Part shown: positions 1 to 64,000 of the stretch, piece after piece
How the letters are laid out: every line of letters starts with the position of its first letter
How positions within the stretch are numbered: position 1 is the first letter of the stretch
Source: Ascidia mentula
Taxonomy: Eukaryota; Chordata; Ascidiacea; Phlebobranchia; Ascidiidae
Reading direction: 5' to 3'
Assembly: GCA_947561715.1 (NCBI GenBank)
Contig: OX387203.1
Coordinates: 17,174,001 to 17,238,000 of the forward strand
Length of the DNA stretch: 64,000 bases
Position numbers and translations under genes: made by a program
The notes under the pieces: generated by a model
Told to the model about the DNA's origin: nothing
Databases searched by the model: none
Seen by the model: the letters and a program-made list of their open reading frames with translations, nothing else

Positions 1-2076
1 GCATACTGTTGCGTCACAGACCTACCAGGATTGTCTACTTCATTGCGTTTCGGTGGAGGCTGTCAGTTGTGGAAATTGAAAAAAACATGTTGTGATGATG
101 TGCCGAAAGGTTATTAAAGTTCAAAAAAAAGGAATTAGCTGACAATTTGGAAACAATGTCCATTATTGTTTCGCCTGTACTTGTTTAGGTTGCATGATCG
201 TACGCTGCATGTCACAATGCGCCTTGTCGGACTGAAAGTTATTTCGTTGGCATACGAGCTACCGGTGTAAAAAATAAGCACTAACATGTTGTTCCATATG
301 CTCTTAGCTACATTTAGGGCGATTTTAAAAAAATTCCTTAGTTCGGAACATTTTCAAATATGTCGTCAAAGTTGTCGCATTGAATGCGCACTTGCGTAGG
401 TTGATCGCAGCTGCATGTCACATGGCCCCTGTCGGACTGAAAGTTATTTCGTTGGCATACGAGCTACCGGTGTAAAAAATAAGCACTAACCTGTTGTTCC
501 ATATGCTCTTAGCTACATTTAGGGCGATTTTAAAAAAATTCCTTAGTTCGGAACATTTTCAAATATGTCGTCAAAGTTGTCGCATTGAATGCGCACTTGC
601 GTAGGTTGATCGCAGCTGCATGTCACATGGCCCCTGTCGGACTCAAAGTTATTTCGTTGGCATACGAGCTACCGGTGTAAAAAATAAGCACTCACCTGTT
701 GTTCCATATGCTCTTAGCTACGTTTAGGGCGATTTTAAAAAAATTCCTTAGTTCGGAACATTTTCAAATATGTCGTCAAAGTTGTCGCATTGAATGCGCA
801 CTTGCGTAGGTTGATCGCAGCTGCATGTCACATGGCCCCTGTCGGACTCAAAGTTATTTCGTTGGCATACGAGCTACCGGTGTAAAAAATAAGCACTAAC
901 CTGTTGTTCCATATGCTCTTAGCTACATTTAGGGCGATTTTAAAACAATTCCTTAGTTCGGAACATTTTCAAATATGTCGTCAAAGTTGTCGCATTGAAT
1001 ACGCACTTGCGTAGGTTGATCGCAGCTGCATGTCACATGGCCCCTGTCGGACTTAAAGTTATTTCGTTGGCATACGAGCTACCGGTGTAAAAAATAAACA
1101 CTGACGTGTTGTTCCATATGCTCTTAGCTACATTTAGGGAGATTTTAAAAAAATTCCTTAGTTCGGAACATTTTCAAATATGTCGTCAAAGTTGTCGCAT
1201 TGAATGCGTACTTGCGTAGGTTGATCACAGCTGCATGTCACATGGCCCCTGTCGGACTTAAAGTTATTTCGTTGGCATACGAGCTACCGGTGTAAAAAAT
1301 AAACACTGACGTGTTGTTCCATATGCTCTTAGCTACATTTAGGGCGATTTTAAAAAAATTCCTTAGTTCGGAACATTTTCAAATATGTCGTCAAAGTTGT
1401 CGCATTGAATGCGTACTTGCGTAGGTTGATCACAGCTGCATGTCACATGGCCCCTGTCGGACTTAAAGTTATTTCGTTGGCATACGAGCTACCGGTGTAA
1501 AAAATAAACACTGACGTGTTGTTCCATATGCCCTTAGCTACATTTAGGGCGATTTCAAAAAAAATTCCTTAGTTCGGAACATTTTCAAATATGTCGTCAA
1601 AGTTGTCGCATTGAATGCGCACTTGCGTAGGTTGATCGCAGCTGCATGTCACATGGCCCCTGTCGGACTTAAAGTTATTTCGTTGGCATACGAGCTACCG
1701 GTGTAAAAAATAAGCACTTACATGTTGTTCCATATGCTCTTAGCTACATTTAGGGCGATTTTAAAAAAATTCCTTAGTTCGGAACATTTTCAAATATGTC
1801 GTCAAAGTTGTCGCATTGAATGCGCACTTGCGTAGGTTGATCGCAGCTGCATGTCACATGGCCCCCTGTCGGACTGAAAGTTATTTCGTTGGCATACGAG
1901 CTACCGGTGTAAAAAATAAACACTAACATGTTGTTCCATATGCTCTTAGGTACATATAAGGCGATTCAAAAAAAATTCCTTAGTTCGGAACATTTTCAAA
2001 TATGTCGTCAAAGTTGTCGCTGCTTTGGTTCTAGGCGTACACTGTAGTCTGTACAGTTTGTCATTAATTGGCATAA
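1..2076. repeat. Satellite block 1, 205-bp monomers (higher-order copy 1)
   Basis: An anchor word (cgttggcatacgagc) recurs at 245, 450, 655, 860, 1065, 1270, 1475, 1681 and 1887, which gives nine monomers of 205-206 bp. The first ~205 bases are a diverged leader. A non-monomer tail at about 2018-2076 closes the block. Everything from position 1 restarts at 2077, so this is one copy of a higher-order unit of 2076 bp. Monomers differ by only a few bases. Small ORFs seen here are by-products of the repeat. The window begins inside the array, so its true left end is unknown. Confidence 0.95.
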
Positions 2077-3683
2077 GCATACTGTTGCGTCACAGACCTA
2101 CCAGGATTGTCTACTTCATTGCGTTTCGGTGGAGGCTGTCAGTTGTGGAAATTGAAAAAAACATGTTGTGATGATGTGCCGAAAGGTTATTAAAGTTCAA
2201 AAAAAAGGAATTAGCTGACAATTTGGAAACAATGTCCATTATTGTTTCGCCTGTACTTGTTTAGGTTGCATGATCGTACGCTGCATGTCACAATGCGCCT
2301 TGTCGGACTGAAAGTTATTTCGTTGGCATACGAGCTACCGGTGTAAAAAATAAGCACTAACATGTTGTTCCATATGCTCTTAGCTACATTTAGGGCGATT
2401 TTAAAAAAATTCCTTAGTTCGGAACATTTTCAAATATGTCGTCAAAGTTGTCGCATTGAATGCGCACTTGCGTAGGTTGATCGCAGCTGCATGTCACATG
2501 GCCCCTGTCGGACTGAAAGTTATTTCGTTGGCATACGAGCTACCGGTGTAAAAAATAAGCACTAACCTGTTGTTCCATATGCTCTTAGCTACATTTAGGG
2601 CGATTTTAAAAAAATTCCTTAGTTCGGAACATTTTCAAATATGTCGTCAAAGTTGTCGCATTGAATGCGCACTTGCGTAGGTTGATCGCAGCTGCATGTC
2701 ACATGGCCCCTGTCGGACTCAAAGTTATTTCGTTGGCATACGAGCTACCGGTGTAAAAAATAAGCACTAACCTGTTGTTCCATATGCTCTTAGCTACGTT
2801 TAGGGCGATTTTAAAAAAATTCCTTAGTTCGGAACATTTTCAAATATGTCGTCAAAGTTGTCGCATTGAATGCGCACTTGCGTAGGTTGATCGCAGCTGC
2901 ATGTCACATGGCCCCTGTCGGACTCAAAGTTATTTCGTTGGCATACGAGCTACCGGTGTAAAAAATAAGCACTAACCTGTTGTTCCATATGCTCTTAGCT
3001 ACATTTAGGGCGATTTTAAAACAATTCCTTAGTTCGGAACATTTTCAAATATGTCGTCAAAGTTGTCGCATTGAATACGCACTTGCGTAGGTTGATCGCA
3101 GCTGCATGTCACATGGCCCCTGTCGGACTTAAAGTTATTTCGTTGGCATACGAGCTACCGGTGTAAAAAATAAACACTGACGTGTTGTTCCATATGCTCT
3201 TAGCTACATTTAGGGCGATTTTAAAAAAAATCCTTAGTTCGGAACATTTTCAAATATGTCGTCAAAGTTGTCGCATTGAATGCGGACTTGCGTAGGTTGA
3301 TCACAGCTGCATGTCACATGGCCCCTGTCGGACTTAAAGTTATTTCGTTGGCATACGAGCTACCGGTGTAAAAAATAAACAGTGACGTGTTGTTCCATAT
3401 GCTCTTAGCTACATTTAGGGCGATTTTTAAAAAATTCCTTAGTTCGGAACATTTTCAAATATGTCGTCAAAGTTGTCGCATTGAATACGCACTTGCGTGG
3501 GTTGATCGCAGCTGCATGTCACATGGCCCCTTGTCGGACTTAAAGTTGTTTCGTTGGCATACGAGCTACCGGTGTAAAAAATAAACACTGACGTGTTGTT
3601 CCATATGCTCTTAGCTACATTTAGGGCGATTTTAAAAAAATTCCTCAGTTCGGAACATTTTCAAATATGTCGTCAAAGTTGTC
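2077..3683. repeat. Satellite block 2, 205-bp monomers (higher-order copy 2)
   Basis: This repeats block 1 at an offset of 2076 bp, including the diverged leader and then seven monomers anchored at 2321, 2526, 2731, 2936, 3141, 3346 and 3552. Rare monomer variants such as aaaacaattcc recur at the same place in both blocks (near 942 and 3018). The block was therefore copied as a whole and not monomer by monomer. It has two monomers fewer than block 1. The array ends at about 3683, where unique sequence begins. Confidence 0.95.
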
Positions 3684-4039
3684 ACTGTATTTGTGCCACA
3701 CTTCGCAGTTGATAGGTGTTCAAAACTTGAAATTATATAAGTATAGATATTGTTTTAAAAGTATTGCTGACTTTGTTGATTGAAATGCTTGTTTTTATAA
3801 CGCATGGTTTGTTTTTGTCACGAGTCAATGCATTATTTGTGTGAACGCAATCGTCTGAAGTCGTATTCACTGATGCGTGAAATAATTTCGGTTTTAGCCA
3901 ATTTCCATTTCGCCGAAATGACGGTGGTAGAAAATGATAGGACTTGGTTGGTAAATGTGAAGTATAACAACACTTATGGGGTGTTTTTAATTTGTTTGTA
4001 GCAAAATGAAAAACAAAGACCCTAAGTATGACATAGGCG
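3684..4039. other. Unique spacer after the satellite
   Basis: Overlapping short frames occur on both strands. None has a recognisable domain or splice structure, and I see nothing further here. Confidence 0.5.
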
Positions 4040-4294
4040 TTGCGGACGTGGATAGTTGGGAGTTTGCGCGAACATTGTAAGCTGTTTGGTTTGCAAACCA
4101 ATAACAAAACAAAGTCGGAATATGTTGGTCTTTTCCTCATATGTTATGGGTGTAAAATTAAGTTGTTAAAACCAGCAAGGGAAGTAGCCTACATAAATAT
4201 TTTATGTTTTTCTGAAAAAGAGCAACTCCTTGACCCATGTGATGGCATTGCAAAGGACAATCTGCTGTGTCTAAATGAAAACGATGTCGATTGA
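4040..4294 (+). CDS. SAP-like domain ORF, probably a transposon accessory gene fragment
   Basis: The open frame has no ATG at its start. It contains SLREHCKLFGLQTNNKTKSE, which fits the LRe.c...GL...G.K.eL pattern of SAP DNA-binding motifs. The rest (about 50 residues with two Cys) is not recognised. A DDE transposase fragment lies 0.8 kb away on the other strand. Some eukaryotic DNA transposons (ISL2EU/IS4EU type) pair a transposase with a second gene that can carry such domains. The link is inference, and the ORF could be a chance reading frame. Confidence 0.3.
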   Translation: MRTWIVGSLREHCKLFGLQTNNKTKSEYVGLFLICYGCKIKLLKPAREVAYINILCFSEKEQLLDPCDGIAKDNLLCLNENDVD

Positions 4295-4341
4295 CTCGAT
4301 TTACGTGGGCAAAAAGCTCCTAAATGTCAACCTATAAGCAG

Positions 4342-4716
4342 AGCATTTGAATACCTGGAGTCTCATTATATTAAACCTTAAAAATGCTGCCTATTGCTTA
4401 AGTACTGATTTTTCGCCTCCAAAAGTGTACACCATCCAAAAGATTCTCCTTGCGTTAGACCATGTAGAGAAATTTTGCAGGCATCCTGCATCTGTACAGG
4501 TAAGTTGTTTGGGTAGTCCTATTAATTGTGAAGTAGCCTAAAATAGGAAATCAGTATGCCTTGAAACCATAGCATTTTTTAGATTAAATCAAAACTGCAA
4601 TCACATTGCAGCATCGAGCCGAAGCTACAGCAACAAAATTAAGAGAAATCGTGCACTTCACTTCTCTTTCAGAGGAATGTATCGAACTCAAATTTTATAG
4701 GTTCATTGAAAGCTAA
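4342..4716 (+). CDS. Two possible coding exons of an unrecognised gene
   Basis: The exon at 4342-4499 follows an AG and ends in a strong donor (cag|gtaagt). An exon at 4612-4716 follows an acceptor (cacattgcag) and stays in frame to a TAA at 4714-4716. The combined peptide has about 86 residues with no recognised domain; it includes LDHVEKFCRHPASV and KLREIVHFTSLSEECIEL. There is no start codon in the first exon, so if real these are 3' exons. They may continue the SAP-like ORF just upstream, but the joining donor was not found. Confidence 0.25.
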
Positions 4717-5127
4717 AGAAATAGATTTCTAACAATCTGGCTTAGACAAAACAAGTGATTATTTTTATATATTTAAATGCACATTGTTAAACTGCACTTT
4801 TTATGTTGTGCTTTGTTCAATGCCTTTGTTTGTTCCTTTCAGTTTACTGTCATATTACCTCGTGTAATTGAAATTTTTTGTGTTCACACAGTGGTCCTGA
4901 TTTATTAATGTTATGTGCAAACATTTGTATTAACACTCAAGTACGTTTCTTTGTGACAAAAACTTTTAAGTAAGCAACAACTTAAAATAAATCATGTGAA
5001 CAATATTTCTTCTGACTAAATAGTTCTATTAGATTACACATATCATGACAATATCAGCAACAAAATAAAAAACATTTTCAACATATATACGATGATTGGC
5101 CAATTGTTTAGTTTTCCAGACTTCCTA

Positions 5128-5471
5128 CCATGGCTTCAATAAATCACAATGTCTGACAAGCAACTCCTCACAAATGTGAAAAATCCTGTCAGCCATCACA
5201 AAGTCGCCAAACAGTGGTATGTTGACTGCCTCTTCCATCAGAAACAAAATGAAACTGTCTCCATTTGCAATTACATTTTTAGGAGTTTCTGTACAGTCAA
5301 TAATGTATTAACTTTTTTGTAAAGAGGGTTTTGAAAAGGCTCGGATAGGTCAACATTCAAGTCAATACTATGACTTTTTAGTTGCCACAAAAGAAATTTT
5401 GTTAATGCTGTTATGATTCTTGAAACCGATGAGCAGGAAATGCCAAATCTCAGTGTTAAATATTTTTCCAA
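5128..5471 (-). pseudogene. DDE transposase fragment (DDE_Tnp_4 / ISL2EU-Harbinger type)
   Basis: Read on the minus strand, the first part (5471 to 5271) contains FGISCSSVSRIITALTKFL, matching the helix-turn-helix that precedes the catalytic domain in this transposase group (F.vs.stvSRi). Shortly after, in another frame, comes a stretch with GDFVMADRIFHICEELL, resembling the conserved VMADkGF..deLL motif around a catalytic Asp. A frame change separates the two and both flanks are missing, so it is a dead fragment. The family call rests on these two motifs only. Confidence 0.5.
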
Positions 5472-5565
5472 CAGTTCAAATCAAAATCTCATTAATGTCA
5501 TCACTAACTCATCATCAAATAACAGACATATACAGATTTGTTTGCTTCTTGTTGCATTGAAGGCC

Positions 5566-6430
5566 GCATCTCTGTATTTCTATGGAAAAGACTTTCCCGG
5601 TTGGGAATTGCCCTTCTCGAACTCCTGCGTAACAGAGTAAAATTATGTGTAACAATGCAATGGGTCATGCATGGGCGCCAGTGTTTTGGTTGAATGAGCG
5701 CAGATGAACAGGCTGTTGCCAGGGCGATTTTCAGCGTGTTTGGGGCAGTTTTAGTTTGTTTTTCAGGGCTATTAGTCAGGCAGTAAATTGGTAGAGGGTG
5801 CTGTTGTACATGTAGCTGAAAAACTACCCAAATATTGAGGTTGATTTTGTGAAAAAATGAATCACAGAATGTATGTTCAATTTGTGATTTTCTGTTAGTG
5901 CGGACCCTTGGCAAGGAATTGTGGCCAAATTTATAATCAAAATAACTACTTAAACTGCTCCCCCGGGGGCATTTTGACCCTCTGTTGGCCATTATTTTGG
6001 TCAAAAAAGCAGAAAAAAGTGTAGGTTTGTTTTGTGAAAAAATGAATCACAGAAAGTTACCTCCATTTGCGATTAAGTGAAGCCACCAACCCTCCTCTAC
6101 ACAATTCATGAAGAATTAGATGTCTTGTAATTGTCTTGGGGCCCCACCGGGGCTGTTTGTACACCCCCTAGGACTGACAATTTAGCAGTTAGCCTTTGCA
6201 AAACCCCCCAATGTGCTGTCTTAATGCAGCTGCAATCAATTTTTTTTCTGTTCAGCAAGAGTAGTCCCCCTTCATGAGTCATCAGACCCGGCGATTGTTT
6301 TTGGCAAACAAGAGAAACTGTAACAGGTGCACAATAACAAATGACTTCTAAAACTCAATTTTTAGGATTTAATTGAGAGATGCGGCCTGAAGTTTGAATC
6401 TTTCCAGTAATTCATCCCAAAAGATCTCTT
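5566..6430 (-). repeat. Diverged copy of the 765-bp TTAA MITE family
   Basis: The stretch starting with tatttctatgg matches, in reverse, the right end of the MITE copies at 17732 and 22081. The ggttgaatgagcgca, ctgttg and gtttggggcagttttag segments and the two aaaaaatgaatcaca segments follow in the same order. It is much more diverged than the other copies. The far end near 6300-6430 is not clear. It looks like the oldest copy in the window. Confidence 0.6.
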
Positions 6431-7590
6431 ATCTAGTAACTTGAAAACTGAATTCATTTTTTTGTTCAAATTTACCAGTTCAAAAGATGTCAGAAAGTTA
6501 AATTCACATCGTCATCATTGCAATACATTTGTTTTCGGTTTAATGAGTTCACTTGCATTTGCAACTACCACCTGCACCCAATATACAACTTGGTTCAATT
6601 GTTTCCTGACATTTACTTATGTTGGGACTATTTAAAGTTGTTTGTTTACTGATACCACACAACTCAGGAATAAGGTCAGAGTTTGCAAGATCAAAACTTA
6701 AGCAGCTGTACTTGTCAACCAGATGGTGGTTTCCTAGCTTCTACAACACTGGTTGTATGACCCATGTGTAAATTAGGAACTGCATTTTGTGTTGTTGGCC
6801 TGCCTTTAACAAAGTGCTGTTTGGAGCAATTTGCGTTTTTTCACGACCTTCCCAAAATTCTCCCATCGATCATGATCTTCTTTATGTTTTGAATTCGTTG
6901 GAAACGGGTGAAGTACGAATGGAGAATCACATACGCACCGCGGCACCGCACCGACTGCATTCAAGATTGCATTCACGAATTTCACCCTGTCACTGTTTAG
7001 ATCTCCACTGACGCAGTTTTCTTCGATTGTTATTGCAACCAATTACGCAACATCCAAGTCCTGACATTCAGTTTAGAATCAAAGCCGTATGAGAAACAAA
7101 ATAAGTGATTATTTCCAAAACTTCCTATAACACAAAACAGCATTTCGCTCGCGTAGCACAACTTGACCTCTGACCCCGAGCTGACACTAGAGGCGCTGTT
7201 TTGGTGCAAATCATGTATTCACATGAAAAATTGAAAACTCACTTGGGTTTCACTTATTTTTTTAAGAGGCTTCACTTTTTCTGAAGCTACACTTGTGTCT
7301 GCTTGTACTTCTTCCAAATCTACATTTAGGTGTATATCATAATTTGTAAATAATGATGACTGTAGTATAATTGGTGATTTGACCACACAACAAAAAGTTT
7401 TTCACCCAAAACTGTGACATCCTCATGTTCAGTTTGCTGGGTAAGATCCAGCATCTCATAATTATTGACAGTTCTAAGAATATATTAAATTTGTGATAAA
7501 AAGTGGAGGTACAATAAAAAATCTAATAAATTTAAAAGTTTGTTTTAGATGAACCCTTTACATTTGGGTAAAATTACGACAATTAAATTT
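6431..7590. other. No gene seen
   Basis: Only short ORFs without recognisable domains occur here, for example a minus-strand frame at 6806-7042. A few weak splice-like words are present but no consistent exon chain. Confidence 0.5.
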
Positions 7591-7595
7591 GTAAG

Positions 7596-8080
7596 TTAAG
7601 TAATTTCTTTTATTTGAACATACAATCTATGGCGGAGGTGGTCATCCAGAAACTGTAAACTTGAATAATGCTCCCACTGTTTTACTAAAACAGCTTCACA
7701 TCCACTTTTCCTGCTTTCCACACTAGTTTTTTTAAACTTTGTATAACGGTCTCTAAGACTCTTCCATCTCCTCATGCAGTCTGCCACTATTCAGAAATGA
7801 AATAAAGACTAAATTGATAATGAGCAATGTCAGAAATCATTAAGGAAGTTCACATTAAGCTTGTTTCAATCTTCTAAGGCAACAATCTATGAAAAAAACT
7901 TGATTTTCTTGATTAAATTAAACTAGTCCTGCCTTCATTACCAGGCTGTCCAAGTTCTTTAGATATCATCACCCATGCATTTTCTTTTCTGGAAGTGTCC
8001 TTATAATCTCTGTGCTTGGTATTATAGATAGATGGCGATTGTGAAACCAAATGTATTAACATTTCATTAAAAGTTTCCAT
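7596..8080 (-). CDS. MADF-domain protein, two exons (transposon-associated or domesticated)
   Basis: On the minus strand, exon 1 (8080-7942) starts at an ATG and ends in a donor (g|gtaatg). Exon 2 (7786-7596) follows an acceptor (gaatag) in the correct phase and ends in TAA. The predicted protein is 109 aa and is essentially one MADF domain, a Myb/SANT-like DNA-binding fold. The motifs are FNEMLIHLVSQSPSIYN, HRDYKD, ENAWVMISKELGQP, CMRRWKSLRDRY and WEHYSSLQFLDDHL, all in family order. A BESS tail is absent. A Harbinger-like terminus lies 242 bp upstream (8322), and such elements often carry a MADF/Myb-like accessory gene, so this may be that gene. A small host DNA-binding gene is the alternative. 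Confidence 0.65.
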
Positions 8081-8279
8081 TATAATTATAATTATTATTG
8101 GCTACAAACAAAACAGTGTACTATTGTACTTAATACAACATCGACAATATGTCGCAAGACGCCGCGCAAAAGTTGAATTAATTCAACCTTGCAGTTTGCC
8201 GCTTCGAACCGACTTGTTTACCGTTGACGTTGTTACCGCGTTTTGTGTGACATGCTTGCCGTTTGCCGTTGTCCGTTAG

Positions 8280-8325
8280 TCGCGGAAGTTTGCCGCAAAC
8301 CGCGTTCAGTGTGAACCAGCCTTTA
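8280..8325 (-). repeat. Harbinger-like transposon terminus with TTA flank
   Basis: In reverse the end reads AGGCTGGTTCACACTGAACG next to a TAA/TTA triplet. This resembles the AGGCTGATGCCCACTG ends of the element at 43546-44817, and a 3-bp TWA target duplication is typical of PIF/Harbinger. The partner end was not found below 7596. Confidence 0.5.
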
Positions 8326-8834
8326 GTTTCAGTCATAGCAGCCGAGTGAATTCATTTAAAACGTTTCAATAAAATTCATAAACTGCCTGCCATGGCTCAC
8401 GAGCCAAAGCGGCCAATATATAAGACTGAATTAAAGATCTGTTGGCCGGGTAAAAATGCCATATAACCATCGTGGATAAAATTAAATCCTATAACTTTAA
8501 TCAAGATGAGCGTCTTGAAGCAAGTTTATATCAATGACCCTAAAGTTAACCCTAATCCCTGCTTGTTACGAGCGAGAGTTGGGCTTATCGGATTAAATCA
8601 CACTAGAATTGTGACAAGGCGAGTTTGTAACCAACATTATTGAACGAAAGTTAGTTAAAACAATCAGAACGTCAAAGTACGTTAAAATATGCACCATTTT
8701 TTCGATTTTTGCTAATCTGTTGGCGATTAAGGTACAAAAACGTTTACTAACGTGGCACGGAAAGTCTTGCAAAAATGACTACTTATAGCTGAATGCCCTT
8801 CTGGCAAACTTTATTTTATTGCCGTTTCTCAACG
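8326..8834. other. No gene seen
   Basis: AT-rich sequence without domain-bearing ORFs. Confidence 0.5.
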
Positions 8835-8864
8835 TTTCGGCTGTTAGGCAGCAGCCTTCATTAG
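8835..8864 (-). ncRNA. Relic hammerhead-ribozyme-like motif of the Penelope element
   Basis: On the minus strand the order is CTAATGA, one A, stem GGCTG, loop, stem CAGCC, then GAAACG. This is the hammerhead core layout (CUGAUGA, stem II, GAAA) with one core change (A for G). Penelope-like elements are known to carry hammerheads in their terminal repeats. It is probably inactive. Confidence 0.45.
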
Positions 8865-9640
8865 AAGGTAGGAAATGTAAGTTTAGCAATGTGGACAAAG
8901 TTGAGGCACATAAACAAAGAAAAAACGCTACAAAAGAAGAAGTGTAAAAACGATAAGGGCGAACACACCTGCACTGTATACTTCAGTAACCACACGGGTT
9001 ATGATGTATACGCCGCTGCAACCACCGCAGGGAATGCTGTATAGACAACACCCCTCGTGTCGAGCTTATCGTACATGCGGTCTTTTGGGTGCGATATTAA
9101 GGAACGCAGGGTGACGGCCGGACGTTCAAAAACCTGAATGTTAAAGTCGCCAAGCAGTCGTTGTAACGTTTCCGAAATTTCAGAAATATACGGTAGTACA
9201 ACTACACCTCTTGTTCTCGTTCAGCATCATCAGTTATCAACAATTCGGCACGAGTATAATGAGCGTACTACCACACCCTCTTGTGTGCGGTCGGGTGCGC
9301 CGAATCCACCGAATCCACTCGTCCACCGCTAGCTTAACCGGTACGTTGGTAAACAAGGAAATCACATCAAAAGACACCATTTTCTCTTCTTCATGCACAC
9401 ACAGCTCTTTTATCTGCGTAACAAAACTGGCAGAATTCTTAACGGTATTATCCGTCTTCCCCACCAGGGGCGCCAAAAACTGGGCCACGTGTTTAGCCAG
9501 ATTATATGTTGGCGATCCGATAAACGAAACTATCGGCCGTAAGGGGACACCTGGCCTGTGAATTTTGGGCAATCCATATAGCCTGTGGGTCCGACCATCT
9601 GATCGCATAATTCAACCGAGGGATAGTACATGTGGTCATT
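8835..9640 (-). mobile_element. Penelope-like retroelement remnant (RT, GIY-YIG part, 3' region)
   Basis: The minus-strand frame at 9608-9237 contains RLYGLPKIHRPGVPLRPIVS, SPTYNLAKHVAQFLAPLVGK and MVSFDVISLFTNVPV, which are hallmark Penelope reverse transcriptase motifs. Further along (9120-9000) come LRSLISHPKDRMYDK, GVVY and, in a shifted frame, SIPCGGCSGVYI. These match the linker and the start of the GIY-YIG endonuclease. The RT catalytic core between them is missing, so the copy is internally deleted and frame-shifted. A hammerhead-like relic closes the 3' side at 8835-8864, as expected for this class. Confidence 0.75.
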
Positions 9641-9862
9641 CTTCTGCAGTAACTTTTTTGTGTATGAATTGGCCATAACGTTGTTTGTTAATGTACTGTG
9701 TGTTAAGCAGTCGTGCTTCGTTTGGCCCGCGCTTTGGTTTGTGTCTGTCTGGCAGGGTTTAACAAGGGGTGCTCTAACTCATTGGAATGGATTATGAAAA
9801 TACTTTACAATAGACTGTGAGCATGCACATGCGTGGATAACCTCACACTAAACGCAATGAAG

Positions 9863-10092
9863 AAACAGTGGAGATACTCTCAACACTAAAAAACAAAAAC
9901 AGTGGAGATACTCTCAACACTAAAAAAAAACAGTGGAGATACTTTCAACACTAAAAAAACAGTGGAGATACTCTCAACACTAAAAAAAACATTAGACATA
10001 CTCTCAACACTAAAAAAAACATTAGACATACTCTCAGCATTAAATGCAAAGAAACAGTGGAGCTACTCTCAACACTAAACGCAAAGAAAACA
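9863..10092. repeat. Minisatellite, ~30-40 bp unit
   Basis: About seven tandem units are built on aaacagtggagatactctca followed by acactaaaa with a variable A-run. Some units carry cattagacat in place of cagtggagat. It is simple tandem sequence with no coding potential. Confidence 0.85.
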
Positions 10093-10099
10093 CAGTTGC

Positions 10100-10329
10100 A
10101 TTACTTTCCAATGCAAACATTACAGTTGGATTTGTGTGTAACCAGACATTGCAATGCTCACATTGAATCCATTTAATGCTGGAGAAGGTGGCTGTAGTTG
10201 ATTCCTTTTCCGCCCAGGTTTCTGTGCAGTTGAAAAAAATCTGGTTTGTTTTGGACATGTTTTACAAAAATTCTGCCAATGTGGCAACTGATGATACTCT
10301 TTTAAACATATCTTGCAAGTAGTTTTCAT
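10100..10329 (-). pseudogene. Decayed zinc-finger (PHD-like) ORF fragment
   Basis: A minus-strand frame includes KWIQCEHCNVWLHTN, reminiscent of the WIqC..C..W.H.nC core of PHD fingers. An overlapping frame has CKICLKEYHQLPHWQNFCKTC. The Cys pairs sit in different frames and no start is visible, so it looks like a decayed zinc-binding gene, possibly carried by a transposon. Confidence 0.3.
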
Positions 10330-12430
10330 TATTGCATTGCAAACGTAATCTTAATTTCATGACAATTTGTTTCTGAAAGTGCTCTCCTCCAATTTCTTGG
10401 TTATGAGCAATACCACGTGAGGATATGGTTGGAGATTTCATGTGGACAGTATGAATATGCTTGCATGCACCATTTTTTTGTCAGAAAGTTCATGTAGGTA
10501 CAAGTGGACACTGTAGCAACACGCATGTTTCCCTACTTAATTCTTTACACATTTGGAACACATACGGACCGAAGACTGCAGACAGTGTTAAGCTTTCCTG
10601 CCGGAGCTCCCACAGGCTTTCTGGCATCCTGCTGGACAACACATTTTTTCTGACACTTTGTTATGAAACGCCCATTTCGTAATCCTTCGACAGTCTAGTC
10701 TAGTCTACTCTCTTAGTCGCTCGATCTCTCTCGGCCCTGTTGTTATTCTCGCCATCGCGGTGTAAACGTTCTTTTAATAGTTAATTCCCTGCAATTCAGT
10801 CACGTGTTAAACGCGCTTGAAACAAATTAATTAATAAACAAGTCTGCCACGGAGTTTCAAATCAAGTATAGTCTTCAGCAAGAACACGCAAGCAGACTTT
10901 AGATTCAGCAAAGCAGCGACTGGGAATTCTATTTGTATGCTGCAACACATGCCTGGCATGCTTCACAATTTACTTTAACTGCTCTCTTGAAATCTGGTAA
11001 CACGACTACTCGGTTGTGTTGCTGCCATTTTCCATGTTTTGTTCTCCAACATGAACTATTGTTGTAAGTAAAAATGACTCTTTGTGCCGTTTTTGTATTT
11101 GTGTTATTCTGTAACTTGTTTTGCCTTATTCTGTTTTTATTGACAACTTCAAAAGGATGCCCAACAAATTGTCTATTCTGCGCATTTTTCTTAAAAGTAG
11201 TCATATTTCAGGACACGATGGAAGGATTCAACATACATGTTAGTATTGGATTCCCACAACTGAATTTTTTTCCACAGATGAAGGTGATAAAATCTCTTCA
11301 AACGAAGTGGTTACTTCTTGCAATAGCTTGTTGAATTTGCAGATGTAGTGAAAAACATTGCAGATGTCTATTTAGGTAGACATATATAAGCATTTGGTCT
11401 TCCTTACCTGTAACATTTTTGTTATTTCCTTCTCCAGGCTCTGTCATCATGCAAATTGCACCAACAGTCGTTTAACAGGTTGTGGAAAGACTATGCACCA
11501 TGATTTGTAAAAGTTGTTGGCCATGTCAGACATAAAAATAGCTGTACTTATTTCTCCAACTTTTGCTTTAAGAGCAGGAAAGGCATACTTTAGAATTTGA
11601 CAATCTTCCATATTTGCAATAATCTAAAAAACAGGAATGGCTGCATGAACATCATCAACAACCATAACTGTTACACGCAAAAACTTGTAACAATTGGTTC
11701 CATGGGTGGAGTCTATTCAAGTAAACTTTGTACTATGTGTTTGAAGCATTTCTTTCTGAAATTCTGTTTGAATGCAAAGAACAAAACATCACTGTGGTGG
11801 CCTTGCTTTTTGTAACCTCAGGTTAAAATCGACCTCGTTGACCCACAAGTCCAAGCTATTCGTGTCGTTGTAATGTCGCTCAATATTGGGTATGTTGTAC
11901 AGCTTTCGTATATTAAATATGTCGCGTTTTCTCACGCAAGCATCCCGTCTCTCGACATAACACTCTTTCTAATTTTATCCAGCAGCTTGTCTGGAGATAC
12001 CCCTGCTGCGAGATCCGAGGTTATCATCGTGTTCTTTTTTCCAATAGCGTTATATTTTTCCTCAAGTTTAATTTCTTGCTTCATCAGTTTGCCCTTTAAA
12101 GTTTTACTTTTCTCGTTTTCCTGATCAACATAGTAAATTGTGTGATGTTGCGTTTATCACAAACGCCAAATTTGTGTTTTTGATTCCACTTACGTTTTCC
12201 ATTCCACGAAGTCTTTCTTTAAACAGAATTGAATATTTTCTACTTTTTTCTCTTCGTGTTTTTCGTTCAAATGATCAATTAAGTGTTTATTGGAAAAACG
12301 GTTTTATTTTTTACACAAAACACAAGCAAAACCTGCGCTGTAATTTTCAGGATGCTTTCGTCTTCTGTGAGTACACAGAGCCGACTTGGACCACTGTCTG
12401 GCACACTTCGCATGTAAAATCTGGCATAAT
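10330..12430. other. No confident gene
   Basis: Several 60-100 codon frames occur on both strands, for example 10929-11204 minus with CEACQACVAA. None carries a recognised domain or a consistent splice structure. Confidence 0.45.
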
Positions 12431-12444
12431 TATTGATAAATGAT

Positions 12445-12545
12445 GATTGGCAGCATTGACCAAGCGCCCGACCCGGATACCAAGCAAAAAACCCGATCGG
12501 TATTCGTGCCCAGGGTTCAAATCCCGGTGTGGTAAAAAAAAAATA
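12445..12545 (+). repeat. tRNA-derived SINE relic
   Basis: The stretch ends with a good RNA polymerase III B box (ggttcaaatcc) and an A-run (taaaaaaaaaa). Upstream, ttgaccaagcgcccgacc resembles a degraded A box. The layout is that of a tRNA-derived SINE; I see no clean acceptor stem for a real tRNA. Confidence 0.45.
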
Positions 12546-12783
12546 TGATTTCCCCACAAATTTTCTCAAAACTAGTTTCAACCAAACCCCTTTGTTATAT
12601 ATTGTTACGCGCGTCAATGCCGTTAGCAGACAGTTTATGTGATTGACTAATATTCCAGCTGCCTTGTTTTAGGGGCTAACACACATTTATCTCTCTGTTG
12701 TGAGCGAACATACTTTGTTTAATTCACGGTTTCCTTATGTTAGGTTTACAGACTTCACTGGTCAGTCGCTTTTTTCTGACAAG

Positions 12784-12860
12784 ACTGAGCGAGATTTGAA
12801 CTCACGAACCTGGGCTAACCAGGTCCAACGCTGTACCAACTTAAGCTACGGTGGTGAGAT
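12784..12860 (-). repeat. tRNA-like sequence or SINE head
   Basis: On the minus strand there is tagcttaagttggtacagc (A box and D-arm-like), a central hairpin and gagttcaaatctc (B box, T-arm-like), then an A-rich stretch. The D and T arms pair, but the acceptor ends do not. It is therefore a SINE head or pseudo-tRNA and not a working tRNA gene. Confidence 0.45.
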
Positions 12861-13505
12861 CTTTCCAATCGTATTATTGCATGAAACATTGCTGCGTTGT
12901 TTCCTTTTGTGTACACGTATTAATTAGACAGCTTTTAAAATCAAAGCGTGGAATTCAGTACTCCCGTTTTAAAAAATTTGTCCCCAAACAAAAAAAAGGA
13001 TTTTAAAAAACTTTCATTTTCTTTTTTATAATCCTGTTCTTTTTTTCTAAGTTTAATTTCTTGCTTCATTAGTGAGTCCTTTTTCTTGGAATATAAGCTG
13101 CTGGTGAGCGCAAAGAAAAATGTTACGCAGTGTTTCCCGACCTGAACTTAACTGGCTTGCAAAGTAGACTCTTCTGTAAAAAAATCCACATTTTATTTTT
13201 CATCTGCGGGAGTAAATGGAAAGAAAATATTTGATATTTTCTTACGTTTGTACTTACCCACTGAAATGTTCACTGTTTCTGCGGATGTATTTTGAATGGA
13301 ATTGCTGTTAAAATGTATCAATTCTGCAACAGAAAACAACTTTTTATATACGGACTCCCACCAGTTTGATTCAGATCTGTTTGCTTTCGGCGATTTCCTT
13401 TCTTGCCCTGGATTTTAGGTTTTTCCATAAGTTTCCTAATTTTGCTGTTCATTTTTGTCCGTTTGAGCTATTGTTATATTTCTTTGTTGAATCTTCCCAA
13501 ATCGT

Positions 13506-13740
13506 TCATATTCCAGACTGATGTGTGGGACCTGGCCATCTGCAAACAACATCGGTAAACATTATGTCTGCATTACAAACACATTGCACATTTAGAGAAA
13601 GAAAACCTTTTCTGTTTCTAAATATTTCTGCTTCATCTCCACCGGATAAGTTCATTGGTATGTGGGTGCAGTCTATTGCACCCACAACATCAAGGAATCC
13701 AGCCACTTCTGCAAACTTGTTTTTAAAATGTTGACCGAGG
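13506..13740 (-). pseudogene. Harbinger (HARBI1-like) transposase fragment
   Basis: The minus strand reads FLDVVGAIDCTHIPMN, NRKGFLSLNVQCVCNADIMF and WPGPTHQSG, which match the GaIDCTHI, NRKg.hSiNvQ and wPGs.HDs motifs of Harbinger DDE transposases. The first catalytic Asp is present, the HDS motif is altered and the frame is lost soon after. Only about 75 residues of a usual ~350 remain. Confidence 0.75.
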
Positions 13741-13989
13741 TATTTGGTCCTCCACTCTTTCCACTACATTGACAACATTCAGGACAGATGTCATTTTTTG
13801 CATTAGGTAAACTATTGGTTCAAATATCTACTAAACAAACTAAATTATAAATTAGGCTAGGACACAAGAGTAAATTAACATAGACTTGAAGGAAAAGTAC
13901 AAATCAGCATTTTCAGTTTGGTACCCAACATATCGACGATTGACCGAAGGTACCACAAAGTGGAAATCTGTGTGCTTGCTAATCTACCA

Positions 13990-14082
13990 GCTAGCATGTG
14001 CCATGGTCACCAGAGACCTTACAGGTCGAAACAGTGTGTACACCTGTATGCAGCTCTCATTGACTATTATGGCTCTTTTGCG
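13990..14082 (+). repeat. Dispersed repeat, inverted partner at 31333-31436
   Basis: The segment agctagcatgtgcca, then gagaccttacaggtc, aaacagtgtgt and atgcagct, is found in the same order on the opposite strand at 31333-31436. The family is unknown. The two copies are clearly diverged. Confidence 0.55.
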
Positions 14083-14561
14083 CAAAAAACATTTTCAAGT
14101 ATTTAAAAAAAAATTCATTTTCAGTACATGTGCTTTTTTTGTAAGTTTAATTTTGTGTTCTATTAGTGCGTCCTTTCAAGTTTTTCTTGTATTGTTCTGT
14201 GCAATACAAGCTGCTGGTGAGCCATCGGTGTGAAAATTTTACATTCAGGGTAGATGGCAAACCTGCAAATATTTTCGATTAGTTATCGTTAGTCATTTCG
14301 CTTCACATGCCTGATGTGTTGCTGAACAAATGAGCATATATGGACACTTTTACCAGTTGCTAGCCATTTGGCATACATACAAATACCTGCATGATTATTG
14401 ATTGTTGTATTAGATCACTGTTTATCCATGCTGGGAGGAGGATCTGGCTACACAATTTAAGACTACATTCGTATTCTCTTTTACAATGTCCATTTTAAGA
14501 TGATGTAATAAAAGTTGCACGGAAGAACTTGTGACAGAACACGGTTGTAATGGACATGACG

Positions 14562-14843
14562 CATAGCGCCCTCTATAACAGGCCTGGACACCGGTCGCGC
14601 TCGTTTCAAAACTGGAGGCGGATGTGTATCAACAGGTTTCTGCGGTTGTGCGAGACCTCTAGACAGTTTTTGGCGTGTTATTGCTCGGATAATCACATTA
14701 AATAGTTTTTGCTGTGTTATTGATAGGTTAATGCGTGTGAAACGTAAAAATTTATTAAATTAACGCTTATTTTCAGTTACCGGGCGTTTGCGAAACTTGT
14801 CCAGCAAGGTCAAAAACTTGTGTTTGTGTACATTTAGGTCCCT
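14562..14843 (+). repeat. Dispersed repeat, copy 1 (partner 32067-32348)
   Basis: About 282 bp matches 32067-32348 in the same orientation with only scattered differences (roughly nine in ten bases equal by eye). It starts with catagcgccctctataaca and ends with tttaggtccct. No ORF or clear inverted ends are seen, so it is a short non-autonomous element of unknown class. Confidence 0.75.
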
Positions 14844-15885
14844 TCAATTTTATTATTTGTTTTTGTCCCAAAATCCTAATATTGATCTCAAGGAAGAGCC
14901 TCTGTCCTGCTTTAACAAAAAAAACCTTGAGAAGTGATGTATTAGGTAGAACAGCAAGACAGATCGACAAAGTCGAAGCAAAAGGCTAACTACAGTAGTG
15001 CATAATATAGACACACTTATTTGAGTTTATTTTTGTAGATAAAATTGTGAATGGTAAAACATTGTTTAATATACAGAAATTTTCATACAGGACATAAAAA
15101 AAAGGATTTACAAAATTTGAGATTTTCCAATCGCACCCATGAGGTAATCTCTTTGCGATCATTAGTTTTTTTGACTAAGCAGGAGCTCTATTATACCTGC
15201 TTGATAGTAAAGATTGTAAATTTGTCAATTAGACAGGCAGTAAAAGTGTATTGTATACATATTACAAATATTTCAGTATTACAAATTTCAATGAAATGCT
15301 GTTGAAATCCCAAAAGGGCATAGGTTGATCCAAAATACTTAAGTCAATTTAAAGGATGTTGCTGAGTATGTCACTGTGATCTGCTTTCATTGTGAATACG
15401 TAGTTGTCACTGACAATTTTAAAAATACTGCTAAGTGATTTTCTGCAGACATTTGGTTTAACTCGTGAAAACATCAAATAACAAACTATAGACCATTAAC
15501 ATGCCATATAATTGGGTATTTGGAGGCCACCTCTGTTTAAACGCTGTGTATATGAACCGTATTTTTCATAATACCTGTACGTCAATGTCTGGAATATTGT
15601 CCCTTGCTATAGCATGTAGCCATCTCAACCTCTCTTCTCTATCTCTTGGTAAACGATAAACTGTAGTTGTATCTCCTACATCATATCCACTTCAACAACA
15701 CTTTCTACCCATGGTTTTTTTAATAAATCCTGCATACATATAATTTTCATGTATGTTATAGCCTACATGTATTGATATTATTAAATATTTCCCATGAGTG
15801 CAGGTTTCTGAAGGAATAGTGATTCAACATGAAATTTTGAAACAATGACAATAGTATCATAGATGAGCATCTACCCATTCAGCCA
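14844..15885. other. No gene seen
   Basis: AT-rich intergenic sequence. Short ORFs lack recognisable domains. Confidence 0.5.
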
Positions 15886-16555
15886 TTATCATTACGAAGC
15901 AAAGCAGTGATGCATTTAAATTAAATTTACGGTTGAATGAGCGCACATGTGCGTGCTGTTGTCGTGGCGAATTTAAGGGTGTTTGGGGCAGGTTTAGTGG
16001 GGTTTTGGGCTATTTCAATTCGGTAGTTACTTGCTGGTGGGTGCTGCTGAAAATTATGTTGAAAATGGAGCAAAAAAATCAGGCTGTATTTGTGGAAAAA
16101 TGAATCTTTTAAGTGTCCAATCATTCGTGAATTTATGAAAGATCCATCCCATATCTACAAATTTTGATCAAAATTAGTCTCCGAAAAAATGGTTTAACCA
16201 CCCCCCTAGGGCCATTTGCCCCCTGGTTACTCAGTATTTTGGTTAAAAAGGCAACAAAAACTGGAACTGGATTTTGCAGAAAAATGAATCGTTCAACTAA
16301 CCACTTATTTGCATTTTTTTGTAAGTTCCAACTCTTCTCAATATACCCCCTGTTGGTCATATGATCTTCCAGGAGGCCCAACAAGTCCTTGCTCTGCACA
16401 GTCTCATCCAGGAGCAAAATTTTGAATTTTAGGTCCCTATGTAAGTCACAAGACCCAACAACGGCCATTGGGAAACAAGCGGAACAGTTGCTAGATGCAT
16501 TACAGCTGAGGGCCTTGAAAACAAGATTTCTCCAATCTAATACCCATATAGGTCC
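15886..16555 (-). mobile_element. TTAA-type MITE, copy A (reverse, one end missing)
   Basis: In reverse it begins GGACCTATATGGGTATTAGA at 16555 and runs through the same blocks as the copies at 17732, 22081 and 51743. It stops near 15886 before the other terminal repeat. It shares with copy D a cccctagggccatttgcccc segment that copies B and C lack. The left breakpoint of the following 4.37-kb tandem unit lies inside this copy, at 16470. Confidence 0.8.
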
Positions 16556-16668
16556 TAAACTTACCCAAAATTTCAAAAGATCAAATCAGTAACAATCCAA
16601 TAGTGAGTAACTTAAATTCAGATGTGCAACAGTTTTTATCATAGTGTGTTCATGATGGATGTGCTATT

Positions 16669-17058
16669 TTGAAGACGCATGAGGATGAAAAGTCTTGCAC
16701 AAAAGGATTAAAGATGGAAACCCAAAATATTACAGTAGACATGTTCAAAATGTCATTCCGATATCGGCGAGAACAACCCAAGCTGGCAAATAGCTTTGTG
16801 AGTCTCAATAAAATTCCGTGTTATGCACCAGTAAATAAATGGGAAAGCCAAAAAGCCGTAGCGCGAACACTTTCCGAAAGTGATTGTAGTAAATCTCCCA
16901 TTTGCATGGAAGATTCGTGTAATTGCGAGCAAAAGTTGCTTATCTCATTGAAAATCAAGTGGTGGTTTGCCACGAGTGGTGTTCCCATGGTCAAAGTCAT
17001 TTGCATGCAAGACTCGTATGATCCAAATAGGGTGGTGTCTCCCCAAAATGACGTGTGA
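16669..17058 (+). other. Conserved ORF or promoter-region segment upstream of collectin 1
   Basis: A 129-codon open frame (no ATG at its very start, Met codons further in) ends 468 bp before the collectin ATG. Its unit 2 counterpart is open from 21085. It has no recognised domain, and several Cys (DCSKSPICMEDSCNC) are kept. Conservation could simply reflect the recent duplication. Two ATTTGCAT octamers fall inside it, so it may be regulatory sequence that happens to be open. Confidence 0.25.
16896..17024 (+). promoter_or_regulatory. Paired octamer (ATTTGCAT) direct repeats upstream of collectin 1
   Basis: CATTTGCATGgAAGAtTCGT at 16899 and CATTTGCATGcAAGAcTCGT at 16998 are imperfect direct repeats 99 bp apart. 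Each contains ATTTGCAT, the reverse complement of the POU-factor octamer ATGCAAAT. Both also occur in unit 2. They lie about 520-630 bp upstream of the start codon. A regulatory role is inference. Confidence 0.35.
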
Positions 17059-17525
17059 CATAACGTTACCCATGGAGACGAAATAATTTGTCAACCAGGT
17101 AAGTGGGGTGAAGCGTAGTTAGTGGCAAAATACCACGCGTTGCCACGACAACACATCTACAAGCAGATTTTGTAACTTGCCACTTCTCTTACACAACAAA
17201 AAAAACACAAGCAAATATTAATAAATAAACTTACAACCAAATTTTTCCAATCTCAAATTATTGAAAATTAACAGAACGCAGACCACTTGCCCAGCAAATT
17301 AATTAAGCAGCAGGAACAGGAGTTGTTCGTGAAAGTGTTTGTGTAAAATTAAATGAGTCACGCTGAAACGGATCATCGAACTCTCCGCAGCTTGAAACGT
17401 AGTTTTGTCATTGATTTAATCTGTGGTTGGGCCGTTGTAGCCCGAAGCCTTATGCGTGTGTTACACAAAGCAATGTTTTAATTGTTTGAAGTGTATTTGC
17501 AAGTTACGCTACTACCGATAACAAG

Positions 17526-20472
17526 ATGTTGTACTTTGTGGGCTTTTTGTTCGTTTCGTCTGGTTTACTGGAAGTAACATGCCAGGATTCTGCAGAAAAC
17601 CAAACCTGCCGCATTCCAACAGTTTGCATTAATCCTTACTCTACTGAATGGAAGGAGGTTGATCTTGAAGGGATAAAAGGCGACAAAGGGTTGCAAGGAG
17701 TGAAGGTAAGTACTTAGTTTTCGTTGTTTAAGGACCTATATGGGTATTAAAGGGGAGAAATCCTGTTTTCAAGGCCCTCAGCTGTAATGAATCTAGCGAC
17801 TGTTCCGCTTGTTTCCCAGTGACCGTTGATGGGTCTTTGTGACATACATAGGGACCTAAAAAAGTTTAAAAAAAAATTTTGCTCCTTTTGGTGAGACTGT
17901 ACAGGACAAGGACTTGTTGAGCCCTCTGGAAGATCATATGATCAACAGGGGATCCTGGGGGGAGGGCTTTGACACTTTTTCAGCAACCAAATTTGATGCC
18001 ATTGCATAGAGAAGAGTTGGAACTTCCAAAAAAATGCAAATGAGTGGGTAGTTGAATGATTCATTTTTCTGCAAAATCCAGTTCCAATTTTTGTTGCCTT
18101 TTTTGTCAAAATATTAAATAACCAGGGTGGCTAAACCATGTTTTCGGAGACTAATTTTGATCAAAATTTGTAGATATGGGATGGATCTTTCATAAAATCA
18201 AGAATGATCGGCCACTTAAACGATTCATTTTTCCACAAATACAGCCTGAATTTTGTGCTCCATTTTCAACATAATTTTCAGCAGCACCCACCAGCAAGTA
18301 ACTACCTAATTGAAATAGCCCAAAACCCCACTAAAACTGCCCCAAACATCCTAAAATTTCGCCATGACAACAGCATGTAACTAAAATGTATCACTGGTTT
18401 GCTTGGCGATGCATGGAATTCTATTGTGACACAGGCTATACGGTGGGCATTTCCCAGCACCGAAACTTATTTTCATAGAAATACCAATATGCGTCCTTAA
18501 AAAAAAATTAATTTAGTCAAACACTTGGTTACAACACGCGTTTCGCCTTATTCTAGTTTTTACACAAAAACCTGTGGTGACATCTAACAACTTTCCTGTA
18601 TAACCTGAAATGTTTATGAAATTTACGAACATTGTATTATTTTAAGGGACCAATGGGACCCAAAGGAGAAAACGGCGCCATAGGGCCAATGGTGAGTGTG
18701 AGCTTTAATATGTGGCAATGTTGTCATTGACCCAGGGCCCACGAGAGAAACAAATTTGCCGGTGCGAGGACCTTTTGTACATTAGATTGCATGAGATTGT
18801 CGGTGAAACCCAGCCTTTTACGACATAAATTCCCTAATTTCCCTCTCGTGGGGCCTGCATTGGCCATGACATTTGTCTAACCTTCCACAAAATCAATGTA
18901 GTGTTGCGATTTTTTCAATATATTCTGTTGGCACTATGTGTATTTTTTTAAAACAATTACCTAATAACGAAAACCATGTTTTTGTCGGTAAAGATCTAAC
19001 AAACAACACACCGCCCTTGACCAGATAGCAGAAGTAAATTGTTTTGGAAATATCTGCACCTTTGTACTTTTGTGGCCATGTCGACATTTTAGATTTTAAT
19101 CCATCGCTTCACAAAACTTTTGGTGGGAGGCCTGTTATACTTTTTGGGCAAAAATGCCAATAACAATTGCTTTTTTTGATTAATGTTTTTGGCAAATTGC
19201 AAATTTTAATTGAATCGTTGTCAAACCAGTACGAGGCAAATAAACACATTGAAAATAAACTTTCCGAAACCGTGGTCTTGTACTTTGTGGTTTATTCGAA
19301 GATTGCGCCGAGAAGGATTATGTTGTTTTGCAACTTGCGTTGTAGCCCCAAGCTTTATTCGAGTATTACTCAAAACATGGTTTAATTCCGACTGACGCTG
19401 ATCGTTTGCAACTCTGAATATCCGTCGGTCACCACAGGCCGATTCCGGCAGTGTTACGACGTCTATTCTCGATAACTTATACTTTTGATAGATTTATGTT
19501 TAATTGTTTTTACTGCAGGGTCCATCGGGACAAAAGGGAAATGTCGGTGACGCTGGTTCAATGGTAAGTTCCACGTTTTGTAAAACTGTTTGGTCGGGAA
19601 TTTAGAAACCTAACTTTCACAACATTAGGCAAATTTACCTACTTAGTTTAACTAGTTAAAAAGGTAGTTTAACTTAACACAAACATAATATTCTACTTGG
19701 ACACAGGGCCCTAGTGGCAACAAAGGAGCGAAAGGAGATTCGGTGGAACACAGTTCCTTTCTCGGACTTCAAGGTAAACACAAATGTCACTTACTAAAAC
19801 TTGATGACATTTAACAAGATTTATTCTTTGTACAGAGCAAGTACGACGACTCCAGTTGGGTAAGTATCGAGCGATACGTTTTCGAGAATGCTGCCTTTTA
19901 AAAAGTTTTAATATCGAAAAACACAAACACCATATGCGCGGATACTCTAATAAGGACATAAACAATTTTCACAGATATGTATTGGAATGGAAGTTTCACT
20001 GCAACCAACGGTTATAGATACAAGATCCTATCTCACACTCCAGGGTTCGAACACGGGAGGTCTGAATGTTCAAACATCGGTGGTCGAGTTGCTTCGGTTG
20101 GAATGAGAAATGAAACTGCTTTCAGGTTATTTTTATGGAGTTTTGAATTAGTTTAAATGTTAAAATATAACGAAAACTGTAGTGGTGTGTTTATTTGTAC
20201 TTGAACTAACTGTTTGTATTAGGAGTGTGGCTGCTCATTTCGGGAATCAGCTTCATGCGATTACGATTGGTTTGACCGATATCCAAACAGAAGGAACATT
20301 TGTGTGGGAAGATGGAGTCCCAGTTAGTCAGGGCTGGACAAACTGGCATCCGAGAGAACCGAACAACCACAACAATAATGAAGATTGTGTCAATGTTAAT
20401 GGGCCAGGCCTTTGGAATGATATTCCTTGTCAGATAGTTTCTGGGATCCTTTGTGAATTTGCTCCGATGTAA
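17526..20472 (+). CDS. MBL-like collectin (collagen stalk plus mannose-type C-type lectin), gene 1
   Basis: Seven exons with consensus splice sites and matching phases: 17526-17705, 18647-18691, 19519-19563, 19707-19773, 19836-19859, 19975-20125 and 20223-20472. The product is 253 aa. It has a signal peptide (about 1-19), a short N-terminal segment with Cys28 and Cys34, 18 unbroken Gly-X-Y triplets (49-102), a short neck (103-121) and a C-type lectin domain (122-253). The lectin domain keeps the four canonical cysteines (152, 226, 240, 248). It also keeps all five Ca2+/sugar ligands of mannose-type lectins: EPN (E216, N218), E224 and WND (N236, D237). This is the layout of mannose-binding lectin. 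In vertebrates such proteins bind microbial glycans and activate MASP proteases; that role here is inferred. Two 45-bp exons each encode five whole Gly-X-Y triplets. A MITE sits in intron 1. Confidence 0.93.
17732..18496 (+). mobile_element. TTAA-flanked MITE (piggyBac-like), copy B, in intron 1 of collectin 1
   Basis: 765 bp bounded by TTAA at 17728-17731 and 18497-18500. The ends are inverted repeats: GGACCTATATGGGTATT on the left and, in reverse, GGACGCATATTGGTATT on the right. There is no ORF. A TTAA target duplication is the mark of piggyBac-type transposition, and a decayed piggyBac transposase lies at 47000-47750. The copy in unit 2 has the same length and position, so the insertion predates the duplication or was copied by conversion. 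Confidence 0.88.
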
Positions 20473-20842
20473 ACATTGTGACTTTCATTAAAAAAAACTA
20501 CTGCTATCACTAAAGCTGTTTTCAACATAAAGACTTTAAAACGTACATTAACGCGGGTACTAATACTTTCCAACAACATAGAAATAATTGCGGGTCATTT
20601 TAAATCAGCATTGCGGTCACGAAAGCTAATCACAGATTTTGCAATAATTCGAAGCCCGAGAAATCTTACCCATAGTGTATTTTATTTAAGTGATAATAGA
20701 AATGAATATAATGTCTCCGTTGAGAGCAGTGTTTTCGCCCTTTGGACGTATTGTTGTTGTTGTTATTATACAGCTTTTATCGATGCGGGTAAAAGTAAAC
20801 AACCTACTGCAAGCCTGTATGTTTCTACAAATTAATAAAGTT
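20473..20842. other. 3' flank of collectin 1 and duplication junction
   Basis: ATTAAA occurs shortly after the stop (about 20487) and AATAAA at 20834; either could serve polyadenylation. Unit 1 homology ends near 20822. About 20 bp of unique filler follows before unit 2 starts inside the MITE sequence at 20843. Confidence 0.5.
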
Positions 20843-20938
20843 GGGAAACAAGCGGAACAGTTGCTAGATGCATTACAGCTGAGGGCCTTGAAAACAAGAT
20901 TTCTCCAATCTAATACCCATATAGGTCCTAAACTTACC
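20843..20938 (-). mobile_element. TTAA-type MITE stub at the duplication breakpoint
   Basis: This is the terminal 96 bp of the MITE family, ending ATATAGGTCC, and matches 16470-16555 of copy A. It is left over from the breakpoint of the tandem duplication. Confidence 0.85.
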
Positions 20939-21084
20939 CAAATTCAAAAGATCAAAACAGTAACAATCCAATAGTGAGTAACTTAAATTCAGATGTGCAA
21001 CAGTTTTTATCATAGTGTGTTCATGATGGATGTGCTATTTTGTAGACGCACGAGGATGAAAAGTCTTGCACAAAAGGATTAAAG

Positions 21085-21408
21085 ATGGAAACCCAAAATA
21101 TTACAGTAGACATGTTCAAAATGTCATTCCGATATCGGCGAGAACAACCCAAGCTGGCAAATAGCTTTGTGAGTCTCAATAAAATTATAAAAATAAATGG
21201 GAAAGCCGTAGCGCGAACACTTTCCAAAAGTGATTGTAGTAAATCTCCCATTTGCATGGAAGATTCGTGTAATTGCGACCAAAAGTTGCTTATCTCATTG
21301 AAAATCAAGTGGTGGTTTGCCACGAGTGGTGTTCCCATGGTCAAAGTCATTTGCATGCAAGACTCGTATGATCCAAATAAGGTGGTGTCTCCCCAAAATG
21401 ACGTGTGA
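21085..21408 (+). other. Unit 2 counterpart of the upstream conserved ORF
   Basis: A 107-codon frame from METQNITVDM, near-identical to 16711-17058 apart from an internal 15-bp-scale replacement that keeps the frame. Both octamer repeats are kept. Function unknown; see the unit 1 entry. Confidence 0.25.
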
Positions 21409-21874
21409 CATAACATTGCCCATGGAGACGAAATAATTTGTCAACCAGGTAAGTGGGGTGAAGCGTAGTTAGTGGCAAAATACCACGCGTTGCCACGACA
21501 ACACATCTACAAGCAGATTTTGTAACTTGCCACTTCTTTTACACACAAAAAAAACACAAGCAAATATCAAAAAATAAACTTACAACCAAATTTTTCCAAT
21601 CTCAAATTATTGAAAATTAACAGAACGCAGACCACTTGCCCAGCAAATTAATTAAGCAGCAGGAACAGGAGTTGTTCGTGAATGTGTTAGTGTAAAATTA
21701 AATGAGTCACGCTGAAACGGATCGTCGAACTCTCCGCAGCTTCAAACGTAGTTTTGTCATTGATTTAATCTGTGGTTGGGCCGTTGTAGCCCGAAGCCTT
21801 ATGCGTGTGTTACACAAAGCAATGTTTTAATTGTTTGAAGTGTATTTGCAAGTTACGCTACTACCGATAACAAG

Positions 21875-24847
21875 ATGTTGTACTTTGTGGGCTTTTTGTT
21901 CGTTTCGTCTGGTTTACTGGAAGTAACATGCTAGGATTCTGCAGAAAATCAAACCTGCCGCATTCCAACAGTTTGCATTAATCCTTACTCTACTGAATGG
22001 AAGGAGGTTGATCTTGAAGGGATAAAAGGCGACAAAGGGTTGCAAGGAGTGAAGGTAAGTACTTAGTTTTCGTTGTTTAAGGACCTATATGGGTATTAAA
22101 GGGGAGAAATCCTGTTTTCAAGGCCCTCAGCTGTAATGAATCTAGCGACTGTTCCGCTTGTTTCCCAATGACCGTTGATGGGTCTTTGTGACATACATAG
22201 GGACCTAAAAAAGTTAAAAAAAAAATTTTGCTCCTTTTGGTGAGACTGTACAGAACAAGGACTTGTTGAGCCCTCTGGAAGATCATATGATCAACAGGGG
22301 ATCCTGGGGGGAGAGCTTTGACACTTTTTCAGCAGCCAAATTTGATGCCATTGCATAGAGAAGAGTTGGAACTTACAAAAAAATGCAAATGAGTAGGTAG
22401 TTGAATGATTCATTTTTCTGCAAAATCCAGTTCCAATTTTTGTTGCCTTTTTTGTCAAAACATTAAATAACCAGGGTGGCTAAACCATGTTTTCGGAGAC
22501 TAATTTTGATCAAAATTTGTAGATATGGGATGGATCTTTCATAAAATCAAGAATGATCGGCCACTTAAACGATTCATTTTTCCACAAATACAGCCTGAAT
22601 TTTGTGCTCCATTTTCAACATAATTTTCAGCAGCACCCACCAGCAAGTAACTACCTAATTGAAATAGCCCAAAACCCCACTAAAACTGCCCCAAACACCC
22701 TAAAATTTCGCCATGACAACAGCATGTAACTAAAATGTATCACTGGTTTGCTTGGCGATGCATGGAATTCTATTGTGACACAGGCTACACGGTGAGCATT
22801 TCCCAGCACCGAAACTTATTTTCATAGAAATACCAATATGCGTCCTTAAAAAAAAATTAATTTAGTCAAACACTTGGTTACAACACGCGTTTCGCCTTAT
22901 TCTAGTTTTTACACAAAAACCTGTGGTGACATCTAACAACTTTCCTGTATAACCTGAAATGTTTATGAAATTTACGAACATTGTATTATTTTAAGGGACC
23001 AATGGGACCCAAAGGAGAAAACGGCGCCATAGGGCCAATGGTGAGTGTGAGCTTTAATATGTGGCAATGTTGTCATTGACCCAGGGCCCACGAGAGAAAC
23101 AAATTTGCCGGTGCGAGGACCTTTTTTGTAAATTAGATTGCATGAGATTGTCGGTGAAACCCAGCCTTTTACGACAGAAATTCCCTAATTTCCCTCTCGT
23201 GGGGCCTGCATTGGCCATGACATTTGTCTAACCTTCCACAAAATCAATGTAGTGTTGCGATTTTTTCAATATATTCTGTTGGCACTATGTGTATTTTTTT
23301 AAAACAATTACCTAATAACGAAAACCATGTTTTTGTCGGTAAAGATCTAACAAACAACACACCGCCCTTGACCAGATAGCAGAAGTAAATTGTTTTGGAA
23401 ATATCTGCACCTTTGTACTTTTGTGGCCATGTCGACATTTTAGATTTTAATCCATCGCTTCACAAAACTTTTGGTGGGAGGCCTGTTATACTTTTTGGGC
23501 AAAAATGCCAATAACAATTGCTTTTTTTGATTAATGTTTTTGGCAAATTGCAAATTTTAATTGAATCGTTGTCAAACCAGCACGAGGCAAATAAACACAT
23601 TGAAAATAAACTTTCCGAAACCGTGGTCTTGTACTTTGTGGTTTATTCGAAGATTGCGCCGAGAAGGATTATGTTGTTTTGCAACTTGCGTTGTAGCCCC
23701 AAGCTTTATTCGCGTATTACTCAAAACATGGGTTTAATTCCGACTGACGCTGATCGTTTGCAACTCTGAACAGGCCGATTTCGGCAGTGTTACGACGTCT
23801 ATTCTCGATAACTTATACTTTGCTAGATTTATGTTTAATTGTTTTTACTGCAGGGTCCATCGGGACAAAAGGGAAATGTCGGTGACGCTGGTTCAATGGT
23901 AAGTTCCACGTTTTGTAAAACTGTTTGGTCGGGAATTTAGAAACCTAACTTTCACAACATTAGGCAAATTTACCTACTTGGTAGTTTAACTTAACACAAA
24001 CATAATATTCTACTTGGACACAGGGCCCTAGTGGCAACAAAGGAGCGAAAGGAGATTCGGTGGAACACAGTTCCTTTCTCGGACTTCAAGGTAAACACAA
24101 ATGTCACTTACTAAACTTGATCACATTTAACAAGATTTATTCTTTGTACAGAGCAAGTACGACGACTCCAGTTGGGTAAGTATCGAGCGATACGTTTTCG
24201 AGAATGCTCCCTTTCATAAAGTTTTAATATCGAAAAACCCTAATAAGGACATGAACAATTTTCACAGATAACTATTGGAATGTAAGTTTCACTGCAACCA
24301 ACGGTTATAGATACAAGATCCTATCTCACACTCGTGGGTTCGAACACGGGAAGTCGGAATGTTCAAACATCGGTGGTCGAGTTGCATCGGTTGGAATGAG
24401 AAATGAGACTGTTTACAGGTTGTTTTTATTGAGTTTTTAATTAGTTCAATTGTTAAAATAAAACAAAGTTTCTTTCCTATAAACTTGGAAACTGAAAAAC
24501 TGTAGTGGAGTGTTTGTTTGTTTGTTCTTGGATATATGTTTTTGGTGAAAAAATGTGAAACAAACACAGTAACTAAAGGGAAAAATTAACTGTTTTTTAT
24601 TAGGAATGTGACTGCTCATTTCGGGAATCAGTTTGGAACGATAGGATTGACCGATATTCAAACAGAAGGAACATTTGTGTGGGAAGATGGAGTCACAGCT
24701 GACCAGGGATGGACAAACTGGGTTGCGGGAGAACCAAACAACGCTTTTGATAAGGAAGATTGTGTCAATGTTCTTGGGCCAGGCCTTTGGAATGATATTC
24801 CTTGTGAGATAGTTTCTGTGATCCTTTGTGAATTCGCTCCGATGTAA
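21875..24847 (+). pseudogene. MBL-like collectin, gene 2, with one nonsense codon
   Basis: The exon set matches gene 1: 21875-22054, 22996-23040, 23854-23898, 24024-24090, 24152-24175, 24268-24418 and 24604-24847. All splice sites and phases are preserved. Codon 20 is TAG (21932-21934) where gene 1 has CAG, cutting the product just after the signal peptide. Without that stop the frame would give 251 aa with 18 Gly-X-Y triplets, the four lectin cysteines, EPN and WND. The lectin exons differ from gene 1 at many residues, including a two-residue loss near residue 181 and altered residues around EPN. This is a very young pseudogene, a null allele in this individual, or a sequence error. Downstream Met codons lack a signal peptide. 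Confidence 0.85.
22081..22845 (+). mobile_element. TTAA-flanked MITE, copy C, in intron 1 of collectin 2
   Basis: 765 bp with TTAA at 22077-22080 and 22846-22849. It is nearly identical to copy B and at the same position in the gene, so it was copied with the unit and not inserted separately. Confidence 0.88.
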
Positions 24848-25222
24848 ACATTATGACTTGCACTACAAAAATACTGCTATCACTAAAGCTGTTTCCAACA
24901 TAAAGACATTAAAACGTACATAACGTGGTAACTAATACTTTCCAACAACATATAGTAATAATTGCCGGTCATTTTAAATCAACGTTGTGGTTACGAAAGC
25001 TTATCACAGATTTTGCAATAATTCTAAGCCCGATAAATCTTACCCACATTGAATTTTATTAAAGTGATAATGTCATTCTCTACCAAAATGTCTTTTAATA
25101 GAAATTAATATAGTATCTCTGTTGGTAGCAGTGTTTTTTCCCTTTGGGACGTATTGTTCTTGTTGTTATACAGCTTTTATCGATGCGGGTGAAACTAAAC
25201 AGCCAACTGCAAGCCTGTATGT

Positions 25223-25447
25223 GTAGAATACCTCGTTATTTTGCTATATTTTTTTAACAAATAATTGCAAAATATCCTGCCATAATGTAGCGAGTGGTCT
25301 GAGATCCTCGTTAGTTAGCGAGGAACTTAACGAGAATCCTTAAGCGAGAACGCGGCTCGTCATACCAAAAGTTGCGTTAGCGAGGTTTTGCGTCAATAGC
25401 GAGCTCGCTAAACTTAGCGAGGTGTGCTCATCATGCCGCCCCTGAAA
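25223..25447 (+). mobile_element. hAT-like MITE, right-end fragment
   Basis: The sequence agcgagtggtctgagatcct through gctcatcatgccgcccctg matches the right end of the 1.07-kb element at 32593-33667 almost base for base. The left terminal repeat is absent. It abuts the end of collectin unit 2. Confidence 0.8.
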
Positions 25448-26400
25448 TCGCTTTTGCTTTTCAATTAAATGCGGCAAATTTGGTATTATCAGCACTTGCA
25501 CTGAGGCTGACAGAAAACTATTTTTCTGTGGGACTATTACTTGTAATAGATCTGCTTTGGTCTGGCGCATAGTGTTTTAGATTAGTTTACCAATTGTATT
25601 TCACTGGATTAACCGGGATCGCATCGAAAAGCCCCCAACAGAATGACTGCGCTTGAAGAACTGACCACACAAATTCATGCACATACAGCACTAAAAAAAT
25701 GTTTTTGTCACTAGTGGGCGATAAGTGACTGGAGGTGCTTTCCATGTTCCTCGAAACACACAAACTTACAAATTTAAGCATAAATTTAACACACATTGCA
25801 CAGTTCACAAAATGGCATCCCCAAAATCAAGTTTTGAAGGCCATCCTGTGGTCGGTGCCCATGAAGATCTACTGGTACTATTCAAAGAGAAAAAAAATGG
25901 TATGGGATTTTTAATTGGCAAATGATTTTTTCCAACAACAACTAAATGGTTAGCTTAGATTTTTCTTTCTAGTCTGTGTGAATGTGAATTCAGGCAACTG
26001 CTTGTGAAGCACAATATATGTAAAACTTACAGATTTGGTCACAAAATTTATTTTTATTCAATTTATTGTGAGGCAGCTGAGTGTATCGCCAAGTTCCAAT
26101 GAATTGTGTAATCCGATTTTGACATGAGAAGATCTGGTCACATAGAAACAGTGCAGACATGCACGAAAATATTATAACCAGTAAAAAGTCGTAATAACTC
26201 ACACAATTTTACAAAACAGGAACAGAGAAAGCTCATGTTACAACTTTAAATGTTAACATGTAAACTGCTGCTTCAAAAAGCGGTAGGCATTTGTAGCATG
26301 AGCAGAGTCTATTTCGTGTGGAGAACACATGATTTCTCTACACTTTACAGCAACATTATCTTCTAACCATGTGGTTGGGGCACTTATGACTCCAGACTGC
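25448..26400. other. No confident gene
   Basis: A frame starting ATGGCATCCCC (about 25811) could be a short first exon of roughly 30 codons, ending in a possible donor. The text just before it (tttttgtcactag, then ggcgat) also occurs near 51610, suggesting a dispersed repeat. Nothing is firm. Confidence 0.3.
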
Positions 26401-26408
26401 AACAGTTT

Positions 26409-27220
26409 TCAGATTATCCTGACTGATTGCAAACCCTTTTCTGGAAGCACCATAATACTCAGGAAAGAATAGAGATGATTTGGAACACCACATGGTAATT
26501 CCAACCCTCTTTGAGCTCTAATACGATGACTATTCCAATAGTTAACAAACACACCCCATTCGCGCGTAGGTATAGGCTGATAAACATAAAACAATAACTG
26601 TCTGTCAAGTAGGTTGTGTTGATTATAAATCTTTTCATGCAAGAGTTCATTTAACTGATGCTTCAAGAACTTTTCGAGCCTCTCATGCAAATCTCGCCAC
26701 CAACGTTCAATTTTGTTGGTGTTTGATGACCCATATAATATTGCATTTGTTGGATTGTCCATATTTGAAACAAGGTACAATAGGTAAGAGTGGATCGTTG
26801 CCATTTTGCTGGTTTCGGTTCCTCTGTCCATCCTCAAATGATGTGAAAGTCATTGCAGGTCAAACAGAAACTCTAGATATTTTTTCCCAATAATGAGGGG
26901 GTTAGAATTAGAATGCGTAACAAATAAAAAACAAAATTTTCCTGGAAAATGTGTCCATGTATCCATATATACCAAGAGGAAAAGTTGAATTTTGGTATCC
27001 ACAGAGGTTGTCATGACCATCCAGTGATATTACCCACAATGGACCTTGTGAAGTAATGTTTTTCATGTTTCTGCTTCCTTTTAACATTCCGTAAACGCAT
27101 CCCTTCAGAATCTAAATGAGTCATCATGCAGTGCACTAAGTGCCTTGGAACCCTAATGTTATATACACATCTCAGCTTTTGATTCATAGCCCGGTATCCG
27201 AGTAACTTCCCAGCAAACAA
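26409..27220 (-). pseudogene. Integrase-fold (rve-like DDE) transposase remnant
   Basis: On the minus strand, 27220-27011 gives an N-terminal part (LLGYRAMNQKLRCVY). Further on there is a piece with SLDGHDNLCGYQN, then 26837-26409 with RMDRGTETSKMA and SSNTNKIERWWRDLHERL. These look like the three acidic motifs of an integrase-type DDE enzyme found in animal transposons of the IS3EU/Ginger sort. The exact family is uncertain. The gene is broken by at least two frame changes. Confidence 0.55.
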
Positions 27221-27224
27221 TTTG

Positions 27225-27690
27225 ACGTATTTTCAACGTAGATTTCGTGTTACAACTTAGTCGCCAATGTCTTAAAAACGTTTTGGAAAACGTTGATTGC
27301 ACACGTTGAGAGTACGTAATGCACTGTCACGTTCTTAACAAACGTTTATTTTGCGTTTAATCAAACGTTATGTATACATAAAAGTGTCGATACGAAACGA
27401 TATCCTAAAAACGTTCATTGCACACGTACTTGAGTGTACGTAATGCACTGTCACCTTCATAACAAACGTTTATTTTGCGTTTATTTAAACGTTGTGTATA
27501 CGATACGAAACGATGTCTTGAAAACGTGGTTAACACACGTGGAGAATACGTAGTACACAATTACGTCAAAAACCTACGTTTGTTTTACATCTGCGCGAAC
27601 GTTGTGTTGACGTAAGTTTTGTCCACTTGGAAATACGTCCGTTTTACGTTGTGACGTATATCATTGCAGAACATTTGGCGTTGGTTTCAA
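27225..27690. repeat. ACGT-dense degenerate tandem repeat
   Basis: Three diverged units of roughly 115-120 bp start near 27287, 27407 and 27520, each with aaaacgt followed by cacacgt and a tacgta word. The tetramer ACGT (as aacgtt, acgtaa, aaacgttt) occurs many times, against about two expected by chance in 465 bp. There is no ORF. It may be the subterminal region of a transposon. Confidence 0.6.
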
Positions 27691-27832
27691 AAAGGTTTTG
27701 TGAACATACTTCCGAGCGTTCTCCAGTAGTGGTTAAAGCGACGCGTTTTCACCGTTGCGTTACAACTTTTCGCCTACGTTGCAGTTCATGTTTTAATTGA
27801 TCGAGGTTCGTATTTTGTTACGTTGGACAACA

Positions 27833-28066
27833 ATGGTACAAAACGTTGATTATTTAGTAATTACATGGGCTTTTATATTGATAACCTTTATAGTTATCTT
27901 TTGTGTGTTGCTCATCTACGTAGTTATGACCAGAACAACAAGGAAACACCAGTCATCTTACTCAAGAAAGAATTTATTTAGACAAAGTCAGCACATTAAT
28001 ACTAATTCGGAATCCGAAGAAAGGAGTGCAGTGGTGTCACATGAGCTGCTGGCACTGCTGCTGTAA
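27833..28066 (+). CDS. Possible small single-pass membrane protein (77 aa)
   Basis: The ATG at 27833 opens a 77-codon frame with a strong hydrophobic stretch (about residues 7-36: VDYLVITWAFILITFIVIFC and on to YVVM). A basic and Ser-rich tail follows (RTTRKHQSSYSRK). No homologue is recognised. No introns, Kozak support or neighbours confirm it. A chance hydrophobic frame in AT-rich DNA is a real alternative. Confidence 0.3.
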   Translation: MVQNVDYLVITWAFILITFIVIFCVLLIYVVMTRTTRKHQSSYSRKNLFRQSQHINTNSESEERSAVVSHELLALLL

Positions 28067-28153
28067 CTTGAATTCAGGGACTGCAAAAATAATACAAACA
28101 GTGTTATGGAAGTAATGCCGCAACACACACATATCTGCAAAATACCTTTTTTT

Positions 28154-28237
28154 TACCTCAATACACACATATACGTAAAATATCATTTTTTGCAGGCAAG
28201 AAAAACGATATTTTGCGGATATGTGTGTGCTGAGGTA
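28154..28237. repeat. Imperfect hairpin of 32-bp arms
   Basis: tacctcaatacacacatata (28154) is mirrored by tatgtgtgtgctgaggta at 28220-28237. The inner parts cgtaaaatatc and cgatattttgcg also pair. The loop is about 20 bp. A third related piece (cacacacatatctgcaaaat) lies just upstream at 28124. It resembles a palindromic MITE. Confidence 0.6.
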
Positions 28238-28913
28238 AAGGCTGAAATGTGTAAATGATATCTGAAGAACTTTGGTGACAACATACATAACCATAACTTG
28301 AAATTGGAAAAATATGTTATTATTTTGAAAATGGAAAATATTGGCTTTTATTTCAACAAAAACATTTTACATTGCAGTTCTATTTATCATGGCACTACAT
28401 TACATGTACCTGGTAGAGGTCACCACCCTGTCTCCTTGGTACATGTTTAAGAAATTAACTGATTTCTTTTTCGATAGCTTTGACATCTGTGTTCGTACCT
28501 CTCAAACATGCCTCTACAAATAACATTAAAATTTGACTACCATAGCTAAATGAATGGTTCCCGACCTGTTATAATAATTTATACGTGACAATTAAGGAAA
28601 AAAATGCAGGCATTTTTAAGCTGAAAACATTACCTGGATAAATAATTTCCTCCCCCTAAAATTTTGTGGAGAAGAAAAAATGTTTTTTGTTACAATCAGA
28701 AATATCTTATATGTGGTTAATACAACCCAATACAACAAAGATGTTTATTTTCCCTGATAATCAAATCACATACTTATAATTGCCTTGTTTGTACAAGATT
28801 GGCAAAACGAATCTTTTCCCTTTCTTCCTTTGTAACTGTACATAGACCACAATTTGTTAGTTCCCATTCTTCTCATCATCATTCTTACTTTATCTCCCAC
28901 CGAAGAACCTCCT
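28238..28913. other. No gene seen
   Basis: AT-rich sequence with short ORFs that have no recognised content. Confidence 0.45.
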
Positions 28914-28939
28914 GTAACGTTTATGCCTTGACGTAATGT

Positions 28940-29389
28940 TCATTTGGCAGAACTTGAACCCACCAGTAAATCATCGATATAGCAGAATACGAACGGTAAC
29001 CCTTTTAAGACTTTATCCATAAAAGCTTGAAATGATTGTGGAGCATTTCGAAGACCAAAAGGCATTCTTAAATATTCGACAGCTCTCCCAGGAATGACAA
29101 TTGCGGTTTTGGCAATAGAATCGGCCGCCAAAGGAATGTTGAAAAACGCAGATTTCAGATCGAGGGCTGTAAAAATCGTTTTTCCATGTAACCCATTTAC
29201 AAAATCTGCTAAGTGGGGTATAGGTCTCTGCATACTTTCTGTGACAGCGTTTAAAGCTCGAAAATCGCCGCATAATCTCAGACCACCGTCCTTTTTGTTT
29301 ACTACATGCAACGGCGAAGCCCATACACTTTCACTGTCTCTTATGACACCTTTCTTTTCTAATTCATCAAATTGTTCATTACACCCCAC
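28940..29389 (-). mobile_element. Gypsy-type reverse transcriptase fossil fragment
   Basis: About 150 residues of RT are recognisable, including the LRLCGDFRALN and FCYIDDLLV regions. The fragment is isolated and lacks the rest of a pol gene. It is a Ty3/Gypsy-class fossil and clearly incomplete. Confidence 0.8.
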
Positions 29390-29412
29390 ATACCGTTGAT
29401 TATCAGTCTATA

Positions 29413-29859
29413 ATGAACGAATTCCCTAGACCTTCCACTGGCCTAGATGATATGACAAGCATGTTAATGGCTTTGTCGCAAGCTCGATTGACACATGATA
29501 AGCTATATCATTACATAAGTTCTAATTTAAAGAGCAATGTTGACGCTGATATGGGTTTTGTCACGAGAACGGCAGAAAACGTGGTAACAAATGTTTTTAT
29601 TGCTGCCATTAGCAACATAACCAGCCCTTTTATAGGGGGTATCATGATTATCTTTTTCTTTTTGGCACTGATTTGGGGTGGAATCCTAACATTTTGGGCT
29701 CTTAAACATTATCTGCCAATCGGATTACAAATAGCCCGGGGAAAAATAAGCGCTTATCGTGATAAACGAATGGCTGACGCTAACGGACCTGATGGGAGAA
29801 CGGATGTAGGATTGGTTCCTGCTTCCAATGTTAGCCAAATTTATCCTAATTTGGATTGA
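29413..29859 (+). mobile_element. Membrane-anchored (envelope-like) ORF fossil before an LTR
   Basis: A 148-codon frame has one strong transmembrane stretch (about residues 70-95) and a basic cytoplasmic tail. It lies about 310 bp before the LTR at 30172, the position of an env gene in errantivirus-like elements. I see no direct sequence match, so the env label rests on position and topology. It appears to be a C-terminal piece only. Confidence 0.4.
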
Positions 29860-30171
29860 GAGTTGAGGAATGATTGCATTTAGTGGTGTTAAAAAAAAAA
29901 AAAACAAAAAAAAAACCCCAAAAACCTCGTAAAATATATATAAAAAAATATTATACCACAAAAACAAAAGAAAACATAGATTGTCCTTAACACACTAATT
30001 CCATTGTGCCTGTTTTGTTTTATTTTCTTGCCACGTACTCCATTTATTACTCTTTGGTGTTTTGTATTTTTGTATGTGTGTTTCGTTACGTCGTTGTTTT
30101 TCATTTTTCTTTTCTCTCTTATATCGTTGTTCTTTGCCTATTCTGTAAAACACTTTTTGGGTTGAGACGAG

Positions 30172-30600
30172 TGTAACGTTTATGCCTTGACGTAATGTTC
30201 ATTTGGGTAACTTTCCATGAGGTAAGGCAGAGTGACTTGTCATTTTGTACCGCCCAGATAAATACCACAGTCCTCGGAACTGCCCAGGAAAATTGGTTGT
30301 AACACGTAATTAAGTATCGTGGTTCTCACGGAAGCCACATGACCGATTGCCTATATAATTTGTGGCTTTTACGGTTGATTCATTCTACATTGTTGGTACG
30401 CCTTGGCGTAGAATCACGTTGTTTATTCTACTCTGGGGTTGAGTTGTATTCTGAACATATATCCTTTTGTCTTGGTGAATAAAACATACTAACACAAGTT
30501 TGGTTAGTACGAAGAGGAGTCAGGAGTCAGGGAAACGCATCTCGCAGTTGAACACGCAATTCAAACAAACAAACAATACACATCTCTACACTCCAAGACT
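30172..30600 (+). repeat. Solo-looking LTR
   Basis: It starts TGTAACG, contains a TATA-like box and a polyadenylation signal in the right order, and ends near 30600 around acaatacaca. Only the first ~34 bp recur at 28914, so the partner LTR is not complete in this window. Confidence 0.5.
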
Positions 30601-31332
30601 TCGTAAGTAATTGATCTTAATGATAAAGGTTTGTGTAAAGTGTTGTTGCAGCCTATACAAGTTACTTACAAATGAATTTTAAAGGATTTTTCCAACAAAA
30701 GCTTTTCAAGTTCTTCCAATGTTTCTAAAGGCTTGTTTAGAAATGTAAACTCTGCATTATCTTCTTCCTATTTGCTTTCCAAGAGATTTTTAACCATTTT
30801 TATTTCTTGTTTCATGTCACATATATCTCTTGCAATAGTCTGGATTGTTACAGCTGCACAAAAAACTATTGAACTAAATGCAAAACTAACTAAAAATTTG
30901 CTACATACCCTCTGTATGCTGCATCATTTCATCTAAAACAGAAATATTTTTTCAACACAAGTTCAGGTTGTTTTGCAAACCCTCTTACCAGCAATTGAAG
31001 AACAAAGTGACCTTTTTCGTGTGTTGCCTGCCAATGAAAATTTTTTTAAAGGCTAATCAACTACCTTTTTTTTCATTAGGAAAAACAAACGACGTTCTTT
31101 TCTTTACCTACACAATTAAAACTTAAATTAGTACTATCATTTTCTTTTCCCACTTCGTTGTTTATGTCTTCATCTGGAAGAGCACATATGGGTACATCTA
31201 CACAGATCACCACTTTGTTACATTGCTATGATTAGAATGTCATGTGTCGTTCACCTTCATCGAGAAATCTTCTTATTTTTTTGAGGTCTCTCAATCTCAT
31301 CACAGCTCTCCATATTTGATGTTTGCAGGGCC
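30601..31332. other. No gene seen
   Basis: AT-rich sequence with no supported ORF. Confidence 0.5.
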
Positions 31333-31436
31333 AAAAAAGCCATATTACTGCAAAGCTGCAGACAGGGTGTGTAGACACACTGTTTGGACCTGTAAGGTCT
31401 CACCAGTGCAGCTGTTGAGTGGCACTATGCTAGCTT
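31333..31436 (-). repeat. Dispersed repeat, inverted partner of 13990-14082
   Basis: In reverse it carries the same blocks in order (agctagcat, gagaccttacaggtcc, aaacagtgtgt, tgcagct) as 13990-14082. Unknown family. Confidence 0.55.
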
Positions 31437-31602
31437 TTTACAACTTTATGCAATTGTAGAATTATAATAGAACAAACCTGATTTGTACAAAATCCTTATT
31501 TGGTGTTGTCCCCAGTTTTTTCACCTGGCAATTCACCTTTTTCGCCTTCCAGTTCTGGAAATAAAAACAACATAAGCAAAAATTCAAACTTATATACAAC
31601 AA

Positions 31603-32064
31603 ATTAACACACATACTTTTTCCTGCGTAAATATCCATGAGTTATGTACAATTTCAGCTGTTTTTTCATCAACAAATATTACAACAACATTTTTAACAAA
31701 ATATGTTGAACCTGCAATTAATACCACACACAGCACTATCTGTAAACAACAGACATCATATTTCATGCATAACCGCCATAAATATGCATTTACGACCAAA
31801 TTTCAAAGCAATAGCTTTTGTTATACTAACATCTTGTTTTAATACAACTGTTTCAGTGTCCTCCGCAGTAGTAACAAATATGCCCAGCTTTTTAGAATCA
31901 CATGGCGCAAGAAAAAAACTTTTTGCATTATTATACACACGACAAAACAATTTTTCACATCTATGTGCTTCAAGGATTTCTAAGCACATCTCAGGCTGTT
32001 TAGCAAAATTCAACCAAAGAGACGCTAGTCGACAAAACTTTTTTTCCAGTCGACAAAACTTCAA
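31603..32064 (-). pseudogene. Unrecognised minus-strand ORF pair, probably a decayed gene
   Basis: A 102-codon frame (32064-31756) includes QPEMCLEILEAHRCEKLFCR. An overlapping frame has NVVVIFVDEKTAEIVHNSWI. That last piece resembles the short N-terminal vvEF.dd..veiVp.sWl module seen in many animal transposon-associated proteins. This is a weak resemblance, and the frames do not join cleanly. Confidence 0.3.
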
Positions 32065-32066
32065 AC

Positions 32067-32348
32067 CATAGCGTCCTCTATAACAGGCCTGGACACCGGT
32101 CGCGCTCGTTTCAAAACTGGAGGCGGATGTGTTTCAACTGGTTTCTGCGGTCGTGCGAGAGTTGTAGACAGTTTTTAGTGTGTTATTGCTCGGATAATCA
32201 CATTAAATAGTTTTTGCTGTGTTATTGATAGGTAAATGCATGTGAAACGTATGAATGTATTAAATTTACGCTTATTTTGAGTTAGCGAACGTTTGCGAGA
32301 TTCGTCCAGCAAGGTCAAAAAGTTGTGTTTGTGTACATGTAGGTCCCT
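32067..32348 (+). repeat. Dispersed repeat, copy 2 (partner 14562-14843)
   Basis: Same ~282-bp element as at 14562, same orientation, from catagcgtcctctataaca to tgtaggtccct. No ORF. Confidence 0.75.
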
Positions 32349-32592
32349 GTTGGGCTTTTGGAAGTTGGTGTTAAGTTTGTTTATATTATTTATTGTAAAA
32401 CAGGTCAGATACCTATTTAAACTGTTTTGTTTATAGATTATCATGATAATTAAACATGCCAATATTTCCAGTGCACTTCAGAATATCATGCAATAAAACA
32501 TTTAAAATATAAAGTAGAGCAGAAAATGAGTAGTGTTTGAATAAAAATAGTAGATAAGAATCTATGGACATTAATACCAGACATTTAGGTTC

Positions 32593-33667
32593 TGGGGCGG
32601 CATGATGAGAAGTTCCTCGTTCGTTAAACCACCGAGCTCGCTAAAACAGACATTAGCGAGGCGTTTACGAGCGAGGAACTCGGTACGAAAAATGGTATGC
32701 CGAGCACATCTCGTTAGGACCTCGTACAAGGGCGCAAAGAAAACGAGAGAATGCGTTACTTTTCAGGAGAAAGGGAACTTTGCGTCGCCTTAAGTCCCAT
32801 GTTTCTGAATGCGAGTTGCGTAATTTGACATAACTTGCGCATATGCGGTATAGAATATCGAATTTACCCCACATTTTTTGTTCGTTTACATTATTTAGGT
32901 AAGTTTACGACAATATGAGACCGAAATCACAAATCAAATTGTTGCTGTTTTAGGCTTAACAGTTAAGCAAATGTCCTAACATTGTACTGATCAATCTCAT
33001 TTTTAATTGTTATAAAATTTTTAAATTAAAATTTTACCACACATTGCGAGTTATTTAAATCATTTACACGCCGGAAACGTACGATAGGTATTAAAATACT
33101 CATAGTCTCCCAATTAATATTGTCAAAATTTTAAAAAATGCACAAGTTGAGAAATATCGTCAGAAAATTTACAATTGGCTATATTGTATTTACTTAGACG
33201 TTATGAAAAACAAACCATGCAAAATTGACACTAATATATACTCGAATGGTGTGGTTCTCTCGATCGTTTTCACAACGATGATTATTTTTGTAAAAATATG
33301 TTGTTTTGCTGTTAAATACCCTATATTTTAAAGCTTTTAGAAATCTTCACAAAAATATTAAAACATACCGCAAATGCAGGCAAGCAAAATTAAACTATTA
33401 CCCCCAAGTGAAACATATCCCATGAATACTTGGTTATTTTTGGCCTATTTTTATGACAAATAATTGCACAATATGCTGCCGTAATGCAGTTTTTCGACAA
33501 AAATTAGTTTAGCGAGTGATCTGAGATCCTCGTTAGTTAGCGAGGAACTTAACGAGAATCGCTTAGCGAGAACGCGGCTCGTCATACCAAAAGTTGCGTT
33601 AGCGAGGTTTTGCGTCAATAGCGAGCTCGCTAAACTTAGCGAGGTGTGCTCATCATGCCGCCCCTGG
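32593..33667. mobile_element. hAT-like non-autonomous element (1.07 kb)
   Basis: The left end reads cTGGGGCGGCATGATGAG. The right end in reverse reads CAGGGGCGGCATGATGAG. Flanks tttaggtt and gttaggtt form a near-perfect 8-bp target duplication, typical of hAT elements with CAGGGG ends. Subterminal sequence is rich in agcgag/ctcgct words on both sides. There is no ORF. A near-identical right end lies at 25223-25447. Confidence 0.8.
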
Positions 33668-35982
33668 TTAGGTTAAGGACGCATCCCACGGCAGTATCGG
33701 ATGCGTCCGTGTCAAGTACGAATGACTTATTGAAGCGGTCGTAAGGTACCGTTTCAACTGAGGGAAGGCCTCCTGGCATTGGTCGTCCCACTGGAACCGC
33801 TTTCCTTTTTCTGTCTGCCTGTGGAGGGGACCTGCGATCTTCGCATAGTCACGAATAAATTTGCGATAGTAAGATGTTAGGCCTAAAAACTGCCGGATCT
33901 CTTTCACATTACGCGGTGTTGGCCATTCGGAAACCGACTGTACTTTGTTGGGTTCGCATCGTATTCCGTCCTTCGACAACACGTGACCTAAAAAAGCCAC
34001 CTCCTCTTTGAAAAGCGAACACTTAGACGGCTTTAACGTCAGCCCCGCGCTTTGAATTCTCTCTAGGACGTCAGCTAGTCGATTTATGTGTTGCTCGAAA
34101 GTATTGGAGTAAACATTAATGTCATCCAGATACGCTAAGGCACCCCGCCACTCGATCCCGCTTAATACCATGCGCATTAAGCGTTGAAAGGTCGCTGCCG
34201 AATTACATAGACCCATAGGCATTACTTTAATTTCAAACAGACTGGTAAACGCAGTTTTCTCTTGCGAAGAGGCATCCATAGCGACCTGCCAATAGCCAGA
34301 TTTCAGGTCTAGCGTAGAAAAATACGCCGCGTTCGACATTTGGTCAAGGCTGTCGTCTATCCGGGGGATCGGGTAACTGTTCTTTTTAGTTAGCTCGTTT
34401 AGCTTGCGGTAATCGACACAAAAACGAGTCTCACCGGATTTCTTCCGAACCAACACGATCGGACTGCTCTACGGCGATTTAGACGGCGGAATCAGTCCTT
34501 GTTTGTCCATTTCTGCCAAAATCTCTTCCACTTTCGCCTTGTTGTGGTGGGGCATGCGGCGGAGTGGCTGTCGCACTGGAGCGTTATTTCCTGTGTCGAT
34601 CACGTGACGCACCACATCCGTGCGTCCAAGGTCAACGTCAGATGTTGAGAAGGCGTCCTGGTTGGCGCGAAGAAGGGCAAACAGCTCTCCTCTTTGTTCT
34701 TCAGTTAGGTGGTTTCCGATCTGAGCTTGCTCTATAATGCACTTAAACGGGTCACGGTTATCCGCTGTTTCGTGTGGTGACACCGAACAAATTTCTGCGC
34801 AGCCGCCAAAACAATCCGGGTGTTTACATTTCGCCGACGATCCATCGACTACCACACATGCGCCAGACATTGGACATTCGACATTGCCAAAGGCATAAAC
34901 AGGCGCTGCCTGGACGATCCTTGACCCGCTTGGTATTTCTACCGCTTCGTCCCCCAAATTCGCGACATAGACCCCAACAGTGTTACTCTGCGGCATCGTT
35001 ATACTCGTAGCCGTCAACAACCCATATTTTTCCACAAACCCGTCTATCTTCTCAGTTAGAAAAGGGGTTTCCCCGGTGTGCGGCTTTTGGCAAAAGTTTG
35101 CTGTTACACATACCTCGGTAAACGCGGGGATGATGACATCGTCGACGACGTACACCTCGGAAGGTTGTGGCAACGGCACCGGAGAATGCGAGAGTGGCAC
35201 GCTTGCATCCCCCGCTGTTAGCACGTTGGCTTCGTAGCAGATCTGGCATTTGTTTGACTGGAGGAAATCTAATCCTAGAATAAGGTCGTGCGTAAGATTG
35301 TCTACAATGTAAAAACTCGCGTGAGTCATCAATCCTCCCACTCGGAGGGGAAGCTCGACGCAGCCTTTTACCGCCAATTGCTGTCCGCCGGCCCCGACTA
35401 AGTTCTTCTTTGAGCACCTGTTTACCCGGTCGTGCTGCTCGGCGCTTAAGGAATGCCACTTTAGGGTATTAATCAAGCAGACACTGGAGCCGGTGTCCAA
35501 CAATGCACACATTCTCGTCCGGCCGACCAGTAAGTTGACAAACCGCAACGGCGCTGCGGGTGTAGTGGGTTTTTGTACCGACTTTGGCGCCAAACATTTG
35601 GGTGCATCTCGAGCTATACGTTTTTGGTCGAAGTGACATTTTATCTCCGGTGCGCGACGAATCGATCTGGAAAACGAAGGTGTACGTGGTATGTTTTGAC
35701 GTCCCTTGTGCGCATACCCGTGTGCGGGCAGTCGCGCCGCATATGGCCAAGTCCACCGCAACCATAGCAAGTCCGTTCTCGCACGTTGTTGTATTGTGGT
35801 CGTTCGCGCTTTATGGCATCCACTTGAGCTTGTAACTTCGATAAGGTGTCCTCGAACTGTGCGTTCTTTTCCTTGGAACGTTTCTCCATGTCTTCTAACT
35901 TTTTTAGTACTAATCCCATCTCTGATGCTTTTGTGCTTACCGCAGCGACTTGGACAAAGCTCGGTGTTTGTGTATTGACAAC
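33660..35982 (-). mobile_element. Gypsy-type LTR retrotransposon fossil 1 (minus strand, main part)
   Basis: On the minus strand, and in family order from the high-coordinate side, there are a gag tail with a zinc knuckle, an aspartic protease, a linker and a reverse transcriptase reaching the start of RNase H. The rest of pol and both LTRs are absent here. The gag part continues beyond a nested insertion at 40505-40650. It is a broken, truncated copy with several breaks, and the oldest layer of the nest. Confidence 0.85.
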
Positions 35983-36164
35983 TAGTGATGCACCGAAACA
36001 GCTATTTTTATATTCGGCAAAAGTTGCCGAATTAATTCGGCCGAATAAACCGAAACTAATTTTGGTATCCATCTCTTTAAACGCAATAAATTTAAACAAA
36101 ACATATACTGGATTAGATCTTATATCCTATCATACAGCCTTTTTTAAGAATAACCTCGTCTTCT
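35983..36164. mobile_element. hAT-like MITE, left half (interrupted)
   Basis: It begins TAGTGATGCACCGAAA next to ttgacaac. The matching right end, TAGGGATGCACCGAAA in reverse, is followed by ttgacaac at 40505-40512. That is an 8-bp target duplication inside the gag of Gypsy fossil 1. The element is rich in ttcggc/gccgaa words and has no ORF. A second Gypsy element splits it. Confidence 0.85.
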
Positions 36165-39100
36165 GTACTGTTTCATTATTGTCTCTATGTTGAGTATTGT
36201 TTCTATTGCTACCGTATAAAAGAACGCTTGTGACCTCTAAGGCGCATTACAATCAAGTCTGCAAAGCAATGAGTGCTTACGTGTGTCAGAACACTACATG
36301 GTGTCGGAAGTAAACTCAAGATGGATCAAGTTTTGAAGCCGCCTGGTCCGATGCAATGGACGGGAAACGTGGCACAAAATTGGAAAAGCTTCAGGCAGCA
36401 GTTTGAGTTTTATGTGACTGCAATTGGGTACGAGAGGAAAACTTCCAAGGAGAAATCGTCTTTATTACTTTGTACTCTTGGATCAGAAGGTATTACTTTG
36501 TACAACTCGTTCAAATTAGAAGCTGGCGATGAACTTAATTTTGCTACAGTTATAGAGAAGTTTGAAGCGTATTGCTGCCCAAAAAAGAATGTTACTTACG
36601 AGAGGTATAAATTTAATTCTTGTCGGCAAAAGCCAGAACAAAATATTGATCAGTTAACCACGGAGTTAAAACTACTGGCGAAAAGTTGCGAGTTTGAAGA
36701 TCTTCAAGAATCACTCATAAGAGACCGAATAGTGTGTGGTATTGCCAGTAATCAAGTCCGTGAAGCTCTCCTGCGGGAGGAGAAACTTACGTTACTAAAG
36801 GCCATTAACGTTTATCGTTCCAAAGAGGTTACTCAGAGACAAGCAGGATGTATCAACAGTGAGCCCCCGGAAATGTTCATCAATCGAGTGCCAATCAAGC
36901 TGTGCACAAGCACCAGAATTGCAAATTGTGCGACTGGCGTCATCAAAGGTTCCGATGTCCAGCTTATGGCAAAGTTTGCTTCAAATGCGGTGCCAAGAAT
37001 CACTTCTCGAGATGTTGTGACGTTCCCACTGGACCTAATCAGAGTCACCGAGGCGTTGCGGAAGTTTTCAAGGGTGGAGATGAAGAATTTCATCTTAGTT
37101 CAGTGAGTACAAATTCGTGTAATGATTGGCATGTTTCCCTTGAGATAAATGGGTCATTAATGCACTTCAAAGTTGACACTGGGTCGCAAGTAAATATTAT
37201 TACACGCCACGCTCTTAAACAACTTCAACAAAAGGCGCAAATAGTGGATTGTCAAACTGTGCTTCTTGACTATTCGCGTAATCGTATTCCGGTTGCTGGA
37301 AAATGCAACTTATCTGTTAAAAGGGATGGAAAAGTGTACCAGTTGGTTTTTGTTGTGGTGCACAATACAAATGCCTCTTTGATTATTGGCCTTCACGGGT
37401 CCGAAGTTCTTAACCTATTACATCGTGTCCAATCTGTTGAATCAAGTTGTACGTTAGTTGATCACGATTATAAAGATGTTTTTGTCGGACTTGGTTGCAT
37501 TCCAGGTGAACATACAATAAGACTGGACCCAGAGGTGATGCCTGTGGTGCACGCGTGTCGCCGAGTGCCGCTGGCATTAAGAGAAAAATTGAAAACTGAG
37601 CTTCAGCGAATGGAGGCACTCTGTGTAATTCAAAAAGTCAACGAACCCACTGCATGGGTAAATTCTCTTGTAGTTGTCAATAAACCAAATGGGAAATTAC
37701 GCGTGTGTCTCGATCCTAGGGACCTTAATAAAGCAATTATGAGAGAACATTTTGCGCTTCCCACCAGACGAGAATTGATGTCTCAGTTTGCTAATGCCCA
37801 ATATTTTTCAAAGCTGGACGCGTTGTCAGGATTTTGGCAAATGAAACTAACTGAAGAGAGTTCAAAGTTATGTACATTTAACACGCCTTTCGGGAGGTAT
37901 CGCTTTGTTCGTTTACCTTTTGGCATATCTTTGGCCCCCGAAGTTTTTCACAAAGCAATTCATTTGTTATGTGAACATATAGAAGGTGTGGACACATTTA
38001 TGGACGATATTATTGTTTGGGAAAGAACTAAGGAAGAGCATGACGATCGGCTGGAGAAAGTCCTCAAAGCTACACGACAGGCCAACCTTAAACTAAACAA
38101 AGAAAAGTGTTTGTTCGGCGTTCAAAGCTTGACATTCATGGGGGATTTGCTGTGTAAAGATGGATTAAAGCCGGATCCCCGCAAGATTGCTGCGATTGTA
38201 GAAATGAGAAGGCCGACATCTGTTAAAGACCTACAACGCTTTCTCGGAATGGTAAATTTCTTGGGGCAGTTCATACCCAATCTTGCTGCGAAATCAGCCT
38301 GTTTAAGAGATCTGACAAATAAACAGAGTGAGTGGAAATGGACACACATGCATGAGGCAGCATGGCTGAATTTGAAACATGTGGTGGCAAGTCAACCTCT
38401 TCTCAGGTTCTACGACCCTACGGCGCCCATTAAGGTATCAGCAGATGCATCTTTGGAAGGGTTGGGGGCAGTTTTATTGCAGCCGTTTCTGGGTCAATGG
38501 GCACCTGTTGCTTTTGCAGCTCGTTCACTTAGCAAGTCTGAAAAAAGATATGCCGAAATTGAAAAGGAGCTACTAGCAATTTCATTTGCTTGCACCACAT
38601 TTCATCAATATATTTACGGTAGATGTGTTTTTGTGGAAACGGACCACAAGCCCTTGATATGTCTATTTTCTAAATCGCTAAATGATTGTCCATTGCGCGT
38701 GCAAAGGCTTATGATTAAGCTACAAGCATATGATAAAGTAACATTTACCGCAGGAAAAAATATGTTCATTGCAGACACTTTATCTCGAAGCTGCCCACAA
38801 TTCGCTTCTTGCCACGAATCTGATGCTGTGGACGCCTATGTGGAAATGGTGCTTGATTCACTTCCAATACATGAGACGGTGTGGGACAATGTTAAAGTGG
38901 AAACCAGCAAAGATGTTCAGCTGCAAGCACTGTTGGAGATTATTACCCGTGGATGGCCTAAGAAACGGAGTTTGTGCCCACGGCAAGTACAACCATTCTG
39001 GGACTATCGATCTGAACTATCCAGTAACAGGGGAGTTGTTTTAAAAGGTTTAAAGTTTGTTGTTCCACAGAGTTTGCGCGCTAACTTGCTAGCAAAGATT

Positions 39101-40275
39101 CACGTCGGCCATTTAGGAATGGCAAAATGCAAAAATCGTGCACGTGCACTGATGTTCTGGCCAGATATCAATGAAGATATTAACAATCTTGTCATGAAAT
39201 GTCCTACTTGTATGATGTTTCGGCCAAAGTTTCCAAGTGAGCCTCTTCAACCTCACGAAAAACCCGAATTTCCTTTTCAAAATGTGGCCGCGGATTTGTT
39301 CTTCTGGAATGGGCAGGACTATTTGGTCATTGTGGATTACTTTTCCAATTTTCCAGAAGTGTTCAAGCTTGCAAGTACGTCATCAGCTGCTGTTATAAGT
39401 TGTATGAAACAAGCCTTCTCACGACATGGGATTCCATTTAATTTGATTACAGACAATGGCCCACAGTTCAGTAGTGCAGAATTTAAGGAATTCTCCAACG
39501 CGTGGAAATTTTCACACAAAACCTCAAGCCCATATTTTGCGCGATCAAATGGCCTAGCTGAAAAAGCCGTACAAGTGGTTAAAAACGTATTGAAGAAGTC
39601 GAGAGAAAGTGGCGAAGATTTTCATTTAGCCCTACTTGTTTACCGAAGTGCACCATTAGATTGTGGTTACTCACCAGCAGAATTGCTCATGGGAAGATAT
39701 ATTCGAAACAACCTGCCCGTTCAAACCGAAAACCTGAAGGTTAAGTCCTTACCATCAAGAAATTTTGGAAAGGAAAAGAAGGACATGGTAAAATACTTCA
39801 ACAACAGACACAATGTTCGTTCTCTTCCATGCTTAAAGTGTGGGGACTCTGTTAGAATTTTTAACAACGCCAACAAAAAATGGTCTATATGTGGTAAAGT
39901 TCTACGACGTGTGGCTCCCAGATCTTATCTTGTAAAATCCAACGATGGTGCGTTGTATCGTAGAAACCGTTCGCATTCAAGATTTGATGCAACTGTACAT
40001 CCGTATAATGAGTTTTATGTTCCTTCTAATAGTTCGCCGGTAATTAGTAGCAACGAGCCTGTTCAAAATATTGTCACTTTGTCACCTCATGCTGCAGTAT
40101 CACCGGATGGTGGATCGTCAACCAATGCCGTTCTTCCACGCAGGTCAAACAGAAATGTTGTTGCACCCAAACGGCTTATTGAATCAATGTAATTTTAGTT
40201 TCGTGCCTTTAATTTCCGTTGGGGAAGATGTTGCATTATTGTCTCTATGTTGAGTATTGTTTCTATTGCTAAAGT
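36165..40275 (+). mobile_element. Gypsy-type LTR retrotransposon 2 (+ strand, coding part largely whole)
   Basis: A gag frame (to 37106) and an overlapping pol frame (36902-40192) are both open. Overlapping gag and pol frames are usual in this family. Parts in order are gag, zinc knuckle, aspartic protease, reverse transcriptase, RNase H and integrase. A primer-binding-like tggtgtcgg word lies at about 36298. A 38-bp direct repeat (cattattgtctctatgttga and on) occurs near 36171 and 40233 at the two ends. The coding part looks whole and the element young; the terminal repeats are only partly recognisable. Confidence 0.88.
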
Positions 40276-40504
40276 TGATTTTTGTCATTTCTGTGAAAGT
40301 CAACAAATGAAACGAACACATTCGTACAGTTTAGGCTAAACAATGATTAACCTTTTCTAAACTTTGCGTATCAGCGTTAGATGCAGTAAAAAAGTTTCGG
40401 TTTTTGCCGAATTTTGCTTAAATATTCGGCCGAAACCGAATAATTGCGAAAACCTTAGTTTCGGCCGAATAAATTCGGCAAACCGAACTTTCGGTGCATC
40501 CCTA
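40276..40504. mobile_element. hAT-like MITE, right half
   Basis: This holds the right end of the MITE begun at 35983: ttcggccgaa-rich sequence ending TTTCGGTGCATCCCTA at 40504, then the second ttgacaac target copy. Confidence 0.8.
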
Positions 40505-40650
40505 TTGACAACGACTTGAGCTGCGGCTCTGAATGATCGCTCATATTTGATGGTATTCGGGATAGTGTCCGCGAGGCGCCGGTCTTGCAAGCCTTGCAGT
40601 AAGGTAATGTACAGAACCTCATTTTCTGATACACAAGTTGTGTTACTAGT
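40505..40650 (-). mobile_element. Gypsy fossil 1, gag piece beyond the nested insertion
   Basis: This continues the minus-strand gag of Gypsy fossil 1 from 35982, separated only by the MITE and the second Gypsy element. It is broken and incomplete. Confidence 0.75.
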
Positions 40651-42290
40651 TTTCTAAATAAATAAATGAGTAATAGGACGTGCTATGTATGTCGTAAACA
40701 CCAACTGTACTTATCCAATTGGATTCTCCCTCGCACGTTCAGTTGTGATTACGCTGTCGACAAAATGACCTCTGCTAATGTCAAAGTAATGAACCGGATG
40801 TTGTGACTAGCATAAAATCACTGATATCTATTAAACACTGGATAGCGAACTGATTGGTCTAAGAATGGGTTAGCATACTAACACCGAACTTGAAAGTAAT
40901 GTAAATTTGATATCAGTACCTCATAAAATAAATTTACTGTGCATGTATTCTTCTTTAATTAAGGCTTGATGTTTTTTGCGAACTACAATTGGTATTCAGC
41001 CTGGCATAAATGTGGCCTTGGTTTATTTCCAGGTGGGATTGTGATAGGTCACTAATTTGTGCACGATCATCCTGTGGCAATATTTTGTTTTATTGGTAGT
41101 TTTTGTTGTATATTTTGATACTTGAGGCAAATATGATTTTGCTGTTGCACGGATTGGATCAATTTTGAGTCTTAGATTAATTAAATTTTTTTTATAATGG
41201 CTATGAGCCAAATGACGTAAAAAATATGTTTTAGGAAACAAGTGGGATGCAAGCATTTCTTAGAAAATGCTGTAGACAACAAAGAACAGCCACCAGCTAT
41301 ATTTTACTCATTGGTAAGTGTGCATTGAAGTGATCTATGTTGGTACATGAGCAAGGTTAAGTAAAAATTGGAGGGCTTTTTAATCCATGGTATCCTAGTT
41401 TTTATACTATACACCAATATTGGAAAAAAATCATGTGTATTTTGTGCTACTAACCAACTATGTATAAACAATATACAAAAGAAATAAAATGGCATGGGCA
41501 CCGATAAAACAACAAGGTTTATTTTCAGGTGGTCAAGCAATAGATGGTCAACTACAAATATAAGAAGATGGAAGTGTGTTCCGGATGCAGAATATTCGAT
41601 AATTTTTGCAATTTGTGTAGTGAAAAATACCAGCTGTAACTTCAAGAACAGCTTTTCCACAAGTAGTTCAGGCCAACTAGTAACATGAAAGCATTGAAGG
41701 AAAGCAGGATTTGTACCAAAGCTTTTAAATCAATGTGAAAAAAAACATACTAATGTGTGTGTGTTTAACTGCTCTTGGATATATATATGTATATGTAAAA
41801 CAGATGTGATATTTTATTTCCTGAAATGATAGTGCAATGTAATTGTGCCTTCGCTAATTTTAAACCAGTGTTTAGAATTAGTTACTCTTTCAGACGCGCA
41901 TTTGTATTGATTAGCAGGAGAAAATTCATTTCAGTTTACATCTGTTTTGGCAGTGATATGTTTGCAGCTTTACACTTGTTTCACAATAAATCATTTTGAC
42001 TACTAAACGTTGTTGCTTTACAAATTGGATAAAACAAACACTGTACAGAAAAGTGGAATTTATTGGCCCTACCAGTACCAACGAAAGTCACAGTGTGACA
42101 CAAATTATTTCTGGATATTATTTTCATAATCATCATTGTTATCAATATTCACGTCACAAACAACAACAATAGACACACAAAGGATGTTGAAGTAAAGATT
42201 TTGATGTGGTTTGTAACTTCGCAGTTCGTACTAATCCCCGAGCATCGAAAATAAAGCACCCCAAAATCGCTAACCTCATTTGTGAACAAC
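40651..42290. other. No confident gene
   Basis: Possible donor at 41314 (cattg|gtaagt) and acceptor before 41528 (ttttcag). They flank short open stretches, for example WSSNRWSTTNIRRWKCVPDA. No domain is recognised, and the reading frame across them is not convincing. Confidence 0.35.
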
Positions 42291-42299
42291 GGAAAAGAA

Positions 42300-42960
42300 T
42301 TATGTTATTTTATGCAAGCGACAAAAGCGCGCAGCATTTGCCTACCGCCCACCGAAACAGGCTAACCCTAAATGGTCATGCCCCTTTATGCAACCATGAT
42401 GTGACACTCTAGTTTTCTTGTTTCCTACTCAATTGGCTTGAAATTTTTAACACATGAACTACAAGGTAATTCGAGTTGTCCTACCAAACCGTTTTCGTTT
42501 AAATACCGTCAATTTTATGCATGAGACAGAAGCGCGCAGCACTTGCTTGCTGTCTGCCGAAACAGGCTAACCCTCAATGGTCATGCCCCTTTATGCAACC
42601 ATGATGTGACGCTATAGTTTTCTTGTTTATTACTCAATTAGCTTGAAATTTTTAACACATCAACTACAAGGTAATTCCAGTTGTTCTACCACACAATTTT
42701 TATTTAAACGTTCTCAATTTGATGCATGAGACAGAAGCGCGCAGTGCTTGCCTACTGTCTTCCGAAGCAGGCTAACCCTCAATGGTCATGCCCCTTTATG
42801 CAACCATGATGTGACGCTATAGTTTTCTTGTTTATTGCTCAATTAGCTTAAAATTTTTGAAACACAAACTACAAATTTTCATTTTAATTCCGCAAATTTT
42901 ATGCAGGAAACTGAAGCGCATGAACACTTGCCTACTGTCCCTTGCTTATCACGTAAACCA
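42300..42960. repeat. Second tandem repeat, also 205-bp period
   Basis: The word agcgcgcag and the following ctaaccctcaatggtcatgc segment recur with the anchor G at 42327, 42532 and 42737, which is 205 bp each. A diverged unit follows at 42916. The sequence is unrelated to the satellite at 1-3683. Each unit also carries gcttgaaatttttaacacat and actacaaggtaatt. Confidence 0.88.
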
Positions 42961-43542
42961 TAATTTTCAAGCAAAAACGTTGGTCTAACACATTATTGGC
43001 CCCTTGTTTGACCATATGTGGGCTGAAAGAGTAGCAAAAATGCTTTTTTTCAATTATTATAAAAAATACACTCAGTTGCAATGTAGTGTCAATCCCAACT
43101 CTTTTCAGCACAATAACAATAAAAGTAGATACATATATACCTGGAATCCTTCTTTAATATCCTCCATATGGCAGTTTAAGCTACCTATGACAACTTTTCC
43201 AGGAAGTTGCTGTATATTTTCCAATGAAAATGTTAGTGCCCTATCACGAGGTGTAACAGTCGGTACCGGTGTATATATGAGAATACCATGTATATTTTTT
43301 ACATGGTTCATGCGCTCTTTTACTTGCCATTCCCACGTTATATCTGTTATGTTAATTTAAGGGTTGAATTACCTGAATCATTTCATCGCCAATATTATTG
43401 CATTACACATCCACAGATATGACCGTTGACCATTAGTAAAATAGAACACGAAACGGAGATAGCGTCCAACAATAGAGCGATAGATTCTATTTTCCCGCTT
43501 TAAATCGCTAATTGTGTCAGCTAACGTGCGCTATCTAACGAC
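42961..43542. other. No gene seen
   Basis: A short frame at 43004-43360 has no recognised content. Confidence 0.45.
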
Positions 43543-43545
43543 TAA

Positions 43546-44817
43546 AGGCTGATGCCCACTGCCGTCGTAAGCGCGTCGTAAGGGCCTTGCGATACGACGG
43601 TAACGACCGTCGGAGCAGTTGTATGCCCACTGCGTCGGAGCGCCGTCGGAGAAGCATTGGGCGGCGACGCCTACGACGAAAGAAGTCGATCTAACGACGC
43701 TACGATCGAGTAGAATTGAGTTTTACTCCGTCGTGCATCGTAACGAAATGGCTTGTTGTAGAGTTGAAAATATGATTCGCTGTGCTGTTCACAAGTGATT
43801 TAGGATTGTTTTGATGCTCACTACTGGTGAATTATGATTCAAGTTTATACATAAAAAAAAATTTCCTCATTTTTTATGATATTTACAACAAATTTGTGAT
43901 GATTTATGTCTGATCAAACTACAAATGAAAGTTTTTAATTATTTATAACATCTGTTATATTAAAACAACTATCATTGTAACAATTGTAATAGCTTACAAG
44001 TAAATGCAATTTTAGGACTCAATATATGTAAGAGTGAATATGTACAAGATGTTAGCGTGTAGCAACAGTAGTTTGTCAAAAAGTGCTTTTGTTACAGTCA
44101 TTTACTATTACTAGGACCAGGAATTTGACTGTCCATTGAATTTTTGACACAGAATGTGAGTATAGTTTTGCTCAAGTTACATAATGTTTAATATTGTAGT
44201 GTCAGTAGCTTTTTGTGGTTTGTCAGTAATAATTAAACTCAAAAAAAATATATATTTTGACAATTCAAAAAGATAAATTACCTTATGGAACAGTGATTGC
44301 TAGCAGAATACCCATACTTTAGATTGTACTTGATGCTTAAGCACTTAATATTGTCAGATATTTATATGTATTGCTGGTAACACCTTTAGTTCCTAACAAA
44401 ATTGACAAATTTATTGTTTACAGAAGAGAAAAAACAACAGATTATATTTTCAAGCAGTTGGTAATGAAGTGACCTACTTACTAGGCTTGTAATTGGGTTG
44501 TTTTTCACATAAAGCATGTTCTGTAAGGACCCACATATTCAAAAAATCATGTGTTTTGAAAGCGTGAATAAATTTTCAATGCATTAACATTGTGGTTGTG
44601 GAGCATTATTAATTATTTCTCTATAAACAAAATGCTTTGAAGAAGGTTTGCACGCGAACTTTTAACTTTACTGGAACTATATATAAAACACACCGAAGCA
44701 CAACGTACGATCGTACCAGTGTGCATGCAACGTCGCATCAGAGACGGTTTGCGAAATCGGGCGAGGCGCGGGTATTTCCCAATCGTTGTCGTATCGTTAG
44801 CCAGTGGGAATCAGCCT
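43546..44817. mobile_element. Harbinger-like non-autonomous element (1.27 kb)
   Basis: Ends AGGCTGATGCCCACTG (left) and, in reverse, AGGCTGATTCCCACTG (right) are flanked by TAA at 43543-43545 and 44818-44820. A 3-bp TAA duplication fits PIF/Harbinger. Subterminal DNA is rich in cgtcg/cgacg words. The interior is AT-rich without an ORF. Confidence 0.8.
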
Positions 44818-44820
44818 TAA

Positions 44821-45900
44821 TTGTCGACTAATGGGGTGACTAGAGAGTAAGGCATGTTGAAAAACTTTGTCCATTCTTTTGAATTTATTTCCCTGTAATA
44901 TTTGGCTACTAACATCCAAAGAAAATGATCCATGGCCAGGTACCAGTTGGTTCTCGTTGATGCACCAACTTGACAAAAAACATATAAATCCACTACATTT
45001 TGGGAATTCAGCCAACAGTGGGGTAAGGGCTTTATACAATATGCTTGAACAAAACAAATGTGTTTTTTTTGAGGTGGTCACATGTGGACATAATGTCTAT
45101 CCAAGAAATATTTTATCCTGTGTTGGTCTTTGTTGCAGTGTTGAATATCCAATTGTACTTTGTGCCACAGCATATGAGCAATATGTTTTGGGGTTCAGTT
45201 TCATCAACATTCCACATTGTACTGGTTTTAAACATGGTCTTCAGATGGTATATTGGAAGTTGTCTTTTCTTTCACATTATGGTATTGGGAGGAATAAATT
45301 CCTTTACCCCGCCCATTTCTTATTTTAAATTTTTGTTCCAACCTAGAAATTTGGATTTCTTTTTCATAATTTTCAACAAACTGATCTATTCTAGCAGAGT
45401 TGTTGTGGCGAATGTATTTGTTTCACTGTTACTGAAGTTTTGAAATGTACAAGAAACGCGTGCATAACAAGAAAGATTTGAGTTATTTTTCATTTGCATG
45501 GCGAAGATCGCCTACAAGCAATCTCGATGTTGTTCTGCTGAAAACAATAGCAATAACCTTTTCGCATAGCTTAGCAGATCAATATTTTTTTTTTATTTTA
45601 ATAGTCCGTTCTTCTGGCACATTAAAACGGAACTTGCTCTTGAAAGATTTGGAGAGACCTCTTTTGCTATTTGGAACAAGCATTCAATATGCTTTCGTTT
45701 TGTGAACTCTGCTGGCAGCTCATTTTCCCTACGATCTGTTCGATATGGTACAACTTGTCATCCATCTGTAAATTTAATGAAGAAAAATCATGCAATCTGA
45801 AAGAACTTAAAATCGTAAATGAACAACATAAAACATAAACACAAAATATATACAGTGCAAATTCGGTACGGTACATGTTATTTTGTACCAAGTGGTACAT
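44821..45900. other. No confident gene
   Basis: Two overlapping forward frames (44867-45328 and 45045-45443) are hydrophobic, AT-rich and unrecognised. They overlap in different frames, so at most one is real. Probably neither is. Confidence 0.35.
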
Positions 45901-45907
45901 GTACGGC

Positions 45908-47060
45908 TCAGCGCCGGTTCTTCACAATGATCTCTGCTGACATGGTGTACGGTATTGCCATGTAGTTGTCGTCTTTGTCCGCGTACCCGGATGTTGATGC
46001 TGTGTATGACGTTGCCATTAAATTCTTTGCTATTGATTCTTGGTGCACCGTCATTTGTGCATTGAGGACTTTGCATGTTGGTGTTGAGACCGTGTCTAAA
46101 TCGTACCACGGTGTTTCGTATCCTTCCCTCATTGTTATGCCGGTTCCTGATCCTGCTCATATGGAATGACTGTCCCTCTGTAGGAACTTTAAAGGAATGG
46201 TTGTTATGTCTTCTCCCAGTTTGTATCTTGTGACTGAACTGTTGTATTGCAATGGGAATTCGTTTTTGTCGATTCTATCGTGGTCTGCATATGCATTGTT
46301 GGTGATTGTTCCGTAGTCGAAGGCGTTGTCGTACCACATAGAGTCCTTGTCCCATGCAGGTATAAGTGATGTTGCTCTACCACTTACTGTTGATGTTCAG
46401 AGTCTGCATATTCCAGTTGGCGAACTTGATTGTTTCGAAGTTTCCGATTTGTGTTAGTATTGTGGACAATCCTGTGTCGGTGATGGTTCCTGGGCCATTG
46501 GAGTAGGTGAACCTCCATCTATGTCCTGAGCTTGTTCCCCTTTCAGCGTTGCCTAGGCACATTTGTTTTGTGATGATTGCACTGTGTACAATGGCTTTGT
46601 TTGGTCCCATCGTAGTTATTGTTTCCACACCACATATCCTGGAATGTTCCGGCTCCGTCTGTTGCTAGTTTGTTATAGAACCATAGAAACCCCTTTGTAG
46701 TTAGCTTTATGGTGCCAGTGACCAGTGGATTGTTCATTATGATTTGGGTTGTGCCTCCCATCGATTTGTTGTTGCCTGATGACCCCCCCCCCCCCCTGGA
46801 GCTTGCTCTTGCCTATTTTGCTGGGGGTTCTCCTTCTTCTGCTGAGTCATCCATTGACATTAAGTCAAATTGACTTGCAGGTGGACTCTCTCTTTTTCTG
46901 CTCATATCTCCTCTCTAGAGGGTTGGTCCAACTGTCCGGCTGCCTTGACCTTGTTGATTCTAGCCCAGTCTTTCTCAGGCATACGATGTGCAATAAGAGC
47001 CTTAGCCCTAATAATGTTGCTAATGGAAAGAAACAGATGGGAAAGTGAAACTTTTTTGAC
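45908..47060 (-). mobile_element. Endogenous parvovirus-like capsid fossil
   Basis: The minus strand holds a run of capsid-like frames. They are headed by an acidic and basic leader and a polyglycine stretch encoded by the 14-base C run at 46783-46796. A glycine-rich stretch in that place is a feature of parvovirus VP proteins. The sequence is clearly less AT-rich than its surroundings and is read in one direction throughout. It is broken by several changes and no replication gene is seen. The family call is tentative; another small capsid virus is possible. Confidence 0.45.
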
Positions 47061-47760
47061 AAACTTTTTCAGGGGGATTAATCCCCCTGATGATTCTATT
47101 GATTTAGGAGCTAGCTCCAACATTGTATTGACTTTAGCTAAAGTTATAACATCTCACAAAAATCACCTGTTGTATTTTGATAACTGGTTTACCTCCCTTC
47201 CATTGCTGGGTGAGCTTTCGAAAAGAGGAGTATATTGTTTGGGTACAGTTAGGGCCAATCGGCTAGAATTAGAAAAGAATGTTCAGATGGATATGCAGTA
47301 ATAAGAGTTATGTGTTACATTTCTGACCAGCCAGTTTCTTCAATCAAAAGATGGAATAGAGAAATGTGGAATGTCCTAAATTAGTCCATACATATAACCA
47401 AATTATGGGTGGGGTTGATTTGCTCGACTCCCTAATAGGGCTGTATAGAACAAAAATCGGATCCAAAAAATATTATCACAGAACTTTTTTCCACTTTTTG
47501 TGACACAGTTGGGTTAAAAAACAATTGTCTTTACTCGAGTTCAAGTATTCTGTTTCTGACACAATTTCAAAAGAAGGACAAGAGATTGGTTGTAGAAAGA
47601 GAGGAAGACCATCACACAAAACCGAACCCACTAGCATCAATAAGATTGGACAATCTAGATCATTTCCCGAGAAGAGCAACATGCAAACTACCTGGATGCA
47701 AAAGCAGTCCCCATATTTTCTGCTCAAAATGTGAATCATATTTGTGCATTGTGTTTTTTG
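47061..47760 (+). pseudogene. piggyBac-type transposase remnant (C-terminal half)
   Basis: The forward strand reads HLLYFDNWFTSLPLLGELSK then RGVYCLGTVRANRL, which is the conserved yfDNyFTS..L...L..rg....GTvR.NR block. Next comes YNQIMGGVDLLDSLIGLYRT, the MGGVD.lD motif. Last is the C-terminal Cys finger CKLPGCKSSPHIFCSKC, in a different frame. Stops and frame changes separate the parts, so it is dead. It could be related to whatever mobilised the TTAA MITEs here, but no shared ends were found. Confidence 0.8.
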
Positions 47761-47881
47761 AAGTTTATTTCATTGTTTTTACTTGAAATAAAGTACATTT
47801 CTTTTCACAAAAAGTTGTACCTTCAAATTTATATTCACAAAATGCATGATGTGTGTCACTCACATTGTTGTTTATATTCAG

Positions 47882-48062
47882 ATGTCACCAATAAAGAACC
47901 AAAAGATTTGTTTCTTGATGTTTTTGTAAACAAGGGTTTTGCAATCTTCGCACAGCATAGTGGCATATACACCTCACTCGATCACCAAGCGTTTGCACTG
48001 GCTGGGGTTTCATTTGAGGCATCATCAACAGTTTTGCCTACACGAGTCAAATATCATACCAG
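47882..48062 (+). CDS. Possible internal exon, unrecognised
   Basis: An open stretch of ~60 codons lies between an acceptor (tatattcag) and a donor (accag|gtatgt). It includes DLFLDVFVNKGFAIFAQHSG and a following globular-looking segment. No family is recognised and no partner exon found. Confidence 0.25.
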
Positions 48063-50010
48063 GTATGTTTTTAAATGTTGTATGCAAGACATGTTGAGTT
48101 ATAGTGCACAGACAGAGATAAGTGAAAAACAAACAAATTCATTTACAGTCAGACAGTCCACGTCAATGGATTCAATTGTTCACAAAATTAATTATGAGCA
48201 CAATCACGTTTGAATGAAATATTGATATAAAAGCACTGCCGGGTCGAAATTTAGGCGTAGTCAAAATTAAGGTTTAACTGCTTATGGCAAGCTCATAACA
48301 ATCCAATATTAGTGCATAATAAAGTGGATCGCTGTATTCAAATATTTCTGGTTCCTGTCGAAATTAGGTCAACATTCTAATCGGGCATATGACGTATTGT
48401 TTTTCGAAATCATGGGATATGTCTCCATAAATATCGGACTATCGGAGACTTGATGTACAGTTGTCTTTTGATGTTAAGCAAGGTGGAAGGAAAAACTAAA
48501 ATGGCTTCTCCTTCAACGACTCCAAAAAAAACAAGCGTGTTGTGCAATACTTCTACCATTTTCCGAAAGGTTTGTGACGTATTTTTTTGTTTCGTAGGTT
48601 GCAATTGTGATCGATTAGATTTTAGATTGAGCTTTATGTGCTAGCAACAAAAGAAAATAAACTGGATGATAATGAGCACTTTAAGGATAAACCATGTATG
48701 TGCGAGTATGACACGTGTTTCAGAATTTAGAATCGGTGGAGGCCCGCTGTGCGGGAGATGCATTAGTTACATTCAAAGATATGAAGACGTTTGATTCGTA
48801 CGCGGATGCAATCTTCAACCAATCGTCCATGGACACCTCAGGAAGCAGGTCAACGTAGGAGACGTTTCCAGCCTATTTGACGGTACACAAACAGCAGTTT
48901 CACAAACGTCTAACCAAGACGGAAACAAGAGAAAGGAGCAATCCTGGACGATATCCAGGTACGCCAAAAAAGAAAGATCGCAAGAAAAGGGACTTGTCTG
49001 TAATCCAATAACTGACAGACATAAATATGTGTCGTCAAAAGGCTATGGTTTAGTGAAAACGGGAGAGTTATGCAGATTAGGTGAGCAATGACAACAACTG
49101 AAGATCTCGATTTCAGAAGTAACACTAGTTGCATTGAAAAATTCTCCCACAACATCGATGCTATTAAAGCTGAAAATGGACATTGCACAAATCGACGCAA
49201 AAGAAAATATGCAGGCCCTAATATAAACTTAATACCAGCCTATTTGACAGTGCACAAACAGCAAAAATTGAAAGGCAAGCACGTAGAGAGACTAAATATA
49301 TTAAAGTGCAATAAATTTATCCTTTGCTTGTGCTTTGTTATTGCAGTCGCTAGTGCGAAAGCTAAAACAGAATAGGATTTTGTATACTGGATTCAATTTA
49401 ACTATTCTAGAAAGTATATACGGTGAGGACAAAAGTAGTGACGAAATTCAATATGGGTTTGAATGTTCCTGATTAACAAGAAAAGGTGTTTGTGTAATGA
49501 TACAACCTTTTCTCATGCGATTTGTCAATGTTCCTGAAACTGTGATTGCTGAATTGTCTTGTTGGTCATTAGCTAATTTGTTGGCAACCGTTCCTTTGCT
49601 CAACGCAACTTCTCAGTACTTTGTTGCTGATGTTTGGTTTCGAAATAACTTCTATGAAACAGATTTTGTGTCAAGAAAAAAGTTACTGCACGAAGAATTT
49701 CCGGGTCTTGGTATCAGGGTGGCGGTTTTCCCCGCCCAATTGGGCTGATTTTCTACATCGAGTTGCGGATTTTTTAGCGGATTGCGGTTTATTGGGTGGG
49801 TTTTGTAAAAGACACTGTCAACTATTCAACATGCATTATGACCCACAAAAGAAACAATTGCATGGCGTAGTGAGCATTATTGTACTTAGAGGAACACAAG
49901 ATCCAAGACCGAAAACTAAACAATTCAGTTTCCAAACAAAGAGGTTGTAATAAACGCTGCGTGCCCCATACTATGATGCAAAATTTTGATTCAAAGTATT
50001 GGTACATTTA
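48063..50010. other. Decayed ORF pieces, no confident gene
   Basis: An ATG at about 48500 opens MASPSTTPKKTSVLC and runs into a possible donor. After a possible acceptor near 48724 a frame shows RIGGGPLCGRCISYIQRY, a Cys-knuckle-like piece. A direct repeat (agcctatttgac, then cacaaacagca) occurs at 48870 and 49238. These look like remnants of a transposon-carried zinc-finger gene. Confidence 0.25.
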
Positions 50011-50017
50011 GGAGAGC

Positions 50018-50336
50018 ATGGGAAAGTGGGCAAAATACGTCAAACAGTACAATCTAGACTGGGAGAAAGATAGCAAGTTGGATCTAACCTGTTGTTGGAA
50101 ATAATACAAAGGCTTATTGCAAATTCTGCAAATGTGAAATACGTTCACATCGCAATGACTTGATCAGTCATTCTGAGACAGAAAAACATAGAGAAAACGC
50201 TATGTCCCTCCTGTTTAGCAATGCTGCTGTGGAAAGGTCATTTTCACAAATGAATTTAATAAAAAATCAATTACGCAATAGAATGGTGCAAAAAATGCTG
50301 GAGGCCATAATGCATACAAAAAGTTATCTGTGGCGT
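50018..50336 (+). pseudogene. hAT transposase, internally deleted (BED finger joined to dimerisation tail)
   Basis: A start region (KYVKQYNLDWEKDSK) is followed by KAYCKFCKCEIRSH and HSETEKHRENA, a BED/TTF-type zinc finger. This runs straight into LLFSNAAVERSFSQMNLIKN and RNRMVQKMLEAIM, the hAT C-terminal dimerisation block. The ~500-residue catalytic core between them is missing and there is a frame change in the first part. This is a deletion derivative. Confidence 0.75.
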
Positions 50337-51056
50337 AAAAAAATATGTTGCAATGGTTTCGTGTCGACAGCTTCCATGTTTGCTCGCTTTACGCAACACA
50401 TGTATGTTAAAAACGAAATGCTTACCTCTGTAAAATTCCATTTTTTTTGTTGGTTTGCTTTTCTGTGTCGAGATTATCTTCACCGGTTTACTGTTAGTTG
50501 TTTTTATTTATGTGTACAATATATATTTTTTATTCGAATTTTGTAGCAGTTTATATAGGGCTTGACTAAAATCCTGACTTCAGCACCAGTGTTTCCAAAA
50601 ATAATTCAGGAAAAATAGCCAAGGAATGTGTGGTGCAATTGCCTGGCTTTCGTAAATGTATGTTGGAATTTGCCTGACTTTTGTGAACAATGAGATAGCT
50701 GGTAATTTCCAATAGAGTGGAAAAGCATTTCCAAACATGTCACAAATTTACATGTGAATACAAAAACAATGGTAGAAGTCGAGCTAATGCCCACATTTGA
50801 GAAGCTGACTGGTGAAGTTTTCCATTAATTGTAATTGTAAATAACCGCAAAGAAAGAAACGCAATTCATTTACCGCACAATGTGAGCTAACAATGTGACA
50901 GCAAATATTTCGCGAAATATGTCTTGTTAACAATAAATGCGTTTGACACAAGGTTATTTGGAATGTCGATTTTGGAATGAAAATATTGAATGTTGTTAGC
51001 AAGTATTTCGTACTTATTTACAAGCCACTTACTTAATAATTCGTTTTATTTTTCAG

Positions 51057-51371
51057 AATGATTGCTCGTTTACAAGCGAGACATCTTGGCCAAGCTCTGA
51101 CACAACAGACACTGATGGTCCATGTAGCAGTTGCCAGCATCACAAATCAAAAGTCTTTGCAAGATTTACTCAACATACAAAACAGCTTTTGAAAGGACCA
51201 ATTATCCAGGCGGAATACCTTTTCCATTTCCCTTGGAAGAAAAGTACATCAAAAGTTCAAGATTTTTGCCAAGCAGGCAATTATCCTGCTTCATTAAGAA
51301 TCGTTCAGAAGATATATGAAGTTATCTTGACATACTTAAAACGCCTCTGCATTGAGTATCATTTTGTATGA
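51057..51371 (+). CDS. Possible terminal exon, unrecognised (~104 codons)
   Basis: After an acceptor (tttatttttcag) a frame stays open for ~104 codons to a TGA at 51369-51371. It includes CSSCQHHKSK and KVFARFTQHTKQLLKGPIIQ, and ends ILTYLKRLCIEYHFV. The heptapeptide FARFTQH also appears downstream of the hAT tail near 50385, which may be chance. No start exon was found. Confidence 0.35.
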   Translation, partial: NDCSFTSETSWPSSDTTDTDGPCSSCQHHKSKVFARFTQHTKQLLKGPIIQAEYLFHFPWKKSTSKVQDFCQAGNYPASLRIVQKIYEVILTYLKRLCIEYHFV

Positions 51372-51742
51372 AGTATTGGCAATAAATACAGTAATTAGGC
51401 CACAAAATACTTAAACAAAACTAGATCATGCACAAATGCCATGACTAATGAAGAATACATTGCAAAAACTATGTGTTATAACTGACTCAAAATGTGTTGC
51501 GGAATAATAATAAAGGAAATGCTTGCATTTTAAGCTATATTTCAAGTTGTTTTGAAAGCTGGAAGTCAACTTTATTTATGTACATTAGGCATTGGAAAAA
51601 TTTATTTTTGTCACTAGGTGGCGATGGATGACTGGAACAGGTTTAAAATCCTCCTATGATGTTTAAATTACATAAATAAACATATTTTAGTGTAAATTTA
51701 ATGTCTATTTCACCATTTGAAAAATTGGAAATTTCCCCTGAA

Positions 51743-52560
51743 GGACCCATATTAAATTGGAGAAATCCTGTTTTCAAGGCACTCAGCTGTAATGCATCTA
51801 GCGACTGTTCCGCTTGTTTCCCAATGACCGTTGATGGGTATTGTGACTTACATAGAGACCTTAAATTCTTCTAAGTGGAAAAAAAATTTTTGCTCCTGGA
51901 TGAGACTGTACAGAGCAAGGACTTTTTGGGCCTCCCGGAAGATCATATGACCAACAGGGGGGTATAAACAGCCCTGGGGGAGGGCTTTGACACTTTTTCA
52001 GCAACTAAATTTGATGCTATTGCATAGAGAAGAGTTGGAACTTACAAAAAATGCAAATGAGTGGGTAGTTGAACGATTCATTTTTCTGCAAAATCCAGTT
52101 CCAGTTTTTGTTGCTCTTTTTACCAAAAAAACTGAGTAACCAGGGGGGCAAATGGCCCTAGGGGGGTGGCTAAACCATTTTTCGGAGACTAATTTTGATT
52201 AAAATTTGTAGATATGGGATGGATCTTTCATAAAATCACGAATGATTGGACACTTAGACGATTCATTTTCCACAAATACAGCCTGAATTTTTTGCTCCAT
52301 TTTTAACATAATTTTCAGCAGCACCCACCAGCAAGTAACTAACTAATTGAAATAGCCCAAAACACCACTAAAACTGCCCCAAACACCCTAAAATTTGCCG
52401 TGACAACAGCACGCACATGTGCGCTCATTCAACTATAAATTTAAATTAAATGCATCACTGCTTTGCTTGGTGATGTATGAATTTCCATTGTGACTCAGGT
52501 CTACACGGTGGGCATTTCCCAGCACCAAAATTTATTCCATAGAAATACCTATATGCGTCC
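51743..52560 (+). mobile_element. TTAA-type MITE, copy D (818 bp)
   Basis: Runs from GGACCCATATTA to CCTATATGCGTCC with the same internal blocks as copies B and C. It has extra segments such as ggggcaaatggccctagggg, shared with copy A, so it represents the longer form. TTAA flanks are not visible. Confidence 0.85.
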
Positions 52561-52561
52561 A

Positions 52562-52725
52562 AAAGTGATGGCTCACTAAAAATGAGCCAAAGGCAGAATT
52601 AAATGGCCCAATGTAAGCCGCAAATAAATTGGCTCAATCTGGGTACAAAAGTGGAAGATTGAGCCAATACACTTAAAGATAAGAGACTTTGGCTCGCAGG
52701 TGAGCCAATATTTTTTATAGTGTAG
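52562..52725. mobile_element. Short palindromic MITE
   Basis: GGCTCAC and GAGCCAAAG near 52571-52592 mirror CTTTGGCTC and GTGAGCC at 52688-52706. The right end reads cactataaaaaatattggct in reverse. The element is about 165 bp, has no ORF and sits directly against MITE copy D. Confidence 0.6.
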
Positions 52726-54270
52726 TACAATGTTAAATTTTCGTGGTTCATGAAAAGTACGGAAAATTTGCTTGTTCAAAATGGCAAGCTGGTTGTGTTT
52801 GTAGACTATGGAAAAGACATTGGTCAAACACAGACGCAATTAGCAAGCCATATTCTGCCCTTAATCCATGTGCAACAAACAAACCTATTTTTCTGTGTTC
52901 AGCCATTTGCTTGAGGTATGTCCATGGGATTTTGATCAATGTAAACAAACTTCATATAACTCACAACCACTATGTTGTGTATATAATTAAGACTACCTGG
53001 ACAAGACATGTTATGGACTCGTGTTTTGCAATTGTTTAAACTGGTACAACAAAACTTACTACTGAAGCGGTGTTGTAGCGAACACAGTGTATATTAATAT
53101 GAACATTGTAATATTGGAACTGTTTATATTCGTGACCGGGTTTCCACGTACAAAGGTCAAACTAAACGTGGTAGAGTAATAATTACAGACCTTTAAACAA
53201 CGACCGCCCTGGCTCTAAAACAATAAAGGACTAAAGTGCCGTAACCTGTTGTTCCGCCCTTATATGGGCCACATTGGCTTGCATGATTATTCCATTCTAC
53301 TTGTGGTTTCATTTGGACTGCTGCGTACGTTTCAGCCATCTTAATACAAGATTGATGACCTGATTGGTGTCAGATTACGGAGTTTACAGAAGAACACGCA
53401 TTAAAACGCAACAGTGTACATTAATTCCAGCATATATTTATCTCAATAGTTTTCTCCAAGGAATGTCAGTTGTTTGATTTCATTTCTAAAATTTGTTTGG
53501 TGTAATTCTTAAAATTGATAATCCCTACCCTAAAATATTGTTTTCAATGGCAGACAAAAGTAAGCCTGGCAAGACATTTGTTGAGCTGGAATGTTGGACA
53601 ATGTCTAAAATTGATAAAATCAGCTGAAGGAACAGGGGGATATGTTTTAAAGTTTTCCAAGTAAACATAAAACAAATTAATTTTTAAAATAATTATTTGC
53701 CTTTGTTTTCACACATATTGAAGTTCGGTGGTTTGAACTGTGGACAGAACAATGCTATAACAGCTGATAATGATTTCTAACAAATCCAGTGCGAAGTAAT
53801 AATGACCCACCATAAGCTCAGTGGTTTGCTCAGAACATTTTCATAATGGTGCTGTACATCTCCGAAAGGTATCGGTAATTATAATGTAAACGAGTGAGAC
53901 TGATATTAATTACAGTCAGCGAAGGTCTGGTACAAGAATATGTTGTTCAGTAGTTCAAACTGGTTTATGTTTAGGTCTTCAACCACGTGTCCCATCACAA
54001 TCAAACTTTCAAAAATATGTTGAAATACGTTGTAAAAAGTCATTATGTGTGCAAGTAAAAATAAGGAAAAAAAATATAATCGCAACAACTCCAGACATTA
54101 ATGAAGAACATCCTTTTACAGATGTGGCAAATGCACATTTTTCATTTAAATTTATCTACTAACAGAATATTTCATGAAACATGTGTAATAGGTACAAAAA
54201 TGTGTAATAGGTGCAGGTTCTGCCTGCTCAGTCCTTTATTACCCCGACGCTTTTCTTGCATGCGCTCATT
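52726..54270. other. No gene seen
   Basis: AT-rich intergenic sequence. ORFs at 52743-53039 and 53906-54088 have no recognised content. Confidence 0.5.
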
Positions 54271-54276
54271 GTAGTA

Positions 54277-54308
54277 CTGATGATGAACACAGTTAGTGTT
54301 CGAAACGT
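54277..54308 (+). ncRNA. Hammerhead-ribozyme-like core
   Basis: CTGATGA, one T, stem GAACAC, loop AGTTA, stem GTGTTC, then GAAACG reproduces the hammerhead catalytic core with a perfect six-pair stem II. The one-base bulge is the same as in the Penelope relic at 8835. Stem III partners and a cleavage site were not found with confidence upstream, so activity is unlikely. It is probably a terminal scrap of a Penelope-like element. Confidence 0.45.
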
Positions 54309-57300
54309 TTACTAATGATTAACAGCATTTTAGCTTTGGCTTTCATTTTCAAAGGTACAAAAAGCTTCACCAATTTAAACTTGTTTATTTTTGCTTGGTA
54401 GACACACATGCTATAGTTGGGATAAAACTTCTTTTATCATTACTGAAAGGAAACACCAAACGGGAACGATGCTCCCAGGACAAGTACGTCATTGATTTGT
54501 ACCCAGTAAGAAGAAGTGCACTGTCGGGGTATGAGCCCGTGTAAGGTCGCAATACGGTGGACTGCTTCACCCACAATCATTAAACAATACTATATCCCCA
54601 AACAGACAGCAAGGCGAGAAGAAATAAAAATATCACGATGCAGCCTGTTGGAGTAATGAAGAATCATATTTTTGTCAGGGGTGTTTTCCACGAAGTTTGT
54701 GTTACTGCTGTTGTTGCTTACAAACAGAGACCAAATTAGAAGAAAATGGAAATTTATGAAGACGAAGTGTTTCGAAATTAACAATCAATTTAATCATTCT
54801 TGAGCCGGGTCATCTGACTGCTATGTCAGACATACTATGATCCAAACCTCTGGCTTTACCCCAGACACTGGATGGATATGAGTTTTATATGGATGTAATT
54901 TAATAAATGCTTCATTTCTTTAACTTTTCAGTTGGTTACAACTAATATTTATAACAGGAAGATCTAAAAGAAGTATCAGAAAAAGAGCAGCCCAAACAAG
55001 GCAACTGAATAAGCATAATTCAATTTATGGCCCATTTAGAATCATCAACAACAAAAGCTTTTGGTAATTGTAATGCAAAAACCTTTTAAATATTGATGTA
55101 ATATCGTTATTGTGGGTACAGTCAAGTTAAATTTGAAATAAGGGCGAATCAGAAATTTGCAAAAATATAGTCTGAAGTGGTTCAATAGGTGGGTCTAGCT
55201 GACATGATGACCCAACAAAAAAAAGAACACAACAAGATCTGCTTACAAATGGAGCTTATTCGAGATAGCAATCAAAGAGGGGTGAACATACAAGCAATAG
55301 TAAGAGTTGGCGATTGAAATATATTTTGTTTCGCAGAAAAGAAAAAATATGCCCAAAGGGGAATGTGGTGGAGTATGCACAATTTTGCTAAGTATTTCGT
55401 GTAATTTTAGGCAGATACCCTATCCTGAAGGGATTCAGGATGTTACAAGAGTAAGTAAATGGTTGTATATGGGCTTTTGTGCATATACACATAATAACTG
55501 TAAATATTGATGTAACCCACTTGTTTTGCTTTTAGTTTAGACAAAATGCCAAAAGAGGCGATATGATGAACATTCGCTGGTAGTAATTATTGTCAATTGT
55601 GTATTGTGCAGATGGGAACCTCCAACATACTTCAAAGAAATTGTAAGTTGTAAGTAAGCCAGGCAAATACAGGTCTTTCAAGTGTGTTCTACTAAGCATT
55701 TCAAACGACCAATGCTTAAAGGGGCCGGTATGTAACAGCGAAAAGTTACCCCTTAACGTTTATGTAATATTTTTTGCCAATAGAAATCTTGCATGTTTTA
55801 ACACGAGATTTAAACGATCCATTTGGCCCCTCGTGTGTGTCAAACTAGTAACAGCAACAATCCTTATTTATTTTCTATTTGAAGTAAAGGAATTAGGAGT
55901 TATATTAACCGAACAATTTATAACACGCGGTGACGGTGAGTGTTTACAATGGCGCCTCATTGCTTCAGTGTTTTTTAGTTAGTAACTCTTTTTCTGTTTC
56001 CTATACAAAACGCATGTACGCATATGGATATCAAGTCGATGAATATATCCTTGATGATAGTACATGTTATTTGAGATTCTTATAGTTGACTAGTTTTCGC
56101 AGCCAAGACAGTGAATATGCTGTTAAACACAGTGGCTGTTTGAGGTACAAATACGGCAGTCACCGTACATTACTGTTTTTGGTTCAAATAAATTTAATCT
56201 TTGGTTATTTTTTAAGTTTCAAGAGAAAGTGGTTAAGTGGTGTTTAATGCTGGTTGCACAGCTAATATATTCAAACTTCTTTATTGACATTTACATTGGT
56301 CACTACATTATTGTTAAAAATTAGGCTGTTGCAGTGCTCGTGTCTTACATAAACTGCAATTGTTATGTTATACTCAGGAATTGCCTTGTTGTTAACTTTC
56401 GTATAACATACGTTATATGTTTTTGTTCTTTGAAAATTTGAACCATTTATAATGCTACATTTTTTTTGCAGAATAATGAAGTGTGGCAGTACGTAAGTTT
56501 ATTATTATTGTCGTTAAAAAAATTTTCTTCATTTTGTTTTTTGTGCAGAATAATGAAGCCAAAATGCCCGATACTTCGGTTGAAATTTCGTGAAACAGGA
56601 CAGAAGTCTCATGGTGTTCTTACAGGCGAGGAAACCCCACTGAATATTCTCATCCGCACTGGCGAGCATGTGAACGTGGTTGCATTTATTCACTGAACAA
56701 AGAAAGATTACATTTAAAAATATATTTGAAGGGTAAAGGTTGCTTTGAGTGTAAATAATTTGAGCTTGCAATTTCAACGGCGTATTTTTACGGGCACCAC
56801 TTTGGGATCCGGTTTTTGACTTTTATTTCACGCAAGGTTATAACTTAAAGAATTCGACTCTTTTTTTGTATAATCTTAGATTCCCGACGCTAGTTGGTTG
56901 TCATAATTGTACCTCAGACACGATGCAACACTGAAAGTGTTTCCATGTATTCGAACGTTTTATCTCGACTGATAAACAATAGAATAATAGGCAAATGCAA
57001 TAAACACAAATTTTTTGTGTAGTGGAAGTAAAAACGTTGATCAAAACGTTTGATCAGCGCCGCATTAAATCGGTTGTACGTTAATTGCGTCTCTGATTTT
57101 ATTAGAAACCACGCCACTTCCGGCTAATTGTTGTGTTTATATTTCTCGGTCTGGAAGAAGCTTTGAGCGCGATTTGCCAGACGTTTTCGTTGAAAATAAC
57201 GCAGATGTTTTCTGCTTTGATTTGTAACATCATCATTTCCGGACCTTTGTCGAGTGGGATCCAAAATATTTTCGGAACTGCTGTGTGTGTCTCTCACACG

Positions 57301-57595
57301 TTGCAATTGGTTCGACTAAAGCTCACGCTTTGTTAGCGTTCAGTTGGAAATTTACTATTCCAAGAGAAACAAATATCAACGAGAGTAAGCTAGAAATTTA
57401 GTTATTAGGCTTCGGATAAGTCACGTTGTATTTTATTGGTTTCCAGATGACTGCGTAGATTAAATTCTATGATGTATTTTTCGAAGTGATTACCACGTAC
57501 CATATCAATATTTTTTAGGTTTTATGTTTATTTCCTTTGCAATAGAGCCGGGTTCCACATTCTAAGCAATATGTTCAGTCAATTTCTAGATTTTT
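54309..57595. other. Mostly empty intergenic sequence
   Basis: No supported gene. A word (tttgcagaataatgaag and a near copy) is repeated 78 bp apart near 56467 and 56544, the second opening a ~50-codon frame MKPKCPILRLKFRETG with no recognised family. A weak B-box-like piece at 54520-54570 (minus strand) may be another SINE scrap. Confidence 0.4.
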
Positions 57596-57602
57596 AGAAA
57601 CC
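57585..57602 (+). promoter_or_regulatory. Splice acceptor just before the start codon of the LCCL/fibrinogen gene
   Basis: tttctagatttttag|aaacc leads directly into ATG at 57603. This is either the 3' end of a 5'-UTR intron or a trans-splice acceptor. Tunicates do add spliced leaders at such sites, but nothing here proves it. Confidence 0.4.
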
Positions 57603-60600
57603 ATGTTGAAGTATTACTTACAAGTTTTTCCAATCCTGATGTTTTATGGCCAATATCTAAATGAATGCAATTCGCTGATAGGTAAGTTCTGTTTCGAATT
57701 TAATGTTAAAAGCATGAATGGAATTATTTGGATGAGTTTACGGAAATTACTTATATACTTGAATGCAGCAACGTGTGACACAAAGTTATCAGATTTAAAT
57801 CACTCAATTTCAAAAGTAATCTGCCCACCCAACTGCTGGAGACAATATTCGGATTTGTGCGGAAGTGATGATTACGCCTCTGGTCCCCTTTGTCTGGCTG
57901 CAATGCATGCAGGACTGATGGATAGTAAGTTACATTGAAAATAGTTTAAACATGCCAGCTGCATGAATATATCTAAAAGGTTTTACGGAGTTTCTTTGAT
58001 ATCAAACCAATTATTTTAGATGATGGAGGCTACTTTGAAGTATACGAAAGTGACCCAATACATGAATATAAAGGAGTGGACAGGAACGGAGTGAGAAGCA
58101 AATCTTGTTCGTTGGCAAAATGGTCGTACACATTTAAAAGTAAGCTATGCATCGGTTGACATTTAGGTGCATATATTTACCGTTATATTTATAAAATCGA
58201 CAGTGAAATGCAGCACGACAGGAAACAGTGAGTTTTCTGTGACTGATGTATTTTGTCCACCTGGTTGTTTGTCCAACTACGTTTGTGGAACAAATTCGTA
58301 CAACAAGAACTCTTCGGTTTGTGCCTCTGCCATCCACGCTGGAATCTTGTCACGTATGTAGTTGTATTTAATACTTTGTGTTTTTTTTTTAAATCAACCA
58401 TGAATATTTTCAGAAAGTGGAGGATACGTGACGTTTTATTCTAGAAACGGAAGACGCTCATTTTTTGGTTCGACCAAGGGTGGTATAACCAGCAAATCGT
58501 GTGGTTTATCAAGTCAATACTTATCGTTTACTCGTAAGTTAGCAAAAAGCCATCTATCAGTTACTTATGATTAACCTTGCTCAAATCATCAAACTTTCAA
58601 ACAAAGATTGTTTGAGAACTTGTTCTAACAACGGTGAATGTTTGTCTGGAGTTTACGACCAACATTGTTCTTGCAACCACGGGTTGATCGGGTCGGACTG
58701 TGAAATAGGTAAGAAAATTGCCCTGAAAGCTGTAATATATGGTACTAAGAAAAAAATTGTCCGCTAAATCACCCAAAACAAATGTAAGAATTTTGTGTTT
58801 CTTTTGGCATGAAAGTAATGCAATTAATTAAAATTATTGGTTTTCGAAACCTACAATTTTCATGTAGGCCCGTTTCCAACCTGCATGGAGGCATTACAAA
58901 ACGGACTTAACCAAAGCGGAGTCTACAATTTAACTTCTCCTCTACCTTTCCAGGGATATTGCGACATGTATGGTGGAGGTTGGCTGGTGAGTTTTCTTTT
59001 AGAACTGTATCATATGTCGAATGGTTGGGAAGCGTTTGGTGGTCGAAGTTATTGTCTAAACACCTTACCTTGGTTATGATAAATACCAGGTGTTCCAGCG
59101 TCGTTATGATGGATCTATGAGTTTCAATAAAAATTGGGTGGATTACAAGAACGGGTTTGGGAATCTATCAGCAGAATTTTGGATGGGTTTGTATTCCAAT
59201 AAAGCAAACTTTAGCCAAACGTCTCGCAAGTTTAAGCAGAAACTAATTACAAATTTGATGTAAAAGTTTAAATAATAGTTTGTTTTAATTTGAATGCATT
59301 TGCTGAACGGATTGTTAGTTAATATAGAGGCCTACCAAGCAAAGCGTTTCAAACACGCTACGTAACAATTTTATGAGACGTTATGACAGTGTCAGTTAAA
59401 ATGAACAGTCAAATTTAAATTCACCAGGTTTGGAAAAACTGCACGAAATCACCAGTGCGGCGACGAGATGTCGCCTTCGTGTTGATGTTGAGAATTTTTC
59501 TGGAGGTCATGGGTTTGCCGAGTATAGGTAAGAAGACTATGCGTGTTGAACGTTTTTAATTTAGTGGTCCAACGATAACTTGCCTGATGCTGCACTGTTT
59601 TTCTGTCAGTAAACAGAAAAACATCACGAACATGTCATGGTAAAATGTTTGTGCATTTTTTCATTGTTTTTTTTCTGGTAATTTACGAAATCATACTTTG
59701 TGTAAATATTCCATTAAATTTGAAGTAAATGAAACCGATCTTTTCTACGTGAAATTTAATTAATCCATATAATTATCATCAGTAACAGAAAGCAAACGTT
59801 TTTTCCAAACGGCCATTTCTCCATAACTTCTTGAATTGTTTGGCCATTATTTATGCCCTGCCTTTGTTGGCAAAAAGTGTTACCTGGAAACTTGTTTCTT
59901 ATCTTTAACTTTTTTGAATTCCTGTAAAATCCATGATTTGGAGTTGTAGATCGGGCTTCCATCTTGCTGCAGACTTCTCTCTCCTGCTTTGTGCCATTGC
60001 CCTGTTTCCAACACATCTATGTTTTCTAGACTTCATTTTCAAACCTATAGCAGAGCTGATTTGTAAGTGTGGTGTGACCAAGGAATGCCATCTGTATATT
60101 TCTCTACTTATGCAATTGCTATTCTTTTTAAGATTCCTCAAGCCTGGAGCTTTTGTTGTCTAAATACAAATCATTTATTTTTCAACAATTTCGCAGTGCC
60201 AACATATAATTAAGAAAATACACCATTCGAAATCCAAAACTTAACACTACAACTAATATCGTTGTTTTTCCACTTTTCTCTCAAGTGAACTTTAACTTTC
60301 ATAACTACACATAACCTTTATAACTTCCCCAACAGATATATGAACGAGCTCTTTGCTTGAATAAATTGGGGGCCTCTCTCCACTCTCTAAAATTTCCATG
60401 AACAAGGCATAGAAGATTCTGTGACAAAATGGAAACTAAATTAAAATAATTCACTAACCGGTATCATATTTAGCAGCTTTCAGGAAATTTTCGGACCTGG
60501 ACTTTGATTTTCCAAGTCTTTCAATGTTGACACACCGATTCTCTCCAAATATGACGACCTTTAATCTGTTCCAGGGATAGAAAATTTGCAATATTTTTTT

Positions 60601-63039
60601 TTTCTTAGCAGAACCGAATAGGTTCACAATTTAAAAGGTATCTTGTTACAAAATGTATGCAGTATTTTTCTTGCTGAAAATAAAGGATTAGATTTGAATA
60701 CTCAAATATCTATCTGCAAAGCCAGTAATACCAGCGGTGTGATTTATTGGGTTGAAAATCTTTAAAAATGTAGTTTGTAAAATTGGGATGAAGTGAAAAG
60801 TGCTGCCGGAGTGTCCAAGAATAATTTGTATTGGAGAAACATCGTTGAATATTTTTTCAATTACTCTTCCCTGCTGTATTATGAATGAAGATCGTCAACT
60901 TCAAAACATTTCATGGGAATCTTTGGTCTTCAAATCACTTAAAATCTTAGAAACGATATGTAGCTCTATTCCTTATTTGACTACTGCAGTATTTTTCAAC
61001 CTTTGTGAGCCACGGAACACTTTTTTTACTGAAATAATCTTGCGGAACACCAAACTGTTGGAAGTACTGCGGCATTGTACTTAACCAGCAACAGCAGGCT
61101 CGAGCAATTACATTCTTTTTATTACAAAACGATTCTTATTGTTACACAACATCACTGCTCTATTTGTGTAGGGTCTATATGAAATGGCTGAAAAAAAAAC
61201 AGAAAAAGCTTCCTCGATGTAAATTGTTTCGACAGTAGTGCTTTTTGCGCCTCATAGTCCTGGCAAATGCGTTCCAACAAAAATAAATACAAAAGAAATC
61301 CTAAAATATTTATAGTAGCTCTAATTTGTAACGGGGAAGTTCACAAATGACCTTTTACCTATAATTACGTCATGTACGACATAGAAACAGTTAATTAAAC
61401 ATTGCAGTGATGATAGTAATTTTACACTCTATTTATAATTAAAAAATCGATTATCCGTCTGCTTGAACAATAATAAAAAGAATCGAATAAAATTTAGTAG
61501 ACTGCCGGCAAAAGTACGGCAAGCTCACGTATAATATAAATCACTGATTATATGCCGTAAGATGCTGCGTAGATTTTTACAGCGCCGAAGCCTTTTATTT
61601 ATTTTTTAACAGTACAATTTCTTACTGGAAATGGCAATGTGAGGAATACCCCTTGATTGCGTCAGATTTGGGATTCACAGAATAGTCTTGTGTTTTAATG
61701 TATTTCTTCGTTTTTCGGCATATTTATGTAACAAAGAGTTTAGGGACGCGATCGCTTGGTCGCGGATTGCTGGGACCGAACTCAATGGGGCTCTGATTGG
61801 GTCAAACGCCACCTTGTTGCGCTTGGAGAATGTGGCTGCAGAAAACCTTGTTTTCGTTTGATTCAAAATTTCGGAGGCGATAGTCGCAGTATTGCAAGAA
61901 AGTCTGTTGCCCAGATAAGTTTATGCGCTCGTTGGGGGCCGTCTCACTGTGACAAAATCTTGAGTGTCAAGTACCGACTTTTGCCTTGGCGTTTCATGTC
62001 ATCTTGACTGTAAAGTTACATTGATCCGTGTTGTCTTTCAGCTACATAAATTCTCTGTAATCGCCTTAAACGGATGTTTTTCTGCAAAATAAATTCTGTC
62101 ACAACAGAACATAATTAAACGCGTGTTACGGAAAAGTCTGCAAAAACCCATCCTGACTTTGGCTTGTCCTGGAAGATATTCCAAATCCCTTTTGCATTGT
62201 CAGCATCGTAAGCTTTATTGGCGCATCTTATTGTAAATGGAACAGATTTCAGGCTGCGTATAATTTGCCTCAAGTCGTTCGTAAACTTTACTTTAAGTTT
62301 GAAATTCCTTCTCGAAGCTCTAATCCTACCTTGTTTTTTTGCCTAATACAACGTGTCACACATGTTGTCAGCATTTATTTCCCCATGCAATAAACCAATA
62401 TGAGCGGGTCGATTTAAAACAACGAAATATCCGTTGTTATTTAAACTACTTTGCATGAAATCCAACTTTATGTCATTGTCTTTGCAGTAATTTCAGCATT
62501 GGCGATGAAGGAAGTTCTTATAGAATAAATGTGTCCGGATATTCGGGAAATATAGGAGATTCTTTGGAAAGAAATAATGGGATGAAATTTTCAACTCGAG
62601 GCAGAGACAACGATTTGTGAGTAATAAAGATACAACGTGTCTGATTATATTTCTGTTTACTAACGAAGCAAAACGAGTTGTGTCGGAAAAGAAGAAATGC
62701 ATTTTCTCAAATAGTTGATTTTCGCTTACAAAGTTAACCGGAAAAAAATTAAAAATCATCTGAAACAGGGAGTTGCTTTAAGTTTCAGTCATGATGCAAC
62801 CGAGTTTCAATATGGTATAACACATAGTTACTGACAATCAACTTGATTATAATTAAAGGTCACCTAGTCATTGTGCTGCATGTTGTGGTGGAGCATGGTG
62901 GCATCGTAGTTGTTCACATGCCCAACTCAATGGTCGGTGGTCGAGAACTTCTACTCTGTACAACGCTATGAGTTGGTGGAACTGGAAGAGATCATGGGGT
63001 GGAATTATGACGTCAGAGATGAAAGTGAAATGCGAATAA
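57603..63039 (+). CDS. Secreted LCCL-LCCL-EGF-fibrinogen-domain protein (450 aa)
   Basis: Eleven exons with good splice sites and matching phases: 57603-57681, 57769-57924, 58020-58139, 58204-58353, 58414-58533, 58607-58708, 58868-58986, 59090-59186, 59428-59527, 62488-62616 and 62859-63039. Residues 1-24 are a signal peptide. LCCL 1 (27-118) and LCCL 2 (119-208) each keep the four family cysteines and the YxxxSxxCxaAxHAG-type motif ([31 protein letters not shown]). A six-Cys EGF module spans 209-242 (Cys 210, 214, 220, 229, 231, 240). The fibrinogen-related domain (243-450) has [47 protein letters not shown] and GAWWHRSC, in full order and near full length. It is secreted and probably binds a ligand through the fibrinogen domain. 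Intron 9 (~2.96 kb) is the only long one. I know of no named family with this order. Confidence 0.93.
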
Positions 63040-63238
63040 ATGTTGAGGAGGTTTTAAGTGGCGAAAATTATCATTATTGAGTATTTGGTTACCACGGCCA
63101 CATTATGTTGATCTGAAATATTCAAAACCTAAATAACACACATTTGCATGTTTGTTATTATCATGGGCGTCACATGTGGAAAACAACTGTTAGCACTCGC
63201 AAATGCATGGAAAATAATTGTTATTTGTATGTTTTCTT

Positions 63239-63244
63239 AATAAA
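63239..63244 (+). terminator. Polyadenylation signal of the LCCL/fibrinogen gene
   Basis: AATAAA lies 200 bp after the stop codon, the first canonical signal downstream. The 3' UTR would thus be about 215-225 nt. Confidence 0.6.
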
Positions 63245-63259
63245 GTAAACCCACATTTG

Positions 63260-64000
63260 ATCCCTTTTGGTTACAAATAGTTTCTAGCCTTTCTTTCAAA
63301 GTAGTAGTAATAAAACTACGGCGCAAGCAAGGAAGCCACCGTTTATATGATGATTTGCGCCAACACTTGCGTTCGTACAGTTATCCTTAATTTACCCCGT
63401 AATGTCGGAGAATTCTCAAAAACATTTCGCCCCTCTGTAAAAAACCTAGATACGCAAGGTTAATCGTGTTATTATTACCAAAACATTTTGTGCGTTTTGG
63501 ATGCCACTGTCGAAATCGCCCTACTAGTTGCTTACCATTGGTGGAAATCAGATTATTATCGCGTCATTTAGTATTTATTGAAGCACTGTCGTTTTGTCCA
63601 CTCCCGACAGTAGGTAAGTAATTAAATTTGAACGCTAGTAAAGACCGCCAAAATTATGGTAATAAAGGGACAAAGATGTAGAACCACTTTCTGGGCGCAA
63701 GGGTTCGCCGTAATTAATCCAAATTTCTTCGACTGAACTGCCGAATAATTAGTTTAGGTCCGAATCTAGTTGAACGATTTCGGTATCCCACGAGTTATTG
63801 TTCATTTTTGCTTAAAATTTCGCTGTTATCAACCACTAAGAAATTTTTCGCAATATATTTCGCAAAGAAATACTAATACCGTCAGATTACGTCACCACAA
63901 AGGTGAGGTTAAAGTTATGAAATCATGAAGTGTGTTCGCTAAAGCGTAACGACCGCTTTATAAGCACTCGCTTTCCCCGAGAGGTCACTACAGAGATATA
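63260..64000. other. No gene seen
   Basis: No supported ORF or repeat up to the window end. Confidence 0.5.

Follow-up and report, generated by a model that had tools for sequence, protein, structure and literature searches.

A gene of Ascidia mentula joining two LCCL domains, an EGF-like domain and a fibrinogen-related domain: a candidate recognition or adhesion protein

INTRODUCTION

A tandem pair of LCCL domains is found in the secreted proteins CRISPLD1 and CRISPLD2. CRISPLD2 (Lgl1), which has two LCCL domains, binds lipid A (PMC10892792, PMC3683062), both LCCLs with high affinity according to work cited in the first of these sources. The predicted secreted protein of Ascidia mentula described here has a tandem pair as well, but at the N-terminus; in the CRISPLD proteins the LCCLs are C-terminal, and a CAP/SCP domain stands where our protein has an EGF-like domain and a fibrinogen-related domain (FReD). 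Cochlin (LCCL-vWA-vWA) is similar in that an N-terminal LCCL follows the leader, but this LCCL is single, and vWA domains take the place of the EGF-FReD part. The LCCL of cochlin is known to be released by protease; once cleaved, it holds bacteria in check and attracts immune cells (PMC10892792).

Horseshoe-crab factor C, a defence protein, likewise unites LCCL, EGF and a lectin-type (C-type) module in one chain, but it has complement-control (sushi) domains and a serine protease and no FReD (PMC10892792). LCCL beside C-type lectin domains occurs in factor C and also in a predicted Fugu gene (PMC514892). In Plasmodium, the secreted proteins CCp1 and CCp2 (LAP2/LAP4) each combine LCCL with a predicted fibrinogen-related/COLFI domain (PMC10892792, PMC11285972); here, however, the FReD precedes the LCCL, discoidin, ricin, levanase and ApiA domains are added and EGF is absent. 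The FBG prediction in CCp1/CCp2 is weak, and it overlaps the COLFI prediction (PMC11285972).

On the fibrinogen side, FIBCD1, the ficolins and tachylectin-5A share with our protein a complete FReD with a calcium-site Asp pair and a pocket disulfide; our protein differs in having LCCL added and in lacking a conserved S1 acetyl pocket and a collagen stalk. In the FIBCD1 structure Asp393 and Asp395 are calcium ligands, and the acetyl pocket S1 consists of Tyr405, His415, Tyr431, Ala432 and Trp443, residues mostly common to TL5A and ficolins (PMC3908420). Tenascins also end in a FReD, but have no LCCL, while our protein has neither FN3 repeats nor an assembly region. Ascidians have secreted fibrinogen-like proteins of their own: v-Themis and v-Themis-like, located in the vitelline coat (the Ciona egg coat) and used in gamete recognition (PMC7018956, PMC8849226). 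LCCL is not mentioned for them, and they are paired with PKD1-like sperm receptors, none of which was seen among the scanned ORFs of the stretch described below.

RESULTS

Gene structure and origin of the mosaic

The window, i.e. the whole 64-kb stretch of A. mentula DNA that was analysed, contains at 57603-63039 (+ strand) a gene whose 11 exons, rebuilt from the genomic sequence, join in frame into an uninterrupted coding sequence of 1353 nt (450 aa plus stop, no internal stops). The coordinates, exon count and protein length given in a preliminary description of this DNA proved correct on exon rebuilding and translation. The features are as follows.

57603-57681, + strand: exon 1, with the start codon ATG (in frame with all of the CDS) and a hydrophobic leader; ends in phase 1
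57769-57924 and 58020-58139, + strand: exons 2-3, LCCL domain 1 (aa 27-118), a 1-1 module with an internal phase-1 intron
58204-58353 and 58414-58533, + strand: exons 4-5, LCCL domain 2 (aa 119-208), a 1-1 module
58607-58708, + strand: exon 6, EGF-like domain (aa 209-242), a 1-1 exon with the six-Cys spacing
58868-58986, 59090-59186 and 59428-59527, + strand: exons 7-9, N-terminal part of the FReD (Pfam Fibrinogen_C)
59528-62487, + strand: intron 9, at 2960 bp the one long intron of the gene; GT-AG, phase 2
62488-62616 and 62859-63039, + strand: exons 10-11, C-terminal part of the FReD, with D388, D390, the remodelled S1 pocket and the stop codon TAA
63239-63244, + strand: candidate poly(A) signal AATAAA, ∼200 bp past the stop (motif scan)

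All 10 introns are of GT-AG type (lengths of introns 1-10: 87, 95, 64, 60, 73, 159, 103, 241, 2960 and 242 bp), and G+C content is generally higher in exons than in introns. Residues 1-26 form a probable signal peptide, with the 9-residue hydropathy maximum (2.08) at aa 6.

The preliminary description had spoken of perfectly phased exons. Indeed, the frame is intact and every module border is in phase 1: exons 1|2 (leader/LCCL1), 3|4 (LCCL1/LCCL2), 5|6 (LCCL2/EGF) and 6|7 (EGF/FReD). Every module upstream of the FReD is therefore symmetrical (1-1), as is classical for exon-shuffled units, and the mosaic probably arose by shuffling of such phase 1-1 modules.

The LCCL exons and the EGF-FReD exons might instead belong to two genes, or to two transcripts, and have been joined wrongly. 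Tunicates possess operons, an operon or readthrough is conceivable here, and intron 5, which precedes the EGF exon, does contain an in-frame ATG. We consider this explanation highly improbable. Separate genes are hard to fit into junction introns of only 73 bp (LCCL2-EGF) and 159 bp (EGF-FReD); exon 5 is not closed by a stop codon ahead of its donor site, the motif scan found both junction introns free of AATAAA, and the frame continues correctly with matching phases. Nor is there any leader-like sequence after the intron-5 ATG or before the EGF exon. Phases, tiny introns and intact frame thus argue for a single gene for LCCL and FReD, as had been proposed.

Domain composition

The Pfam search of the 450-aa protein detected LCCL twice (E 8.2e-33 over the protein; 5.9e-16 for LCCL1 and 8.8e-18 for LCCL2 scored singly), with scores of 58.9 and 64.7 bits against a gathering cut-off of 22.6 for LCCL (PF03815). 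The best LCCL structure match of the pair is the cochlin LCCL, 1jbi (E 5.7e-11). Fibrinogen_C (PF00147) is complete, with aa 248-448 covering profile positions 5-219 of 221 (E 1.9e-55), and the FReD matches the solved structures of FIBCD1, tenascin-R, ficolin-2, angiopoietin, fibrinogen and tachylectin-5A with E down to 1.8e-47. These LCCL and FReD matches are far beyond chance, and the two LCCL modules and the complete fibrinogen-related domain noted earlier are upheld by both Pfam and structure matches. No other domain, CAP/SCP, FN3 and ZP included, was above the Pfam threshold in the 450-aa protein; no Gly-X-Y collagen run was present in it, or near the gene in the scan of the window.

The EGF module noted earlier shows the complete set of six cysteines at EGF-type intervals, but its Pfam EGF score (19.9 bits) is just under the cut-off of 21.5, and teneurin-type EGF models matched it weakly. 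The cysteines are at 210, 214, 220, 229, 231 and 240, with the spacing C-x3-C-x5-C-x8-C-x-C-x5-G-x2-C. The LCCL-LCCL-EGF-FReD architecture is real.

The ligand face of the FReD

Identities counted from the printed HMMER alignments of the FReD were 42.8%, 42.4% and 40.8% for FIBCD1, tenascin-R and ficolin-2, respectively; with values so nearly equal, the domain is clearly assignable to none of the three. The calcium-site aspartates are kept (D388 and D390 align with D393 and D395 of FIBCD1), as is the pocket-linking disulfide (C396/C409 align with C401-C414). The S1 residues of FIBCD1 fare differently: Tyr405, His415, Tyr431, Ala432 and Trp443 correspond here to Cys400, Ser410, Leu424, Tyr425 and Ser436. 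Shifting a nearby gap by one could pair Tyr425 with FIBCD1 Tyr431; the remaining replacements stay.

Beyond the usual four cysteines, the FReD has four more (329, 399, 400 and 449), which point to a remodelled surface of the predicted fold. Cys399 and Cys400 are vicinal and occupy the place of FIBCD1 Phe404-Tyr405. The strands flanked by C329 and C449 are neighbours in fibrinogen-like folds; C329 and C449 could therefore pair in a putative disulfide.

These alignments bear on whether the protein is a classic lectin of the ficolin/tachylectin kind, with a FReD that binds N-acetyl sugars via S1 and with LCCL in an accessory role. The identity to ficolin-2, the retained aspartates and the retained pocket disulfide would agree with such a lectin, but all five S1 residues listed for FIBCD1 are replaced in the HMMER alignment and the vicinal cysteines sit within the altered site, so that we regard it as improbable. 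With the S1 residues replaced, ficolin-like recognition of acetyl sugars is not supported, even though the calcium Asp pair is kept; this bears on the sugar binding that the preliminary description had borrowed from ficolins.

A matrix or egg-coat role

A different function is adhesion in the extracellular matrix or egg coat, where cells, matrix or sperm would be the targets of the FReD and a tenascin-type EGF, while the LCCL pair would serve assembly or adhesion and not binding of microbes. The consensus of the tenascin-type EGF is C-x3-C-x5-C-x4-6-C-x-C-x5-G-x2-C (PMC11401434); the module here fits it except for x8 between Cys3 and Cys4, and a hemichordate tenascin-like protein is reported to deviate in the same way (PMC11401434). 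The FReD is as near to tenascin-R as to FIBCD1, the acetyl pocket is lost, and the occurrence of v-Themis proteins in the Ciona egg coat provides a precedent. By sequence, EGF spacing and FReD similarity at the tenascin-R level would suit a matrix role equally well, and they keep that role alive.

On the other hand, the protein has no FN3 or ZP domain (the EGF exon is directly followed by the first FReD exon, with no FN3 repeats between), and known LCCL proteins tend to have antibacterial roles, as far as PMC10892792 describes them. Overall, we treat a matrix or egg-coat role as a serious though not probable alternative. We also considered, and dropped, the idea of a v-Themis locus: Pfam gave no match to PKD, REJ or PLAT among the 134 window ORFs of ∼70 aa or more (a set that ends at the window edges and passes over small exons), and the PKD1-like s-Themis partner is thus absent among the scanned ORFs, which also speaks against an egg-coat role.

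Surroundings of the gene

The 64-kb window has no second copy of the LCCL-FReD gene. Relatives were found neither in viral contigs nor in bacterial or archaeal genomes, and no RNA families or tRNAs were found.

Two collectin-like genes are located in tandem at 17526-20472 and ∼21875-24847 (∼4350 bp apart, parts matching at up to 99%), which suggests a recent duplication. Each has short Gly-X-Y collagen exons; its C-type lectin exon carries the mannose-type motifs EPN and WND. One survey reports collagen-bearing mannose-binding lectins from no groups other than vertebrates, cephalochordates and urochordates (PMC11312191). Together with the short introns, these genes would point to an invertebrate chordate.

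The remainder of the window is rich in transposable elements. Two Gypsy-type retroelements occupy 36273-40189 (+ strand) and 33671-36126 (− strand); the former has gag-like, protease, reverse transcriptase, RNase H and integrase parts across two long ORFs. Pfam tallies and motif reading assigned further remnants to a piggyBac-type transposase (46864-47298), a hAT dimerisation region (50088-50543), a Penelope-like reverse transcriptase (9240-9611) and a further Gypsy reverse transcriptase (28943-29407). Arrays of a 205-bp repeat unit are at 217-3823 and 42307-42921; the array at 217-3823 recurs after ∼2076 bp (15 copies, 60-100% alike). Another repeat, dispersed and several hundred bases long, occurs in both orientations (16221-16585, 17728-18359, 20841-22707 and 51646-52475), with copies inside introns of both collectin-like genes and also ∼5 kb upstream of the LCCL gene.

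DISCUSSION

How new is the architecture? The preliminary description knew of no family that pairs LCCL with a fibrinogen domain. For animals no exception came to light: neither the pairing nor LCCL-LCCL-EGF-FReD as a whole was found in the open-access literature on LCCL and fibrinogen, covered partly by title and abstract, or in that on LCCL in ascidians, tunicates, Ciona, amphioxus and other invertebrates. As a general statement it does not, because the LCCL of Plasmodium CCp1/CCp2 stands beside a predicted fibrinogen-related domain, so that the pairing is not unprecedented. The protein looks like an undescribed animal mosaic built from familiar recognition modules.

We propose that the product is a secreted, disulfide-rich mosaic protein for recognition or adhesion, of ∼47 kDa without its leader, laid out as a signal peptide, a tandem LCCL pair, a single EGF-type spacer and a C-terminal calcium-binding FReD. 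Lipid A binding by the LCCL pair is plausible, given that each of the two LCCLs in CRISPLD2 binds it; by this analogy the pair would bind microbial surface lipids (lipid A type ligands) and may be taken as a sound lead for microbial lipid binding. The C-terminal face of the FReD, stabilised by calcium, would hold a second partner, and the FReD ligand is probably other than the acetyl sugar of ficolins. Bridging by both heads, with microbes clumped or marked as a result, would be the most likely mode of action.

Of the two-headed pattern-recognition protein suggested in the preliminary description, the LCCL head remains reasonable in view of CRISPLD2 and cochlin, whereas the FReD head is weakened, as the acetyl pocket is not conserved. 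We infer the secretion, ligands, immune use and oligomerisation of the protein. Among functions of a secreted modular recognition or adhesion protein, we rate defence as more likely than egg coat or matrix. The collectin-like genes were counted in favour of defence; at a distance of 33 kb, their presence may be a coincidence. A secreted defence or recognition bridge employing the LCCL pair has, in our judgement, about an even chance of being the correct description. More speculative, and rather unlikely in its full form, is an undescribed animal LCCL-LCCL-EGF-FReD humoral family, independent in origin from the FReD-LCCL proteins of Plasmodium, in which a lipid-A-binding LCCL pair and a FReD with a remodelled Cys-rich face would together make a soluble sensor or agglutinin of bacteria with two ligands.

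Given that its extracellular modules are of the exon-shuffled kind, their combination in this gene is a moderate and not a deep surprise. What it presents is a fibrinogen-type head joined to LCCL in an animal, a pairing for which the searched literature offers no parallel other than the weak one in malaria-parasite proteins. Should LCCL and FReD have different microbial ligands, the protein would be a compact natural two-ligand receptor, easily expressed and tested; if it acts in the egg coat or matrix, it would widen the set of fibrinogen-like proteins known from the gametes and matrix of invertebrate chordates.
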